Source of the DNA: Lumbricus rubellus
Lineage: Eukaryota; Annelida; Clitellata; Crassiclitellata; Lumbricidae
Assembly: GCA_945859605.1 (NCBI GenBank)
Contig: OX243825.1
Location: forward strand, 24,543,227-24,607,226
Direction: 5' to 3'
Length of the DNA stretch: 64,000 nt
Shown here: positions 1 to 64,000 of the stretch, one piece after another
Numbering within the stretch: position 1 is the stretch's first letter
How the letters are laid out: the number at the start of each line of letters is the position of its first letter
Made by a program: the position numbers and the translations under genes
Notes under the pieces: model-generated
The model's input: the letters and a program-made list of their open reading frames with translations, nothing else
Told to the model about the DNA's origin: nothing
The model's database searches: none

Positions 1-3000
1 TGCATCGCTTGCACGCGTACATTTCTGTTTAGTTTAATGAATTGTTGTTTAACGTTTAGTATAACAGAAATGTTACCTTCATGACATCAGATGACTTCTG
101 TTCTTTTATTGTCATTAATTTGATATATTTATTGTAGTCGTGTGATAGACGGTAGTATGTAGTATGTTGTTGTTGTGTGGTGAATGATGGCGTTTGATAT
201 ATGCTTCTGGTTCTTCATTTAAAGAAAACATGGAGTCTGCTAATATTGACTAGCACAGAATTTACTGATCTACATTTATTTTTGTACTTACAAAATACTT
301 ACCTAATTAATTACTTTTTCTGATTTGCGTGTGCTAATGATGCCTTTGTTTCTGGAGAGATACTTTGTAGTATGTAGGACAAGTACATGATTTTTGTACT
401 GATCAGTCAGAAAAATATTTAAACATATGTTTAACGATCTATGCAATGATTGACACAAAGTGATGTATGAGAAATATGACATTATCATCAGAGCTACTTT
501 TGTTTATTGATTTGCTTGCATTTACGTAGGATATCTTTTGGCAAATGATAATGGATTTATGTAGCACTGCATTATTTTCTTAATTGAGTCATTACGAGAA
601 TATGCATATACGTAATAATACATCCAGACTGCAAAGGTGTTCGCTTGGGTGGGCCAGATAGCTATGGACTTCCACTTTAGATCAGAAGTGTTTGTTTCTT
701 GCACTTCCACTTTTCAACCCTAAATGTATTAAAGTTGTGGAGTCACATTTTTACCCCAAGTTGTAAAGCAACATATGGCTTAATGTGAAGATATTTGCTT
801 GAGGATCCACAATTTAATCTGAAGATGTGAAACAGTCTGACTTAAATCTTACTCTGGATACCACAAACAATGAAAATTGGATGACAAGGAGATTTTCAGC
901 CATTCTGTTGCCTGAAACAAGTCGTAGAAAAATGCCTATAGAACAATGTTAACTAGGGCATCAATTACTGGTCCGCTTCTTTCGTCAACCGGAATCTGCC
1001 ATTGCTCAGTCCACACCTTTCCCACGACCAGAATGATTTTGTGGCACAGTTGCTCTTTTAAAACAGAGCTGCTGTTTTTCTGAATGTTGTTCACAGATAT
1101 TCAGTAATTTATAAAAATCCATCACAGTGTTGTCGCTAAAACCAAAATGAATTTGATCGGCGTTCATTTGTTATTAAACGAGTCGTCGTCCATATTATAG
1201 TTTTTAGCTGAAATGCAGGTCAGCATCCAGGTCAGTGCAGGTCACATGATCAATGAATTATGGAATTCAATAATTTGGATGCTCACAATTGCAGTTCACC
1301 AATGAATGTAGGCTACTTTATCCGCAGACATTGCAATTGTTTGTGGCAGGCTTCAGGCCCTCGGTGCTTGGTTGCTGCTGCCAGGTGGACTTTGGAAAAT
1401 TGGTTGTTCTGCTTCAGCTCGATATTGATGACCATTAGACAATTGTGTGGTGTATTTATATTTTGTAGCATGCTGGCAGTGCACAAGTAAGTAAATACTT
1501 AGAAATTGATTGTAATTCCTCCTGCCCATTGCTTCAGTTGACTTTAATTACTTTTTTAAAACTGTATATTAAGTTGGACAGGCTAAGTATTTAATTATTA
1601 TTGGACTGTGTTCTACAGGGAACCTGCAGTTGACTGAGCAGGGTTAAGGAGTTTGCACAAGAAACTAGATGTGCTGATAATTTTTGTGTTGAAGCTTGTT
1701 GACTCTAAAATGAGAGACATCTGCAGCAAAGATCTCTATGCAAATTATTCAATTCTGGATTAAGTAATTGCCTTTAAAAAGTTTGATTAGAAAATTATCT
1801 ATTTTATGTGACAGGATTGAGTTTAAGGTTTTTATTAAGCTGATAAAAGCTGGCTTGACTTGTCACGCCATTTCACACTTCCCTTGTTCTTGATTTGATT
1901 GGAGCCTAGAGGTAATTAGTACTGACTGGTAGATTGGTTTTCGAAACACCTTTGAACTTCCGATTGTATGTGTCACCTGCTGTGATTGAAGAATCCTTGC
2001 AAATGCAGCGTTGGGCCTGCAGGGCTCTGCCAATTTGTCTGTCCTCTTAGGCCAGGAAAGGAAGGGAGGGGAAAAGGGAGGAACGGACGCATGACAGCTG
2101 GCTCTGTGTGAGCACAGTTTTTGCTCAGCCATGACATAACTTCCGCAGCATTATGTGTGCTCTCTCAGGGGTCATGATTGCCCACCAGCAAGAGAACGCT
2201 GTTGGAGGCAATTGTTGCCTCAGTAATCTAATGGCAGGTGAAAGGCGGGGGGCTTCTGAGGCTCTGAGTTTTGTGACTCTTGTGAAAGGAGAGTATTACA
2301 TTATGGTTTTGATTTTTTTTGTTATTCATCCTTTGATATGATGACAGCTGGCGCCCTACACCCGCCCCTTCTTCTCCTCCTCCTCCTCTTCTTCTCCGCC
2401 TTCTACTTCTCTTCTTCTTTGGCAGTAATTAATAGGAGGACAGGGTCATCTCATCTGGTTGCATTGTTGCTTGACAAACAATCATTGAATATTATTCAGG
2501 GTGGGACTTCGTGACTTTTATGTTTACACATTTAAAAAAATTCTAAATGGTAGAAAAAGGATTGTCAATCTAGGGAAGTAAACCTTAAGGAAATGTGTTG
2601 CATGTTAAGTACACACAGTCAGCAATGTAAATGCTCAGATTATGTTTCTGAAGGATTTTGACGGATCATTTCTGTACAGATGAAATGTTGATGTGTCAAT
2701 CGGGCATTTTTGTCAGCTCACGTAGTCACAAGCTGAGGACTTCCTGTGGCCTATGTGTGGCCATAGCCACTGTAGGCCAAAATCCGCCAAATAACAGAGA
2801 CTTAGCCGTGTGTAGTAAATTTATAGTATAACATTATCAGTGTCTGTCAGCAGTAGCACTGTGGGGTCTGATTTTAATTGTATAATTATAACACAACCGT
2901 CTGTTATTCAAGTTTCTTATCCTTTCTCCTCATGGGCTTGCTCTTATGTTTTTGCTGTACTGACTGACTACATAACATGATCTATAGCCAGTCAGTGTCT

Positions 3001-3838
3001 TTACTGTCTTGTGTCTTATTTTAAGAGCATTTTGTTCTGTAGTATAGCGTCAGATTTTCTTTGGTCTTTTCTTGAAGATTGGGTGAAGAAAGATGTTTTA
3101 ACAGCAGTGATGCTTAGTATGCAATCTATAATTTAAGATGTACATTAATTCAAGAAATGCATGATTCATTGTATAATTAATAGAGTTTTGATTCAACTGA
3201 ACAGATATGAGTACACCAATGTGTTGGGGTGTCTTTGTATTCCATTGTTCTCTCTGCATTTTCTTTCTTTTGTACCCACAGCATGGTAGACACATTGTAC
3301 AACACAATACCATTCAACGTGACTTTTTGAGAAAAATATTTCATCACTGCACATGCACAGTTAGCAACACCGATAAAATGTTGGCAATGTCAAGAAATTT
3401 TGAATAACTATTAGCCAAGCTTTCCTTTTTGTTGGACCTTTGAATCCCTTTTTTAAATTATGATCTATGTGTGTAATTTTAGTTCTTACTGATGTTTAAA
3501 TATTCAATCAGACTTTGGCTATAAGTGATTGTTTTGTTAAATCTCCAGTGCGAACAATATTGGTGCAGTTGCTACTTATTCTTATTTTCTCTTTACATTT
3601 ACATTTAATTAGATTGGTCTTTGCTTGCGGAAACAGAGTTTGCCCATTTGTTTGTGTTTAGCTCAATGTCAACTGTCCAAAGAAGCGTTTGAAAATCAAA
3701 TGCTGCCTGTTATGTTTACAGAGTGACTTGTTCTTACTTGAACATTCTATATAATGGCGTGCATGTACGTTCCGTGTAAGATAAGAAGTCAGCTGATTTT
3801 TCGTTGACGAGTGCATTTTGTTGTTGTTGTTGTTGTAG
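1..3838. other. Non-coding region upstream of Sprouty
   Basis: No reading frame here looks like a known protein; open frames are short and unsupported. A pyrimidine-rich stretch (C/T with TCC and TTC runs) lies at about 2366-2420. Because the Sprouty coding exon starts right after a splice acceptor at 3838, an untranslated first exon and the promoter probably lie in this region or further upstream, but I could not locate them. Confidence 0.5.
3790..3838 (+). promoter_or_regulatory. Splice acceptor of a 5'UTR intron before the Sprouty coding exon
   Basis: A T-rich tract of repeated TTG units ends in GTAG immediately before 3839, ten bases ahead of the chosen ATG at 3849. This makes the upstream in-frame ATG (3804), whose codons would give a six-cysteine run, likely intronic. 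Introns in the 5'UTR with an intact coding exon are usual for Sprouty genes. The donor was not found. Confidence 0.6.
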
Positions 3839-3848
3839 TGACCAGCCA

Positions 3849-5300
3849 ATGGAGGTGGAGTCCATAGTGTTGAGCTCGTCTGGGCATCTGAATGGCCTTG
3901 ATCCTGGATCAACGCAGAGAAAAGTCGCTGCTGCGCTGCTGCACGCCGACGACGATGACGATGATGAGGCGCTGGCACGCATGTCACGATCGCTTGTTGC
4001 GCCTCCAATTCCACTGCGTTGCACTGAAGTGAATGAGAAGGGGACGAGGACAAAGGAGAGGGCGAGGAGACACCTCTTTCCAATTGAGTGTCATGGTGAC
4101 ATGGATCATCACTCGGAACTTAATGGAATTCTTATATGTGCAAAAGACCCTCACCTCTGCCCACCGCTGCCTCCTCGTGAACCTCTGAGGCGAAGTGTCT
4201 CTCTAACCCACCGACCTCCGCCCCCTCCCGCACGATTTCTTCTCCAGAACAACTTGAACGACGACGACAATGTCGACGGCTTATCGCGTGAGCCGACAAC
4301 ATTTCACCAACAACAACCACTGACACACGCCCACGCACCTATTCCACCGAGAACAGTCAGTCGGACTCTGGCAAGGTCAGCACCACTTCTCGACCAGGTC
4401 ATCCCTGTGTCACGCTGGCCTCTGAGGGACCGTCCAACGCACGCTGTGCCAGGTCGACCAGTCCATGTCATACCTCTGACCCGCTGGCCTCTGCCGGAGG
4501 CAACAGGTCGCCTAGCGATGGACTGTATCGTGACGAAGGTGAGCAGTGGCAACGAGTATGTCGACAGTCCAACGCTGACACGTGACCAGCGTGGGGGGCG
4601 ACACATGTGCTCGAAGAACTCTGGAGATCGGTCACCGCATCCTGTGCTGCACCTCATTCATCCGATCAGTGAACCGGAACAACAAGCAGCAGGTCATGTT
4701 GCACGCACGAATGGAAACCACAGTCTGTCGATCGATGACGTCGTTGATGTCGATCCACTTCCGACGACATCGACGTCTGCATCTGTGGTGGAAGAGAAGA
4801 AGGGACTCATTCTGAAGCTTCAGCGTTTCATGCGACGCGTGAAGCGTTCAACGGATGAAAACGTCGACCAACAAAGTGGTTGCAACGGTCGAACGATTTG
4901 CAGACGCTGTGGCCGGTGCTGCTGCGCTGAGTGCACTCGGTCGAACATTGTGCTGCGCTGCTGTGGAAGCGAGCGTGGTTGTGGTGCAGAATCGGTGATT
5001 GACGTGTGCAGCTGCATGTGCTGCGTGCGCCCCATCTTCTACCATTGTCTAAAGGATGAGAATGGCGAAGAGGACTGCTCGGAGGAGCCGTGCGCCTGCT
5101 GTGGTCGGCCGCACTGCGCTGTTCGATGGACCATAATGGCACTGCTGGCACCATGCCTTCCCTGCCTCTGTTGCTACCTTCCTTTACGCTGCGCCCTAAA
5201 ATCATGCCGTGCAGGTTGTGGAGGTCCTGGGTGTCACTGCCCAAGGAATCTTCCGCCGGGCATCAAGGGCCTTCTGGAGTCGGAAAGCTCCAGCGCTTAG
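3849..5300 (+). CDS. SPRY-like: Sprouty family protein (RTK/Ras-MAPK feedback inhibitor)
   Basis: The frame encodes 483 residues. Residues ~345-464 form a cysteine-rich Sprouty domain: clustered CxxCGxCxC at its start, then VCSCMCCVRPIFYHC, EEPCACC, RWTIMALLAPCLPCLCCYLP and a closing GPGCHC. Upstream, NEYVDSPT (Tyr237) matches the conserved N-terminal Sprouty tyrosine motif (NEYTEGPT-like in vertebrates), which when phosphorylated binds Cbl/SH2 partners. In known Sproutys the Cys domain targets the plasma membrane and the protein dampens FGF/EGF to Ras-ERK signalling. There is no EVH1 domain, so it is not SPRED. The N-terminal half is longer than in vertebrate Sproutys (~300 aa in total): it has an Asp run (34-39), a proline stretch (~120-128) and two VIP[VL][ST]RWPL repeats starting at 184 and 207. 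The coding region is uninterrupted, as is common for Sprouty genes. I chose ATG 3849 because an in-frame ATG at 3804 lies before a good splice acceptor (pyrimidine/TTG run ending TAG at 3838). Confidence 0.95.
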   Translation: MEVESIVLSSSGHLNGLDPGSTQRKVAAALLHADDDDDDEALARMSRSLVAPPIPLRCTEVNEKGTRTKERARRHLFPIECHGDMDHHSELNGILICAKDPHLCPPLPPREPLRRSVSLTHRPPPPPARFLLQNNLNDDDNVDGLSREPTTFHQQQPLTHAHAPIPPRTVSRTLARSAPLLDQVIPVSRWPLRDRPTHAVPGRPVHVIPLTRWPLPEATGRLAMDCIVTKVSSGNEYVDSPTLTRDQRGGRHMCSKNSGDRSPHPVLHLIHPISEPEQQAAGHVARTNGNHSLSIDDVVDVDPLPTTSTSASVVEEKKGLILKLQRFMRRVKRSTDENVDQQSGCNGRTICRRCGRCCCAECTRSNIVLRCCGSERGCGAESVIDVCSCMCCVRPIFYHCLKDENGEEDCSEEPCACCGRPHCAVRWTIMALLAPCLPCLCCYLPLRCALKSCRAGCGGPGCHCPRNLPPGIKGLLESESSSA

Positions 5301-7118
5301 GTCGTCTTGTGTTCGTAATCTGAGTTGTCTTAAATTATCTCATCTAATGTTGCCAGTTTTTGAGAATATGAGCACTTGAAGTTCCTGCCATATCTTTCCT
5401 TTTTGCGCCAGTACTTCAGTGCTTGTCTATCTTGCAGTGAGTTCTTATGATTGAGATGAAAAGGTTTCATTGTAGACTTAACAGACGTTTCATCTAACTG
5501 CACTGATCAATCGGTTTTCTCTGTGAGAAAAACCTTAAAGCCACAGACAGAGCAATTTAGTCAGAGAACAACAATTGAGTCATAGTTCTTTGTAAGGCTT
5601 GGCATAATTTGTGATGTTTGATGATAGAACATTTTGTGAAGGCTTTGAAAGTTGAGATTTGATTATTTGAAAAGACACCAAATGAAAGTTGCTATGCAAG
5701 ACATTTTGAAAGTTGTCAACTGTTCTTGTAGGTAAAGCGAGGAATCCTTCAAATTTGAGTTTAGATTTTTAAGCCTTGCCTGCTGTTGGAAGTTAAATAT
5801 CTCATTGGAATTATCGTCGAAGTTAAATTTGAGGTCATATTTTATAAGATAACCAAAGATTAAATTGCTAAAAGTTAAATGTTTAATTTGTTTATTGGTC
5901 ACTTGTCTCTTTTTAAGTAAAACGTGTTACGTTAGGGGAAGTTTTCGTAGGATGTCCAAAACTATTAGGGACTAATGTTTTGTGGAAAGTCAGTTGATTT
6001 GTAAGGTTGTGACTTATATCTGCAGATGTAAGTGCTTCCAAAAAATCATACATGATTACTGAAGTCTCTGGTCATTAAAAATGAAGTAGCAATAGGAGAT
6101 GAATTCTCATAGAAGTGAGGTGCCATGAAATGCCATTCGTGCTTATTATAGTCACTTCTCTCTTAGAAGTCAACTTACTATGGAAGCTACATGTGTCATT
6201 GAACGTAATGCCATTCATTACCAGTCAGAAATCAGTGTTAAAAGCCATTAGCTTATGTGCTCTTGGAATTCTCAAAGCCTTGTATGCATAGATTATAAAT
6301 GATCCATAGTATAACATTGTTGCTATACTTTCCAGTTTCCACAACTTATTAGCTGTTCTGCAACTTTGAATTTTGTGCTATTCATTGTTTAGCACATAAT
6401 ATGAGTCAATTCTTGCGAAGAAGAGTGAGCAGAGCATACATGTGCAATTACAACAACAAAGTCTGATGAACGACGTTTTAGATGTCTGCTGCCATAGTGA
6501 TTTATTTTCTGAGATGGTTCCCTCTTACAGAGTATGTCTGGCTCAGACTGTATGTTCATGATTACACTACTACTACCACTGGTTAGCTAGGTGAACCATG
6601 ACGTCTTCATTAGCATAGTGTTCTAGATGTTTCTTTTCTTTAGCTTGCAGTTCCGACCATGCTATTGATTTCAGTTGGAGCTTGCAGTGTTGACATTCCT
6701 TATAAAATGTTGCAATTCTGTTATTTCTTGGTCATGTAGAAATCCATGTATATTGCTTAGTTTACTATATGTTCAGTATTTAATCATACCATATTCTAAT
6801 AGTCAGGCATGACTTTCTTCACCATATGATTTAATTCAAAAATACTTTTGAAGGGTTAGACTTTTGAAGGAATGGCATTTATGCAAGACATTCTAAAAAA
6901 TCAAAATGCATGTGAGTTGCCAAGATTTTGCAATTAATACTGAATTGCATTTGGTACTAGTTATAGTAATTGTTTTGCTAAATCAATTCAAATGTTTGTG
7001 AAGTTACATTCACTGATGCAACTGCTGTGTGGTTGCTATATAGGCATGGTTGAAAAGAGTTAAAGAAAGTTTTGTTGCTCTTGTTGCAGAAGCTTTTATT
7101 TTCCCTGACTGCAGAAGG
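5301..7118 (+). other. Probable Sprouty 3'UTR and downstream AT-rich DNA
   Basis: There is no coding signal after the Sprouty stop. The stretch is T-rich and resembles a long 3'UTR, but no unambiguous poly(A) signal lies close by. The first clear AATAAA downstream is at 7897-7902, beyond two minisatellites. Where the transcript ends is therefore unknown. Confidence 0.4.
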
Positions 7119-7220
7119 GTTGGTTGGCATGGTTACAGAGGGTTTGGTTGGCATGGTTACAGAGGGTTTGGTCGGTATGGTTACAGAGGGTTTGGTTGGT
7201 ATGGTTACAGAGGGTTTGGC
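7119..7220. repeat. 24-bp minisatellite, ~4 copies
   Basis: The unit GGCATGGTTACAGAGGGTTT plus GGTT is repeated about four times with a few substitutions. The open frames through it are only products of the 24-bp (8-codon) period. Confidence 0.85.
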
Positions 7221-7650
7221 GCTGTGGCTGCAGAGTTACTTGGTGTTTAACTCATGATAACATTGTTGCATGCTCATAAGAAACTTCAGATAATAATTGA
7301 TGTTGAGTCTGAGAATGCGCTAAGTGATCTAAACCTTTTGTCTCCTTGATGTAATTCATTTCAGGTTCAAGTATTAAATTGCTATTTCTGGTCAAAAATG
7401 CGTCTGCTGCGTACCTTTTAACAAGCTGTACACGCAGTTTTGAGATGTTTTCAACAGGTGCTCTGCTACCATTGTCCAGTTTCAAAGCTCTTTTATTTAT
7501 CACTGCACTGGACATTGGACAAATAACAAATGTTGTGCAGCTTTGACCCAGTATGAAAATATGTACAGTTTGGTCGTCCAGTATTTCTGGCAGCTTCGTC
7601 TGCCTTCTGTCTATTGTTTTCGTGCTCTGCACTGTCATCGTCGTCGTCCT

Positions 7651-7768
7651 ATTGTAATTGACAGTCGTATTGTAATTGACAGTCGTATTGTAATTGACAG
7701 TTGTATTGTAATTGACAGTCGTATTGTAATTGACAGTCGTATTGTAATTGACAGTTGTATTGTAATTT
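7651..7768. repeat. 18-bp minisatellite, ~6.5 copies
   Basis: The unit ATTGTAATTGACAGTCGT begins at 7651, 7669, 7687, 7705, 7723, 7741 and 7759, the last one partial. Two variants differ only by GTCGT versus GTTGT. Confidence 0.9.
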
Positions 7769-8167
7769 TGGTGAATCGGTCTGCCATAGTTTGCATAGCG
7801 AGGGACGACATATGTCCTGGCTGGGGAGGAGGATAGGATGCTGCAATTATGGTGGCCACAAGCACTGTCAAGTTAAACAATGCTGAAAAGTGTGTAAATA
7901 AAAAACCTTTTGAGCCAAACACAGCCATGCTTTTGGGGTGAGTAGTTGAATACAAAGGGAGTTAGTAGATGAAGAAGGAGTTCCCCTTTTGGATGGTTGT
8001 GTTTTTTCGTACCCTTCAACCAAAGGATGAAATCCAGGATTATGCTTCTAGTAAATAGTAATAATAATAATCATAGAACGTTGGTAAAACCTCTGTAATA
8101 ATTATGCTCAAGGTAGCAGTTGATGGTTGCTACTGAGCATAGTCATTGTCTTTTGTTGTCTGCTATA

Positions 8168-8655
8168 GAAACATAAACAACAACTGTTGTCTATACAAAC
8201 ATAAACAACAACTGTTGTCAATACAAACATAAACAACAACTGTTGTCAATAGAAACATAAACAACAACTGTTGTGAATAGAAACATAAACAACAACTGTT
8301 GTCAATAGAAACATAAACAACAACTGTTGTCAATAGAAACATAAACAACAACTGTTGTCTATACAAACATAAACAACAGTAGTGTTGTCTATACAAACAT
8401 AAACAACAGTAGTGTTGTCTATACAAACATAAACAACAGTAGTGTTGTCAATAGAAACATAAACAACAACTGTTGTGAATAGAAACATAAACAACAACTG
8501 TTGTCAATAGAAACATAAACAACAACTGTTGTCAATAGAAACATAAACAACAACTGTTGTCTATACAAACATAAACAACAGTAGTGTTGTCTATACAAAC
8601 ATAAACAACAGTAGTGTTGTCTATACAAACATAAACAACAGTAGTGTTGTCAATA
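8168..8655. repeat. 28/30-bp minisatellite with ~202-bp higher-order period
   Basis: About 17 copies of AAACATAAACAACAACTGTT-type units, either 28 bp or a 30-bp variant with CAGTAGTG in the centre. Each unit holds a short inverted repeat, ACAAC...GTTGT. The rare GTTGTGAATAG variant recurs at about 8271 and 8473, so a block of ~202 bp (about seven units) has been duplicated. The units abut one another with no unique spacers. Confidence 0.85.
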
Positions 8656-9886
8656 CGTTTACCTTTTTACCGAAGCCTTATGTTTTGAGTTTATTTATCT
8701 GCATAAGATATGTGACATTTATGCGTGCATTGTTTTCTGATGGAGCAGCTTTAGTCATCGTTTTGAATATTTTGGTAGGCTGGTCCACCAAAGCGTCTAG
8801 TATAGTGTAGCCATCTTCCTTCAATCTATCTTCTTACATTGCCTTCAATGGCAGTGTTTAAATTGGATTTTACTCTAAACCATCAGACATTTCTCTGTTG
8901 AAGGAGATGGAAAAGGTATCCACTATTTCCTGCGTCACATTTCACCATTTTACTTCCATTTGGAAAGAATACATCTATGGATTAAATCTTCTGCAATTCC
9001 ATTGCAAGGTAGTTTTCTCAAATTGGTCGTTCACATTCCAGATCTATCAATCATGATTCAGAAAACAAAGTCTGCACGAGAGACGAGACGACGTCTAATC
9101 ACATTATGTTGCATAAGAATGCAGTCACTACGCATGCGCGTGTCGAATTGTAGATCCATCAGAAACTAAGGCATTGATGCTTCTCGGAATAATAGTTAGT
9201 TTCTGTAAATCCAGGCTTGAGTCTGGCACTGTCAGAATTTGAGCAGTGTTGGATTTACAAGGGGGCTGGTGCTTCCATGCAGTGAGGGAGGGATGATGCC
9301 TATGTGCCACGTCTTCTACCAATATGTGAAAGACTGTTTGGTGCTGGGGGTGGGGTGGAGGAGAGGGAGTCATGTGTTACCTTGTCCGTGTCAGTGCTTC
9401 TATTTGATGCTACATAGTCAAATTCAAATTTCAAGCAAGGTGTTTTGATGTTTGGATGGGTATTGCTGCTCCATCCTTTATATATAATAAAACATTTTCT
9501 AAAGCTTGTTAGGGCGCTATATAAATGTTCACATACATACATGCATACATACATACAATATAATCTGCAAGAGGTCACACCAGGAGTCACTTCTAGTTAC
9601 CTAAGCACTGTGTTTGCTCATTGATGAAACTTTCTTCTTATTGACTGGTACTGACATTGTGTTTTATTAGGTGCTTAAAAAGCACTATACTGATTGACTA
9701 TATACATGCATACTTACACACATAATTAAATACAAATCTGTTAGTTTCTGCATTTTATGTGCACATTGTGCATGCATTCGGCAGTGTGCATTGGCTGTTA
9801 GCATATAATATTTATGATGAATAGTCAAAGTCATCTTGTTGCTTTAAATTCTAAAACAGGATATAGAATATAGATTATGTTCATAT

Positions 9887-9918
<32 letters not shown>

Positions 9919-10010
9919 ATAGTAAATATGTATGGTAGGAACACACACTTACATAAATATATATATGTATAGTAGGAACACACACTTACATACATGTATA
10001 TATATTATGT
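8656..10010. other. Intergenic, with a LINE-like 3' tail and microsatellites
   Basis: No protein is recognised. At about 9505-9525 the sequence AGGGCGCTATATAAATG resembles the 3' end of CR1/L2-type LINEs and of SINEs that use them, and is followed by an (ACAT)n tail. A (TA)n run occupies about 9889-9920. Confidence 0.5.
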
Positions 10011-10427
10011 GGTGCACGGTCAAAAGCGCACAGGACAAAAGCGCGCAGACAAATGCGCGCAACAGGAAAAACATGTATGTATGTATGCATGTGTGTGTGT
10101 ATGTATGTATGCATGTATGTATATGTGTGCATGTTTGTATGTATGCATGTGTATGTATGTATGTATTTATGTATGTATGTATGTATGTCTGTACATACAT
10201 AGTACATACATACATAATTATGATCACGCGAAATTGCCTCCACTGGGTCAGCAGCACCGTGAGAACGCAACGTCCACAAACATACATAATACATACATGC
10301 ATATGCATACATACATATATACATACAAATGCATTCATACAAACATATGCATACATACATACATGTTTTTTCCTGTTGCGCGCATTTGTCTGCGCGCTTT
10401 TGTCCTGAGCGCTTTTGTCAGGGCACC
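10011..10427. mobile_element. MITE-like element with ~60-bp GCGC-rich terminal inverted repeats
   Basis: The left end (10011-10073) and right end (about 10364-10427) are inverted copies: GGTGC, then CAAAAGCGC, CAGGACAAAAGCGCGC and CAGACAAATGCGCGC, then CAACAGGAAAAA. The interior is mostly (ATGT)n on the left and (ACAT)n on the right, so it would fold into one long hairpin, around a ~70-bp unique core (~10216-10280). There is no transposase. The target duplication is unclear, so the superfamily is not assigned. Open frames here come from the tetranucleotide repeats. Confidence 0.75.
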
Positions 10428-11304
10428 ATGCATATTATGTGTATATAATGTGTATATATATTATTACATAACTGACCTGCGATTGATTTGTACTAGTTCA
10501 AGGCTCATCAATGAGTCTATCAAATGACTGCATTGACCATTGATTGCACCCTGTCAACCCTCTCCATTCTTCGTTTATCCTTCTTGTGTAGCTGTATTTT
10601 TAGGTCTGATTACTGTACGGCAGTGTACGGCGTACGCTCACTGGGTTAATTTGTGCTTACACACATGCGTGTGTGTGTGTGTGCGTGCATGTGTGTGTGT
10701 GTGTGTGTGTTGTGTCTACGCTTATGGGTAATTGATCTTGCTGTATGTGACCTTCTACATACCTCCTAAAGTAGCTAATGTTAAAGTGCAGCACACTCAT
10801 AATTATTAGCTATGGCAAATGCAACAAGTTTGCAATTGAGGTTAACTAGAATCTCTTAAATATTGAAAAGCAACCTGCTTCTGGAAAAATGGTCAAAATT
10901 AGATGATCTATGTATAAACATAATTACATATAATATAATTATAATATAATTATAATATAATATAATTACATATAATGGTGATATTTATTCTATGTGTACT
11001 GTATGATGAGTCATTATGTATGCAGATTGCATTGAATAAGCCAGTAGACTGATGTGTAACAAGTACAGGCCTCACACTTCTGTTTGCTGTAAGTATGTGT
11101 GTACCGGTACTGGTTATTGTGTATGCAGTTATGGTGTATATGTACACACACACACACACACTCACACTTGTATGTGTGCATATAAAGTATGAGATATAAT
11201 GGTATAACAATCCTTCAATAAATCTGCCAGAGTGCTTTTAATTCTGCCTAAGGCTGTTTGACTTCCTGTGCCTTGGCTCCAGTCACAGAACAAGGCAAAT
11301 ACAG

Positions 11305-11336
<32 letters not shown>

Positions 11337-13477
11337 CACACACACACACACACATGAACACACATGAACAGTGATTGAACCAATTGTGATTACCCGAATA
11401 GGTTTCTTTTGTCTGAAATTGAAAGATACAATGTTGTTTGTGAGTGCGTGTTTGGGTGTTGTAATTTAGAAATGTAATATTTTGTGTATGGTCGTCGTGT
11501 TCTTGTAATTATCTTTAGGACATGTCCCATATGCTTAAGCGTTCGAGTACACAGAGGCATCGCATCATCATCATCATCATCTGTATTCAAAGAATTAGTT
11601 CTTCTGAAGTGGACATTCACCATGAACTGTGTTGCCTTCTTTAAATCCAACTCACCTTTAATCCATTTGAACAATGGATCTGGCATAACTTACCACGTAA
11701 TACCGTACCACATGTATAATTATATATACAAGCAACTACCATCCAAGTCACTGTGTCCAGAATATGCCAAATGATTTGTCATTAATACTCTGCACTTTAA
11801 ATGAATTTCTCCTTTCATTACTACATCTCAAAGTTGTTCAAAAATGTGACAAACCAACACAATTCCAAACGGTGCTACAGTTTGGTGATGATATGGCTGC
11901 TGTTGCTGTTTTTAAAATTTCAGGCAAATTTACTAACAGTTTTCATTGAGTTATGACACTTTTTCTTGGGATCTACTTTCATCAGTACACAGTGCAGAAC
12001 TGTAGATATGCATTATATGTAGGTACACATCTTTGTCTGGCATTGTACTTAAAGCAGGTTTTTCAAGACTGTAATGATACACTGTACTTTTTCCCAGAAC
12101 TTGCTTTTCGTACACGCTGGACAACGTTATAAGTTTCAAAGATTACATTGTGAGGCAAGTGACTGCATGAAAATAAGATTACAGGAATTTTCTACTTTTT
12201 TTTCTAATGAAGCGTTTTGGTCATCAAATAAACAGTTTTCGGGTGGTAGTTGTCATATTGAAGAAGGATCTCTGGATTTTTTCTGGCACATGGTAAAATA
12301 GACTGAAGATTATGCTCTAAATGAAAGTGCGTTTTTGTTTTACTTGGAATATTGAATATTCTTGATGATCGTGTCTAGATAGACATTGCTATTGCAGTGT
12401 TTTCCAAACATTTTGGCCACAGAATCATTCGCTTACTACTACTTTTCTAGCAGAACCCCAATCTCAACTAAAAAAATCGTGTTGAAACATAGATACATGC
12501 TAGTATACAGACCTAAGCACAATGTTTCAAGAATTTTTTTTCTAATCGTTTTGATATGAAAAATTAAAGTGCAGCATCAATTTCACTTATATCAAATAGC
12601 CATATGCATCAAATTCACTTATAACAAATAACCATATGCATCAAATTCACTTATAACAAATAGCCATACACATCAAATTCACATCCATGTCGTGTTTTGA
12701 GCTGCAGTTTCTCTATGCTTATTTTTGTCTTGAACACAATCCATTTCAATGTAATATAAGAAAAAAATCATTTGAGTTTCAACGTTGCAAGTTTCAACAA
12801 AAGCTCACAGAACCTAAGCTTATGCGACAGTTACTCAACTTATTGGTTAATTTTTGCACCAGCAAATTACAATAATTAAATTATTTCCTACACGATATAA
12901 ACCTAACTTGTGAGTACTTCTTAAACTTCGGTGCTCAGTCGTTTTCATACCTAAGTTTCGTCGAGATAGCGATAGCAAGATGCTGCATACCTGTTCAGAT
13001 TTGCAGATCTGACCATTTGCTCTCACCTACGCAGGTCCCTGCAGTGATGTCTATAAAAAGAAGCTGGATTGATAAATAGATGATGCTGAAAGTTCTGATG
13101 ATTGTTGAAAGTTCTGATGATTGTTGAAAGGATGAGGACAACAAACCACATAAGACGATTGACGACAATTTGAAACTTATACCACCATTTCCAATGATCA
13201 TCTTTGAAGCATTGCATTCTTGTAAATTTTCTCAATAAAATTCCATTCATGGAACCCTTGTGCTCATCATGTGGAACCCACTTTGAGAGACGCTATTGAA
13301 CTATGTGATAGTCGTGAAGATAGACATTGCATGAGTTGCTGGAGCCAGAGCAGATGTTGACTGAAGGCAGTTAAGATGGGAGGATCTTCCGAATTTCAGA
13401 CATTGTAGATATATGCATTATAATTATATACCGTAATCATATATTTTATATGCATATTTATCTATTTGTTATGATAC
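10428..13477. other. Intergenic, microsatellite-rich
   Basis: No gene is supported. It holds (GT)n at about 10663-10710, an ATAATATAATT-rich patch at 10918-10976, (CA)n at 11147-11162 and 11308-11370, and a 32-bp tandem repeat at 12575-12682 (starts near 12575, 12607, 12639; CATCAAATTCACTTATAACA plus 12 bases). Confidence 0.5.
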
Positions 13478-13660
13478 TAGGTGGGGTACCCGGAGTTGCT
13501 CAGGAAATTTGGGTTTTTTCCCCACCCCAGGTACAGGGATGAGGGCAGGGTAGTCCTGGTGAGTGGTGACACTCTCTCTATAAGGTTTGAGGTCAGCAAC
13601 TGTGAGACTGTTGGCATGCATTCTGGACATACATACATACATTCTTCTTTTCTAGATTAT
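13478..13660 (+). mobile_element. Truncated copy of the 'GTACCCGG' repeat family
   Basis: It starts TAGGTGGGGTACCCGG and ends GCATGCATTCTGGACATACA. The same start and end motifs bound the three copies in the centre of the giant element (27988-30190). Most of the middle is missing. The family is unclassified. Confidence 0.55.
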
Positions 13661-13744
13661 GATGTGCATAATAAAAAATACATTGAAAAGTAATTTTAGT
13701 TTATGTTACAGTTCTGTATGTATATATTGTTCACAGCAGGATAT

Positions 13745-13748
<4 letters not shown>

Positions 13749-13800
<52 letters not shown>

Positions 13801-13826
13801 CGTGCGATGTGTGTGTGTGTGTGTGC
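13749..13826. repeat. (GT)n microsatellite
   Basis: An almost pure dinucleotide run with a short GCGTGCGTGCGA interruption near 13797-13806. Confidence 0.95.
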
Positions 13827-14106
13827 AAAGTACTTAATATATAGTGTATCTGGCTACTGTACATACTGAAATACATGTGTATAATTAGCATTTTGTAAGG
13901 TACAGTCATGTAAAATTGGTGTAAATCTTCACAGCTTGCCTTACTTTCATGAAGGTTGTTGTGTAAATAAAGACGTGAGTCTGTTGCTGTGCTTTAAGAA
14001 ACAATGATTCTATTCTATGTGGAAGAAGTATGACACTGGCATATTGTTGTTATTGTTGGTTTAATATCCTTTCATTTAATATCCTCATATTTCAGCAAGA
14101 GCGACT

Positions 14107-14107
<1 letters not shown>

Positions 14108-14178
<71 letters not shown>
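14108..14178. repeat. (TGC)n / (CAG)n trinucleotide repeat, ~24 units
   Basis: An uninterrupted 71-bp run. Antisense frames read it as poly-Ser or poly-Gln, but no exon structure surrounds it. Confidence 0.95.
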
Positions 14179-14180
<2 letters not shown>

Positions 14181-14195
14181 TATCATGATGGTTCT

Positions 14196-14900
14196 GGGAC
14201 AATAGCTTCCCGGACCATAACTGCAGACAATATGCCTTCCGTACAATAACCCCAAGGCAATAACTCCTTCTTGCCAAGAAACTTGGATGTACATTAACCC
14301 CAATACTGACATCAATTATTATATAAATATGATATTAATGTATTTTATTCATACAGTTGATAATAATATTAATTTTTTGGACATATATATATCATTATTA
14401 GAGAATCATGCAACATCACAGTATGAAATTAAATGTGTTACAGAAAATGGTATTTAGTATAAATGAGGTTATTCAACTTAAAAATAAATGTTCTTAGCTA
14501 TTCCTCATTGATAGTCAAGAGCATTTCGCTCATCATTGTAGTTGCGAATGACGACCATCATCCATGCATTCGAGTCAGCATATACTTCTTCGTTGAAGGT
14601 TCTGATGAGTGATGAGCCAGACATTGTAACACTTAATCTCTTTGAATAAAAACATACAATGTCTGCTCTGTGTCCAATTATTTAATAATTATCTAAAAAT
14701 TAGTTTGCAATTATTAGTTCTTGATTTGTGGCAAGTCTTTACTGTCTCATACTTAGTTGTTTCTTAATTCTTTTATGACTATCTTTGCTGTATGTATTGC
14801 ATCAGTGCAGAGGGGGGGGGGTGAGATGTCCTTGGCATTGGGGTCTTTGTCCATGAGTGTGGGTTATTGTTCAGGGGTTATTGTCTTGTTGCCGGATGTG
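14196..14900. mobile_element. Possible MITE with inverted clusters of a GACAATAACCCC motif
   Basis: The left part (14196-14300) has several degenerate copies of GACAATAACCCC or ACAATAACCCC. The right part (14830-14900) has the same words inverted (GGGGTTATTGTC, GGGTTATTGTTC). The middle is AT-rich with no coding signal. Similar words recur at 18713-18830. Borders and target duplication were not found. Confidence 0.45.
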
Positions 14901-16106
14901 ATGAAGGTAATTATGGCGTATTGTTGGTGATGAACTTTTTTGTTTGTTAGTGCACCGTGCTAATGTTGTACAGATATATCGAGCTAGACATGATTAATTA
15001 TGACACAGTTTCTATGAGTGACATTGATCACTGACTTTGTAAAAGCAATTCCCTTCGACATAGCGATGAGAGAGCATTGCGATTGATGATAGGAGATGCA
15101 TCTTAATGCATCTTTTCGATAAGCAGAAGCAGAGGAATATTAAACTTAAAAAATATGTAATAATTAATATTTTTGTGAGATTTTGTTTAAATGAGCATAT
15201 GGCACAAATGAAGAACATCTAAAATTGCCTTTGAGGATGATTGCAATCTTAGTTTCTTCATCAACCCATTGGAATGATGATATGCTACAGCAGCTACATG
15301 AAATGATTGAATGAAATGACCTGTTGTCTTTTGTAAAAAATTCTGTTTCTAAACAATGTCCTGTGTGTGTGATTGGCTTGTCTTTCGATGGTACTTTTGA
15401 ATTGTAATGTGAATACAATGTAGCATTGAAGACTCGTGATTCTACCAGGTTTTGTCATTGCACCAAATCTGATCTAAAAAGGTGGAATTTGATTTCTAAA
15501 ATTACTTGAGGATAATAGAACCTCATTAAATGTTACAACTGCTTTTACACCTCCTTACAAAAAGTTAGGATGTGCAAACATTAATAGCAAAATCTTTCTC
15601 TATTCAGGGCACAATGGCACATCTCCATATCGTCTGTAGCAAGACCTTTCTCTATTCAGAGCACATTTCCATACCATCTGTATCCAAATCTTTCTCTATT
15701 CAGGGCACATCTCCATATCGTCTGTAGCAAGACCTTTCTCTATTCAGAGCACATCTCCATACCATCTGTATCCAAATCTTTCTCTATTCAGGGCACATCT
15801 TCATACCGTCTGTAGCAAGATCTTTCCACTCTTAGCCTACGTCTGTCGTCTAGTCATCTACTATTCGTCTGCATAATAATATTAGGTCCAACTCAATCAA
15901 TGCCTGTGGAGTGTGGACTTCGCAGTTATAGTTTGCCATAAAACAATTCAATGAATAATTATTGTAGTCAGGACATCCAGCCACAGCAGCTTCGTCATCC
16001 CTTCCAACTTCCAGCAGTGGACGACGTGTAACTCGTAAGCATACAACTTCGGCTTCGACCAGTTTTAGCGGCTGCTGCAAAACGTATAAATGTGTTCAGC
16101 CTTCTT
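14901..16106. other. Intergenic with a ~44-bp minisatellite
   Basis: From about 15590 to 15830 a unit containing TCTTTCTCTATTCAGGGCAC and TCCATATCGTCTGTAGCAAG alternates with a variant (CAGAGCACAT... CCATCTGTATCC), giving a dimeric period near 88 bp. The rest of the stretch shows nothing recognisable. Confidence 0.6.
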
Positions 16107-16670
16107 GTTAGATTGTATTGTATTGTATTGTGTCTGTAATTATTTATAAACCGCCTCTTACAGTGCACCCCAATCAGAGCCGCTCCCAAATGCAAAAGTC
16201 GCAGATAAAAGAAAGTAGTTCTAAGACGGCGAAAAGATGTGGAAGCCTACTTGGGTGTTAGGTTAGAGTAAGACCGGTGAATTGAAGTAAGAAGTTTGAT
16301 CTGGATTCGAGCAGTGAGGAGGAGCCTGTAATTAAAGGTGATCAAACAGCGGGATATTTGTCTGGCAGCTGCAGCATTTAGAACGGACTGGAGGGGGAGA
16401 CGAACTTTCGGGAGGCCGGCCAAGAGGGAGTTGTAGTAATCAATTCAGAAGCAGAAGTATACGGGTTATCGAGGTTAAAGACAGAAGATTGTCTCAGGTG
16501 AAAGTAATGCAGGGAGACGTATACCTGGGAGAGTAAGGTAAAAGACGGGAATCTCTCAGCAAGAAGGTCAAGCTTGAAAAGCTGTTGACGAGTGCGGCGT
16601 GCCATCAAATTATGGAGCATGCAGTTGAAGCAGTTCCATATAAAATTGAAAGAAAAAGAGATAATCAGCA
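16107..16670 (-). pseudogene. Degenerate CR1/L2-like LINE, C-terminal end of reverse transcriptase
   Basis: Read on the minus strand, the piece encodes, with frameshifts, DYYNSLLAGLPKVR and then LQSVLNAAA. These match the (L)DYCNSLLAGLP and LQ.VLNAAARL motifs downstream of the reverse-transcriptase core in CR1/L2-group elements. The same motifs occur in the better copy at 42135-42943. The minus-strand 3' end is a tail of ACAAT units (16107-16135) next to a CGCCTCT...TTTATAAA terminal sequence shared with other LINE/SINE tails here. Confidence 0.75.
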
Positions 16671-18273
16671 TTGCCACTCCTTGGGTTTTTTCCCAAGATC
16701 TTGGGTTTTCCGATCCGAACTTGGGAAATGGGGTTTTTTGTTTTTTTGGGGGGGGGGACAGTAATTCGACTTCAGATCATCATCGTCGTCTGATCAGTCG
16801 GCTTCGACACCGATGCACTATCCACTGCTGCAGTCGACACACAGACGACACTCGGCGATCTTCCTCATCCACCCGAAAAATTATCATCATCATCATCGCA
16901 TAAGATGCATAACATCTGAGAAGTCGGTTTTTTTTAGGGGGAGGGCCTGAGGGGATGGTTGGTCCCACCCTTTATATGCACGAACTCTACTACGGACAGC
17001 AGTCAGAGTCCAGCAGTCTTTTACTCTGATGGCCGGTAATACTGTCGGCCACTTGCAAGGAAGGACTTCAAGGGAGGGTAGGCCTAATAGCCATCGCGCA
17101 TCAGTGGCAACACACGCATGCGCACTCAAATTCAACGCAAAAAATGCCGCCGCCGTCGCTGCTGAAGTAACCGCTGAATTACGACCGTACGACCTTAATT
17201 AAACAGCCACAACCTGAGTGAGACTTTTCCTGTGTTTGTCCTCCCTCCACGCCTCCCTTTCTGCCGCCCACATCATCCCACATGATCTCTCTCTAGCCCT
17301 CCTTCCTCCTCCTCCTCTCTCCTCCTCCTCCTCCTCTCTCCTCCTACTCGTCCGTAGATGTACACCCGTCTGTGTGTCTGTCTGTGTGTGTGTGTCGGTT
17401 GCTCTGCGTTTCCCGCCTCAGACGGATACGCTACTTCACATCCGCTTGCAGAGGCTAACAGCGGACTGGTCCATGGCGCTTTAGCCCAAAGTCAAAGGGG
17501 CGTCAGGATAGTCGTTCCATGCATAAATTACTCGTTGCTTAGCTGCATTGTTGGCTGGCAGGCTTGCGGCTTATCGCTTCGCAATTATGATTTGGAAGCG
17601 CGCAGGTGGTTAATGCCGCAGCCACCGCCGCCGTGCCTATTGTAATCGACGGCATATAAATATATGTCATATAATTATAAGACCAGTGTTGCCATGGCTA
17701 CTGTCGTCGGGGGTCAAGGTCTCATAATTGCCGAATTATGAGGTGATGTACATTAAGTAGAATTAGACGTAAACTCGCTGACTGCTGCACGATCATGCCA
17801 CGATGGCATTGTAAATATAGCATCATACTATAGTGAATTATGATCTCGAACAGAATAGACTGACTAAAAATTATATATAATTATACAGATGCCTGCAGAC
17901 TATCTGTCTACATGCCTTCTTGTCCAACTGCCTGCCCAACTGCCTGCCAGACTGCCTGCCCGACTGCCTGCCCGACTGCCTGCCAGACTGCCTGCCTGAA
18001 TGCTGTGGTCTGTCTATCAGTCTGAATAATAATTATTATGTTCATGTGGTCATCATGTGTTTTTTGTTCTTCAGTAATCAGTACATACAGTATAAATGTT
18101 ATACAGTAAAAATGTACATTATTGTAGGCTACATGTAGGCTATAGTCAGTCTATCGCTCGCTCAATAGGTGACTGACTGAATGACACAGACATATTAGGC
18201 CTAACATAATAATAATAATCATAATAAATAGGCTAATTGATGTCATTTTGTCCGTCACACACCACATTCTCCG
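16671..18273. other. Intergenic, locally CpG-rich, low-complexity tracts
   Basis: Poly-G/poly-T patches lie near 16730-16760 and C/T-rich TCC runs at 17300-17350. The segment 17100-17640 is richer in CpG and holds an NRF1-like palindrome (ACGCATGCGCA near 17112), so a promoter is conceivable. No exon is recognised. A 12-bp repeat (CTGCCTGCCCGA-like) runs from about 17925 to 17998. Confidence 0.4.
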
Positions 18274-18536
<263 letters not shown>

Positions 18537-20589
18537 GAGGCAGACTCGATTAAACGCTGGTTTCTGGCTTATTTAAAAACTCCATGGAGTTTATAGTAAT
18601 TAAGAGATCATGAAATGAATTCTGTTCAGAATTATTATCGCAGACTCTTCCTTTAATAAAACTGTTATACTGTCGTCGGAGGTCAAACAGCACTGCAGCA
18701 GGATTGGTGTCGTACGTCAGTCTATGGACAATTACCCCTCCCAAGACAATAGCCTAACATCCCTCCCCGTGCCAATAACCCCCCCCCCTGACAAGTACGG
18801 TAATACCCCATGACAATAACCCCAGCTAGCTGAGAGACAACTGAGTGTTACAGAAAATGATGGGGGGGGGCACCACACGCAAGAATAAGAAAATATTTTA
18901 GGAAAAAATGGTATATCTTGACGAAATTTCGATCAAACGACTAAAAATGGTCTTCAGATTTTTCGATCGAAGATCCCACAAAATTTTCCGAACAGGGCCG
19001 TCACATAGGCCTATCTCAATCCGTGGGTCCCATATGGTGGTTGCGCGCAACTTGCGCCTATGCTGACAGTAGGCTAATGGCATTAGGCCTAAAGACCTTC
19101 TGCAAATAATCTTCTCAGCTAAACAGAAAACAAGGTCCATTGAGTTTTTTAATCCGGTAATTGTATCTTTTTTTCTGTGTGTTAATGTTAACTTAGTTCG
19201 GTGCTTACTGCTTACAGTGCAAAAAGAAATGCATGATCGCCCCTTTGTCGAAACTTCATAGACGTGAATTGAAAATATCATGATGCAACACCCATGAACC
19301 TTAACACCGAAATAAAACTTTCTCGTGGAACCGTGGAGTCGCTAGATGGAGAGTTAGTCACTAGAAGTCGAGTTAGTCGCTAGAGGGCGAGACTGCACGA
19401 TGACGACGACACAGTTCGTCAGTCGATCGATGAAAGTGGCGATAATTAATCACACGGATGATTGTTTTAAGAGAGACCAACATTCAGATCAACTTCAGAT
19501 CTCACGAGTCTATCATAGTTGAATGATGATGACGCACTGGCAACGAAGAACAGAATGAAGTGGATTCAAAAAAACTTGAAAGACGACGAATTCAATGTCG
19601 ACACAAGTATTCCACTCGCTAGAGGGCAGCAATGAAAAGGAAGCAGAGAAACTGTGAAAAGTGTATGGAAAAATTAATGTTCAGATGATTGTATTCACAA
19701 ATCACAATTAATTAATTTGGAAACGTGGTCGCCACTGGTCGGTCACCGTCAGTGATGCATAATTGCATATTGCATTGTATTGTACTTAATCGAATTATTA
19801 AGCGTCTCTAGTATAGGGTTCGTGAACCGTTCAGAGGCGCTCCCAGTGCGCAAAACCTCGCGAGAGAAGCAGGTGTTTTGAAAGAGATAAGGAAGAAGAG
19901 AGCCTGACATAGGCCTGCAGAAGTGTAGAGCGAACACAAGAAGAAAGCGTATTCAGAAGAGATGGGGAAAGTAATATCATCTAGCGATTAACCAGTTTCA
20001 ATAGAAAATGGGGTATGGTAGCCTACAAAAAGTGAGGAGGAAGAAAGAGACTTGAGGAAGTCAATGGGGAAGGGGTTAGGCCTATGCACAACGAGTCCAA
20101 AGCCTTCAAGTCAATGTGCTGTGCTGAAGTAGGTCCTATCTAAAAGGCTTAGCCTACTCAACCTAGCAATGAGAATTAATAACAGTAGCCTAGGCCTATA
20201 TTCGCCAGTAGTTATTTCGTTAGGCCTACGTGTCCGTTCGTCAGGGACGCCAAAATTTTGACGCTGAGCGCACAAAATAAAGGTGCTGCGTCCAACGAAG
20301 AGACGCCAATAAAAATATAGCCTACCGTGGGGTCCGTAGGCCTACATGTAGGCTATTACTATCTCAGCTAGTCTCAGCTTAGACCTATGCATTGGCCCTA
20401 TTTGTGTACACTGACCGTGCTGCGCCGTGGCTGCGCTGAGACTTTTAGGCCTATCTGTTGTTATCAGATAAGAAAGTAAAAGTAGCGTCTTTTGAGATAC
20501 GACCCTGCCTGAGAGCAGAGAACGAACGAAAAACGAGAAGCAACACCACACTAGAATAGCCAGTAAAAGTAGCCTAGTAACCTACTGCG
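18537..20589. other. Intergenic, rich in TAGGCCTA-like words; possible LINE tail
   Basis: At least nine AGGCCT palindromes, mostly as TAGGCCTA or TTAGGCCTA, lie between 18195 and 20450. At 18713-18830 are GACAATAACCCC-type words like those at 14196. At about 19758-19850 the sequence CAGAGGCGCTCCCAGTGCG next to TATTGTA repeats resembles the inverted LINE/SINE tail seen at 16107, 48137 and 58627. No coding exon was recognised. Confidence 0.45.
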
Positions 20590-21042
20590 GTTAATTTATG
20601 GGCGTGAAAAATGTCGCCGTAGCGACGGTAGATGAGTGAAAAGTAGCCCAAATGGCGCGCGAGTGCATTGAAAAATAGCCCAAAGTCGCGATATATGCTT
20701 TTCGCGACGACCTGTCGTCACTGGTATTTTGTTGCTGTGCACGTTGACACAACGAGTCAACGACTGCAGTCGACTGGTGTTTAGTAATCCACGATTATTA
20801 TTATATGTCTTCCTGGTTGTCAAGTGTTTAAACTAAACATTAAAAACAGCCTATGGTAGATCAGTTCCATTCAGAGCCAACTCTCTTTATTAGTTGCGAT
20901 TAATACTAATTAATACAAGAGATCGACAAGACACAATTAAGGCTGAATCGGGAAATCCTTAAAATATTTCCACTTCCACATCTGTGCGTCCCATTCGTCT
21001 GTTGCCGGTTGATTGATTTGCGTGTAATATAATAACAACATT
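20590..21042 (+). promoter_or_regulatory. Candidate promoter/5'UTR of the F-BAR gene
   Basis: About 270-450 bp before the exon 1 start codon is a CpG-dense patch (20597-20770) with ATGGCGCGCGAG, two GAAAA[GA]TAGCCCAAA repeats and short GTCGC/GCGAC inverted repeats, in otherwise AT-rich DNA. Placement by position only; no transcription start is visible. Confidence 0.4.
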
Positions 21043-21078
21043 ATGAGCCGAAGACCAACGTTTGCCGACTCGTTTTGG
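21043..21078 (+). CDS. PSTPIP-like: F-BAR gene exon 1 (start codon, 12 codons)
   Basis: The exon reads MSRRPTFADSFW and stops exactly before GTATGT (21079). PSTPIP proteins begin with a short segment ending F-x-x-x-FW just before the DF of the first helix, and the next exon begins GSDF in phase 0. The fit of motif, phase and donor makes this the best first coding exon despite 22 kb of intron. Confidence 0.85.
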
Positions 21079-24000
21079 GTATGTTCCGTTCTTATATGTA
21101 TTAGTTTGTGTACACGTAGGCAGTGACGGTAGGCTATGTATCAGAATGTTGCATTCTCAGGTTGCCTTCAAGAATGCCAGCGTGACTTGGGCTCCGCACG
21201 GTCGACCCAGCTCTCTACATTGTTTCAATATAAAATATGCAGATAATTCCCGATAGTGGATCTAACATTTGTTTTACATTACATTTCGTGTATATCACTA
21301 TACTTTATTATTACTTCTGGTAAACACGAAGACTGAGTCACCGTACTCCAAACAATATGGCCACCGTAGATGCGTGCATAACAGAGCGGCGCGACATGCG
21401 GCCTAATATTTCCGCGAAAATTAAAGGACGCTTCAATTTCAGCAGAATGACTGCACTAAACCCTAAAACTAACCCTAACCGACCCTCACGGCGCCTAACC
21501 TGAGCCCTAACCGACCCTCACGCTTTGCATGTTGAGATACATGTTGCGATGTCGTCGACCGGTCGCGTTCTAATTTTACGGCATTCGTTGGCAGCCATAT
21601 TGTTTGGAGTACCTCCGTCAAGTTGGTTTGATATTCACGTTGGATATTCAGACATTCGGTATGGACAGCCGAAGGTAAAATACGTATTGAAATATCATCA
21701 TATAACCGTACATCTGCATAAGATATTTTTACCAAAGCACCACCATTGAACAGTTATTGACCTAAGCAATCAGAAAATAATCTAAGACTGATTTTATCAG
21801 GTGGGTAAGTGGGTCAAATGTGGGTCCAAACACGGGGAAACACCATTTTCACACATATTCTCACTATATGTGTGACATTAATTTTTCTTTTTTCAGTTTT
21901 ACATTTTCTATGATGAGTTATCTACCTAGGCAATCAGAAAATAATCTTAGAATGATTTTATCAGGTGGGTAAGTGGGTCAAATGTGGGTCCAAACACGGG
22001 GAAACACCATTTTCACACATATTCTCACTATATGTGTCACATTAATTTTTCTTTTTTCAGTTTTACATTTTCTATGATGAGTTATCTACCTAGGCAATCA
22101 GAAAATAATCTTAGAATGATTTTATCAGGTGGGTAAGTGGGTCAAATGTGGGTCCAAACACAAGGAAACACCAATTTCACATTTTCTCAATACATGTGTC
22201 ACATTAATTTTTTTAATTTTGAGTTTTACATTTTCTATGATGAGTTATCTACCCAGGGAATCAGAAAATAATCTTAGGATGATTTTATCAGGTGGGTAAG
22301 TGGGTCAAATGGGGGTCCAAACACGGGGAAACACCATTTTCACACATATTCTCACTATATGTGTCACATTAATTTTTTTTCTTTCAGTTTTACATTTTCT
22401 ATGATGAGTTATCTACCTAGGCAATCAGAAAAAAATCTTAGAATGATTTTATCAGGTGGGTAAGTGGGTCAAATGTGGGTCCAAACACGAGGAAACACCA
22501 TTTTCACACATTATTCTCACTATATGTGTGACATTAATTTTTCTTTTTTCAGTTTTACATTTTCTATGATGAGTTATCTACATAGGCAATCAGAAAATAA
22601 TCTTAGAATGATTTTATCAGGTGGGTAAGTGGGTCAAATGGGGGTCCAAACACGGGGAAACACCATTTTCACACATATTCTCACTATATGTGTGACATTA
22701 ATTTTTCTTTTTTCAGTTTTACATTTTCTATGATGAGTTATCTACCTAGGCAATCAGAAAATAATCTTAGAATGATTTTATCAGGTGGGTAAGTGGGTCA
22801 AATGTGGGTCCAAACACGGAGAACACCAATTCACATATTTTCTCAATACATGTGTCACATTAATTTTTTTAAATTTGAGTTTTACATTTTCTATGATGAG
22901 TTATCTACCCAGGGAATCAGAAAATAATCTTAGGATGATTTTATCAGGTGGGTAAGTGGGTCAAATGTGGGTCCAAACACGGGGAAACACCAATTCACAT
23001 ATTTTCTCAATACATGTGTCACATTATTTTTTTTATTTTTGAGTTTTACATTTTCTATGATGAGTTATCTACCCAGGGAATCAGAAAATAATCTTAGGAT
23101 GATTTTATCAGGTGGGTAAGTGGGTCAAATGTGGGTCCAAACACGGGGAAACACCAATTCACATATTTTCTCAATACATGTGTCACATTATTTTTTTTAT
23201 TTTTGAGTTTTACATTTTCTATGATGAGTTATCTACCTAGGGAATCGGAAAATAATCTTAGAATGATTTTATCAGGTGGGTAAGTGGGTCAAATGTGGAT
23301 CCAAACACGGGGAAACACCAATTCACATATTTTCTCAATACATGTGTCACATTAATTTTTTTAATTTTGAGTTTTACATTTTCTATGATGAGTTATCTAC
23401 CTAGGCAATCAGAAAATAATCTTAGAATGATTTTATCAGGTGGGTAAGTGGGTCAAATGGGGGTCCAAACACGGGGAAACACCATTTTCACACATATTCT
23501 CACTATATGTGTGACATTAATTTTTCTTTTTTCAGTTTTACATTTTCTATGATGAGTTATCTACAAAGGCAATCAGAAAATAATCTTAGAATGATTTTAT
23601 CAGGTGGGTAAGTGGGTCAAATGGGGGTCCAAACACGGGGAAACACCATTTTCACACATATTCTCACTATATGTGTCACATTAATTTTTCTTTTTTCAGT
23701 TTTACATTTTCTATGATGAGTTATCTACCTAGGCAATCAGAAAATAATCTTAGAATGATTTTATCAGGTGGGTAAGTGGGTCAAATGTGGGTCCAAACAC
23801 GGGGAACACCAATTCACATATTTTCTCAATACATGTGTCACATTAATTTTTTTAATTTTGAGTTTTACATTTTCTATGATGAGTTATCTACCCAGGGAAT
23901 CAGAAAATAATCTTAGGATGATTTTATCAGGTGGGTAAGTGGGTCAAATGTGGGTCCAAACACGGGGAAACACCAATTCACATATTTTCTCAATACATGT

Positions 24001-27000
24001 GTCACATTATTTTTTTTAATTTTCAGTTTTACATTTTCTATGATGAGTTATCTACCTAGGGAATCAGAAAATAATCTTAGAATGATTTTATCAGGTGGGT
24101 AAGTGGGTCAAATGTGGGTCCAAACACGGGGAAACACCATTTTCACACATATTCTCACTATATGTGTCACATTAATTTTTCTTTTTTCAGTTTTACATTT
24201 TCTATGATGAGTTATCTACCTAGGCAATCAGAAAATAATCTTAGAATGATTTTATCAGGTGGGTAAGTGGGTCAAATGGGTTCCAAACACGGGGAAACAC
24301 CATTTTCACACATATTCTCACTATATGTGTGACATTAATTTTTCTTTTTTCAGTTTTACATTTTCTATGATGAGTTATCTACAAAGGCAATAAGAAAATA
24401 ATCTTAGAATGATTTTATCAGGTGGGTAAGTGGGTCAAATGGGGGTCCAAACACGGGGAAACACCATTTTCACACATATTCTCACTATATGTGTCACATT
24501 AATTTTTTTTTCTTTCAGTTTTACATTTTCTATGATGAGTTATCTACCTAGGCAATCAGAAAATAATCTTAGAATGATTTTATCAGGTGGGTAAGTGGGT
24601 CAAATGTGGGTCCAAACACGAGGAAACACCATTTTCACACATTATTCTCACTATATGTGTGACATTAATTTTTCTTTTTTCAGTTTTACATTTTCTATGA
24701 TGAGTTATCTACATAGGCAATCAGAAAATAATCTTCGAATGATTTTATCAGGTGGGTAAGTGGGTCAAATGGGGGTCCAAACACGGGGAAACACCATTTT
24801 CACACATATTCTCACTATATGTGTGACATTAATTTTTCTTTTTTCAGTTTTACATTTTCTATGATGAGTTATCTACCTAGGCAATCAGAAAATATTCTTA
24901 GAATGATTTTATCAGGTGGGTAAGTGGGTCAAATGTGGGTCCAAACACGGAGAACACCAATTCACATATTTTCTCAATACATGTGTCACATTAATTTTTT
25001 TAAATTTGAGTTTTACATTTTCTATGATGAGTTATCTACCCAGGGAATCAGAAAATAATCTTAGGATGATTTTATCAGGTGGGTAAGTGGGTCAAATGTG
25101 GGTCCAAACACGGGGAAACACCAATTCACATATTTTCTCAATACATGTGTCACATTAATTTTTTTATTTTTGAGTTTTACATTTTCTATGATGAGTTATC
25201 TACCTAGGGAATCGGAAAATAATCTTAGAATGATTTTATCAGGTGGGTAAGTGGGTCAAATGTGGGTCCAAACACGGGGAAACACCAATTCACATATTTT
25301 CTCAATACATGTGTCACATTAATTTTTTTAATTTTGAGTTTTACATTTTCTATGATGAGTTATCTACCTAGGAAATCTGAAAATAATCTTAGAATGATTT
25401 TATCAGGTGGGTAAGTGGGTCAAATGGGTTCCAAACACGGGGAAACACCATTTTCACACATATTCTCACTATATGTGTGACATTAATTTTTCTTTTTTCA
25501 GTTTTACATTTTCTATGATGAGTTATCTACAAAGGCAATAAGAAAATAATCTTAGAATGATTTTATCAGGTGGGTAAGTGGGTCAAATGGGGGTCCAAAC
25601 ACGGGGAAACACCATTTTCACACATATTCTCACTATATGTGTCACATTAATTTTTCTTTTTTCAGTTTTACATTTTCTATGATGAGTTATCTACCTAGGC
25701 AATCAGAAAATAATCTTAGAATGATTTTATCAGGTGGGTAAGTGGGTCAAATGTGGGTCCAAACACGGGGAACACCAATTCACATATTTTCTCAATACAT
25801 GTGTCACATTAATTTTTTTAATTTTGAGTTTTACATTTTCTATGATGAGTTATCTACCCAGGGAATCAGAAAATAATCTTAGGATGATTTTATCAGGTGG
25901 GTAAGTGGGTCAAATGTGGGTCCAAACACGAGGAAACACCAATTCACATATTTTCTCAATACATGTGTCACATTAATTTTTTTAATTTTGAGTTTTACAT
26001 TTTCTATGATGAGTTATCTACCTAGGGAATCAGAAAATAATCTTAGAATGATTTTATCAGGTGGGTAAGTGGGTCAAATGCGGATCCAAACACGGGGAAC
26101 TCACTATTTAATTTGTTTATAATTTTTGCCCTTCAATGACCTAATATGCCCTCTTGAACTATTGCTTTTTTCTGGTGTGAATGCATGAACGAACATATGA
26201 ATTTGCTTCAAAAATTAAGGCCTGTTGTATATGGATAATATTTTCCTACAAGTTGAAATATAAATACATAAAATGCATTCAAACATGAACGCAAGCATTT
26301 ATTTTATTCGTGCGCATATATATGTCAAAACTACTAGCCCATTATATACAGGGTGGGCCAAAAAAAAAGACCCCCCTAGGTTTTTTGCCAATATTTTGGC
26401 CAGAAGTAAGAATTTTTAAATGAAATTTTGCAGTCTTAAAGGCAATTCATATTTACACATGATGGCCAGATTTCATATAAATATATCAAACAGAACAAAA
26501 GTTATAGCAGTTTTAGTGAGGCCACCCCCCGTTTTTTGACGATTCAAAAACGAAAAGCAAAATATTTAGGTTTTTTGCCAATATCTTCACCAAAATTAAG
26601 AATTTCGAAATGAAATTTTACAGACTTATAGGCAATTCATATTTACACATTAGGGCCGAGTTTCATCAAAATATTTCAAACACAACACAAGTTATACCAC
26701 TTTTAGCGGGACCACCCACCATTTTTGACGATTCAAAAACGAAACGCAACAAAAAAGTAGCAAAAACCCGATTTTATTAAGTCTCGTCTCAAATAACTGT
26801 TGTTAAATGAACTTGGTAGTGCTTCACAACTTGTGTTCAATATGCCCACCACCAGTGCCAACACTTCTTTTGAGTCTCTTTGCAAAGTTCTTGATGGACC
26901 TGTTGATTAATCTGACAGATTCCTTATTTACCGATTTGATGTCATCTTGCTAAGTGACTTCTCAGTGACGTGCAGCTACGCTGGTACCCTGTTTATTTTT

Positions 27001-27809
27001 AAGTAGTAATAATAATGATCACCTGGCAATATGAAGGCTATTTGAAAACAATTATTTGATATGGGACTTAATAAAATCGTGTTTTTGCTACTTTTTTGCT
27101 GTGTTACGTCTTTGAAACGTCAAAAAATGGGGGGTGACCTCACTAAAAGTGATATAACTTTTGTTCTGTTTCAAATATTTTGATGAAATCTGGCCGTCAT
27201 GTGTGAATATGAATTGTCTTTAAGCGTGTGAAATTTCATTTCGATATTCTTACTTCTGGCCAAGATATTGGCCAGAATAATTGAGTTGATTTTTTGTTAC
27301 TTTTTGTTGCGTCGGGTTTTTGAATCGTCAAAAAACGGTGGGTGGCTTCACTAAAATTGGTATAACTTTTGTTGTGTTTGAAATATTTTAATGAAATCTG
27401 GCCATGTGGTGTAAATATGAATTGTCTTCAAGACTGTAAAATTTCATTTCGGAATTCTTACTTTTGGTCAAGATATTGGCAAAAATCTTAGGGGGGTCTT
27501 TTTTTTGGCCCACCCTGTACATGCATTCATTCCAACAGGTGTACAGTATATTGCATATTTAGTTATTTACATACATGTTTTGGTATTATTACGCTTTAAG
27601 GTACATGTGATGAGACACAGTGGTGTAGCGGTAAGTTCAGTGCCTTGTGACCGAAGGGTCGTAAGTTCGTATCTTCCTTAAGCCATTGCGTAGTGACCTG
27701 AGACATGTTGTTCCTTCACAATTGTTTGTGAGGAAGGCAACGGGAAACCACCTAATTCATCTCATCCCTAGAGGCGTAAAGCCGATGAACCTGCCTTCAG
27801 GCAGAGAAC

Positions 27810-27870
<61 letters not shown>

Positions 27871-30800
27871 TTTTATCATCATCATCATCAAGGTACATGA
27901 GTTTATTGGCTCTTCTTCTATACCCACACATATACATGTATAATTGTATATATTATATATACACAATACAGACGTACATATTTATCTACTCTAGCTGAAG
28001 CACCCGGCGTTTCCCGGGAATTTTAGGATTCACCCCGCTCCCAGCCAATTTCCTACTTCTCTACCCCACGACTCCACCCGCACTCCTACTTCTCACCCCA
28101 CCCTCTTTTACACACCGCCCCACCCGACCTTACGACACCCCGCATACCCTACTACACCACACCACACCCCACCTCGATTTCCGCCGGTACTCGACCCGCA
28201 AAATTTGGGCTTTTCTGAAAATTTTTCCACCCCAACTTCCACCCTACCACACCCACCATACTCGGACGTTCACCGGTACGCCATTAATGGACTTTGGGTT
28301 TTCGGAAAAAATTTCCTCCCTACCCCACCCATAATCCACCCTCCCTATCCCACCACACCCCACCACACTGCGACCTCCACCGGTACGCGACCCATAAAAT
28401 TTGGGTTTCAGTACAATTTCCCTCACTCCTCACCCCACCCCTCTACCCCACCCGGCCCTTGCAGGCCGAGGTGTGTTGGGTGGAGGCGAGCCCACCCCAC
28501 TCTTAACCTCACCCCATGATCACCATACTCCGACCTCTACTGGTACGCCACCCGTGAAATTTAGATTTTCTGAAAAATTTCTTTCCCCAACCCCACCTCC
28601 ACCCCACCCCCCACGCCACCTTACCTTTCCCACCACACTCTGACCTCCACCGTGACGCCACCTGTGAAATTTGAGTTTTCGGGAAAATTTATCCCCCACC
28701 CCACCCGGAGCCTGCAGGCCGAGGTGTGTGTTGGGTGTAGGAAGTTGGCCTGTGTAAAAATCTGTCTAGCTGTAGGCCTAAGGTTTAACATGAATAAGTG
28801 TGAAACTAAGCATGGAAATGGCTGAAAAGTATCGATAATGATATTTTTCCCCCCAATCCTGACCCCCATGGTGTCAGAAATTCGCGAACCCCTACACTGG
28901 GTGCCCAATGCCGAGACGGACACAGTAGTGAAGGTTTGGAGTTAAAAGGTGCAAAACTGTGAGTGTGCATTCTGGACAGATGATATATATATATATATAT
29001 ATACATCCTTTCTTATAGATATAGATATATAAGAAGGAAGGTGTGTACATATGTTTGTCCAGAATGGTACAGAATGCACGCCCACAGTTTAGCAGCTACG
29101 GATCTGAAACTTGGCACCTAGAACAAGGGGCCATCAGGACCACCCAGTGGAGGGGTCGGCGAATCTCTACCACCGTGGGACCAATGTGGGGCGAAAAACC
29201 TCATTTTCGCTGTCAATTTCCATTCAGCTGCCATAGTTTCACAGTTTTGCACCTGAAACGTTGTGCACAGCTAAACAGCTAGAGTGCTACAGGCTGAGTA
29301 CAGAGGCCACACACCTGGAACGAAGTGAGGGTTTGGAAGTAAGGAATTGGGTTCAATTGGCCGGTAGCGGTACTCCAGCTAGTGCGAATCCTAAATTTCC
29401 AGGGAAACGCCGGGTACCCCAGCTAGTATATACTAGCTGGGGTATCCAGCATTACCCTGGAAATTTAGTACCCCAACTAATATAGACTAACTGGGGTACC
29501 CGGCGTTTCCCTGGAAATTTAGGATTCGCACTGCTTTCGGCCAATTCCGAACTTCCAAACCCTCACTTCATCCCATCCTCGCCTCTACTCCCAACCCCCA
29601 CTTAATTTTTCCATCACACTCACCCACCGACCTCCCTAACCCGTCGGCCCAACTTGCCTCCACGTATCTGGGGTACTCTGCCTCGCCCGATAAATTTTCT
29701 TTTTGGCCCACTCAAACCCGCCCCAACCGCCCGATCACCCACCTAACCCAACCCCAACCTCATCACACTACGATCTCCTAACCGCTACGCCTCTTGTGAA
29801 CTTTCCTTTTACCGGCAAATTGCTTTTCTTTCCTCCCACGTCCCCATCAATACCCTGCCATCACCCGGCCGAGGTGTGTTGGGTGGGGGCAAGGTGGCCC
29901 CTGTAGCACTATAGCTGTCTAGCTTCAACGTATCAGGTGCAAAACTGTGAAACTATGGTTAAAAAAATGGAAATTTAGAGTGAAAATTAGGTTTTTCGCC
30001 TCACCTTGGCCCCACGGTGGTAGAGATTCGCCGACCCATCCTCTGGGTGGTCATGGTGGCCCTTTGTTCCAGGTGCCAAGTTTCAGATCAGTAGCTGCCA
30101 AACTGTGGGTGCGCAACTGCGCATTCTGTACCATTCTCGACAAACATATGTACACACATCCTTTCTTATATATAGATATATAGGCTATGTACATATGTAT
30201 TGTGTTTATATAATAGATGCAATTATACATATACAGGGTGGGCCAAAACAAAGTAATCCCCTACCTTGTTTTGCTCATATCTTGGCCAGAATTAAGGATT
30301 TCGAAATGAAATTTTACCGGCTTAAAGACAATTCATATTAACACATGATGGCCAGATTTCTTCAAAATATTTCAAGCAGAACAAAAGTTATGTCACTTTT
30401 ATTGAGGCCACCCCCCATTTTTTGACGATTCAAAGACGTTACGCAGCAAAAAGTAGCAAAAACACAATTTTATTAAGTCTCATCTCAAATATTTGTTATC
30501 CAAATAGCCTTGATATTGCCAGCTGATCATTATTATTACTATTTAAAAAAGAAACAGGGTACCAGCGTAGCTACACGTAACTGAGAAGACACTTAGCAAG
30601 ATGACAATCAAATTGGTAAATAAGGAATCTGTCAGGTTAATCAACAGGTCCATCAAGAACTTTGCAAAGAGACTCAAAACAAGTCTTGGCAATGGTGGTG
30701 GGCACATTGAACACAAGTTGTGAAGCACTATCAAGTTCATTTGACAACAGTTATTTGACATGAGACTTAATAAAATCGTGTTTTGTTACTTTTTGATCCG

Positions 30801-31282
30801 TTTCGGTCGTTTTCATCAAAAACGGTGGGTGACCTCACTAAAAGTGGTATAACTTGTGTTGTGGTTGAAATGTTTTTATGAAATTTGGCCTTCCTGTGTA
30901 GAAATGAATTGTCTTTAAGCCTGTAAAATTTCATTTTGAAATTCTTACTTCCGGCCATGATATTAGCAAAATAACTAAATTTATTTGCGTTTCGTTTTTG
31001 GAGCGTCAAAAAACGGTGGGTGGCCTCACTAAAAGTGGTATAACTTTTGTTCTGTTTCACATATGGCAATGAAATTTGGCTTTTGTACGTAGATATGAAT
31101 TACCTTCAAGCCCATAAAACTGGATTTGAAAAATTCCTATTTTTAGCCAAGATATTGACAAAAAACCGTAAAGGATTACTTTTTTTGGCCCACCCTGTAT
31201 ATGTCTGGGTATAGAAGAAGAGCCAATAAACTCTTCTTCTATGCTTCTAACAATAAACTTCTGTGTATGTTTGCATGTACCT

Positions 31283-31346
<64 letters not shown>

Positions 31347-31348
31347 AC

Positions 31349-31393
<45 letters not shown>

Positions 31394-34300
31394 GTTCTCT
31401 GCCTGAAGGCAGGTTCATTGGCTTTACGCCTCTAGGGATGAGATGAATTAGGTGGTTTCCCGTTGCCTTCCTCACAAACAATTGTGAAGGAGCAACATGT
31501 CTCAGGTCACTACGCAATGGCTTAAGGAAGACACGAACTTACGACCCTTCGGTCACAAGGCACTGAACTTACCGCCACACCACTGCGTCTCATCACATGT
31601 ACCTTAAAGCGTAATAATACCAAAACATGCATGTAAATAACTAAATATGCAATATACTGTATGCCTGTTGGAATGAATGCATGTATATAATGGGCTAGTA
31701 GTTTTGACATATATATGCGCACGAAAAAAATAAATGCTTGCGTTCATGATTGAATGCATTTTATGTATTTATATTTCAACTTGTAGGAAAAAAATTATAA
31801 TCCATATACACAGGCCTTAATTTTTGAAGCAAATTCATATGTTCGTTCATGCATTCACACCAGAAAAAAGCAATAGCTCAAGAGGGCATATTAGGTCATT
31901 GAAGGGCAAAAATTATAAACAAATTAAATAGTGAGTTCCCCGTGTTTGGATCCACATTTGACCCACTTACCCACCTGATAAAATCATTCTAAGATTATTT
32001 TCTGATTGCCTAGGTAGATAACTCATCATAGAAAATGTAAAACTGAAAAAAGAAAAATTAATGTCACACATATAGTGAGAATATGTGTGAAAATGGTGTT
32101 TCCCCGTGTTTGGACCCACATTTGACCCACTTACCCACCCGATAAAATCATTCTAAGATTATTTTCTGATTCCCTAGGTAGATAACTCATCATAGAAAAT
32201 GTAAAACTCAAAATTAAAAAAATTAATGTGACACATGTATTGAGAAAATATGTGAATTGGTGTTTCCCCGTGTTTGGACCCACATTTGACCCACTTACCC
32301 ACCTGATAAAATCATCCTAAGATTATTTTCTGATTCCCTGGGTAGATAACTCATCATAGAAAATGTAAAACTCAAAATTAAAAAAATTAATGTGACACAT
32401 GTATTGAGAAAATATGTGAATTGGTGTTCCCCGTGTTTGGACCCACATTTGACCCACTTACCCACCTGATAAAATCATTCTAAGATTATTTTCTGATTGC
32501 CTAGGTAGATAACTCATCATAGAAAATGTAAAACTGAAAAAAGAAAAATTAATGTCACACATATAGTGAGAATATGTGTGAAAATGGTGTTTCCCCGTGT
32601 TTGAACCCCCATTTGACCCACTTACCCACCTGATAAAATCATTCTAAGATTATTTTCTGATTGCCTAGGTAGATAACTCATCATAGAAAATGTAAAACTG
32701 AAAAAAGAAAAATTAATGTCACACATATAGTGAGAATATGTGTGAAAATGGTGTTTCCCCGTGTTTGGACCCACATTTGACCCACTTACCCACCTGATAA
32801 AATCATTCTAAGATTATTTTCTGATTGCCTAGGTAGATAACTCATCATAGAAAATGTAAAACTCAAAATTAAAAAAATTAACGTGACACATGTATTGAGA
32901 AAATATGTGAATTGGTGTTTCCCCGTGTTTGGACCCACATTTGACCCACTTACCCACCTGATAAAATCATTCTAAGATTATTTTCTGATTCCCTAGGTAG
33001 ATAACTCATCATAGAAAATGTAAAACTGAAAAGAAAAGAAATTAATGTAACACATATAGTGAGAATATGTGTGAAAATGGTGTTTCCCCGTGTTTGAACC
33101 CCCATTTGACCCACTTACCCACCTGATAAAATCATTCTAAGATTATTTTCTGATTGCCTAGGTAGATAACTCATCATAGAAAATGTAAAACTGAAAAACG
33201 AAAAATTAATGTCACACATATAGTGAGAATATGTGTGAAAATGGTGTTTCCCCGTGTTTGGACCCACATTTGACCCACTTACCCACCTGATAAAATCATT
33301 CTAAGATTATTTTCTGATTGCCTAGGTAGATAACTCATCATAGAAAATGTAAAACTCAAAATTAAAAAAATTAACGTGACACATGTATTGAGAAAATATA
33401 TGAATTGGTGTTTCCCCGTGTTTGGACCCACATTTGACCCACTTACCCACCTGATAAAATCATTCTAAGATTATTTTCTGATTCCCTGGGTAGATAACTC
33501 ATCATAGAAAATGTAAAACTCAAAATTAAAAAAATTAATGTGACACATGTATTGAGAAAATATGTGAATTGGTGTTCCCCGTGTTTGGACCCACATTTGA
33601 CCCACTTACCCACCTGATAAAATCATTCTAAGATTATTTTCTGATTGCCTAGGTAGATAACTCATCATAGAAAATGTAAAACTGAAAAAAGAAAAATTAA
33701 TGTCACACATATAGTGAGAATATGTGTGAAAATGGTGTTTCCCCGTGTTTGAACCCCCATTTGACCCACTTACCCACCTGATAAAATCATTCTAAGATTA
33801 TTTTCTGATTGCCTAGGTAGATAACTCATCATAGAAAATGTAAAACTGAAAAAAGAAAAATTAATGTCACACATATAGTGAGAATATGTGTGAAAATGGT
33901 GTTTCCCCGTGTTTGGACCCACATTTGACCCGCTTACCCACCTGATAAAATCATTCTAAGATTATTTTCTGATTCCCTAGGTAGATAACTCATCATAGAA
34001 AATGTAAAACTCAAAATTAAAAAAAATAATGTGACACATGTATTGAGAAAATATGTGAATTGGTGTTTCCCCGTGTTTGGACCCACATTTGACCCACTTA
34101 CCCACCTGATAAAATCATCCTAAGATTATTTTCTGATTCCCTGGGTAGATAACTCATCATAGAAAATGTAAAACTCAAATTAAAAAAAATTAATGTGACA
34201 CATGTATTGAGAAAATATGTGAATTGGTGTTCCCCGTGTTTGGACCCACATTTGACCCACTTACCCACCTGATAAAATCATTGTAAGATTATTTTCTGAT

Positions 34301-37300
34301 TGCCTAGGTAGATAACTCATCATAGAAAATGTAAAACTGAAAATTAAAAAAATTAATGTCACACATATAGTGAGAATATGTGTGAAATTGGTGTTTCCCC
34401 GTGTTTGGACCCCCATTTGACCCACTCACCCACCTGATAAAATCATTCTAAGATTATTTTCTGATTGCCTAGGTAGATAACTCATCATAGAAAATGTAAA
34501 ACTGAAAAAAGAAAAATTAATGTCACACATATAGTGAGAATATGTGTGAAAATGGTGTTTCCCCGTGTTTGGACCCACATTTGACCCACTTACCCACCTG
34601 ATAAAATCATTCTAAGATTATTTTCTGATTCCCTGGGTAGATAACTCATCATAGAAAATGTAAAACTCAAAATTAAAAAAATTAACGTGACACATGTATT
34701 GAGAAAATATATGAATTGGTGTTTCCCCGTGTTTGGACCCACATTTGACCCACTTACCCACCTGATAAAATCATTCTAAGATTATTTTCTGATTCCCTGG
34801 GTAGATAACTCATCATAGAAAATGTAAAACTCAAAATTAAAAAAATTAATGTGACACATATAGTGAGAATATGTGTGAAAATGGTGTTTCCCCGTGTTTG
34901 AACCCCCATTTGACCCACTTACCCACCTGATAAAATCATTCTAAGATTACTTTCTGATTGCCTAGGTAGATAACTCATCATAGAAAATGTAAAACTGAAA
35001 AAAGAAAAATTAATGTCACACATATAGTGAGAATATGTGTGAAAATGGTGTTTCCCCGTGTTTGGACCCACATTTGACCCACTTACCCACCTGATAAAAT
35101 CATTCTAAGATTATTTTCTGATTCCCTAGGTAGATAACTCATCATAGAAAATGTAAAACTAAAAACTCAAAATTAAAAAAATTAACATGACACATGTATT
35201 GAGAAAATATGTGAATTGGTGTTTCCCCGTGTTTGGACCCACATTTGACCCACTTACCCACCTGATAAAATCATTCTAAGATTATTTTCTGATTGCCTAG
35301 GTAGATAACTCATCATAGAAAATGTAAAACTGAAAAGAAAAGAAATTAATGTGACACATATAGTGAGAATATGTGTGAAAATGGTGTTTCCCCGTGTTTG
35401 AACCCCCATTTGACCCACTTACCCACCTGATAAAATCATTCTAAGATTATTTTCTGATTGCCTAGGTAGATAACTCATCATAGAAAATGTAAAACTGAAA
35501 AAAGAAAAATTAATGTCACACATATAGTGAGAATATGTGTGAAAATGGTGTTTCCGTGTTTGGACCCACATTTGACCCACTTACCCACCTGATAAAATCA
35601 TTCTAAGATTATTTTCTGATTGCCTAGGTAGATAACTCATCATAGAAAATGTAAAACTGAAAAACGAAAAATTAATGTCACACATATAGTGAGAATATGT
35701 GTGAAAATGGTGTTTCCCCGTGTTTGGACCCACATTTGACCCACTTACCCACCTGATAAAATCATTCTAAGATTATTTTCTGATTCCCTAGGTAGATAAC
35801 TCATCATAGAAAATGTAAAACTCAAAATTAAAAAAATTAACGTGACACATATAGTGAGAATATGTGTGAAAATGGTGTTTCCCCGTGTTTGAACCCCCAT
35901 TTGACCCACTTACCCACCTGATAAAATCATTCTAAGATTATTTTCTGATTGCCTAGGTAGATAACTCATCATAGAAAATGTAAAACTGAAAAAAGAAAAA
36001 TTAATGTCACACATATAGTGAGAATATGTGTGAAAATGGTGTTTCCCCGTGTTTGAACCCCCATTTGACCCACTTACCCACCTGATAAAATCATTCTAAG
36101 ATTATTTTCTGATTGCCTAGGTAGATAACTCATCATAGAAAATGTAAAACTGAAAAAAGAAAAATTAATGTCACACATATAGTGAGAATATGTGTGAAAA
36201 TGGTGTTTCCCCGTGTTTGGACCCACATTTGACCCACTTACCCACCTGATAAAATCATTCTAAGATTATTTTCTGATTGCCTAGGTAGATAACTCATCAT
36301 AGAAAATGTAAAACTCAAAATTAAAAAAATTAACGTGACACATGTATTGAGAAAATATGTGAATTGGTGTTTCCCCGTGTTTGGACCCACATTTGACCCA
36401 CTTACCCACCTGATAAAATCATTCTAAGATTATTTTCTGATTCCCTAGGTAGATAACTCATCATAGAAAATGTAAAACTGAAAAGAAAAGAAATTAATGT
36501 AACACATATAGTGAGAATATGTGTGAAAATGGTGTTTCCCCGTGTTTGAACCCCCATTTGACCCACTTACCCACCTGATAAAATCATTCTAAGATTATTT
36601 TCTGATTGCCTAGGTAGATAACTCATCATAGAAAATGTAAAACTGAAAAACGAAAAATTAATGTCACACATATAGTGAGAATATGTGTGAAAATGGTGTT
36701 TCCCCGTGTTTGGACCCACATTTGACCCACTTACCCACCTGATAAAATCATTCTAAGATTATTTTCTGATTCCCTAGGTAGATAACTCATCATAGAAAAT
36801 GTAAAACTCAAAATTAAAAAAATTAACGTGACACATATAGTGAGAATATGTGTGAAAATGGTGTTTCCCCGTGTTTGAACCCCCATTTGACCCACTTACC
36901 CACCTGATAAAATCATTCTAAGATTATTTTCTGATTGCCTAGGTAGATAACTCATCATAGAAAATGTAAAACTGAAAAAAGAAAAATTAATGTCACACAT
37001 ATAGTGAGAATATGTGTGAAAATGGTGTTTCCCCGTGTTTGGACCCACATTTGACCCGCTTACCCACCTGATAAAATCATTCTAAGATTATTTTCTGATT
37101 CCCTAGGTAGATAACTCATCATAGAAAATGTAAAACTCAAAATTAAAAAAAATAATGTGACACATGTATTGAGAAAATATGTGAATTGGTGTTTCCCCGT
37201 GTTTGGACCCACATTTGACCCACTTACCCACCTGATAAAATCATCCTAAGATTATTTTCTGATTCCCTGGGTAGATAACTCATCATAGAAAATGTAAAAC

Positions 37301-40300
37301 TCAAATTTAAAAAAATTAATGTGACACATGTATTGAGAAAATATGTGAATTGGTGTTCCCCGTGTTTGGACCCACATTTGACCCACTTACCCACCTGATA
37401 AAATCATTGTAAGATTATTTTCTGATTGCCTAGGTAGATAACTCATCATAGAAAATGTAAAACTGAAAATTAAAAAAATTAATGTCACACATATAGTGAG
37501 AATATGTGTGAAATTGGTGTTTCCCCGTGTTTGGACCCCCATTTGACCCACTCACCCACCTGATAAAATCATTCTAAGATTATTTTCTGATTGCCTAGGT
37601 AGATAACTCATCATAGAAAATGTAAAACTGAAAAAAGAAAAATTAATGTCACACATATAGTGAGAATATGTGTGAAAATGGTGTTTCCCCGTGTTTGGAC
37701 CCACATTTGACCCACTTACCCACCTGATAAAATCATTCTAAGATTATTTTCTGATTCCCTGGGTAGATAACTCATCATAGAAAATGTAAAACTCAAAATT
37801 AAAAAAATTAACGTGACACATGTATTGAGAAAATATATGAATTGGTGTTTCCCCGTGTTTGGACCCACATTTGACCCACTTACCCACCTGATAAAATCAT
37901 TCTAAGATTATTTTCTGATTCCCTGGGTAGATAACTCATCATAGAAAATGTAAAACTCAAAATTAAAAAAATTAATGTGACACATATAGTGAGAATATGT
38001 GTGAAAATGGTGTTTCCCCGTGTTTGAACCCCCATTTGACCCACTTACCCACCTGATAAAATCATTCTAAGATTACTTTCTGATTGCCTAGGTAGATAAC
38101 TCATCATAGAAAATGTAAAACTGAAAAAAGAAAAATTAATGTCACACATATAGTGAGAATATGTGTGAAAATGGTGTTTCCCCGTGTTTGGACCCACATT
38201 TGACCCACTTACCCACCTGATAAAATCATTCTAAGATTATTTTCTGATTCCCTAGGTAGATAACTCATCATAGAAAATGTAAAACTAAAAACTCAAAATT
38301 AAAAAAATTAACATGACACATGTATTGAGAAAATATGTGAATTGGTGTTTCCCCGTGTTTGGACCCACATTTGACCCACTTACCCACCTGATAAAATCAT
38401 TCTAAGATTATTTTCTGATTGCCTAGGTAGATAACTCATCATAGAAAATGTAAAACTGAAAAGAAAAGAAATTAATGTGACACATATAGTGAGAATATGT
38501 GTGAAAATGGTGTTTCCCCGTGTTTGAACCCCCATTTGACCCACTTACCCACCTGATAAAATCATTCTAAGATTATTTTCTGATTGCCTAGGTAGATAAC
38601 TCATCATAGAAAATGTAAAACTGAAAAAAGAAAAATTAATGTCACACATATAGTGAGAATATGTGTGAAAATGGTGTTTCCGTGTTTGGACCCACATTTG
38701 ACCCACTTACCCACCTGATAAAATCATTCTAAGATTATTTTCTGATTGCCTAGGTAGATAACTCATCATAGAAAATGTAAAACTGAAAAACGAAAAATTA
38801 ATGTCACACATATAGTGAGAATATGTGTGAAAATGGTGTTTCCCCGTGTTTGGACCCACATTTGACCCACTTACCCACCTGATAAAATCATTCTAAGATT
38901 ATTTTCTGATTCCCTAGGTAGATAACTCATCATAGAAAATGTAAAACTCAAAATTAAAAAAATTAACGTGACACATATAGTGAGAATATGTGTGAAAATG
39001 GTGTTTCCCCGTGTTTGAACCCCCATTTGACCCACTTACCCACCTGATAAAATCATTCTAAGATTATTTTCTGATTGCCTAGGTAGATAACTCATCATAG
39101 AAAATGTAAAACTGAAAAAAGAAAAATTAATGTCACACATATAGTGAGAATATGTGTGAAAATGGTGTTTCCCCGTGTTTGAACCCCCATTTGACCCACT
39201 TACCCACCTGATAAAATCATTCTAAGATTATTTTCTGATTGCCTAGGTAGATAACTCATCATAGAAAATGTAAAACTGAAAAAAGAAAAATTAATGTCAC
39301 ACATATAGTGAGAATATGTGTGAAAATGGTGTTTCCCCGTGTTTGGACCCACATTTGACCCACTTACCCACCTGATAAAATCATTCTAAGATTATTTTCT
39401 GATTGCCTAGGTAGATAACTCATCATAGAAAATGTAAAACTCAAAATTAAAAAAATTAACGTGACACATGTATTGAGAAAATATGTGAATTGGTGTTTCC
39501 CCGTGTTTGGACCCACATTTGACCCACTTACCCACCTGATAAAATCATTCTAAGATTATTTTCTGATTCCCTAGGTAGATAACTCATCATAGAAAATGTA
39601 AAACTGAAAAGAAAAGAAATTAATGTAACACATATAGTGAGAATATGTGTGAAAATGGTGTTTCCCCGTGTTTGAACCCCCATTTGACCCACTTACCCAC
39701 CTGATAAAATCATTCTAAGATTATTTTCTGATTGCCTAGGTAGATAACTCATCATAGAAAATGTAAAACTGAAAAACGAAAAATTAATGTCACACATATA
39801 GTGAGAATATGTGTGAAAATGGTGTTTCCCCGTGTTTGGACCCACATTTGACCCACTTACCCACCTGATAAAATCATTCTAAGATTATTTTCTGATTCCC
39901 TAGGTAGATAACTCATCATAGAAAATGTAAAACTCAAAATTAAAAAAATTAACGTGACACATATAGTGAGAATATGTGTGAAAATGGTGTTTCCCCGTGT
40001 TTGAACCCCCATTTGACCCACTTACCCACCTGATAAAATCATTCTAAGATTATTTTCTGATTGCCTAGGTAGATAACTCATCATAGAAAATGTAAAACTG
40101 AAAAAAGAAAAATTAATGTCACACATATAGTGAGAATATGTGTGAAAATGGTGTTTCCCCGTGTTTGAACCCCCATTTGACCCACTTACCCACCTGATAA
40201 AATCATTCTAAGATTATTTTCTGATTGCCTAGGTAGATAACTCATCATAGAAAATGTAAAACTGAAAAAAGAAAAATTAATGTCACACATATAGTGAGAA

Positions 40301-43300
40301 TATGTGTGAAAATGGTGTTTCCCCGTGTTTGGACCCACATTTGACCCACTTACCCACCTGATAAAATCATTCTAAGATTATTTTCTGATTGCCTAGGTAG
40401 ATAACTCATCATAGAAAATGTAAAACTCAAAATTAAAAAAATTAACGTGACACATGTATTGAGAAAATATGTGAATTGGTGTTTCCCCGTGTTTGGACCC
40501 ACATTTGACCCACTTACCCACCTGATAAAATCATTCTAAGATTATTTTCTGATTCCCTAGGTAGATAACTCATCATAGAAAATGTAAAACTGAAAAGAAA
40601 AGAAATTAATGTAACACATATAGTGAGAATATGTGTGAAAATGGTGTTTCCCCGTGTTTGAACCCCCATTTGACCCACTTACCCACCTGATAAAATCATT
40701 CTAAGATTATTTTCTGATTGCCTAGGTAGATAACTCATCATAGAAAATGTAAAACTGAAAAACGAAAAATTAATGTCACACATATAGTGAGAATATGTGT
40801 GAAAATGGTGTTTCCCCGTGTTTGGACCCACATTTGACCCACTTACCCACCTGATAAAATCATTCTAAGATTATTTTCTGATTCCCTAGGTAGATAACTC
40901 ATCATAGAAAATGTAAAACTCAAAATTAAAAAAATTAACGTGACACATATAGTGAGAATATGTGTGAAAATGGTGTTTCCCCGTGTTTGAACCCCCATTT
41001 GACCCACTTACCCACCTGATAAAATCATTCTAAGATTATTTTCTGATTGCCTAGGTAGATAACTCATCATAGAAAATGTAAAACTGAAAAAAGAAAAATT
41101 AATGTCACACATATAGTGAGAATATGTGTGAAAATGGTGTTTCCCCGTGTTTGAACCCCCATTTGACCCACTTACCCACCTGATAAAATCATTCTAAGAT
41201 TATTTTCTGATTGCCTAGGTAGATAACTCATCATAGAAAATGTAAAACTGAAAAAAGAAAAATTAATGTCACACATATAGTGAGAATATGTGTGAAAATG
41301 GTGTTTCCCCGTGTTTGGACCCACATTTGACCCACTTACCCACCTGATAAAATCATTCTAAGATTATTTTCTGATTCCCTAGGTAGATAACTCATCATAG
41401 AAAATGTAAAACTCAAAATTAAAAAAATTAACGTGACACATGTATTGAGAAAATATGTGAATTGGTGTTTCCCCGTGTTTGGACCCACATTTGACCCACT
41501 TACCCACCTGATAAAATCATTCTAAGATTATTTTCTGATTGCCTAGGTAGATAACTCATCATAGAAAATGTAAAACTGAAAGAAAAAAATTAATGTGACA
41601 CATATAGTGAGAATATGTGTGAAAATGGTGTTTCCCCGTGTTTGGACCCACATTTGACCCACTTACCCACCTGATAAAATCATTCTAAGATTATTTTCTG
41701 ATTGCCTAGGTAGATAACTCATCATAGAAAATGTAAAACTGAAAAAAGAAAAATTAATGTCACACATATAGTGAGAATATGTGTGAAAATGGTGTTTCCC
41801 CGTGTTTGGACCCACATTTGACCCACTTACCCACCTGATAAAATCAGTCTTAGATTATTTTCTGATTGCTTAGGTCAATAACTGTTCAATGGTGGTGCTT
41901 TGGTAAAAATATCTTATGCAGATGTACGGTTATATGATGATTTTTCAATACGTATTTTACCTTCGGCTGTCCATACCGAAACTCTGAATATCCAACGTGA
42001 ATATCAAACCAACTTGACGGAGGTGTTTGGAGTACGGTGACTCAGTATTCGTGTTTACCTTACTTCTATGCATGTGTTATATAATTTCTTAATTGTCAAT
42101 GTCCCATTGTGCGTTTGCAAATGGATTAGTAAAGGTTATACTTACTTACTTTTTAACAATCTGAATAGGGCGATAGAAGAATTTACTTACTGTCTGTGGG
42201 GCCCTGATACGGCCTTCGACTTCCGTGCGCGATCTCGGCGTCCTGTTGGAGTCAGATCTGTCCATGAGGCGCCATATCGCCTGGACAGTAGGTTGTTGCT
42301 TCCGGCAGCTCCGTCTCATCAGGAGCTGCATCAAGTCCTTGCCCTTTGAGGCCGCGAGGGCGGCCGTCGCCGCTTTCGTCACTTCCAAGGTGGATCGCTG
42401 CAACAGCTTGCTTGCCGGCGCGCCTGCGTGCCTCTTGGACGGACTCCAGTCAGTGCTTAATGCCGCGGCGAGGCTAGTCTGCAACAGGAGAAAATACGAC
42501 CACGTCACGCCGCTCCTCCGTGATGTCCTCCACTGGCTGCCTGTTCCATCTCGCATCGAATTCAAGCTCTGTTTGCTCGTGTTCAAATCGCTTCACGGAG
42601 CTGCACCCGAGTACCTGCGCGATTGCTGCATAGAGACTCATTCCTCCGCGGCTGGGCTTCGGCTCAGATCATCCGAGAGGTCTGATTTGCGTGTGCGGAG
42701 AATGAGAACGTGCTTCGGCGATCGTGCCTTCTCGGTCGCTGGTCCTCGTTGCTGGAACAGTCTTCCTCTCGCTATCCGATCAGCAGGCTCAGTGGACTCT
42801 TTTAAAGCCAGGCTAAAATCACACTTGTTCGCTAGGGCTTATCCGGTGTAGCTGGTTTTCTGTAAGGCGCCCTTGTAACGGCATGGCTGTGTTACTGCGC
42901 CATATAAATCGTCGTAATTATTATTATTATTATTATTACATGCATCATTAAATGAGCCAAAAATAATAATAGCTTAATGCTTAATGCCGCTGAAACGTGC
43001 ACAATGTTTTTCTCCAGAAGGAGTCTGAAAAGTGATAGGCCTGCGACCCTTGTGCTCATTCCAGGAGCCAAGCGAGTGAAGTCCATGAAGATCATGAGCG
43101 TAATTCTAAGATTGGATTTCTGGATGAGGTGGTTTTCGTATCCAGCTGTTCGTCTCTACATGAGCTTTTAGTCCTCCATTCACATGAACTCAACTCACTT
43201 CAGTGATGACATCACTATTGTGGCATTCACCGCAATATGTCTATGTATTTTCTGCAGGGGTCAGACTTTGTCAGTACAGCAGGATATGATGCCCTCAAAA

Positions 43301-46300
43301 AGCGAATCAGAGAAGGAAAACAGACATGCCTAGCATTTGAACAATTTCTTCGATTGCGGTAAAAGCAATTTCTTTGTTGTTTTCATGACATTTGTAGATT
43401 TCATACTATTTTTTTAAATTTTATTTTATTTATTTCTCCAGATGTATAGTGCCCTTTCAAGCTCTCTACTCAGAGACGCTCCTGACTACAGCGCAGACAC
43501 TGCATCAGAGTTTCATGCCGATGAGCATGGATATTATATTGTGATGAACAAAGAAACAAATTGAAATGACAAAAGTGCGGAAAAGTCGTATGGCCGTGCA
43601 ATATTTTATTTATTATATAAAACTAGGATTTTATGCACTTGTTAATTTTAAGAACTAAATATAGAAAGGCATAGCTCATAAGCTTTGTGTAATTACCCTG
43701 CAACAGTTGCTGGCATCTGGTCCCTGGGCGTTTGCCCCCCCCCCCTCTGCCCCTCCTTTTGGCAGGTCTGGATGTAGAAAACTTGCCATCTCTCTTGATA
43801 ACAGGATTATTTTCTTCATGAATGACTACGTTCATAAGTCCTCTATTTTACTAGCAGTCAACAGTGATGCATGTCAAGAGAAAGAACTTTTGTTCTTGAG
43901 TTTTTTCTCTTATAATATCCCTTTGAAGAAAATCAGTTTCACACGGTCAAGTGGTCATACATCATGCAAGGATTGACTTGACCTCGGACCTTCAGAACTC
44001 CTTGACGCACTTTAATGAACGCTGTCTGTCTGTGCATCACGCATTCCATCACTTCTGTGTGTCACATAGAATGAACATTGTATAACAACGTAAATATTCT
44101 GCCATGGTGTATGTTTGGAATTGAATCTCTCTTTGTATGCATGTTGAAACGAGAAATTATTTGGCACATTTTAAGAACCTCACATTTGTGCTATACATTA
44201 GCAAGAAATTCAGCCATGTCATTTTAGCAAAGAAGCGCCAAAGTTTTCTTCGGTCACTGGCATACCTGTGCAAGGCCCCACCAGCTTGGAGCAGCTTAAA
44301 GAATTCGTGATATGACTGTAGCCCTGGCCACACCATGAAGCACGGTCTGAGACTGAAAAGGACCATGGGGTCTAAGGAGCCCAAAGGCATAGAGCGAGCT
44401 GATGCAAGTGTCAATATGCTGAGAGCTGCAGAGATCCTTGGTTATGGTGACACCCAGCACAACCATGGAGTCAATTTTGTCCATGTGTGGGGTAGGAGAG
44501 GCAGACTCACACATGACCGACATGTGAAATATCATCTACCTTGAAATTATCTTCCTTTAAAGTTCTTCTCAGTGATGCTATTAACCCTGTAGCAAAATTT
44601 TAAAAAACTAAAGGCAACTGGGAAACCAATGCAGGTCATATTAAGGTGTTAATGTTGCTTCATTTAAGCGTGTCTGCAGGCTTTAATTTTGTTATCTGCC
44701 CAAGGTAATTTTTTCTTTCTCTATGTTTGATTCTTCTGCAAAAACTTTTCAGTAGCATTAGACATGACATTTCTTGTCTGTGACATTTTAATTAGGAGTG
44801 TCTACTAGACGCGACTGGGTAACAAAGGCAGCTCATCGCTAAAGTGTTAATGGATTCGTAGAACATGATGTATTAATGACCAGATGTTTACGTTTCGTAT
44901 GACCAGGATGTAACTTGTGTCACACGAAAAATAGGTTTACAGAGCAGGATGTCATTGGCCAGAAATTCTGATTTTGTTACAGCTCGATTTCAAACCAATT
45001 AACGGCTGATAAGGTGATTTCAAGTAATTTGCACAACGTATTTTGCTGTATTACGTAGTATTACATGTATATTCTATTCTGCTATTCTCGATTACTGTTT
45101 TTGCATAATTAATGTAAATTGCATTCCGTTTCTTTAAGTACTGTGACTTCTTATCAGCAGGATAGCTATGCTAGGTGCATATATAACCCATACATACATG
45201 TACATGACACCTCATTAGTATAATTGTTCTGTTGTGTGATGGCATGCTTACTCCCTTTTTTGGAGACGACTTCACTATGATGTCTGCGTGTACAGGGTGG
45301 GCCATAAAAAGTACCCCCTAAGGTTTTTGCAAATATCTTGGCCAGAAGTAAGATTTTTTAAATAAAATTTTACAGGCTTAAAGGCAATTCATATCTACAT
45401 TTAAATGGCCAAATTTCACTGAAACAATTTCAAGCAGAACAATAGTTGTACCACTTTTAGTGAGACCACCCTCCGTTTTGTTACGATTCAAAAACATAAT
45501 GCAAAAAATGTAGCATAAATGCGATTTTATCAAGTCATGTCTCAAATAACTGTTATCAAATGAACTTGATATTGCCAGATAATCATTAATATTATTATTT
45601 AGAAAAGAAACAGGGTGCCAGCGTAGCTGCACATCCCTGTGAAGTCACTTAGCAGGATGACAATCAAGTTGGTAAACAAGGAATCAGTCAGATTCACAAC
45701 TTTGCTAATAAAGCAATGAAATTCAAATTTCTAAAAAATGAGTATGTCCAAGGTGTCAATGACAGACAAAATGCGTATTCAGACATATCTTGAGCAAGAT
45801 CCTGGAGATATACGGCTATGAGCAACGTTTACTCTGATCAACAGTGAGTGCGCAAAGGTTAATAGTTAAGCTGAGAGTTAAGAGTTTTGCCATGAATGAA
45901 AGGAGGTCGGCTCAAGATTTAGCTCTGGAACACATCAACAAGACCATCAAGAACTTTACAGAGATACTCAGAGCAAGTGTGCATGGTCACTGGTGGTGGA
46001 CACATTGAACACAAGTTGTGAAGCACTATCAAGTTCATTTGATAACAATTATTTGAAACGTGACCTAATAAAATTGCTTTTTTGATACTTTTCGTTGCGT
46101 TATGTTTTTGAATCATCAAAAAAACAGTGATTGGTCTCACTTAAAGTGATATAACTTTTGTTGTTTGAACTATTTCAGTGAAATTTGGCCAGAATATGTA
46201 AATATGAATTGCCTTTAAGCCTGTAAAATTTACAGAGATGACTCTGTGAGATGAAAATGTTGTTGAAGAATGTGCCAGAGGCGGAAAGAATTGCTGGCTA

Positions 46301-49300
46301 TTTGCAGGCATTAGTGGCAAATATTTTATCCTTACATACCGTAGCATGTAACAACGGCAACTCTCTTTTCAGCCATGAAAATTCTTGAAATTTATTTAGG
46401 CTTACACTCTAAGTTGACTGATGACGACAAGGATTGGCTATGGTTTACATTCACAAAGATAAGACATAAGACATTGATTGGTATTGATGACGTTGTTGAT
46501 CTTTACCTTAGGTCAAAGAGTCAGCAATTAAAGCTCTCTTTCACCAGAGAAACTAAGACTTAACTGATGAATAGAAACTTCTAAATTTAGAATATCACTT
46601 ACTGTTGCTTTGCATTTTAATTAGCATTGTGAAGTGTTGTTATTATGTAGAATAAGGAAGTAGTGTCTAGAAAGCTGATTCTGTGGTTGTCTAAAATTCT
46701 ATGCCTCCACAGATCGCTCCAAAGGCCACCGTATACATGTAGGACTGTAGGTCCTTGGCCGACTAGTGCTACAAAACTATGCATTCCTGATGGTCAAATC
46801 CACAGTGGGAATGCATAGAGGATAGTTATATGCATGGTATCTGTTGCAAGCATGGCCTAAAGATTTACATTTAGAGTTTAGTCAATTTAGGTGATCTTTC
46901 TGTAAGACAACATTCAAAATTTCATTTGTAAGCAAAAGTTTCAATTCAGTCAATTTAATGCAGAAACTGAAAGTAAACAGTTATCTACCTTAATGTAATG
47001 TTTGCATCCTTCTGCCAATCTGTGTACACTTGCTATAGCAGCCGCATATGCAGAAAAACAGATGTCATGTGACCACTATTCGGATTCGGTCTAAACTCTA
47101 CTATTTGGCTGAATACCAAATAGCTATTTGGCCCGCTATTCAGCCCTAAGCGAATATGAAGAACCTAACGAGGGGAGGGAGAACTTCCACTTTGACCACC
47201 AAAATAGCTGATGACAAAATGTGCAGATTTCTCAATGGGGGCCATGGCCGGATTTGCTTCCCTCAGGACCCGACCCAGTCCAGCCAGCCATTTGGACCAA
47301 TAGCCATTTACCAAGTTGTGTGATGTTGAGTATTATTTCCATATTGTCCTCTGTGCAGATAGAAACAGATAATAGATATCCATGCTATGGAAAATCTTAT
47401 ACATCCGCTAGATACAAATCTCTTCTCTGCAGTTTTCTCGTTGTGGCAAAATGTTGCGGTATTGCGACGTCGGCTGCAATTACAGGTCACACAGTTCATC
47501 GTTATGTCAGGACTGCGAATCAGGAAGTGCTTGCGGCAAATTCTCATTCAACTGTCCTCTAGCATAAACACACTCGAAAAAAATTCAGCTCACTATAAGG
47601 TCTGAAAAGTTGATGAATTGGCAGTTCACACTCTTGGCAAAAATACATTCGGATTTGTTTTAAACCTATTCACTGGGGGGCCCACCGATTCCCATGCATG
47701 GTTTACAAGTAGAAAGTCCTGCTTTATCAATTTTCCATAGCAGATGATTCATGGTATTTTTTTATTCCATCCTCTGTTAGAAAACTCGTTAATCATTTCA
47801 AACGAATTAAATCCCTTATCACAAGTTATCAGTTTGTAAAGTTAAGATCAGAATGCGATCATCGTCTGGCAACGGTGCCATGATTTCTGGCTGGATTCAA
47901 AACCAGTTTCTGCGTATCTGGTTGACACAGGTTACTAAATAGAGCGAGTGAAGTTGTCAGAACGTGCCACAAGAGCAGATGTCACGAGTTGTTAGTGAAA
48001 TTGATATTTTGTTGTGACAATATACGATATTTGTGAGAGAGAGTTTTGTATCGTCTTCAGTCTTCACGCTGAAAGCATGCAGCATACAACTGGCAACCTC
48101 TTGCTGAATATATAATTATATATGTATATATATATATATTCATTCAGGAGTTTCTTATAGTGCTCCTTCAAGGGGGACAACTCAAAAGCGCTCCCGGCTA
48201 GCACGACAAAAAAGTACAGTTTTGAGTTGAATAAAAAAATGCTTCAGTAAGAGCCTCAGGTAACAGACGTATCTCCTGTGGGAGCCAATTCCAGACCACT
48301 GGGCCCACCATGGAAAGGCTTGATTCTGCACAGTTGCAGTTCATGCAAATGTATATTTTATAATTATAAGTCAGATGTTACTCTTTGCAAATCAAGGGTG
48401 CCATGACTAAGTCTGAGACGACGGCAGCTATCAATTAATGCTTTTCTTCATTGGACACTATGACAATAGAAATTACAAAGTCAACTGCTAGAGCTTGTGA
48501 ATAAGCTGGTGCCCTGTGCTTTGCTTTCAAGTGATGCTTTAGAAGTGTTTAGCTTACCAATTCCATTTTCATTTCTGCCTCACCTTGAATCCCTAGAGCT
48601 GCCAGATAATGCCAGATAATCGCAGATTATGAGAACTTTGAAATTGTTGTTAAATTGCTAACTTGGAAGTTTCAATTTACACAATGAGTTTTCTACCGTG
48701 AAGATGACGTACTCACTGAAACCTCATCACCTAGTAACAAAGCAACAGGGATTCCTATAATCTTCAGCTTTCGATGATTCATCCTGATTTAGCTATTTCA
48801 CCCTTTCGTCAACCACCTGTTCATAGGTGTGCGTAATTTTCCATTTGATTTGTATTCATAAGAATCGAGTGTGTTGGATATTTTGTCAGTAGTTGTAGCA
48901 CTAGACTTCCTCATTTGAATGACTGAAAGTCTGACAAATTGCTTGCAGAACAATTGAGATATACAAAGCAAAGGTTACACAAGGAATCGAGTCAAGAGTT
49001 GAAGGCCTTTCTTGCAGTGCATATATTGTCAAGCAGCATATTACTATGATTAAGCGATGATTAAGCGATGGTTTGAGTTGTATTTTCGTAAGAAATGGAT
49101 TTCTGTTTTACGCTCCTGGTTACCATTCTTTGTTCTTATCTTGCGTACATATTGATTCGAGAGATATGTAATTGCTGTTTGGACTGCCATTCAAAGAAAC
49201 ATGCTGGAAAAATTTTACTTAACCTATCTGAGTTGACCAACTCTAAGTCATTTATTAGCCGCTTGTTTTTTGATGTCAAAGCATTGTTTGATGAAGTCAT

Positions 49301-50766
49301 ATGAGATAATTGACAGCATGACCATTTACATCTGATGTGTCCTGCGTCGTCGTCGCTCTGACAGTCTTCTAGATTAATGGTGATGACTTTTTTGTGAGGC
49401 AAGTTCCTGCTTGAGTCAAGTCTGGTTGACTTTGTTGGGAGAAAGTAAACATTGCCTCATATATTACTACTGTGCCTCTCACATGTATACCGTACATTGT
49501 AGGTCAGACAATTCATCAGAAACCTTCAAATCTTCTTCTTTAATATTAAAGTATCTATGCGACTGATTATCGTTGTGATGACGGATGTCGTCTACAACAT
49601 GGTTGTTGATGGACATTGAATGTCATATGCAGCAGATAAGCTATGTCCAAAAATTACTGCATCACTTTATAAGCAGTGTTGAGATGGTGAGCTTACAGAT
49701 TTGAAAAACAAGTCTATAGCTGCTCGTATCCTGTGGAAAGCATCCTTTCATTCATGAATTTAAGTATTTATATATCTCTTCCTCAAGAAAACTACACAGC
49801 TTGGCCAAAAGAACACTTCAAGTGCTTATAGAAGGAGTCAGAAATTGACCTAGCGAAAAAGCACAACTCAATAGTCATGATGACATTCCATACTGCTGGA
49901 CCAACAACAGAAAAAGCATGGCTTTGCATGATGGAGGTACAAACAAACAGCACAGAGAGCATTCGCTTTCCCAGCAAGCATATGGATTGACTAGTTTGAG
50001 TATGTAAGTTGGAGCAAGACCTGGCTGGCATCACCATACCAAGGAAGCGACTCTCTGATAGACTGGGAGCCAGTGCAGAATACCTAGTGTGAAATTTGAG
50101 ATATGACTGAACTTGAGTATTTGACTGATAAGAGAAGCCAGTCAAGAGAAGCCAGCCAACCAGACGGCAAACCAGTATAAAGGGATAGGAAATAGTCAAT
50201 GGGAGTTGAGACAAGAAAGAGAGACAGAGACAGAGAGGGTGCAAAGCTTCGGCTTCTCGATATGAAATGAGAGATCTTGTAAATATGCAGGAACCTAAGA
50301 GGCACTGCCACGCTGGAGCAGAGACGTGCAGTATATAATTCTTCGCTGCAAGATCTGTTAGCGAGCGAACTACTGGTAGATTTACGAGAGACAACTCAGA
50401 AAAATCAGTCAACCATGTTGGTGACATAATCAGCGAAAAAGGAAAGAAATCCAATTAAACGTATCATCGTTATCTCGATACATGTGTGTCTGTGACTGTC
50501 GACTTGTCATCTGACAAATTCAGATTCATTTCATGCGTGGTGTTTAAAATGAGTTCTTCCTCTCAACAGAAGAAACCTTCTTTGTTCATTCGTGTCTGTG
50601 CACATCGTTAGATTAACTGTTATGAACGAATCTAACATTGACACTTTCTTCAACTGCTACTTGAGCTAAACATTGCACTGTGTATCAAACTATCTGCAAA
50701 GCATCACTTCTAGATCACAAAGTGTACCGTACTATATTTATATATGTATAATTGTATGAATATATA

Positions 50767-50810
<44 letters not shown>

Positions 50811-53800
50811 TATATAATTCGTCACCTTGCACATGAGATCTTCTAAAGCAAACATACATGTATAAGTGCAAGGTTCAAAATGTTAATAGGCAATAAGTAG
50901 ATAGGCTAAAGTCCCGCATGAACAAGTTTGTAAATCTAATAGCGAATCTTCAAGTACTTCCTGCTGATAATGCAAACTATGCCTAAGTATACATGTACTG
51001 TATCGTATTTACGAAGTTCTAAGCCATCTCTCCCAACACAACAGTCCAGGGATATCAAAGACACTGCCCGTCGGCCATTACTGGTTCGCCAGCGACGACG
51101 TTTTTCTAGTCAGCGGAGCCTTGCCTAAAGACTATACAATTTCAGAATAAAAGTTCAAATTTCTTATATTTTAAGGCTTAATAATGAATTTTTGTGACTG
51201 ATAATAATAGAAATCAGAATTAAGAATTTAAAAATGGTTGCAGGGGTGTCGTGCTCTATGTTCTTCAACTTAGGATGAACTCCTCATTCCCCGAGCACAA
51301 ACTGCTCTAAGAAGACAGCATCGTGCTGTGCTTTCTCTGTTACTGGCCCCATGTTATGGAATGGGCTTCTGCCCTCTATACGCCTTATGCCTATGGTTTG
51401 CTCAGATGCATTTTAGCTGTGGGAATGGGGCACAGGGCACGGTGGTGTAGTGAGTGTGTTTGTTGCCTTGCAGCCAGAGGGTTGCAGTTTTGAATCTACT
51501 TCAAGCCGCTGGGTATGGACCTTGAGCAAGTCCTTCACTCGCAATTGCTTGGACGCTTTGGCGTGAACCTCCAATGCAGTGTCCGTGCTGTAGTTGGGAT
51601 CGCCTCTGAGTAGATAACTTGAAGGGTGCTATAGAAATGAATAAATAAATGAACAGAGCGAAAGTTGACTGGGTGCAACGCGACTCGTTCGTCCACAAAG
51701 AAACAGTTTTAAAATCTGAATAATTGCTCTTAAAATGCAGTATGGAATTTTTCATTCTTGAGGAGTACTGTGACAGCTGATTGGCCAACAAACTACCAAT
51801 AATGATATTGATAACTGTACACTGTAACCGGTTGCAGTCTGTCAACAAGATTGTTTCAATAAAGAAGATATTATATTATTATTATTTGATTTATTTCGTT
51901 TTAGTGCAAAAGCTGAAGAAGATTACGGCAAAGGCTTACAAAAGGCATGCAAAACTGTGCCAGAAACTCAAGAATCTGGGTAAGACAATATTACCAACTT
52001 TATCCAACTGTAGCAGAAGTAAATGAAACAATCATCATCATCATCATCATCAAGAACCGAGGGACCAGTGCCCGTAGGTGCCCGCTGCCATCCTCATTAT
52101 TCCTCGCCATTTTTGTCGTTCCATCGCCGCATGTGTCAGGTCTTGTATTGGCGCTCTGCACCAGTCGGTTATGTTGTCCAGCCATTCCTTGTGTGGTCTA
52201 CCTCTTCTGTTGGCTCCCTCCATTCTTCCAAACACCACCCTCTTTATTTTTCTGTCCTCATTCATTCTACATATGTGACCAAATAGCTCCAGCTTCCTGG
52301 TTATTAATATCTGCATAAAATTTTCTGTGGCTTCTATTTGCTCATACAGTTCTGAGTTTGTCATCTTCTGCATCCATCCAACTCTCAACAATCTTCTGTA
52401 GCATTTCCTCTCGAAGGCTAATATCTTGGACTAAATGAAAAAATAGGAGTGTGCTAAGGTGACTAGAAACCAAATGCACTTTTCATTTAAGCATAGATAA
52501 ATATACGTACAATATTGTGGTTGTGTTGCATTTTCCCATATATCATTTGACCTCTGTATTATTTGATGATTTGTGTCACAACCCGCAGCCGTGTAATTCA
52601 CTGTTAGTAGCGCAATGAACACAATTCTGCATTCTGTAAATCTAACGAACATCATTAGCTGTAGTCAATCCAAAATCGAGTTTGTAAAAGTTTGTTTCTC
52701 TGTATTTTTTTTGCACCTGATTTCCAAAGAAGTTTGAAGAATTTCGTATAAATTGGTATTCAGTGCTTGTTTATAGCTTCCAAAATCACTCCCAAAGCAC
52801 TATGCATAAATAGATATTTATAGTGAACAATTTTCTGTTTAACTGACTCGTAGTTAGGAATGTATTTTCACTCTGTTTGTGGTCTGTGATAAATTTCCTT
52901 CTAACTTAATATGCAAGAAACTTCTCATTTGTAGAGGTTTTGTTTTCAGTTTATGGAAATGCAGATCCATTATCAGATTTGCTCTCTTTCTCTATTCACC
53001 GTTGGCTTAAATTTTTTTAATTGTCTTACTGCTGGTACATCAAGACAGAATTTTACTTAAATGTAACCATCTCATGGCTTGACAATTTTTCTTACAACCA
53101 TTGTCTATCCTCACAAGTCTTTCAACAATCCTCATGCGCATTCAACATCCATCTTGCATGTATTCAGACTCTGTTATGCGCATTCAACATCCCTCATGGA
53201 CATTCAAAATCCATCTTGTATGTATTCAGACTCTGTTATGCACATTCAACATCTCTTTTGCACATTCAACATCCCTCATGGACATCCCATGGTCATCATG
53301 CACATTTCATAAGCCCTGAACAGTGTATGTTTTTACTGTTCAAAGATTGTCAGTGTCAATCTCTATCTCCAGTGTCTTCCCTCTTTAAGCCACTCCAGAA
53401 ATAAATGCAGCTTGTTGTTAAAGGGTTAATATAGAAAGACTCTTTCTCTTAATTAACTTTTAAGTATATTATTCTTAGTGACAACAGTTTTCAACATACA
53501 GTTTAAAACAATTTTTCTTTGAGCAATCTGAATACATGTTTATGGAAATCTTTTTTGTGGTCTCTAACAATTCTTTTTCATCCGCTTTTATACACACTTT
53601 TCTGGCCAAATCACTGGTCTCTACTGACAGACATTTTGCTTTAACACCAACCTATGAAAGCCTGCAGTGTAAATGTGTGCAGTGTAAATATGAACGGACC
53701 AACCAATCGTGATGAAGTCACCAATATTTCTTTCACACAACTGAGTAGCAGGAATCATTTTCTGTCTGTCTGTCAATTTGTCTGTAAACAAAAGCAAGAA

Positions 53801-56800
53801 CTGCACAGATTTAGATTTCTATACCAAGGGGCAACACGATTTAATTCTGAGTTACTTTATTTTTTTATTAATAGCATCTGTCCTGATGTGTTTCTATCAA
53901 AAAGATATTCATTAACAGTGTCAATAACAGTAACAGTAATATAACTTGAGAAGACAATGCTTTAACAATATTGATCAAATCTATTATGATGGTAAATCTA
54001 TTTGTAATTCATGCAGTTTATTTATTGTCTATTTGTGTTTCACTTCAAGGTGTTTCGTTGTGATTGGTTGTAGGACATTACGAGTAGCATGGGATGTACT
54101 TCGGGAGCAAAGTGAGCGCATTGCTCAGATACACATGGAAGCCAGTGGACAGCTGACTGATGCTGCATTGAGGTTGAATGAATTCATCAAGCGACAGAAA
54201 GCAGAACGAGTAGCAGTGAGTAGCAGTTCTTCTCTACAATGTTGCAATTTAATCTATAAAATTTAAAAGTCTGCATTTGATTTGAAATATTTATTGTGCA
54301 TGAGACAACACAGCATCTTCCATTATATGTTTTGATTCCCATCAAACAATTAATTAAGAATTCAGTTTAATAATGTGCATCTGTAGAACTTTGTCCTGCA
54401 GTTTGGTATACATAAAGATCTTTTGAATGATATATTTGACATGTCTGCCAATATTAAATTTTAAAACACAAAAATTTTAATCGTTTATGAAGTATTCCAA
54501 CGGACCCTGCATAAATCGTCAGCGTTATGATCAGATGTAACAGTACAATGAGTACATGCAGAATATGTATGCAGAAAAACACATCATGCAAAAGAGAATC
54601 AGTATTGTAGTCGACAGGCAATTGTCAATGTTCAATCACTGTGTCAACTCTGTCAAAATCATTATTCTCAATGTTGCTGACATTATCACTTTCTTCTTCT
54701 AGCAAACCTGCCGTATCCTAATCCTATAGAAAAACCACGCTTACGAATTACGCCCTACTATTCTGACTTTCAATAGGCTAGTACTGATGCCACCCGATTG
54801 GCAACTGACTCAGCACAAGTTCCTGTAGTATGTGCTCATTGTGCTGTGCCTCCCTCTTCACATTAGCCATGGCCTTAAGACCTTGTACGCAGTTTATTCA
54901 AGATCCATGTCTACTGTGTGGATCAGCCATAATTGCATGTATACCATTGACCCTTGCTTTCACCATGCCATTTTAGTTGAAGCCCATTTTGATCTCCGTC
55001 TAGCTAGGTCGTTGTTTAACCCAGGTCCATGCTCAACATTTGCTTCATGTCCCACCACTGCAAGAAACCTACACAGGGCTGTTCCAAGCCCAGCCACAGC
55101 TAATGAGAATAGACTTCAGTGACTTATAAAACGAAGTTTGATTGTATTGTATTGCATTGTGTCTGACCATTTGATCAGTTCTGAAGGGAGGTCATTTCAG
55201 TTTCAGACTTCTCAATCCAGACTAGGCTGCTGTTGGTGATTAATTTATGCCCACCCCCATATACGCAAGCCCTACACTGGTAGATTCTCTTTTCTATAGG
55301 TGTCCAGATCATTTGGATGTATATGAGTTTAGTTATTTTAAGTAATGCTAGTGCACTCATATACATGTAGCTTTTGTCATTTAAATCTGCATGAAAACCA
55401 GTTGAGATGAATAATTTTACATGACTGTGCCCTTACTATAAAGCTATGCACACTGTAGATGGATGGATGGATGGATGGATCAATCGATCGATCGATCGAT
55501 AGATAGCTGTATTGCATACTTAGAGTAGATTTGTTGAGGTCAGTAAGCCATTAGGCTTAAAGCTCTTCTGTAGTTCTCGGCCGTAAGATGCAGAACCAAA
55601 TTATTTTGCATTTGTTCTTCTTGTGTCAACCAGGTAATCCGGGTATTTAGACTTTGCTCTGTTACATTGTTCTAGCGAGACCAGGCTGTGTGTCAGATTG
55701 CCAAGGAGAAGGCTACAGTTCACCGCAAAACAATAGAGGTTTGTTTCAGTCATTATCATTTTGAATTTACAAAAGATGATGGTACAGAGGAAGTGGCTTA
55801 TAAATGAGCTTACTTCTTACAGTGGTATACTATGCATACTGTCATCATTCCATTACAGTACACTTTAAAATCCTTCATAAGTGCAGGCTGTACTGAGTCA
55901 GCATTAGATTTATGTTAAGTTTTGCCTGACTCTTTTGGTAAATTGACTGGAAAACAAATTACATTCAGTTCTTCAAATCTAAGATATTTAATTATAGAAA
56001 AGTCAGATGATGTTGACACTTGAACAACATCACTGTGCAATGCACATCCAATTGCAGGCCCACCAATGTGGTGGGGGGGTCAGAGGGAGCAAATACCCAG
56101 GTGCTCATGTCTGAACACCATGGATGCTCATGTCTGTGGCCCTTCTGTTGTTAGATGTGCATAGATGTGGAAGTCAGGAGACAAGACGAAGTTGGCAAAG
56201 CAATCAATTCATTTTACTTACTTAAAGCGAAGTAAATCGCTTGCGTCTCTACTATGCTTGATGTTATGGTATGTTTCTATGGTATCATTGGTATGGTATG
56301 TTATAGTATGTTTCTATGGTATGTTATGGTATGTTTCTTTGGTATGTTTCTATGGTATGGTATGTTTCTATGGTATAGTATGTTTCTATGGTATGTTTCT
56401 ATGGTATGTTTCTTTGGTATGTTATGGTATGTTTCTATGGTATGTACGGTGTTTTATTTGTTCTATCAGCTGAAGCAAACTTATAAGACGAAGTCTGGTG
56501 AAGCTGAACAGGCAGACGTTGCTTACAAGCGAGCGAAGCAGAACGAAAATTCATTTCCAACGAAGGAGTGGGACAAGGTGGGATCTAATCATGTTTGAAT
56601 ATCTCTTCACCTTTTTTTTAACAACAAAAGGAGCTATATATTGATGAACGTATACCAAACATTCAGATACTCTTTTTACTGGTGAATGTGGTGATGTTTT
56701 GCTAAATAAGATGACACGAGGTCTGATGAGATACATTTCTGAAAGTTTTCTGCGACTAGTTGAACCGATTCATTTTTGGTTGATTGAACTTTGAGAGCTG

Positions 56801-59800
56801 TGGAATATTGAGAAAATTATTTTTTTTACCTATCCTAGTTTTAGATTTCTCAGACAACGTTACTGTAGAATAATTGTCAATGCGCTTAGCATGTTAGGTC
56901 AATTCCTTCAGTTAATTTTCAGCTGGTCACATGATAGATGCCTTAACTGACAAACCATAACTCTTTTAAATGCTTCTTTTTTGCACAGATCATAGCAAAA
57001 CAATCAAAATCGCAACAAGATGCACAGAAAGCAGGTATGTATGTTGTCTTTGTCTTTGTGTCTCAGATTGCTAAATGTCTCAGAACTTGTCTTCTGCCTC
57101 TCTGCTGCTCTCTCTGCTCTCTCTCATGCATGTTTCTTGTCAGTCCAGATTTGTTTGCGTATTATAATATATTAGTCCGAGGAAAAGTCTTCTTTTTTAA
57201 GTTAATGAGGCTGATCCAGTAAACTAAATGTTGATCATCTTGAAGACATATTTAACACTGAAACTTTCCCACAGCACTTCTTCTGCTGCAAGATTGTGAC
57301 AAGGTTTAGCCATTTGATATTCATCTTCTTCTCTCTATGTTGATGTTACCTTGGTCTTTTACAATGAACACTGTAGAAAGTTTCAGGAGTGAATAATAAT
57401 AAATAATAAATGAGCGCTGTTAATAAATTTTTAATTCTTATGACTTTTTAAAGAAATTCCTGTACTTTATAATTTAATGTATTACAGTTTTTTAGGCTGG
57501 TCATATCCGACATTTAAGCACATTGCAGGTTTATTGCAGCACTGATTATTCAGTAGATTTTTTGCCTTGTCTTGAGGAACATCCTTTTTGTAAAGTTACA
57601 GTTAGTTAGTCATGTTGCAGAAGCTTGTGAGGTTCTTACAGAATGCAGACTTTATATAAAACCTGTGAGTTTATGTGTAAATGCATTCTGTAGACCTACG
57701 TTAATTTAACCCCTATCTGAACTGTATTTTATTTACTGTATCTCAGTGTTTGGCAAAATTGATTCAATGTAACTGGTTGCGATTCAATAAAAAAAACTAA
57801 TATATCTAAGTATTTGGATTGCTACTTACATAGTAATTCACTTTTAATTAAATTACATCTCTTGTCGATATTTTTCAGATTCGTTTTATCACGACTCGAT
57901 CTCAAAGTTGGACCAGATTCGAATGCAATGGGAAAGAGAAATGATTCAGTTCTGCATAGTAAGTCTCTCTCACTGAATAAATAAATGAATAAATAAATAA
58001 ATAAATAAATAAATGAATAACGGTCATTTGTCATTAACTGATGATTCAGTTCTGCATAGTAAGTCTCTCTCACTGAATAAATAAATGAATAAATAAATGA
58101 ATAAATAAATGAATAAATAAATGAATAAATAAATGAATAAATAAATGAATAAATAAATGAATAAATAAATGAATAAATAAATGAATAAATAAATGAATAC
58201 TGGTCATTTGTCATTAACTGATGACTCAGTTCTGCATAGTAAGTCTCTCTCAATGAATAAATAAATGAATGCTGGTCATTTGTCATTTAAGTGAAAAGCA
58301 GTTTTGACTGAGAGAAGCAGTTTGTGCTGCAGCCTATGCCATGAAATGAGCGCTTGAATAAGTTGAATCATGTCGATGTGCATTGAACAAAAATCATCCA
58401 GTACGCAAGTCGCAATGTGAATTGCATCTCAATTTAACTGATTTTTGCATTTAGTTGTACTGTGGACTTCATTGTAAAAACTGGCTTATTTGAAATTGTC
58501 ACACATGTTGTCTCACTTGTGTGTCTTTGCCTTTGAAGATCTGTGGAAGGATTATGGTGTCGCCCTGCCTGTTTGGCTTATGAGGGGGGGTCACTCTGTC
58601 CATGACATTTAGGTTGTCAAAGGTGATATCAATCAATCAGAATTTATATAACGCCCTTTCAAGATATCTAATCAGAGGCACTACAGGCCGATATCAAGTG
58701 AAACCTACACCAGTACAAGGAGCTAAAAGGCTAAAGACTGTTACATTTTATAGAGGCATTTACATTAATTTATATTTATATTCAAGAGTGTCTACTCAAA
58801 TATTCGCAATTGTTGATTAAACTGGATTGGGCGCCAGAAATTTTGTCTTGTGTAACAGTAAGTGAACTGAACAAGTAAACAAAACTGAATATAAGTTAAC
58901 TTTGTAGATTTCTTCGTTTTACGCTGTACAATTGTGTTTGTCGTCTGTTTTAGTTATGTGAGACTCTGGAAGAATCGAGGATCAAGATGGTTCAGAATGA
59001 GATGTGGATTTGTTGCAACATTCTTTCGTCCAACTGCGTTGAAGAGGACCAGGTTGGTTTCTTAATTACCGACTATCGCTATGATGATGATTCATTCTAG
59101 GAAACACAGAAATAATTCTATCATGGATGCATTACTAAGCCAACTGGATTTGAGCAGAGGTTGCTACGACTTTGTGAATTCGTTGTTAGTAGAACTAATC
59201 TGTCAAATCCTCCTCAACAATTATGATCACTCAAAGCGTAGATCAATCTCTGCAAAACAATTGCATACTATTAAGCTTACAATTGCATACTATTAAGCTT
59301 ACAATTGCATACTATTAAGCTTACAATTGCATACTGTTAAGCTTACAATTGCATACTATTAAGCTTGCAATTGCATACTATTAAGCTTACAGTTGCATAC
59401 TGTTAAGCTTACAATTGCATACAATTAAGCTTACAATTGCATACTGTTAAGCTTACAATTGCATACTATTAAGCTTACAGTTGCATACTGTTAAGCTTAC
59501 AATTGCATGCTATTAAACTTACAATTGCATACTATTAAGCTTGCAATTGCATACTATTAAGCTTACAGTTGCATACTGTTAAGCTTACAATTGCATACAA
59601 TTAAGCTTACAATTGTAAATCAATAGGTTTATCTGTACCTGTCATATGTATGTTTAAGTGATGTCTTGATTTTCATTCGTTTTCTTCTACAGTGCTGTGA
59701 ATCGATTCGTAATGTTTTGGAGAAGGTCAGCATAGAATCTGATATTCAGTCGTTCATCAACAGGTCAAGCACTGGTACCGAAAAGCCAGGTGAAATTTTA

Positions 59801-61022
59801 TTTCTCTCTAATTAGTTTGTTTAGTTTTAATAGTTTTTGATGTCTTATGTGAATTTTATAGACATGATGAAAAAACGGAAATATTCTGAAAGAAAAAACA
59901 AAAAAGATTTTTGCAACTATGGATAAAATGTCATTGATGAAATGTTGTGATCCACTTCATCCCTGTCCATCGATAAACGCATACTTACAATGCAATGGCC
60001 TACATGATTTCGTGCATTTGATTGTTTTCAGCACCTTTGAAATTTGAACAGTATCAACCTGCAATCGTGAGTTCAGGAACAAATTCCCATTCAGATAGTG
60101 GAAGGAGATTAAGTAACCCTCCTCAGCCATCGGGAATCATTGCAGGAGATTTGCATCGACCCCAACTTCCTCAACCTCCTGTTCCTCAACTTCCTCAACC
60201 TCCTTCTTCTCACGGCCAAGGTGCCTTCTACTTACCGAATCGTAAGTTTCAGTCCATCTTGACTCACATCATGCATACAGATGATTAAACTAAATGGATT
60301 GTTTCTGGTCACAGAATAATTTTGTGGGTAGATAAGTAGATAATTATGTTATCTTAACAATGATCTAATCTTGACAATGGACATTAACTATGCTACAAAC
60401 ATTTTCTTTTACTACTTATTTTGACTTGTGACACTGAAATTAATCTGAGACCAGTGAGACCAACTTATTCTCTCCGAACTAAATCTGCAGGTCTGCACAT
60501 TTTTGCTTCTCCCCTTGACTTGAATATTGTTGTGTATTTTTGTTATTTTGCTCTGCTAACTTTCTCTGTCCTAAATGAAACTTGGAATGGTGTGTAAATG
60601 TGAAGGGATTTGCTTTCGTTTTTTGACTTATGTCTCCAACTTTACATATTCCAGCTACAAAGTCATTCTTCTCTGGCTTCTGGTACAAGCAGGTATTGCC
60701 TGTAACCATTTACCGGTACCAGCCACCGGGTCTCTGTAAGCATCTCATGTTTGTAAATTCACCCATTTGAAATTTGTAACCTAGCGGTCGCTAAGGTTCC
60801 AAGAATCGACGGCACAAGGTGAACCTATTTAATCATGATTAATGGTGGTCTATAATCAAAGTCATAATCATTATCTCTGCTCCATTTATTAAAGTTTCTT
60901 TCATGATTTCTTCTTGTGGCAACTTGATGAACGTGAAAAGTTATTAAAGACTGTTTTTGATATTTATTGTTGTGTCGTTTGATTTTTAGGAGGTTATAAT
61001 CGCTGACAACATGCGAACTTAG
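21043..61022 (+). CDS. PSTPIP-like: PSTPIP-like F-BAR domain protein (13 exons, spliced)
   Basis: Joining 13 exons with GT/AG borders and matching phases gives a 375-residue protein. Residues 1 to ~265 form an F-BAR domain of the PSTPIP type: ADSFW|GSDFVSTAGYDAL, AFEQFLRLRAKAEEDYGK, then helices ending SIESDIQSFINRSSTGTEKP, the typical PSTPIP end of the domain. Trp235 (NEMW) aligns with the tryptophan that PSTPIP1/2 need to bind PEST-type tyrosine phosphatases. A proline-rich tail (PQLPQPPVPQLPQPP, ~325-345) follows. There is no SH3 domain, so the architecture resembles PSTPIP2 (334 aa in human) more than PSTPIP1. Known relatives dimerise, bend membranes and link PEST phosphatases and WASP to actin. 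Intron 1 is 22 kb and holds a 20.7-kb transposon. Omitting exon 12 shifts the last exon's frame and gives a 357-residue form. Confidence 0.93.
21311..21318. repeat. Left 8-bp target-site duplication of the giant element
   Basis: TTACTTCT directly abuts the left terminal GGTAAACAC. Confidence 0.9.
21346..21609. mobile_element. 264-bp TA-flanked MITE inside the left arm
   Basis: Perfect 16-bp terminal inverted repeats (CTCCAAACAATATGGC) with TA on both sides (21344-21345, 21610-21611), as for Tc1/mariner-type insertions. The interior holds telomere-like words (CTAAACCCTAAAACTAACCC and two CTAACCGACCCTCACG copies). The right arm lacks the element except for a 9-base CTCCAAACA (~42022-42030, on the minus strand). 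Confidence 0.8.
21780..26100 (+). repeat. Left satellite array, ~164-bp monomer, ~26 copies
   Basis: ATTTTATCAGGTGGGTAAGT recurs at 21791, 21955, 22119, 22282, 22446, 22611, 22775 and onwards, giving 163-165 bp spacing. There are two main monomer types: one with CACACATATTCTCACTATAT and a TTTTTCTTTTTTCAG tract, and one with CACATATTTTCTCAATACAT and TTTTTTTAATTTTGAG. On this strand each monomer carries a GGTAAGT word, and the first type also carries a pyrimidine tract plus CAG. Confidence 0.97.
26349..27517 (-). mobile_element. Tc1/mariner-like deletion derivative in the left arm
   Basis: Ends are CAGGGTGGGCCAAAAAAAA (left) and its inverse at 27517, flanked by TA. Each end is built from two successive ~190-bp subrepeats, giving very long inverted repeats. 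In the middle (about 26814-26960, minus strand) is a relic of a transposase C-terminus similar to the one at 30593-30724. The right arm shows the unoccupied TA target (31684-31685). Confidence 0.85.
27608..27889 (+). mobile_element. tRNA-derived SINE with (ATC)n tail, left arm
   Basis: The head has a Pol III A-box-like TGGTGTAGCGGTAAG and B-box-like AGTTCGTATCT. A conserved body (GGAAGGCAACGGGAAACCAC ... GGCGTAAAGCCGATGAACCT) and a tail of ATC units follow. It is flanked by a perfect 10-bp duplication AAGGTACATG (27598-27607 and 27890-27899). Confidence 0.9.
27988..29033 (+). mobile_element. Unclassified repeat 'GTACCCGG' family, copy 1
   Basis: It begins CTAGCTGAAGCACCCGGCGT and ends near the (TA)n/TTTCTTATAGATATAG segment. 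It includes about five degenerate ~110-bp units (CCTCCACCGGTACGCC... AAATTTGGGTTTTC... CCCCACCCC), very C-rich on this strand. No coding frame is credible. Confidence 0.65.
29034..29430 (-). mobile_element. Unclassified repeat 'GTACCCGG' family, copy 2 (inverted)
   Basis: Read on the minus strand it begins CTAGCTGGGGTACCCGGCG and contains GTGCAAAACTGTGAAACTAT, GGTAGAGATTCGCCGACCC and TGTACCATTCTGGACAAACA, the same order as copy 3. It lacks the C-rich tandem part. Confidence 0.65.
29415..29444. repeat. Perfect 30-bp palindrome at the repeat copy 2/3 junction
   Basis: Each 15-base half is TACCCCAGCTAGTAT or its complement. It arises where two copies of the repeat meet start to start, and a degenerate second palindrome follows at about 29468-29500. 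Confidence 0.85.
29478..30190 (+). mobile_element. Unclassified repeat 'GTACCCGG' family, copy 3
   Basis: It begins CTAACTGGGGTACCCGGCGT and ends TACACACATCCTTTCTTATA. Its final 300 bp match copy 2 inverted. Confidence 0.65.
30234..31197 (+). mobile_element. Tc1/mariner-like deletion derivative in the right arm
   Basis: The same family as 26349-27517, with CAGGGTGGGCCAAAA ends and TA at 30232-30233 and 31198-31199. A short frame at 30593-30724 ends SIKNFAKRLKTSLGNGGGHI then EHKL and a stop, which resembles the C-terminus of mariner transposases ('..A.GGHFEHLL'). The catalytic part is deleted. The left arm has an unoccupied target near 27933. Confidence 0.85.
31284..31595 (-). mobile_element. 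tRNA-derived SINE, right-arm copy
   Basis: The same SINE as at 27608, inverted, with a longer and twice-interrupted (GAT)n tail. Flanked by CATGTACCTT at 31274-31283 and 31596-31605, the same target duplication as in the left arm. Confidence 0.9.
31936..41880 (-). repeat. Right satellite array, same monomer inverted, ~61 copies
   Basis: The same ~164-bp satellite in reverse-complement orientation, more than twice as long as the left array. Rare variants recur exactly 3126 bp apart: GACCCGCTT at ~33931/37057, CACTCACCC at 34425/37551, GATTACTTTC at 34945/38071, and GTTTCCGTG at ~35551/38677. This marks a higher-order block of about 19 monomers, repeated twice between ~33.75 and ~40.15 kb. A smaller ~986-bp (six-monomer) period is seen from the AAAAACGAAAAATT variant (38785, 39772, 40757). 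Confidence 0.95.
42060..42067. repeat. Right 8-bp target-site duplication of the giant element
   Basis: TTACTTCT directly follows the right terminal GTGTTTACC. It is identical and in the same orientation as the left copy. Confidence 0.9.
42135..42943 (+). pseudogene. 5'-truncated CR1/L2-like LINE (reverse transcriptase C-terminus + 3' tail)
   Basis: An open frame from about 42171 to the TAG/TGA-region stop at 42849-42851 encodes STSVRDLGVLLESDLSM, RCNSLLAGAP, LQSVLNAAARLVCNR, DVLHWLPVPSRIEFKLCLLV and FSVAGPRCWNSLP...SFKARLKSHLF. This is the conserved region after the reverse-transcriptase core of CR1/L2-group non-LTR elements. The 3' end has GCGCCATATAAATCGTCGT followed by (ATT)n. The frame is unbroken for ~220 codons, so the copy is relatively young. 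It is just 70 bp downstream of the giant element. Confidence 0.9.
43258..43358 (+). CDS. PSTPIP-like: F-BAR gene exon 2
   Basis: Acceptor TTTTCTGCAG, donor GTAAAA. Encodes GSDFVSTAGYDALKKRIREG and on to AFEQFLRLR, the first F-BAR helix, with the split Arg codon (CG|T) completed in exon 3. Confidence 0.93.
43425..43530 (-). mobile_element. LINE/SINE 3'-tail fragment
   Basis: On the minus strand it reads ...CTCTGAGTAGAGAGCTTGAA then AGGGCACTATACATCTGGAG and AAATAAATAAA, the same tail as on the SINE at 51436-51660 and several LINE relics here. Confidence 0.55.
44141..44545 (-). pseudogene. Non-LTR retrotransposon relic (region after reverse transcriptase)
   Basis: Minus-strand frames give VLGVTITKDLCSSQHIDTCI, then YAFGLLRPHG, then, after a frameshift, AAPSWWGLAQ. 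These fit the 'VLGV....S..HI..', 'YALR.LR.HG' and 'YA.PAWWGF' motifs found downstream of the reverse transcriptase in several LINE clades. Clade not resolved. It lies in F-BAR intron 2. Confidence 0.65.
45293..46231 (+). mobile_element. Tc1/mariner-like relic, 3' end lost
   Basis: It begins TA + CAGGGTGGGCCATAAAAAGT and contains the same inverted-repeat body and transposase C-terminal relic (about 45925-46020, frameshifted) as the two copies in the giant element. About 230 bp of unrelated DNA sits in the middle (about 45700-45930). Homology stops at AAAATTTACAGAGATG without the terminal repeat. It lies in F-BAR intron 2. Confidence 0.75.
46375..46563 (+). other. Unrecognised 62-codon open frame
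   Basis: The frame KILEIYLGLHSKLTDDDKDW then LWFTFTKIRHKTLIGIDDVV has an amino-acid mix that looks coding rather than random. It follows a good acceptor-like tract (ACTCTCTTTTCAG, ending 46371) but has its own ATG and stop. It does not fit between F-BAR exons 2 and 3, which already join in frame. It may be a fragment of another gene or of a mobile element. Confidence 0.3.
46564..48136. other. F-BAR intron 2, nothing recognised
   Basis: AT-rich intronic DNA. Short frames at 47221-47605 in two phases show no domain I can support. A (TA)n run lies at about 48119-48140. Confidence 0.5.
48137..48420 (-). pseudogene. CR1/L2-like LINE relic, C-terminus and tail
   Basis: The minus strand encodes SLSMVGPVVWNWLPQEIRLL, the 'FSVAGP..WNSLP..IR' motif of CR1/L2 elements, then the shared GAGCGCTTTTGAGTTGTCCC... 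tail. It lies in F-BAR intron 2. Confidence 0.7.
49785..50450 (-). pseudogene. Degenerate CR1/L2-like LINE, reverse transcriptase C-terminus
   Basis: The minus strand holds LGILHWLPVYQRVASLVW ('LHWLPV..RI.FK') and, ~80 codons later, AFSVVGPAVWNVI followed by DSFYKHLKCSFGQA ('FSVAGP..WNSLP', 'FK..LK..LF'), in changing frames. The long minus-strand frame of 220 codons covers only part of this in the right phase. Confidence 0.75.
50774..50815. repeat. (TA)n microsatellite
   Basis: A near-pure TA run within a larger ATATATAATTATAT region in F-BAR intron 2. Confidence 0.9.
51436..51660 (+). mobile_element. tRNA-derived SINE with LINE-like 3' tail
   Basis: The head GGCACGGTGGTGTAGTGAGT contains an A-box-like segment, and GTTTTGAATCT at about 51489 is B-box-like. 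The 3' end, CTCTGAGTAGATAACTTGAA then GGGTGCTATAGAAATG and (AATA)n, matches the tail of the CR1/L2-like LINE relics in this window, as expected if that LINE mobilises the SINE. Confidence 0.8.
51905..51979 (+). CDS. PSTPIP-like: F-BAR gene exon 3
   Basis: Acceptor TTTCGTTTTAG, donor GTAAGA. Encodes AKAEEDYGKGLQKACK and TVPETQES: the 'RA.AEE.YGK.L' signature shared by F-BAR proteins. It ends in phase 2 (GG|G). Confidence 0.93.
52022..52436 (-). pseudogene. 5'-truncated non-LTR retrotransposon C-terminus with (ATG)n-type tail
   Basis: The minus strand, in one frame, reads SKILAFERKCYRRLLRVGWM, then MTNSELYEQI, KLELFGHICRM and GANRRGRPHKEWLDNI...WCR, with a stop before the tail. 'R.L.W.G.H..RM' followed by 'G.R.RGRP...W.D.I' is the usual C-terminal block of many LINE polyproteins. 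The 3' end is a run of GAT units. It starts 42 bp after F-BAR exon 3, in antisense, so it post-dates and spares the donor. Confidence 0.8.
53139..53292. repeat. ~70-bp minisatellite, ~2 copies plus partial
   Basis: CATTCAACATCC, CATCTTG[CT]ATGTATTCAG and ACTCTGTTATGC recur in order, with the block CATCCCTCATGGACAT inserted. In F-BAR intron 3. Confidence 0.7.
54074..54215 (+). CDS. PSTPIP-like: F-BAR gene exon 4
   Basis: Acceptor TTGTAG, donor GTGAGT. Encodes TLRVAWDVLREQSERIAQIH and continues to LNEFIKRQKAERVA, the long amphipathic helix with the heptad pattern typical of the F-BAR core. Confidence 0.93.
54832..55162 (+). other. Unclassified dispersed-repeat candidate with ATTGT tail
   Basis: A 96-codon open frame (54832-55122) is followed by CGAAGTTTGATTGTATTGTA. 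The pentanucleotide-like tail resembles the one on the LINE relic at 16107, suggesting a retroposed fragment. The protein frame matches nothing I recognise. In F-BAR intron 4. Confidence 0.3.
55676..55738 (+). CDS. PSTPIP-like: F-BAR gene exon 5
   Basis: Acceptor TTCTAG, donor GTTTGT. Encodes RDQAVCQIAKEKATVHRKTI plus Glu: 21 codons, phase 0 at both ends, so skipping it would keep the frame. Confidence 0.88.
56262..56450. repeat. TATGGTATGTTTC minisatellite
   Basis: Irregular tandem repeats of TATGGTATGTTTCTATGGTA and shorter forms run almost up to the acceptor of F-BAR exon 6 (ends 56469). Confidence 0.85.
56470..56577 (+). CDS. PSTPIP-like: F-BAR gene exon 6
   Basis: Acceptor TTGTTCTATCAG, donor GTGGGA. 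Encodes LKQTYKTKSGEAEQADVAYK and on to FPTKEWDK, matching the family's 'KKTYE.KC.DA..AE' helix. It lies directly after a TATGGTATGTTTC minisatellite. Confidence 0.9.
56989..57034 (+). CDS. PSTPIP-like: F-BAR gene exon 7
   Basis: Acceptor TTTTTTGCACAG, donor GTATGT. A 46-nt exon encoding IIAKQSKSQQDAQKA and ending with one base (G|AT, Asp) carried into exon 8. It corresponds to the basic 'EK.QNKA.Q...A' segment in PSTPIP. Confidence 0.85.
57879..57958 (+). CDS. PSTPIP-like: F-BAR gene exon 8
   Basis: Acceptor TATTTTTCAG, donor GTAAGT. Encodes SFYHDSISKLDQIRMQWERE and MIQFCI, matching the PSTPIP 'Y..SI..LE.VR.EWE.E' block. The last 18 bases of this exon and its donor are duplicated twice more in the following intron (58041, 58221). 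Confidence 0.92.
57941..58300. repeat. Tandem duplication of the exon 8 end and 5' splice site, with (AAATAAATG)n
   Basis: The segment ATGATTCAGTTCTGCATAGT + AAGTCTCTCTCACTGAATAA occurs at 57941, 58041 and (one base changed, ATGACTCAG) 58221. Copies are separated by (AATA/AATG) repeats and the word GGTCATTTGTCATTAACTG. Donor GT dinucleotides therefore sit at 57959, 58059 and 58239. Confidence 0.9.
58627..58770 (-). mobile_element. LINE/SINE 3'-tail fragment
   Basis: The plus strand reads AATCAGAATTTATATAACGC then CCTTTCAAGATATCTAATCA and GAGGCACTAC: the inverse of the tail shared by the SINE at 51436 and the LINE relics. In F-BAR intron 8. Confidence 0.55.
58954..59052 (+). CDS. PSTPIP-like: F-BAR gene exon 9
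   Basis: Acceptor CTGTTTTAG, donor GTTGGT. Encodes LCETLEESRIKMVQNEMWIC and on to SSNCVEEDQ. The Trp (residue 235 of the protein) sits where PSTPIP1/2 carry the tryptophan used for PEST-phosphatase binding. Confidence 0.92.
59262..59612. repeat. 22-bp tandem repeat, ~16 copies
   Basis: The unit ACAATTGCATACTATTAAGC + TT, with ACAGTTGCATACTGTTAAGC variants, recurs through the F-BAR intron between exons 9 and 10, ending ~80 bp before the exon 10 acceptor. Variant order suggests internal multi-unit duplications. Confidence 0.9.
59693..59789 (+). CDS. PSTPIP-like: F-BAR gene exon 10
   Basis: Acceptor TTCTTCTACAG, donor GTGAAA. Encodes CCESIRNVLEKVSIESDIQS and FINRSSTGTEKP, the strongly conserved end of the PSTPIP F-BAR domain ('IDADIDSFIQAKSTGTEPP'-like). 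Confidence 0.95.
60032..60241 (+). CDS. PSTPIP-like: F-BAR gene exon 11, proline-rich tail
   Basis: Acceptor TTGTTTTCAG, donor GTAAGT. Encodes PLKFEQYQP, a Ser/Gly-rich linker, then RPQLPQPPVPQLPQPPSS and GAFYLPN. The repeated (P/V)QLPQPP units are candidate SH3-binding sites. In vertebrate PSTPIPs this is the linker after the F-BAR domain. Confidence 0.9.
60655..60692 (+). CDS. PSTPIP-like: F-BAR gene exon 12, possible cassette exon
   Basis: A 38-nt piece with acceptor TTTACATATTCCAG and donor GTATTG. In phase with exon 11 it reads P-TKSFFSGFWYKQ and continues in phase 0 into the last exon. If it is skipped, exon 11 still joins the last exon in an open frame but with another C-terminus. Confidence 0.6.
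60990..61022 (+). CDS. PSTPIP-like: F-BAR gene exon 13, terminal coding exon
   Basis: Acceptor GATTTTTAG. With exon 12 it reads EVIIADNMRT and stops at TAG 61020-61022. Joined directly to exon 11 it reads RGYNR and stops at TGA 61004-61006. Either way it ends the protein without an SH3 domain. Confidence 0.65.
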   Translation, partial: EVIIADNMRT

Positions 61023-62195
61023 TCTGTGCCGCAGCAACAATTGTTATCAAAGACATTTTCTATGTACATTGCATCAGATCTGTAGTTGGTGAAGAAGAAG
61101 TGAGACGGCTCTTTACGACGGTCGTCTGCAATGTCTTCATCATTGTCATCGCTGTTTCTTCGTTGTTATCGCCATCATCATCATCATCATCATCATCAAT
61201 GTGATTATCATCTTTCGTCGGTCTACAATTTCTATCCAACCCAAAACTGTGGAAATGTTTGGAGTTCGATGGTTGACTAATTTTAAGAAATCTGGAAAGC
61301 ATCAACTCTCACTCCAAACTTATTAGACTTATGTACTGGAGCTAGCATTTTGTCATTCAGCATTATCTCTTTGCCACGATACTTGAAATTTTCAAGCCAC
61401 CCTTTATTCCGCAGTGAGATTTCTCAATAGTTTGGAGTTAAGTATAGTTGGTGCAAAGTTACTGCGTAGATGTGGGATGCAGCTCATTCAAAAGAGACAA
61501 AACACTGAAAATAGACAAGATGGAGAGGATTGAGGTTTTAAAGCAAACAATCGTTCATCAAATAAGAAATTGAAATACAATGAAATTCGATGAACTCTCT
61601 GAGTTTATGGAATTTGCAGCAAATGTTCCGTCTTTCATGTAACCGATGACTGGTTTACACATGCACTCACTGAAATGTGGTGGCAAGGTGTTGTGTCTGC
61701 ACATCGGACAATACACATCCTCCACTCATCCACTCTATCCATCACCAGTTCTTCAGCGTCTGAATCAGAACAGACATCTCGACACAGAAAAGATCCAAGA
61801 AAAGTTTTCGATCTCTTTTCTTGCGTCAGCTACGATAATTCAATTATGTACTTTACTTCACATGACATTGAAAGGTCATTCAAAGGTTATTGTAAACACG
61901 AGAAGATCTGGATTTTCAATGAAAGTCATAAGAGTTCAATCAGAACTAACTTCAAGTTAGTTATTGCCCAAACGGCAGTCACGTGCTAGTTAGTTACTTC
62001 TTCATTTTCTGACATCAGATTGATATAACTGCCACAAGTTGTAAAGCTCATCAGAAAGCAACAACCCTTCAACTAAGTTGCCTGAAGACAACGTCGTTCA
62101 TATTTTCGTTGTTCATCCATGTGTTGTCAAATTGACTCTTAGCAACATGCTGATGAATTGATATTTTCATTCAATAAAAGTTTCTAGAGATTCAC
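61023..62195 (+). other. Probable 3'UTR of the F-BAR gene
   Basis: It follows the last stop codon and ends at an AATAAA signal (62173-62178) in ATTCAATAAAAG, the first good signal downstream. It holds a short (ATC)n run at about 61176-61198. The open frames at 61646-61989 overlap in two phases and match nothing I recognise. Confidence 0.55.
62173..62178 (+). terminator. Polyadenylation signal AATAAA
   Basis: A canonical hexamer about 1.15 kb after the F-BAR stop codon. Assignment to this gene is by position only. Confidence 0.5.
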
Positions 62196-62597
62196 TTCCT
62201 TATTGATATTTTGATTTTGCTGCATGTATTATTGTTGGTTCCATCCACTACTGAAACATCTTTCATTATATTTTTTCTGCCTTTTCATTATGTGGGAGGA
62301 TGCAGTAGATTTATCTTTTACCTTTTCTCTGAGATCTTTTCTCATCGTTATTGGCTTTGCCTAGCCATCTGATTGCGTCTGTCTTTTGCACCAAGGCTTT
62401 TGAGCAAACGTGCCTATAGCTCAAGTTCTCTCAGCATTGCTTGGTGTAAATTATTCACTTTTGGGCATTTTTATTTTGGGGGAGTTTATCATAATCCATC
62501 GTTGGTATACAAAAGTTTCTCTAAGCTTTTATCTTATTGCACATGAGGAAATGAAGCTGCATCCATAGAAAACTCTAAGTGCACAGACTTCGCCTAG

Positions 62598-62678
<81 letters not shown>

Positions 62679-63193
62679 TCTTATGTGGGACCAATTCTTG
62701 CTCAGTCATCAGTGCAGATGTGTTGTGGGTAAATAATAGATGTTTGTGTTGATTTTTAGTATTGGCTGCATAAATGTTTCTTTCGGTCTCTTATTTAACA
62801 CGTTGATCTTAATACAGTGGGATGCATTAAAGGGTTGACTGCTCTGGCTTCCCACTCGTATACATGTTCTTTGTTAAAGGTTCAACTGCAAAGGTTTGCC
62901 AGTCGCTTTTAGAACGCTCTTCTTACCGTTAAAGCGTTAAACTGATTAACCATGTTACCAATTTCATTTTTTAAACTAAAGTTTGTCGTTTTTTTTAAAC
63001 AATGACTTTTAGTCACACATATTTTATTTTCAGCTTAAAATTTGTTTTATGTATTCAAGAATGTCAACTTTGCATCAGTTATTGCGAGAGATATCAGAAT
63101 TCGTATTTTGTCCAGTGCTTTGCATATTTGATATGTCTAAGTGTCTATGGTAATCTTTTATTAGATTTCGATATCTGTTGTCTCTATATGGCA

Positions 63194-63258
<65 letters not shown>

Positions 63259-63629
63259 ATACATGTAGTTCATGTCACATATATATTCATTCTCTATCAA
63301 TGAATATATATATATATATATAATTATCTGGGCTTTTATATTTCCCCTATTTAGAGCCTTTCAGAATCACTATAATTATGTACTTAAATATACTTTGGTT
63401 TGGAATTGCAATATTGCAATTTTTGTCTTGGCCTAGATCAATTTTGTTGCGTGCATCCAGCAACAACAGAATTCAGGAGATTTGTGACTTTGTGCTGAAA
63501 AACGATTTAAATCTGAATCACAACACAACGACAATTTGACATTCTTTGCTCTTATAGTTCGAGTCATGTACCGGGTACTTGTTTGCTTGCGGTAATTGTT
63601 TTCATACCCCTTGTTGCATACCTCCCCAA
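62196..63629. other. Intergenic downstream of the F-BAR gene
   Basis: No coding sequence is recognised. A (CTG)n run of ~26 units occupies 62599-62677, and (AT)n runs occupy about 63195-63246 and 63303-63322. Confidence 0.5.
62599..62677. repeat. (CTG)n trinucleotide repeat, ~26 units
   Basis: An uninterrupted 79-bp run, the second long CTG/CAG repeat of the window (the other is at 14108-14178). Confidence 0.95.
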
Positions 63630-64000
63630 CAGTGCCAGATTAACTATGGCGCAACTGGCGCACTTGCGCCAGGCCTTCTTTCGGGGGTAAAAATTTTAAA
63701 AAAACATTGAGAAATCCGATTATCCGATCGAATTTGTTTATATAAGTCACAGTCCGGCTTATTTAAAATGTTTAATCTCTAAAACAAGCATTGCATATAA
63801 AATTTGGTGGCATTATAAAACCAGGCCTTCTACAGTACTACTACTATAATGATGACGTACTAATTGTGTACTGTAATGATGACGTATGACGTAATCAATT
63901 TATGCGCGGATCGACCCCATCACCAAATAAAATATAGATATGCGTACGGTACAGACACAGTGTATGTTCCATGTAATATTATTATCTGCTATTTAGTGTT
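63630..64000. mobile_element. Possible end of a hAT-like element (runs off the window)
   Basis: CAGTGCCAGATTAACTATGG followed by CGCAACTGGCGCACTTGCGC resembles the terminal CAGTG/CAGGG ends and GGCGC-rich start of hAT-superfamily elements. The other end and target duplication are outside the window, so this is tentative. Confidence 0.4.

Follow-up and report, generated by a model that had tools for sequence, protein, structure and literature searches.

The stretch of Lumbricus rubellus DNA analysed here (the window, 64,000 nucleotides) contains at 21311-42067 a large palindrome with satellite DNA in both arms. The locus raises the question of whether such a structure is one transposon, and whether its movement spreads the satellite; the origin and spread of satellites is an old question. 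The original prediction was a single giant foldback transposon with its own 8-bp target duplication. The structures on which it was built are all present: the outer ends, GGTAAACACGAA, form an inverted pair bordered on both sides by the same 8 bp, TTACTTCT (21311-21318 and 42060-42067); the arms match segment by segment, with 221 of 225 columns identical in the outer parts, and with 663 identical columns, 16 mismatches and some gaps in the inner parts (one inserted segment being left out in each case); and about 14 kb of a satellite of about 164 bp lies in opposite orientations (26.5 and 60.5 units, 14,296 bp in all). The palindrome and its satellite arms are real, but they do not form one element with the outer ends. 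The locus is very probably the product of two nested insertions, a 318-bp MITE and then a 20.4-kb non-coding Rehavkus-type element. The satellite travels in the arms of the latter, its arrays resize faster than the core, and the element is presumably moved in trans by a protein encoded by relatives on another contig (C20).

The outer ends and the 8-bp repeat are those of a 318-bp high-copy MITE, which is split into 292 bp to the left (21319-21610) and 26 bp to the right (42034-42059) of the giant element. A first look at the genome gave 1806 candidates for this MITE, and 40 scored places, the window's own among them, have 99-100% identity. In the seven other copies read, the length was 318 bp without exception and the 8-bp duplication was exact in five. 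The MITE is short, with inverted ends of 43 bp, uniform length, high copy number and a uniform duplication length, and two intact copies display the empty site of the giant element. Further copies of the predicted ends, with 8-bp duplications, can thus be found in the genome, but they belong to the MITE. The segment 21355-21610, at which the symmetry of the arms is broken, corresponds to the main part of the host MITE; an alternative in which a MITE had entered the left arm and the right arm kept an excision footprint was rejected on this ground. The locus illustrates a trap for genome reading: even where a perfect inverted repeat is bordered by a perfect duplication, that duplication can be one of a small host transposon.

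Table 1. Components of the nested insertion, in window positions.
Feature	Positions	Strand	Basis
Left 8-bp duplication TTACTTCT of host MITE	21311-21318	+	identical to 42060-42067
Left 292 bp of host MITE, terminating in 9-bp target GTTTGGAGT	21319-21610	+	99-100% identical genome places
Left 9-bp target duplication GTTTGGAGT of giant element	21602-21610	+	identical to 42025-42033
Non-coding giant element with satellite arms (20,414 bp)	21611-42024	.	ends common to 20 other inverted pairs
Left terminal domain, 141 bp	21611-21751	+	array boundary by TRF; equal length in other copies
Array of 164-bp satellite in left arm, 26.5 units	21752-26099	+	TRF; unit comparison
Left inner arm, first part	26100-26348	+	inverted alignment to 31682-31935
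Palindromic mariner-like element, left arm only	26349-27517	.	CAGGGTGGGCCAAAA ends; TA both sides
Left inner arm, second part, with TCA repeat	27518-27984	+	inverted alignment to 31196-31685
Non-coding middle	27985-30185	.	aligns to cores of L010, L012, L013, L017, L023
Second palindromic mariner-like element, right arm only	30234-31197	.	flanked by TA
Right inner arm	31198-31935	-	inverted match to left inner arm
Array of 164-bp satellite in right arm, 60.5 units	31936-41883	-	TRF
Right terminal domain, 141 bp	41884-42024	-	inverted match to left terminal domain
Right 9-bp target duplication GTTTGGAGT of giant element	42025-42033	+	identical to 21602-21610
Right 26 bp of host MITE	42034-42059	+	comparison with MITE copies
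Right 8-bp duplication TTACTTCT of host MITE	42060-42067	+	identical to 21311-21318

The giant palindromic element has its own ends, ACCTCCGTCAAGTTGG, and instead of the 8-bp duplication attributed to it, a 9-bp one, GTTTGGAGT. Its longest frame encodes 174 aa. The mariner-like element of the left arm (26349-27517) is missing at the corresponding place in other copies, and several other non-coding copies form a group that shares the middle. The centre has ends resembling those of Helitrons (CTAGT following a GC hairpin, a signature of such ends); these had been considered as late insertions, a reading rejected given the shared middle. Rfam and ARAGORN (bacterial code) found nothing in the window, and searches of collections of viral contigs and of genome contigs, neither of them animal, returned no match.

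By using the ends of the giant element as a query, 65 places were found in the same genome (control, 0). These form 21 inverted pairs, namely the element of the window and 20 others, which have the same ends and 9-bp duplications and lack the MITE ends. The 9-bp flanks are exactly equal in 17 of the 21 pairs, compared with 0 of 420 cross-pairs, and agree with at most one mismatch in 19; the exact duplication is absent in four. A giant non-autonomous DNA transposon, as predicted, is therefore borne out, as a non-coding element of foldback type with many relatives. The family ranges from 4.5 to 20.4 kb, most copies being non-coding, with several unrelated cores, and the terminal domain has the same length of 141 bp in other copies. 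Each of the 19 paired copies whose interior was read has arrays of the 164-bp unit on both sides, the number of unit anchors in an arm ranging from 2 to 61. The remaining 23 ends have no partner, and three of these, on contig C15, lack satellite. A related end cluster on that contig resembles an inverted segmental duplication. C15:32526095-32650567 was rejected as a 124-kb member, its flanks being inverted copies of each other and no satellite match at E 1e-10 being present at three end loci or in the three end and seven inner stretches. Tandem repeats in two further loci (183 bp in L039 and 141 bp in L040) were judged by eye to be coding repeats and rejected as satellites.

Two copies of 17 kb on contig C20 have the same ends and arms and encode a protein some 1100 aa long; the frame is open in one and interrupted by a stop in the other. 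The copy L027/L028 has one frame of 1117 aa and no other above 136 aa. The protein carries a PHD finger at residues 1038-1081 (Pfam PF00628, E 5.5e-6, above the cut-off). Candidate catalytic motifs (D425, D502, CxxH at 549-552 and E738) were assigned by eye and are conserved in paralogous segments; a DDE reading of the protein, based on this comparison by eye, may be proposed. Neither Pfam nor NCBIfam gave a transposase domain match, and among Pfam matches up to E 1 there was no MULE family and no THAP domain. The expected coding relative thus exists, with the true ends of the giant element, but lacks a recognised transposase domain in these databases.

Matches to the satellite core were found at 745 places in the genome (control, 0), at least 687 of them within paired copies. 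Of 32 arms, 31 have their first unit at offset 180 and one at 181, and the inward end of the array has one fixed phase in most arms. As the same genome contains a coding relative and some twenty sister copies, the satellite is spread mainly by jumping, as part of the element arms, in agreement with the predicted dispersal by transposition. In the right array of the window, 18 units are identical at an offset of 19 units. Sister copies with nearly identical cores differ by up to 14 units in an array; between L010 and L016 the unit sequences have diverged no further than the core (0.05%), and the difference is one of unit number alone. The arrays therefore gain or lose whole units more rapidly than the core accumulates mutations. 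GGGAAACACC, which occurs in the satellite, was not accepted as derived from the transposon end, since the end in question is that of the MITE. A second family has a 186-bp satellite; a motif common to the two satellites was rejected, their similarity being not above shuffles. GGGGAGGT, which forms four inverted pairs around transposase matches (on C2, C3, C7 and C16), was rejected as the end of the 186-bp family, as the inverted repeat extends outward and a 9-bp duplication is found there in 0 of 4 pairs.

The preferred course of events begins with insertion of the MITE, duplicating its 8-bp target, followed by entry of the Rehavkus-type (Mutator-related) element into the MITE near one end, with duplication of 9 bp. 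Each side of that element is built of terminal domain, satellite array and inner arm, around the non-coding middle. Mobilisation would be in trans and by cut-and-paste, presumably through the protein of the C20 relatives. The satellite moves as part of the arms, and its arrays, which change by whole units, may do so at the jump or later, through unequal exchange. A more tentative idea, which we regard as possible but doubtful, is that the array is a working module rather than a passenger, in which a box found in each unit, GGGTAAGTGGGTCAAATGTGGGTCCAAACA, loads the transposase, and that arrays are resized by copying errors during jump-linked repair. This box is conserved, its columns having a mean identity of 0.99 compared with about 0.88 for the worst 30 bp. 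If so, the family would be a place where transposition makes, moves and renews satellite DNA, and the cargo lying between the arms would be exchangeable. One assembly holds an apparently complete system, with an open coding copy, non-coding copies with exchangeable cores and array-variable sisters. Given near-identical cores with differing arrays, the resizing of satellites with transposition is testable through unit counts at matched sites.

That the whole locus is one 20.7-kb foldback transposon with GGTAAACACGAA ends would explain the inverted outer ends and the perfect 8-bp repeat alongside them, but it is almost certainly wrong: these ends are found elsewhere 318 bp apart, intact MITE copies refute it, and the arms have ends and 9-bp duplications of their own in 20 other pairs that lack the MITE ends. 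It is also very improbable that the structure arose by misassembly or is an inverted segmental duplication and not a transposon. Large palindromes are error-prone in assembly, and the end cluster on C15 does resemble such a duplication; yet the arms differ from each other (4 of 225 outer columns and 16 inner mismatches), carry different insertions, have unequal arrays and end at 9-bp duplications, and the same design recurs in the 20 other pairs.

The nested transposon being preferred, the satellite could still have been independent DNA, captured later, with spread by transposition only secondary. The unit has no detectable similarity to the terminal domain (in four comparisons, the scores were reached by 376, 227, 440 and 494 of 500 shuffles), so it is not obviously derived from it, and 58 of the 745 satellite places have no located position. 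However, the concentration of the satellite in paired elements, the constant first-unit offset and inward phase, and the finding of no free-standing satellite among the 100 places listed, which cover C1, C2 and part of C3, make capture improbable. Somewhat less improbable, but still unlikely, is a Mutator-like or other foldback family outside Rehavkus that gained PHD finger and satellite arms independently. The Rehavkus likeness is judged by published description rather than protein alignment, and the protein has no Pfam transposase match; against this, the 9-bp duplication, the PHD finger and the satellite beside the end agree with the description of Rehavkus (PMC6446971), and the satellite-bearing inverted termini with Rehavkus-1_TC (PMC10218199).

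The long inverted arms with tandem repeats place the element in the foldback structural class. Sea-urchin TU elements also have foldback arms with tandem repeats, with 15-bp repeats and 8-bp duplications, whereas the duplication here is of 9 bp and the 8-bp repeat of the window is that of the MITE. The ends ACCTCCGTC and the 9-bp duplications suggest a Rehavkus, Mutator-related element and not a TU-like one. The duplication fits the 8-11 bp of MULEs, unlike the protein, in which the MULE transposase domain was not recognised. The single 1117-aa frame corresponds to the one-ORF trait of Rehavkus. The hosts of Rehavkus known in 2019 were arthropods and annelids; in the present genome, the mitochondrial code and the gene order look annelid. 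The terminal domain by itself falls within the Rehavkus TIR range of 26-400 bp, but with the satellite included, the inverted arms here are kilobases long. The Rehavkus assignment was made because 9-bp duplications, a PHD finger and tandem repeats adjoining the terminal inverted repeat fit the published accounts (PMC6446971, PMC10218199). Rehavkus and foldback elements carrying satellites are already known; the present family is new and very large, with its Rehavkus likeness judged by published description. A limited literature search found no paper joining annelid, foldback, transposon and satellite.

Similar designs have been described elsewhere. Tetris of Drosophila virilis is likewise a foldback element, with a terminal domain, tandem repeats of about 220 bp and an inner domain; it has 8-10-bp duplications, TIRs up to 1,735 bp and repeats variable in number that feed a satellite (PMC4079207). 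Its repeats have 37 bp in common with the terminal domain and form long free arrays, in contrast with the absence here of such similarity and of free arrays among the places listed, and no coding copy of Tetris is reported (PMC4079207). Galileo, of the P superfamily, also has long TIRs and internal tandem repeats that change in number and bind the THAP domain of its transposase, but with 7-bp duplications and a THAP transposase instead of 9 bp and a PHD finger (PMC3573991, PMC3688188). Tm1 of root-knot nematodes, likewise related to Mutator, has coding as well as non-coding members, composite TIRs that contain tandem repeats, and target duplications that are mostly of 9 bp, but its elements are much smaller and its repeats about 14 bp long (PMC3169594). 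Rehavkus-1_TC of Tribolium castaneum has inverted termini that likewise carry a 164-bp satellite (TCsat23); that element measures 9.5 kb and has mostly five and eight units, compared with 4.5-20.4 kb and 2-61 unit anchors per arm in the earthworm family (PMC10218199).

The long inverted arms first seen by eye are present in the window, with two 164-bp satellite arrays of 26.5 and 60.5 units in opposite orientation. The arms match segment by segment as described: 221 of 225 columns agree in the outer arms, aligned without the left-side segment that is part of the MITE, and the inner arms give 663 identical and 16 mismatched columns, the remainder being gaps and one insertion being left out. While the observation of the palindrome was good, its reading as a single element with a perfect 8-bp target duplication has to be revised. 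The TTACTTCT repeats do flank the palindrome, but the duplication belongs to a MITE, and two nested insertions were found instead of one.

The assembly containing the window (787 Mb, 368 contigs; the window lies on contig C18) was searched with the right end. Of 176 candidates the best 40 were scored; the search gave 41 matches, and many of these are arranged as inverted pairs. Likeness to these copies ends at ACCTCCGTCAAGTTGG, and GGTAAACACGAA is not reached. At the ACCTCCGTCAAGTTGG boundary, direct 9-bp repeats are exact in 12 of 16 copies and in all five further pairs (17 of 21), and 19 of the 21 pairs have at most one mismatch; in L021 the repeat is 8 bp long and shifted by one base, and the flanks of L017 differ at three positions. 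Cross-pairing of left and right flanks, used as a control, gave no exact match in 420 combinations, the best having three mismatches. In the window, GTTTGGAGT stands on both sides of the giant element, and the sequence outside it amounts to 292 + 26 bp = 318 bp. Compared with the left part in the window, the 40 MITE places that were scored (the best 40 of 1806 first-look candidates, among them the window's own) all show 99-100% identity. The span is 318 bp in all seven other copies read, five of which have an exact 8-bp duplication (absent in L029 and L036), and two intact copies read across the site carry GTTTGGAGT once, followed by ACGGTG, thus representing the empty site. Therefore, the 8-bp duplication is the MITE's, and the giant element, of 20,414 bp, inserted into the MITE afterwards.

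Features of the window and of further loci (positions refer to the window unless a contig is named)
Feature	Position	Strand	Observation
Frame with Sprouty domain	3780-5300	+	506 aa; Pfam PF05210, E 5.5e-23; likely a host gene; distance to the giant element about 16 kb
Helitron-like 3' end	13475-13516	-	Outside the giant element; GC hairpin then CTAGT, which we take as the signature
Tetranucleotide array	18276-18536		Perfect (TCTG)65
Host MITE, left part	21319-21610		292 bp
9-bp repeat, left	21602-21610		GTTTGGAGT
Giant element	21611-42024		20,414 bp
TCA-repeat segments	27600-27890; 31286-31600		In both inner arms and in cores of other copies; possibly SINE-derived
Helitron-like 3' ends	27991; 29316-29575		In the middle of the giant element; assigned on the same assumed signature
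9-bp repeat, right	42025-42033		GTTTGGAGT
Host MITE, right part	42034-42059		26 bp
Frame beside the giant element	42177-42851	+	224 aa; directly adjacent; no Pfam match; presumably the last part of a non-LTR reverse transcriptase
Mariner-like element	45285-46231		Another copy of the palindromic element also found in both giant arms (pieces 77-83% identical); without clear right end
L003, L004, L005	C15:32.52-32.65 Mb		Satellite-free; terminal domain resembles that of the window at 95%; lie in a probable inverted segmental duplication whose flanks are palindromic
L011	C5:26976638-26982776		Almost only arms; 20 + 12 unit anchors round the core

Two palindromic mariner-like elements, TA-flanked, sit at different places of the window copy's two arms and are absent from the same places in the aligned cores of other copies. 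An ARAGORN scan of the window for tRNA genes was negative.

By using the 28-bp end as a pattern (up to 3 mismatches, whole genome), 30 forward and 35 reverse places were found, compared with 0 in the control. Counted by hand from the list, 42 of these 65 ends form 21 inverted pairs with a spacing of 4.5-20.4 kb, the window copy being the largest, and 23 are unpaired; three of the latter, on C15, are without satellite in a cluster resembling an inverted segmental duplication. Satellite units occur in both arms of all 19 pairs read inside (L067 and L069 minus their last few hundred bases); the C1 and C3 pairs were read at their ends only. With at most 2 mismatches allowed, the core motif of the satellite was found at 745 places genome-wide (control 0), at least 687 of them inside paired elements: 529 lie in 16 copies, 100 in L067-L069 and the others in the C1 and C3 pairs. 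Among the matches listed (C1, C2 and part of C3), all 100 places are in paired elements, 58 of them in the C1 and C3 pairs (28 and 30, hand count).

Of 32 arms, 31 have their first unit anchor at offset 180, and the remaining one has it at 181. The arrays also end inwards at one phase in most arms, just beyond the conserved stretch of the unit; the two coding copies (each in both arms), L011 (left arm) and L017 (right arm) are exceptions. This stretch is nearly invariant over 534 units (343 distinct) and holds under two other unit cuttings (482 and 485 units), so it is not produced by the search anchor. The middles differ. Between the coding cores and the non-coding ones of L010, L012-L014, L016, L017 and L023, sharing amounts to 4-5%; it is 14% for the window's core (partly mariner-like repeats) and 1% for that of L011, which is only 64 bp long, while L009, L015, L018, L019 and L021 give no match to the coding cores at E 1e-20. 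Non-coding cores fall into three groups: L009, L015, L018, L019, L021 and L067; L010 and L016; and L012, L013, L014, L017, L023, L068 and L069, with the window more distant. Thus the constant part is the terminal domain with the satellite arms, and the middle is exchangeable.

Sister copies, with near-identical cores at different sites, reveal how the arrays change. The cores of L010 and L016 differ by 1 mismatch and 3 gap columns in 2087; their right arrays are identical (7 units), while the left ones have 13 and 27 units, the difference being an inserted block of 14. For L013 and L014 (2 mismatches and 14 gap columns in 3308) the arrays are 10/11 and 6/20, and for L025 and L027 (21 mismatches in 9093) 20/24 and 17/29. 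Array length therefore changes faster than the core mutates. Unit sequence is also faster in two of the three close pairs, since the nearest-unit difference is 1.3% against 0.23% in the core for L025/L027 and 0.52% against 0.06% for L013/L014, whereas for L010/L016 it is 0.05%, not above the core. The right array of the window copy contains 18 units that recur unchanged at a 19-unit offset.

The two coding copies on C20 (L025+L026 and L027+L028; 16.7 and 17.0 kb) carry the same gene. In one its frame is open over 1117 aa, or 1096 when counted from the first ATG; in the other it is interrupted by one TAA. Pfam identified a PHD finger at residues 1038-1081 (E 5.5e-6), two further, weaker matches there, and no transposase domain; NCBIfam gave no match. 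A PDB search up to E 1 gave 44 matches, every one of them on residues 1019-1090 and almost all to PHD fingers. In comparison with paralogous stretches of the same genome (27-38% identity), HFD (D425) and TDFS (D502) are conserved in L039 and L040, CxxH (549-552) in L039, E738 in L072 and L073, and DHW (H911), YDSL (D930), Q967 and CG (C974) in L041-L043, within the portions aligned residue by residue. We take these residues to mark a putative DDE transposase and then a putative Ulp1-like domain. A genome-wide protein search (all 29 candidates scored) found the two C20 copies as the only close matches, the next being at most 40% identical.

In L042-L044, paralogous copies, the C-terminal coding stretch is followed by tandem repeats of 186 bp (13.6 units in C7); together with L071, these copies form a second family of transposases, with 38% identity in the C-terminal part. 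A terminal stretch of this family occurs at 12 places (control 0), and the 8 exact ones are four inverted pairs enclosing transposase matches (C2, C3, C7, C16). Arrays in both arms were seen in C7, where the left end runs into an inverted unit start. This second family suggests that satellite arms may be a habit of the lineage.

What is observed is the nesting, the duplications, the family with its shared arms, and the differences between arrays; the most likely mode of movement would be cut-and-paste in trans by the C20-coded protein. The satellite arms would serve as a platform with multiple sites, by analogy with Galileo, whose TIR repeats were shown in this role by footprinting and a site search (PMC3688188). 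The arrays would change in size through unequal exchange or repair slippage, either during the jump or later.

Regarding the host, mitochondrial COX1 translates well with TGA=W, AGR=S and ATA=M, and the order around it on one strand, nad3-S1-nad2-cox1-N-cox2-D-(atp8)-Y-G (names except COX1 being a reading of frames), is presumably annelid-like; a tRNA-Gln call was dropped because it falls inside the nad3 frame. In a Mutator survey, Rehavkus is characterized by target duplications of 9 bp, 26-400-bp TIRs, a single ORF, a PHD finger and a minisatellite, and is placed in Arthropoda and Annelida (PMC6446971). The traits tested here match this published description; the 164-bp unit length shared with TCsat23, the satellite in the inverted termini of Rehavkus-1_TC from Tribolium castaneum (PMC10218199), may be a coincidence. 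Since Tetris has been described as a foldback element with repeats that gives rise to satellite (PMC4079207), the idea of repeat-bearing foldbacks as satellite sources is itself not new; to this, the present family contributes its size, a coding partner alongside numerous non-coding copies, and its sister pairs.
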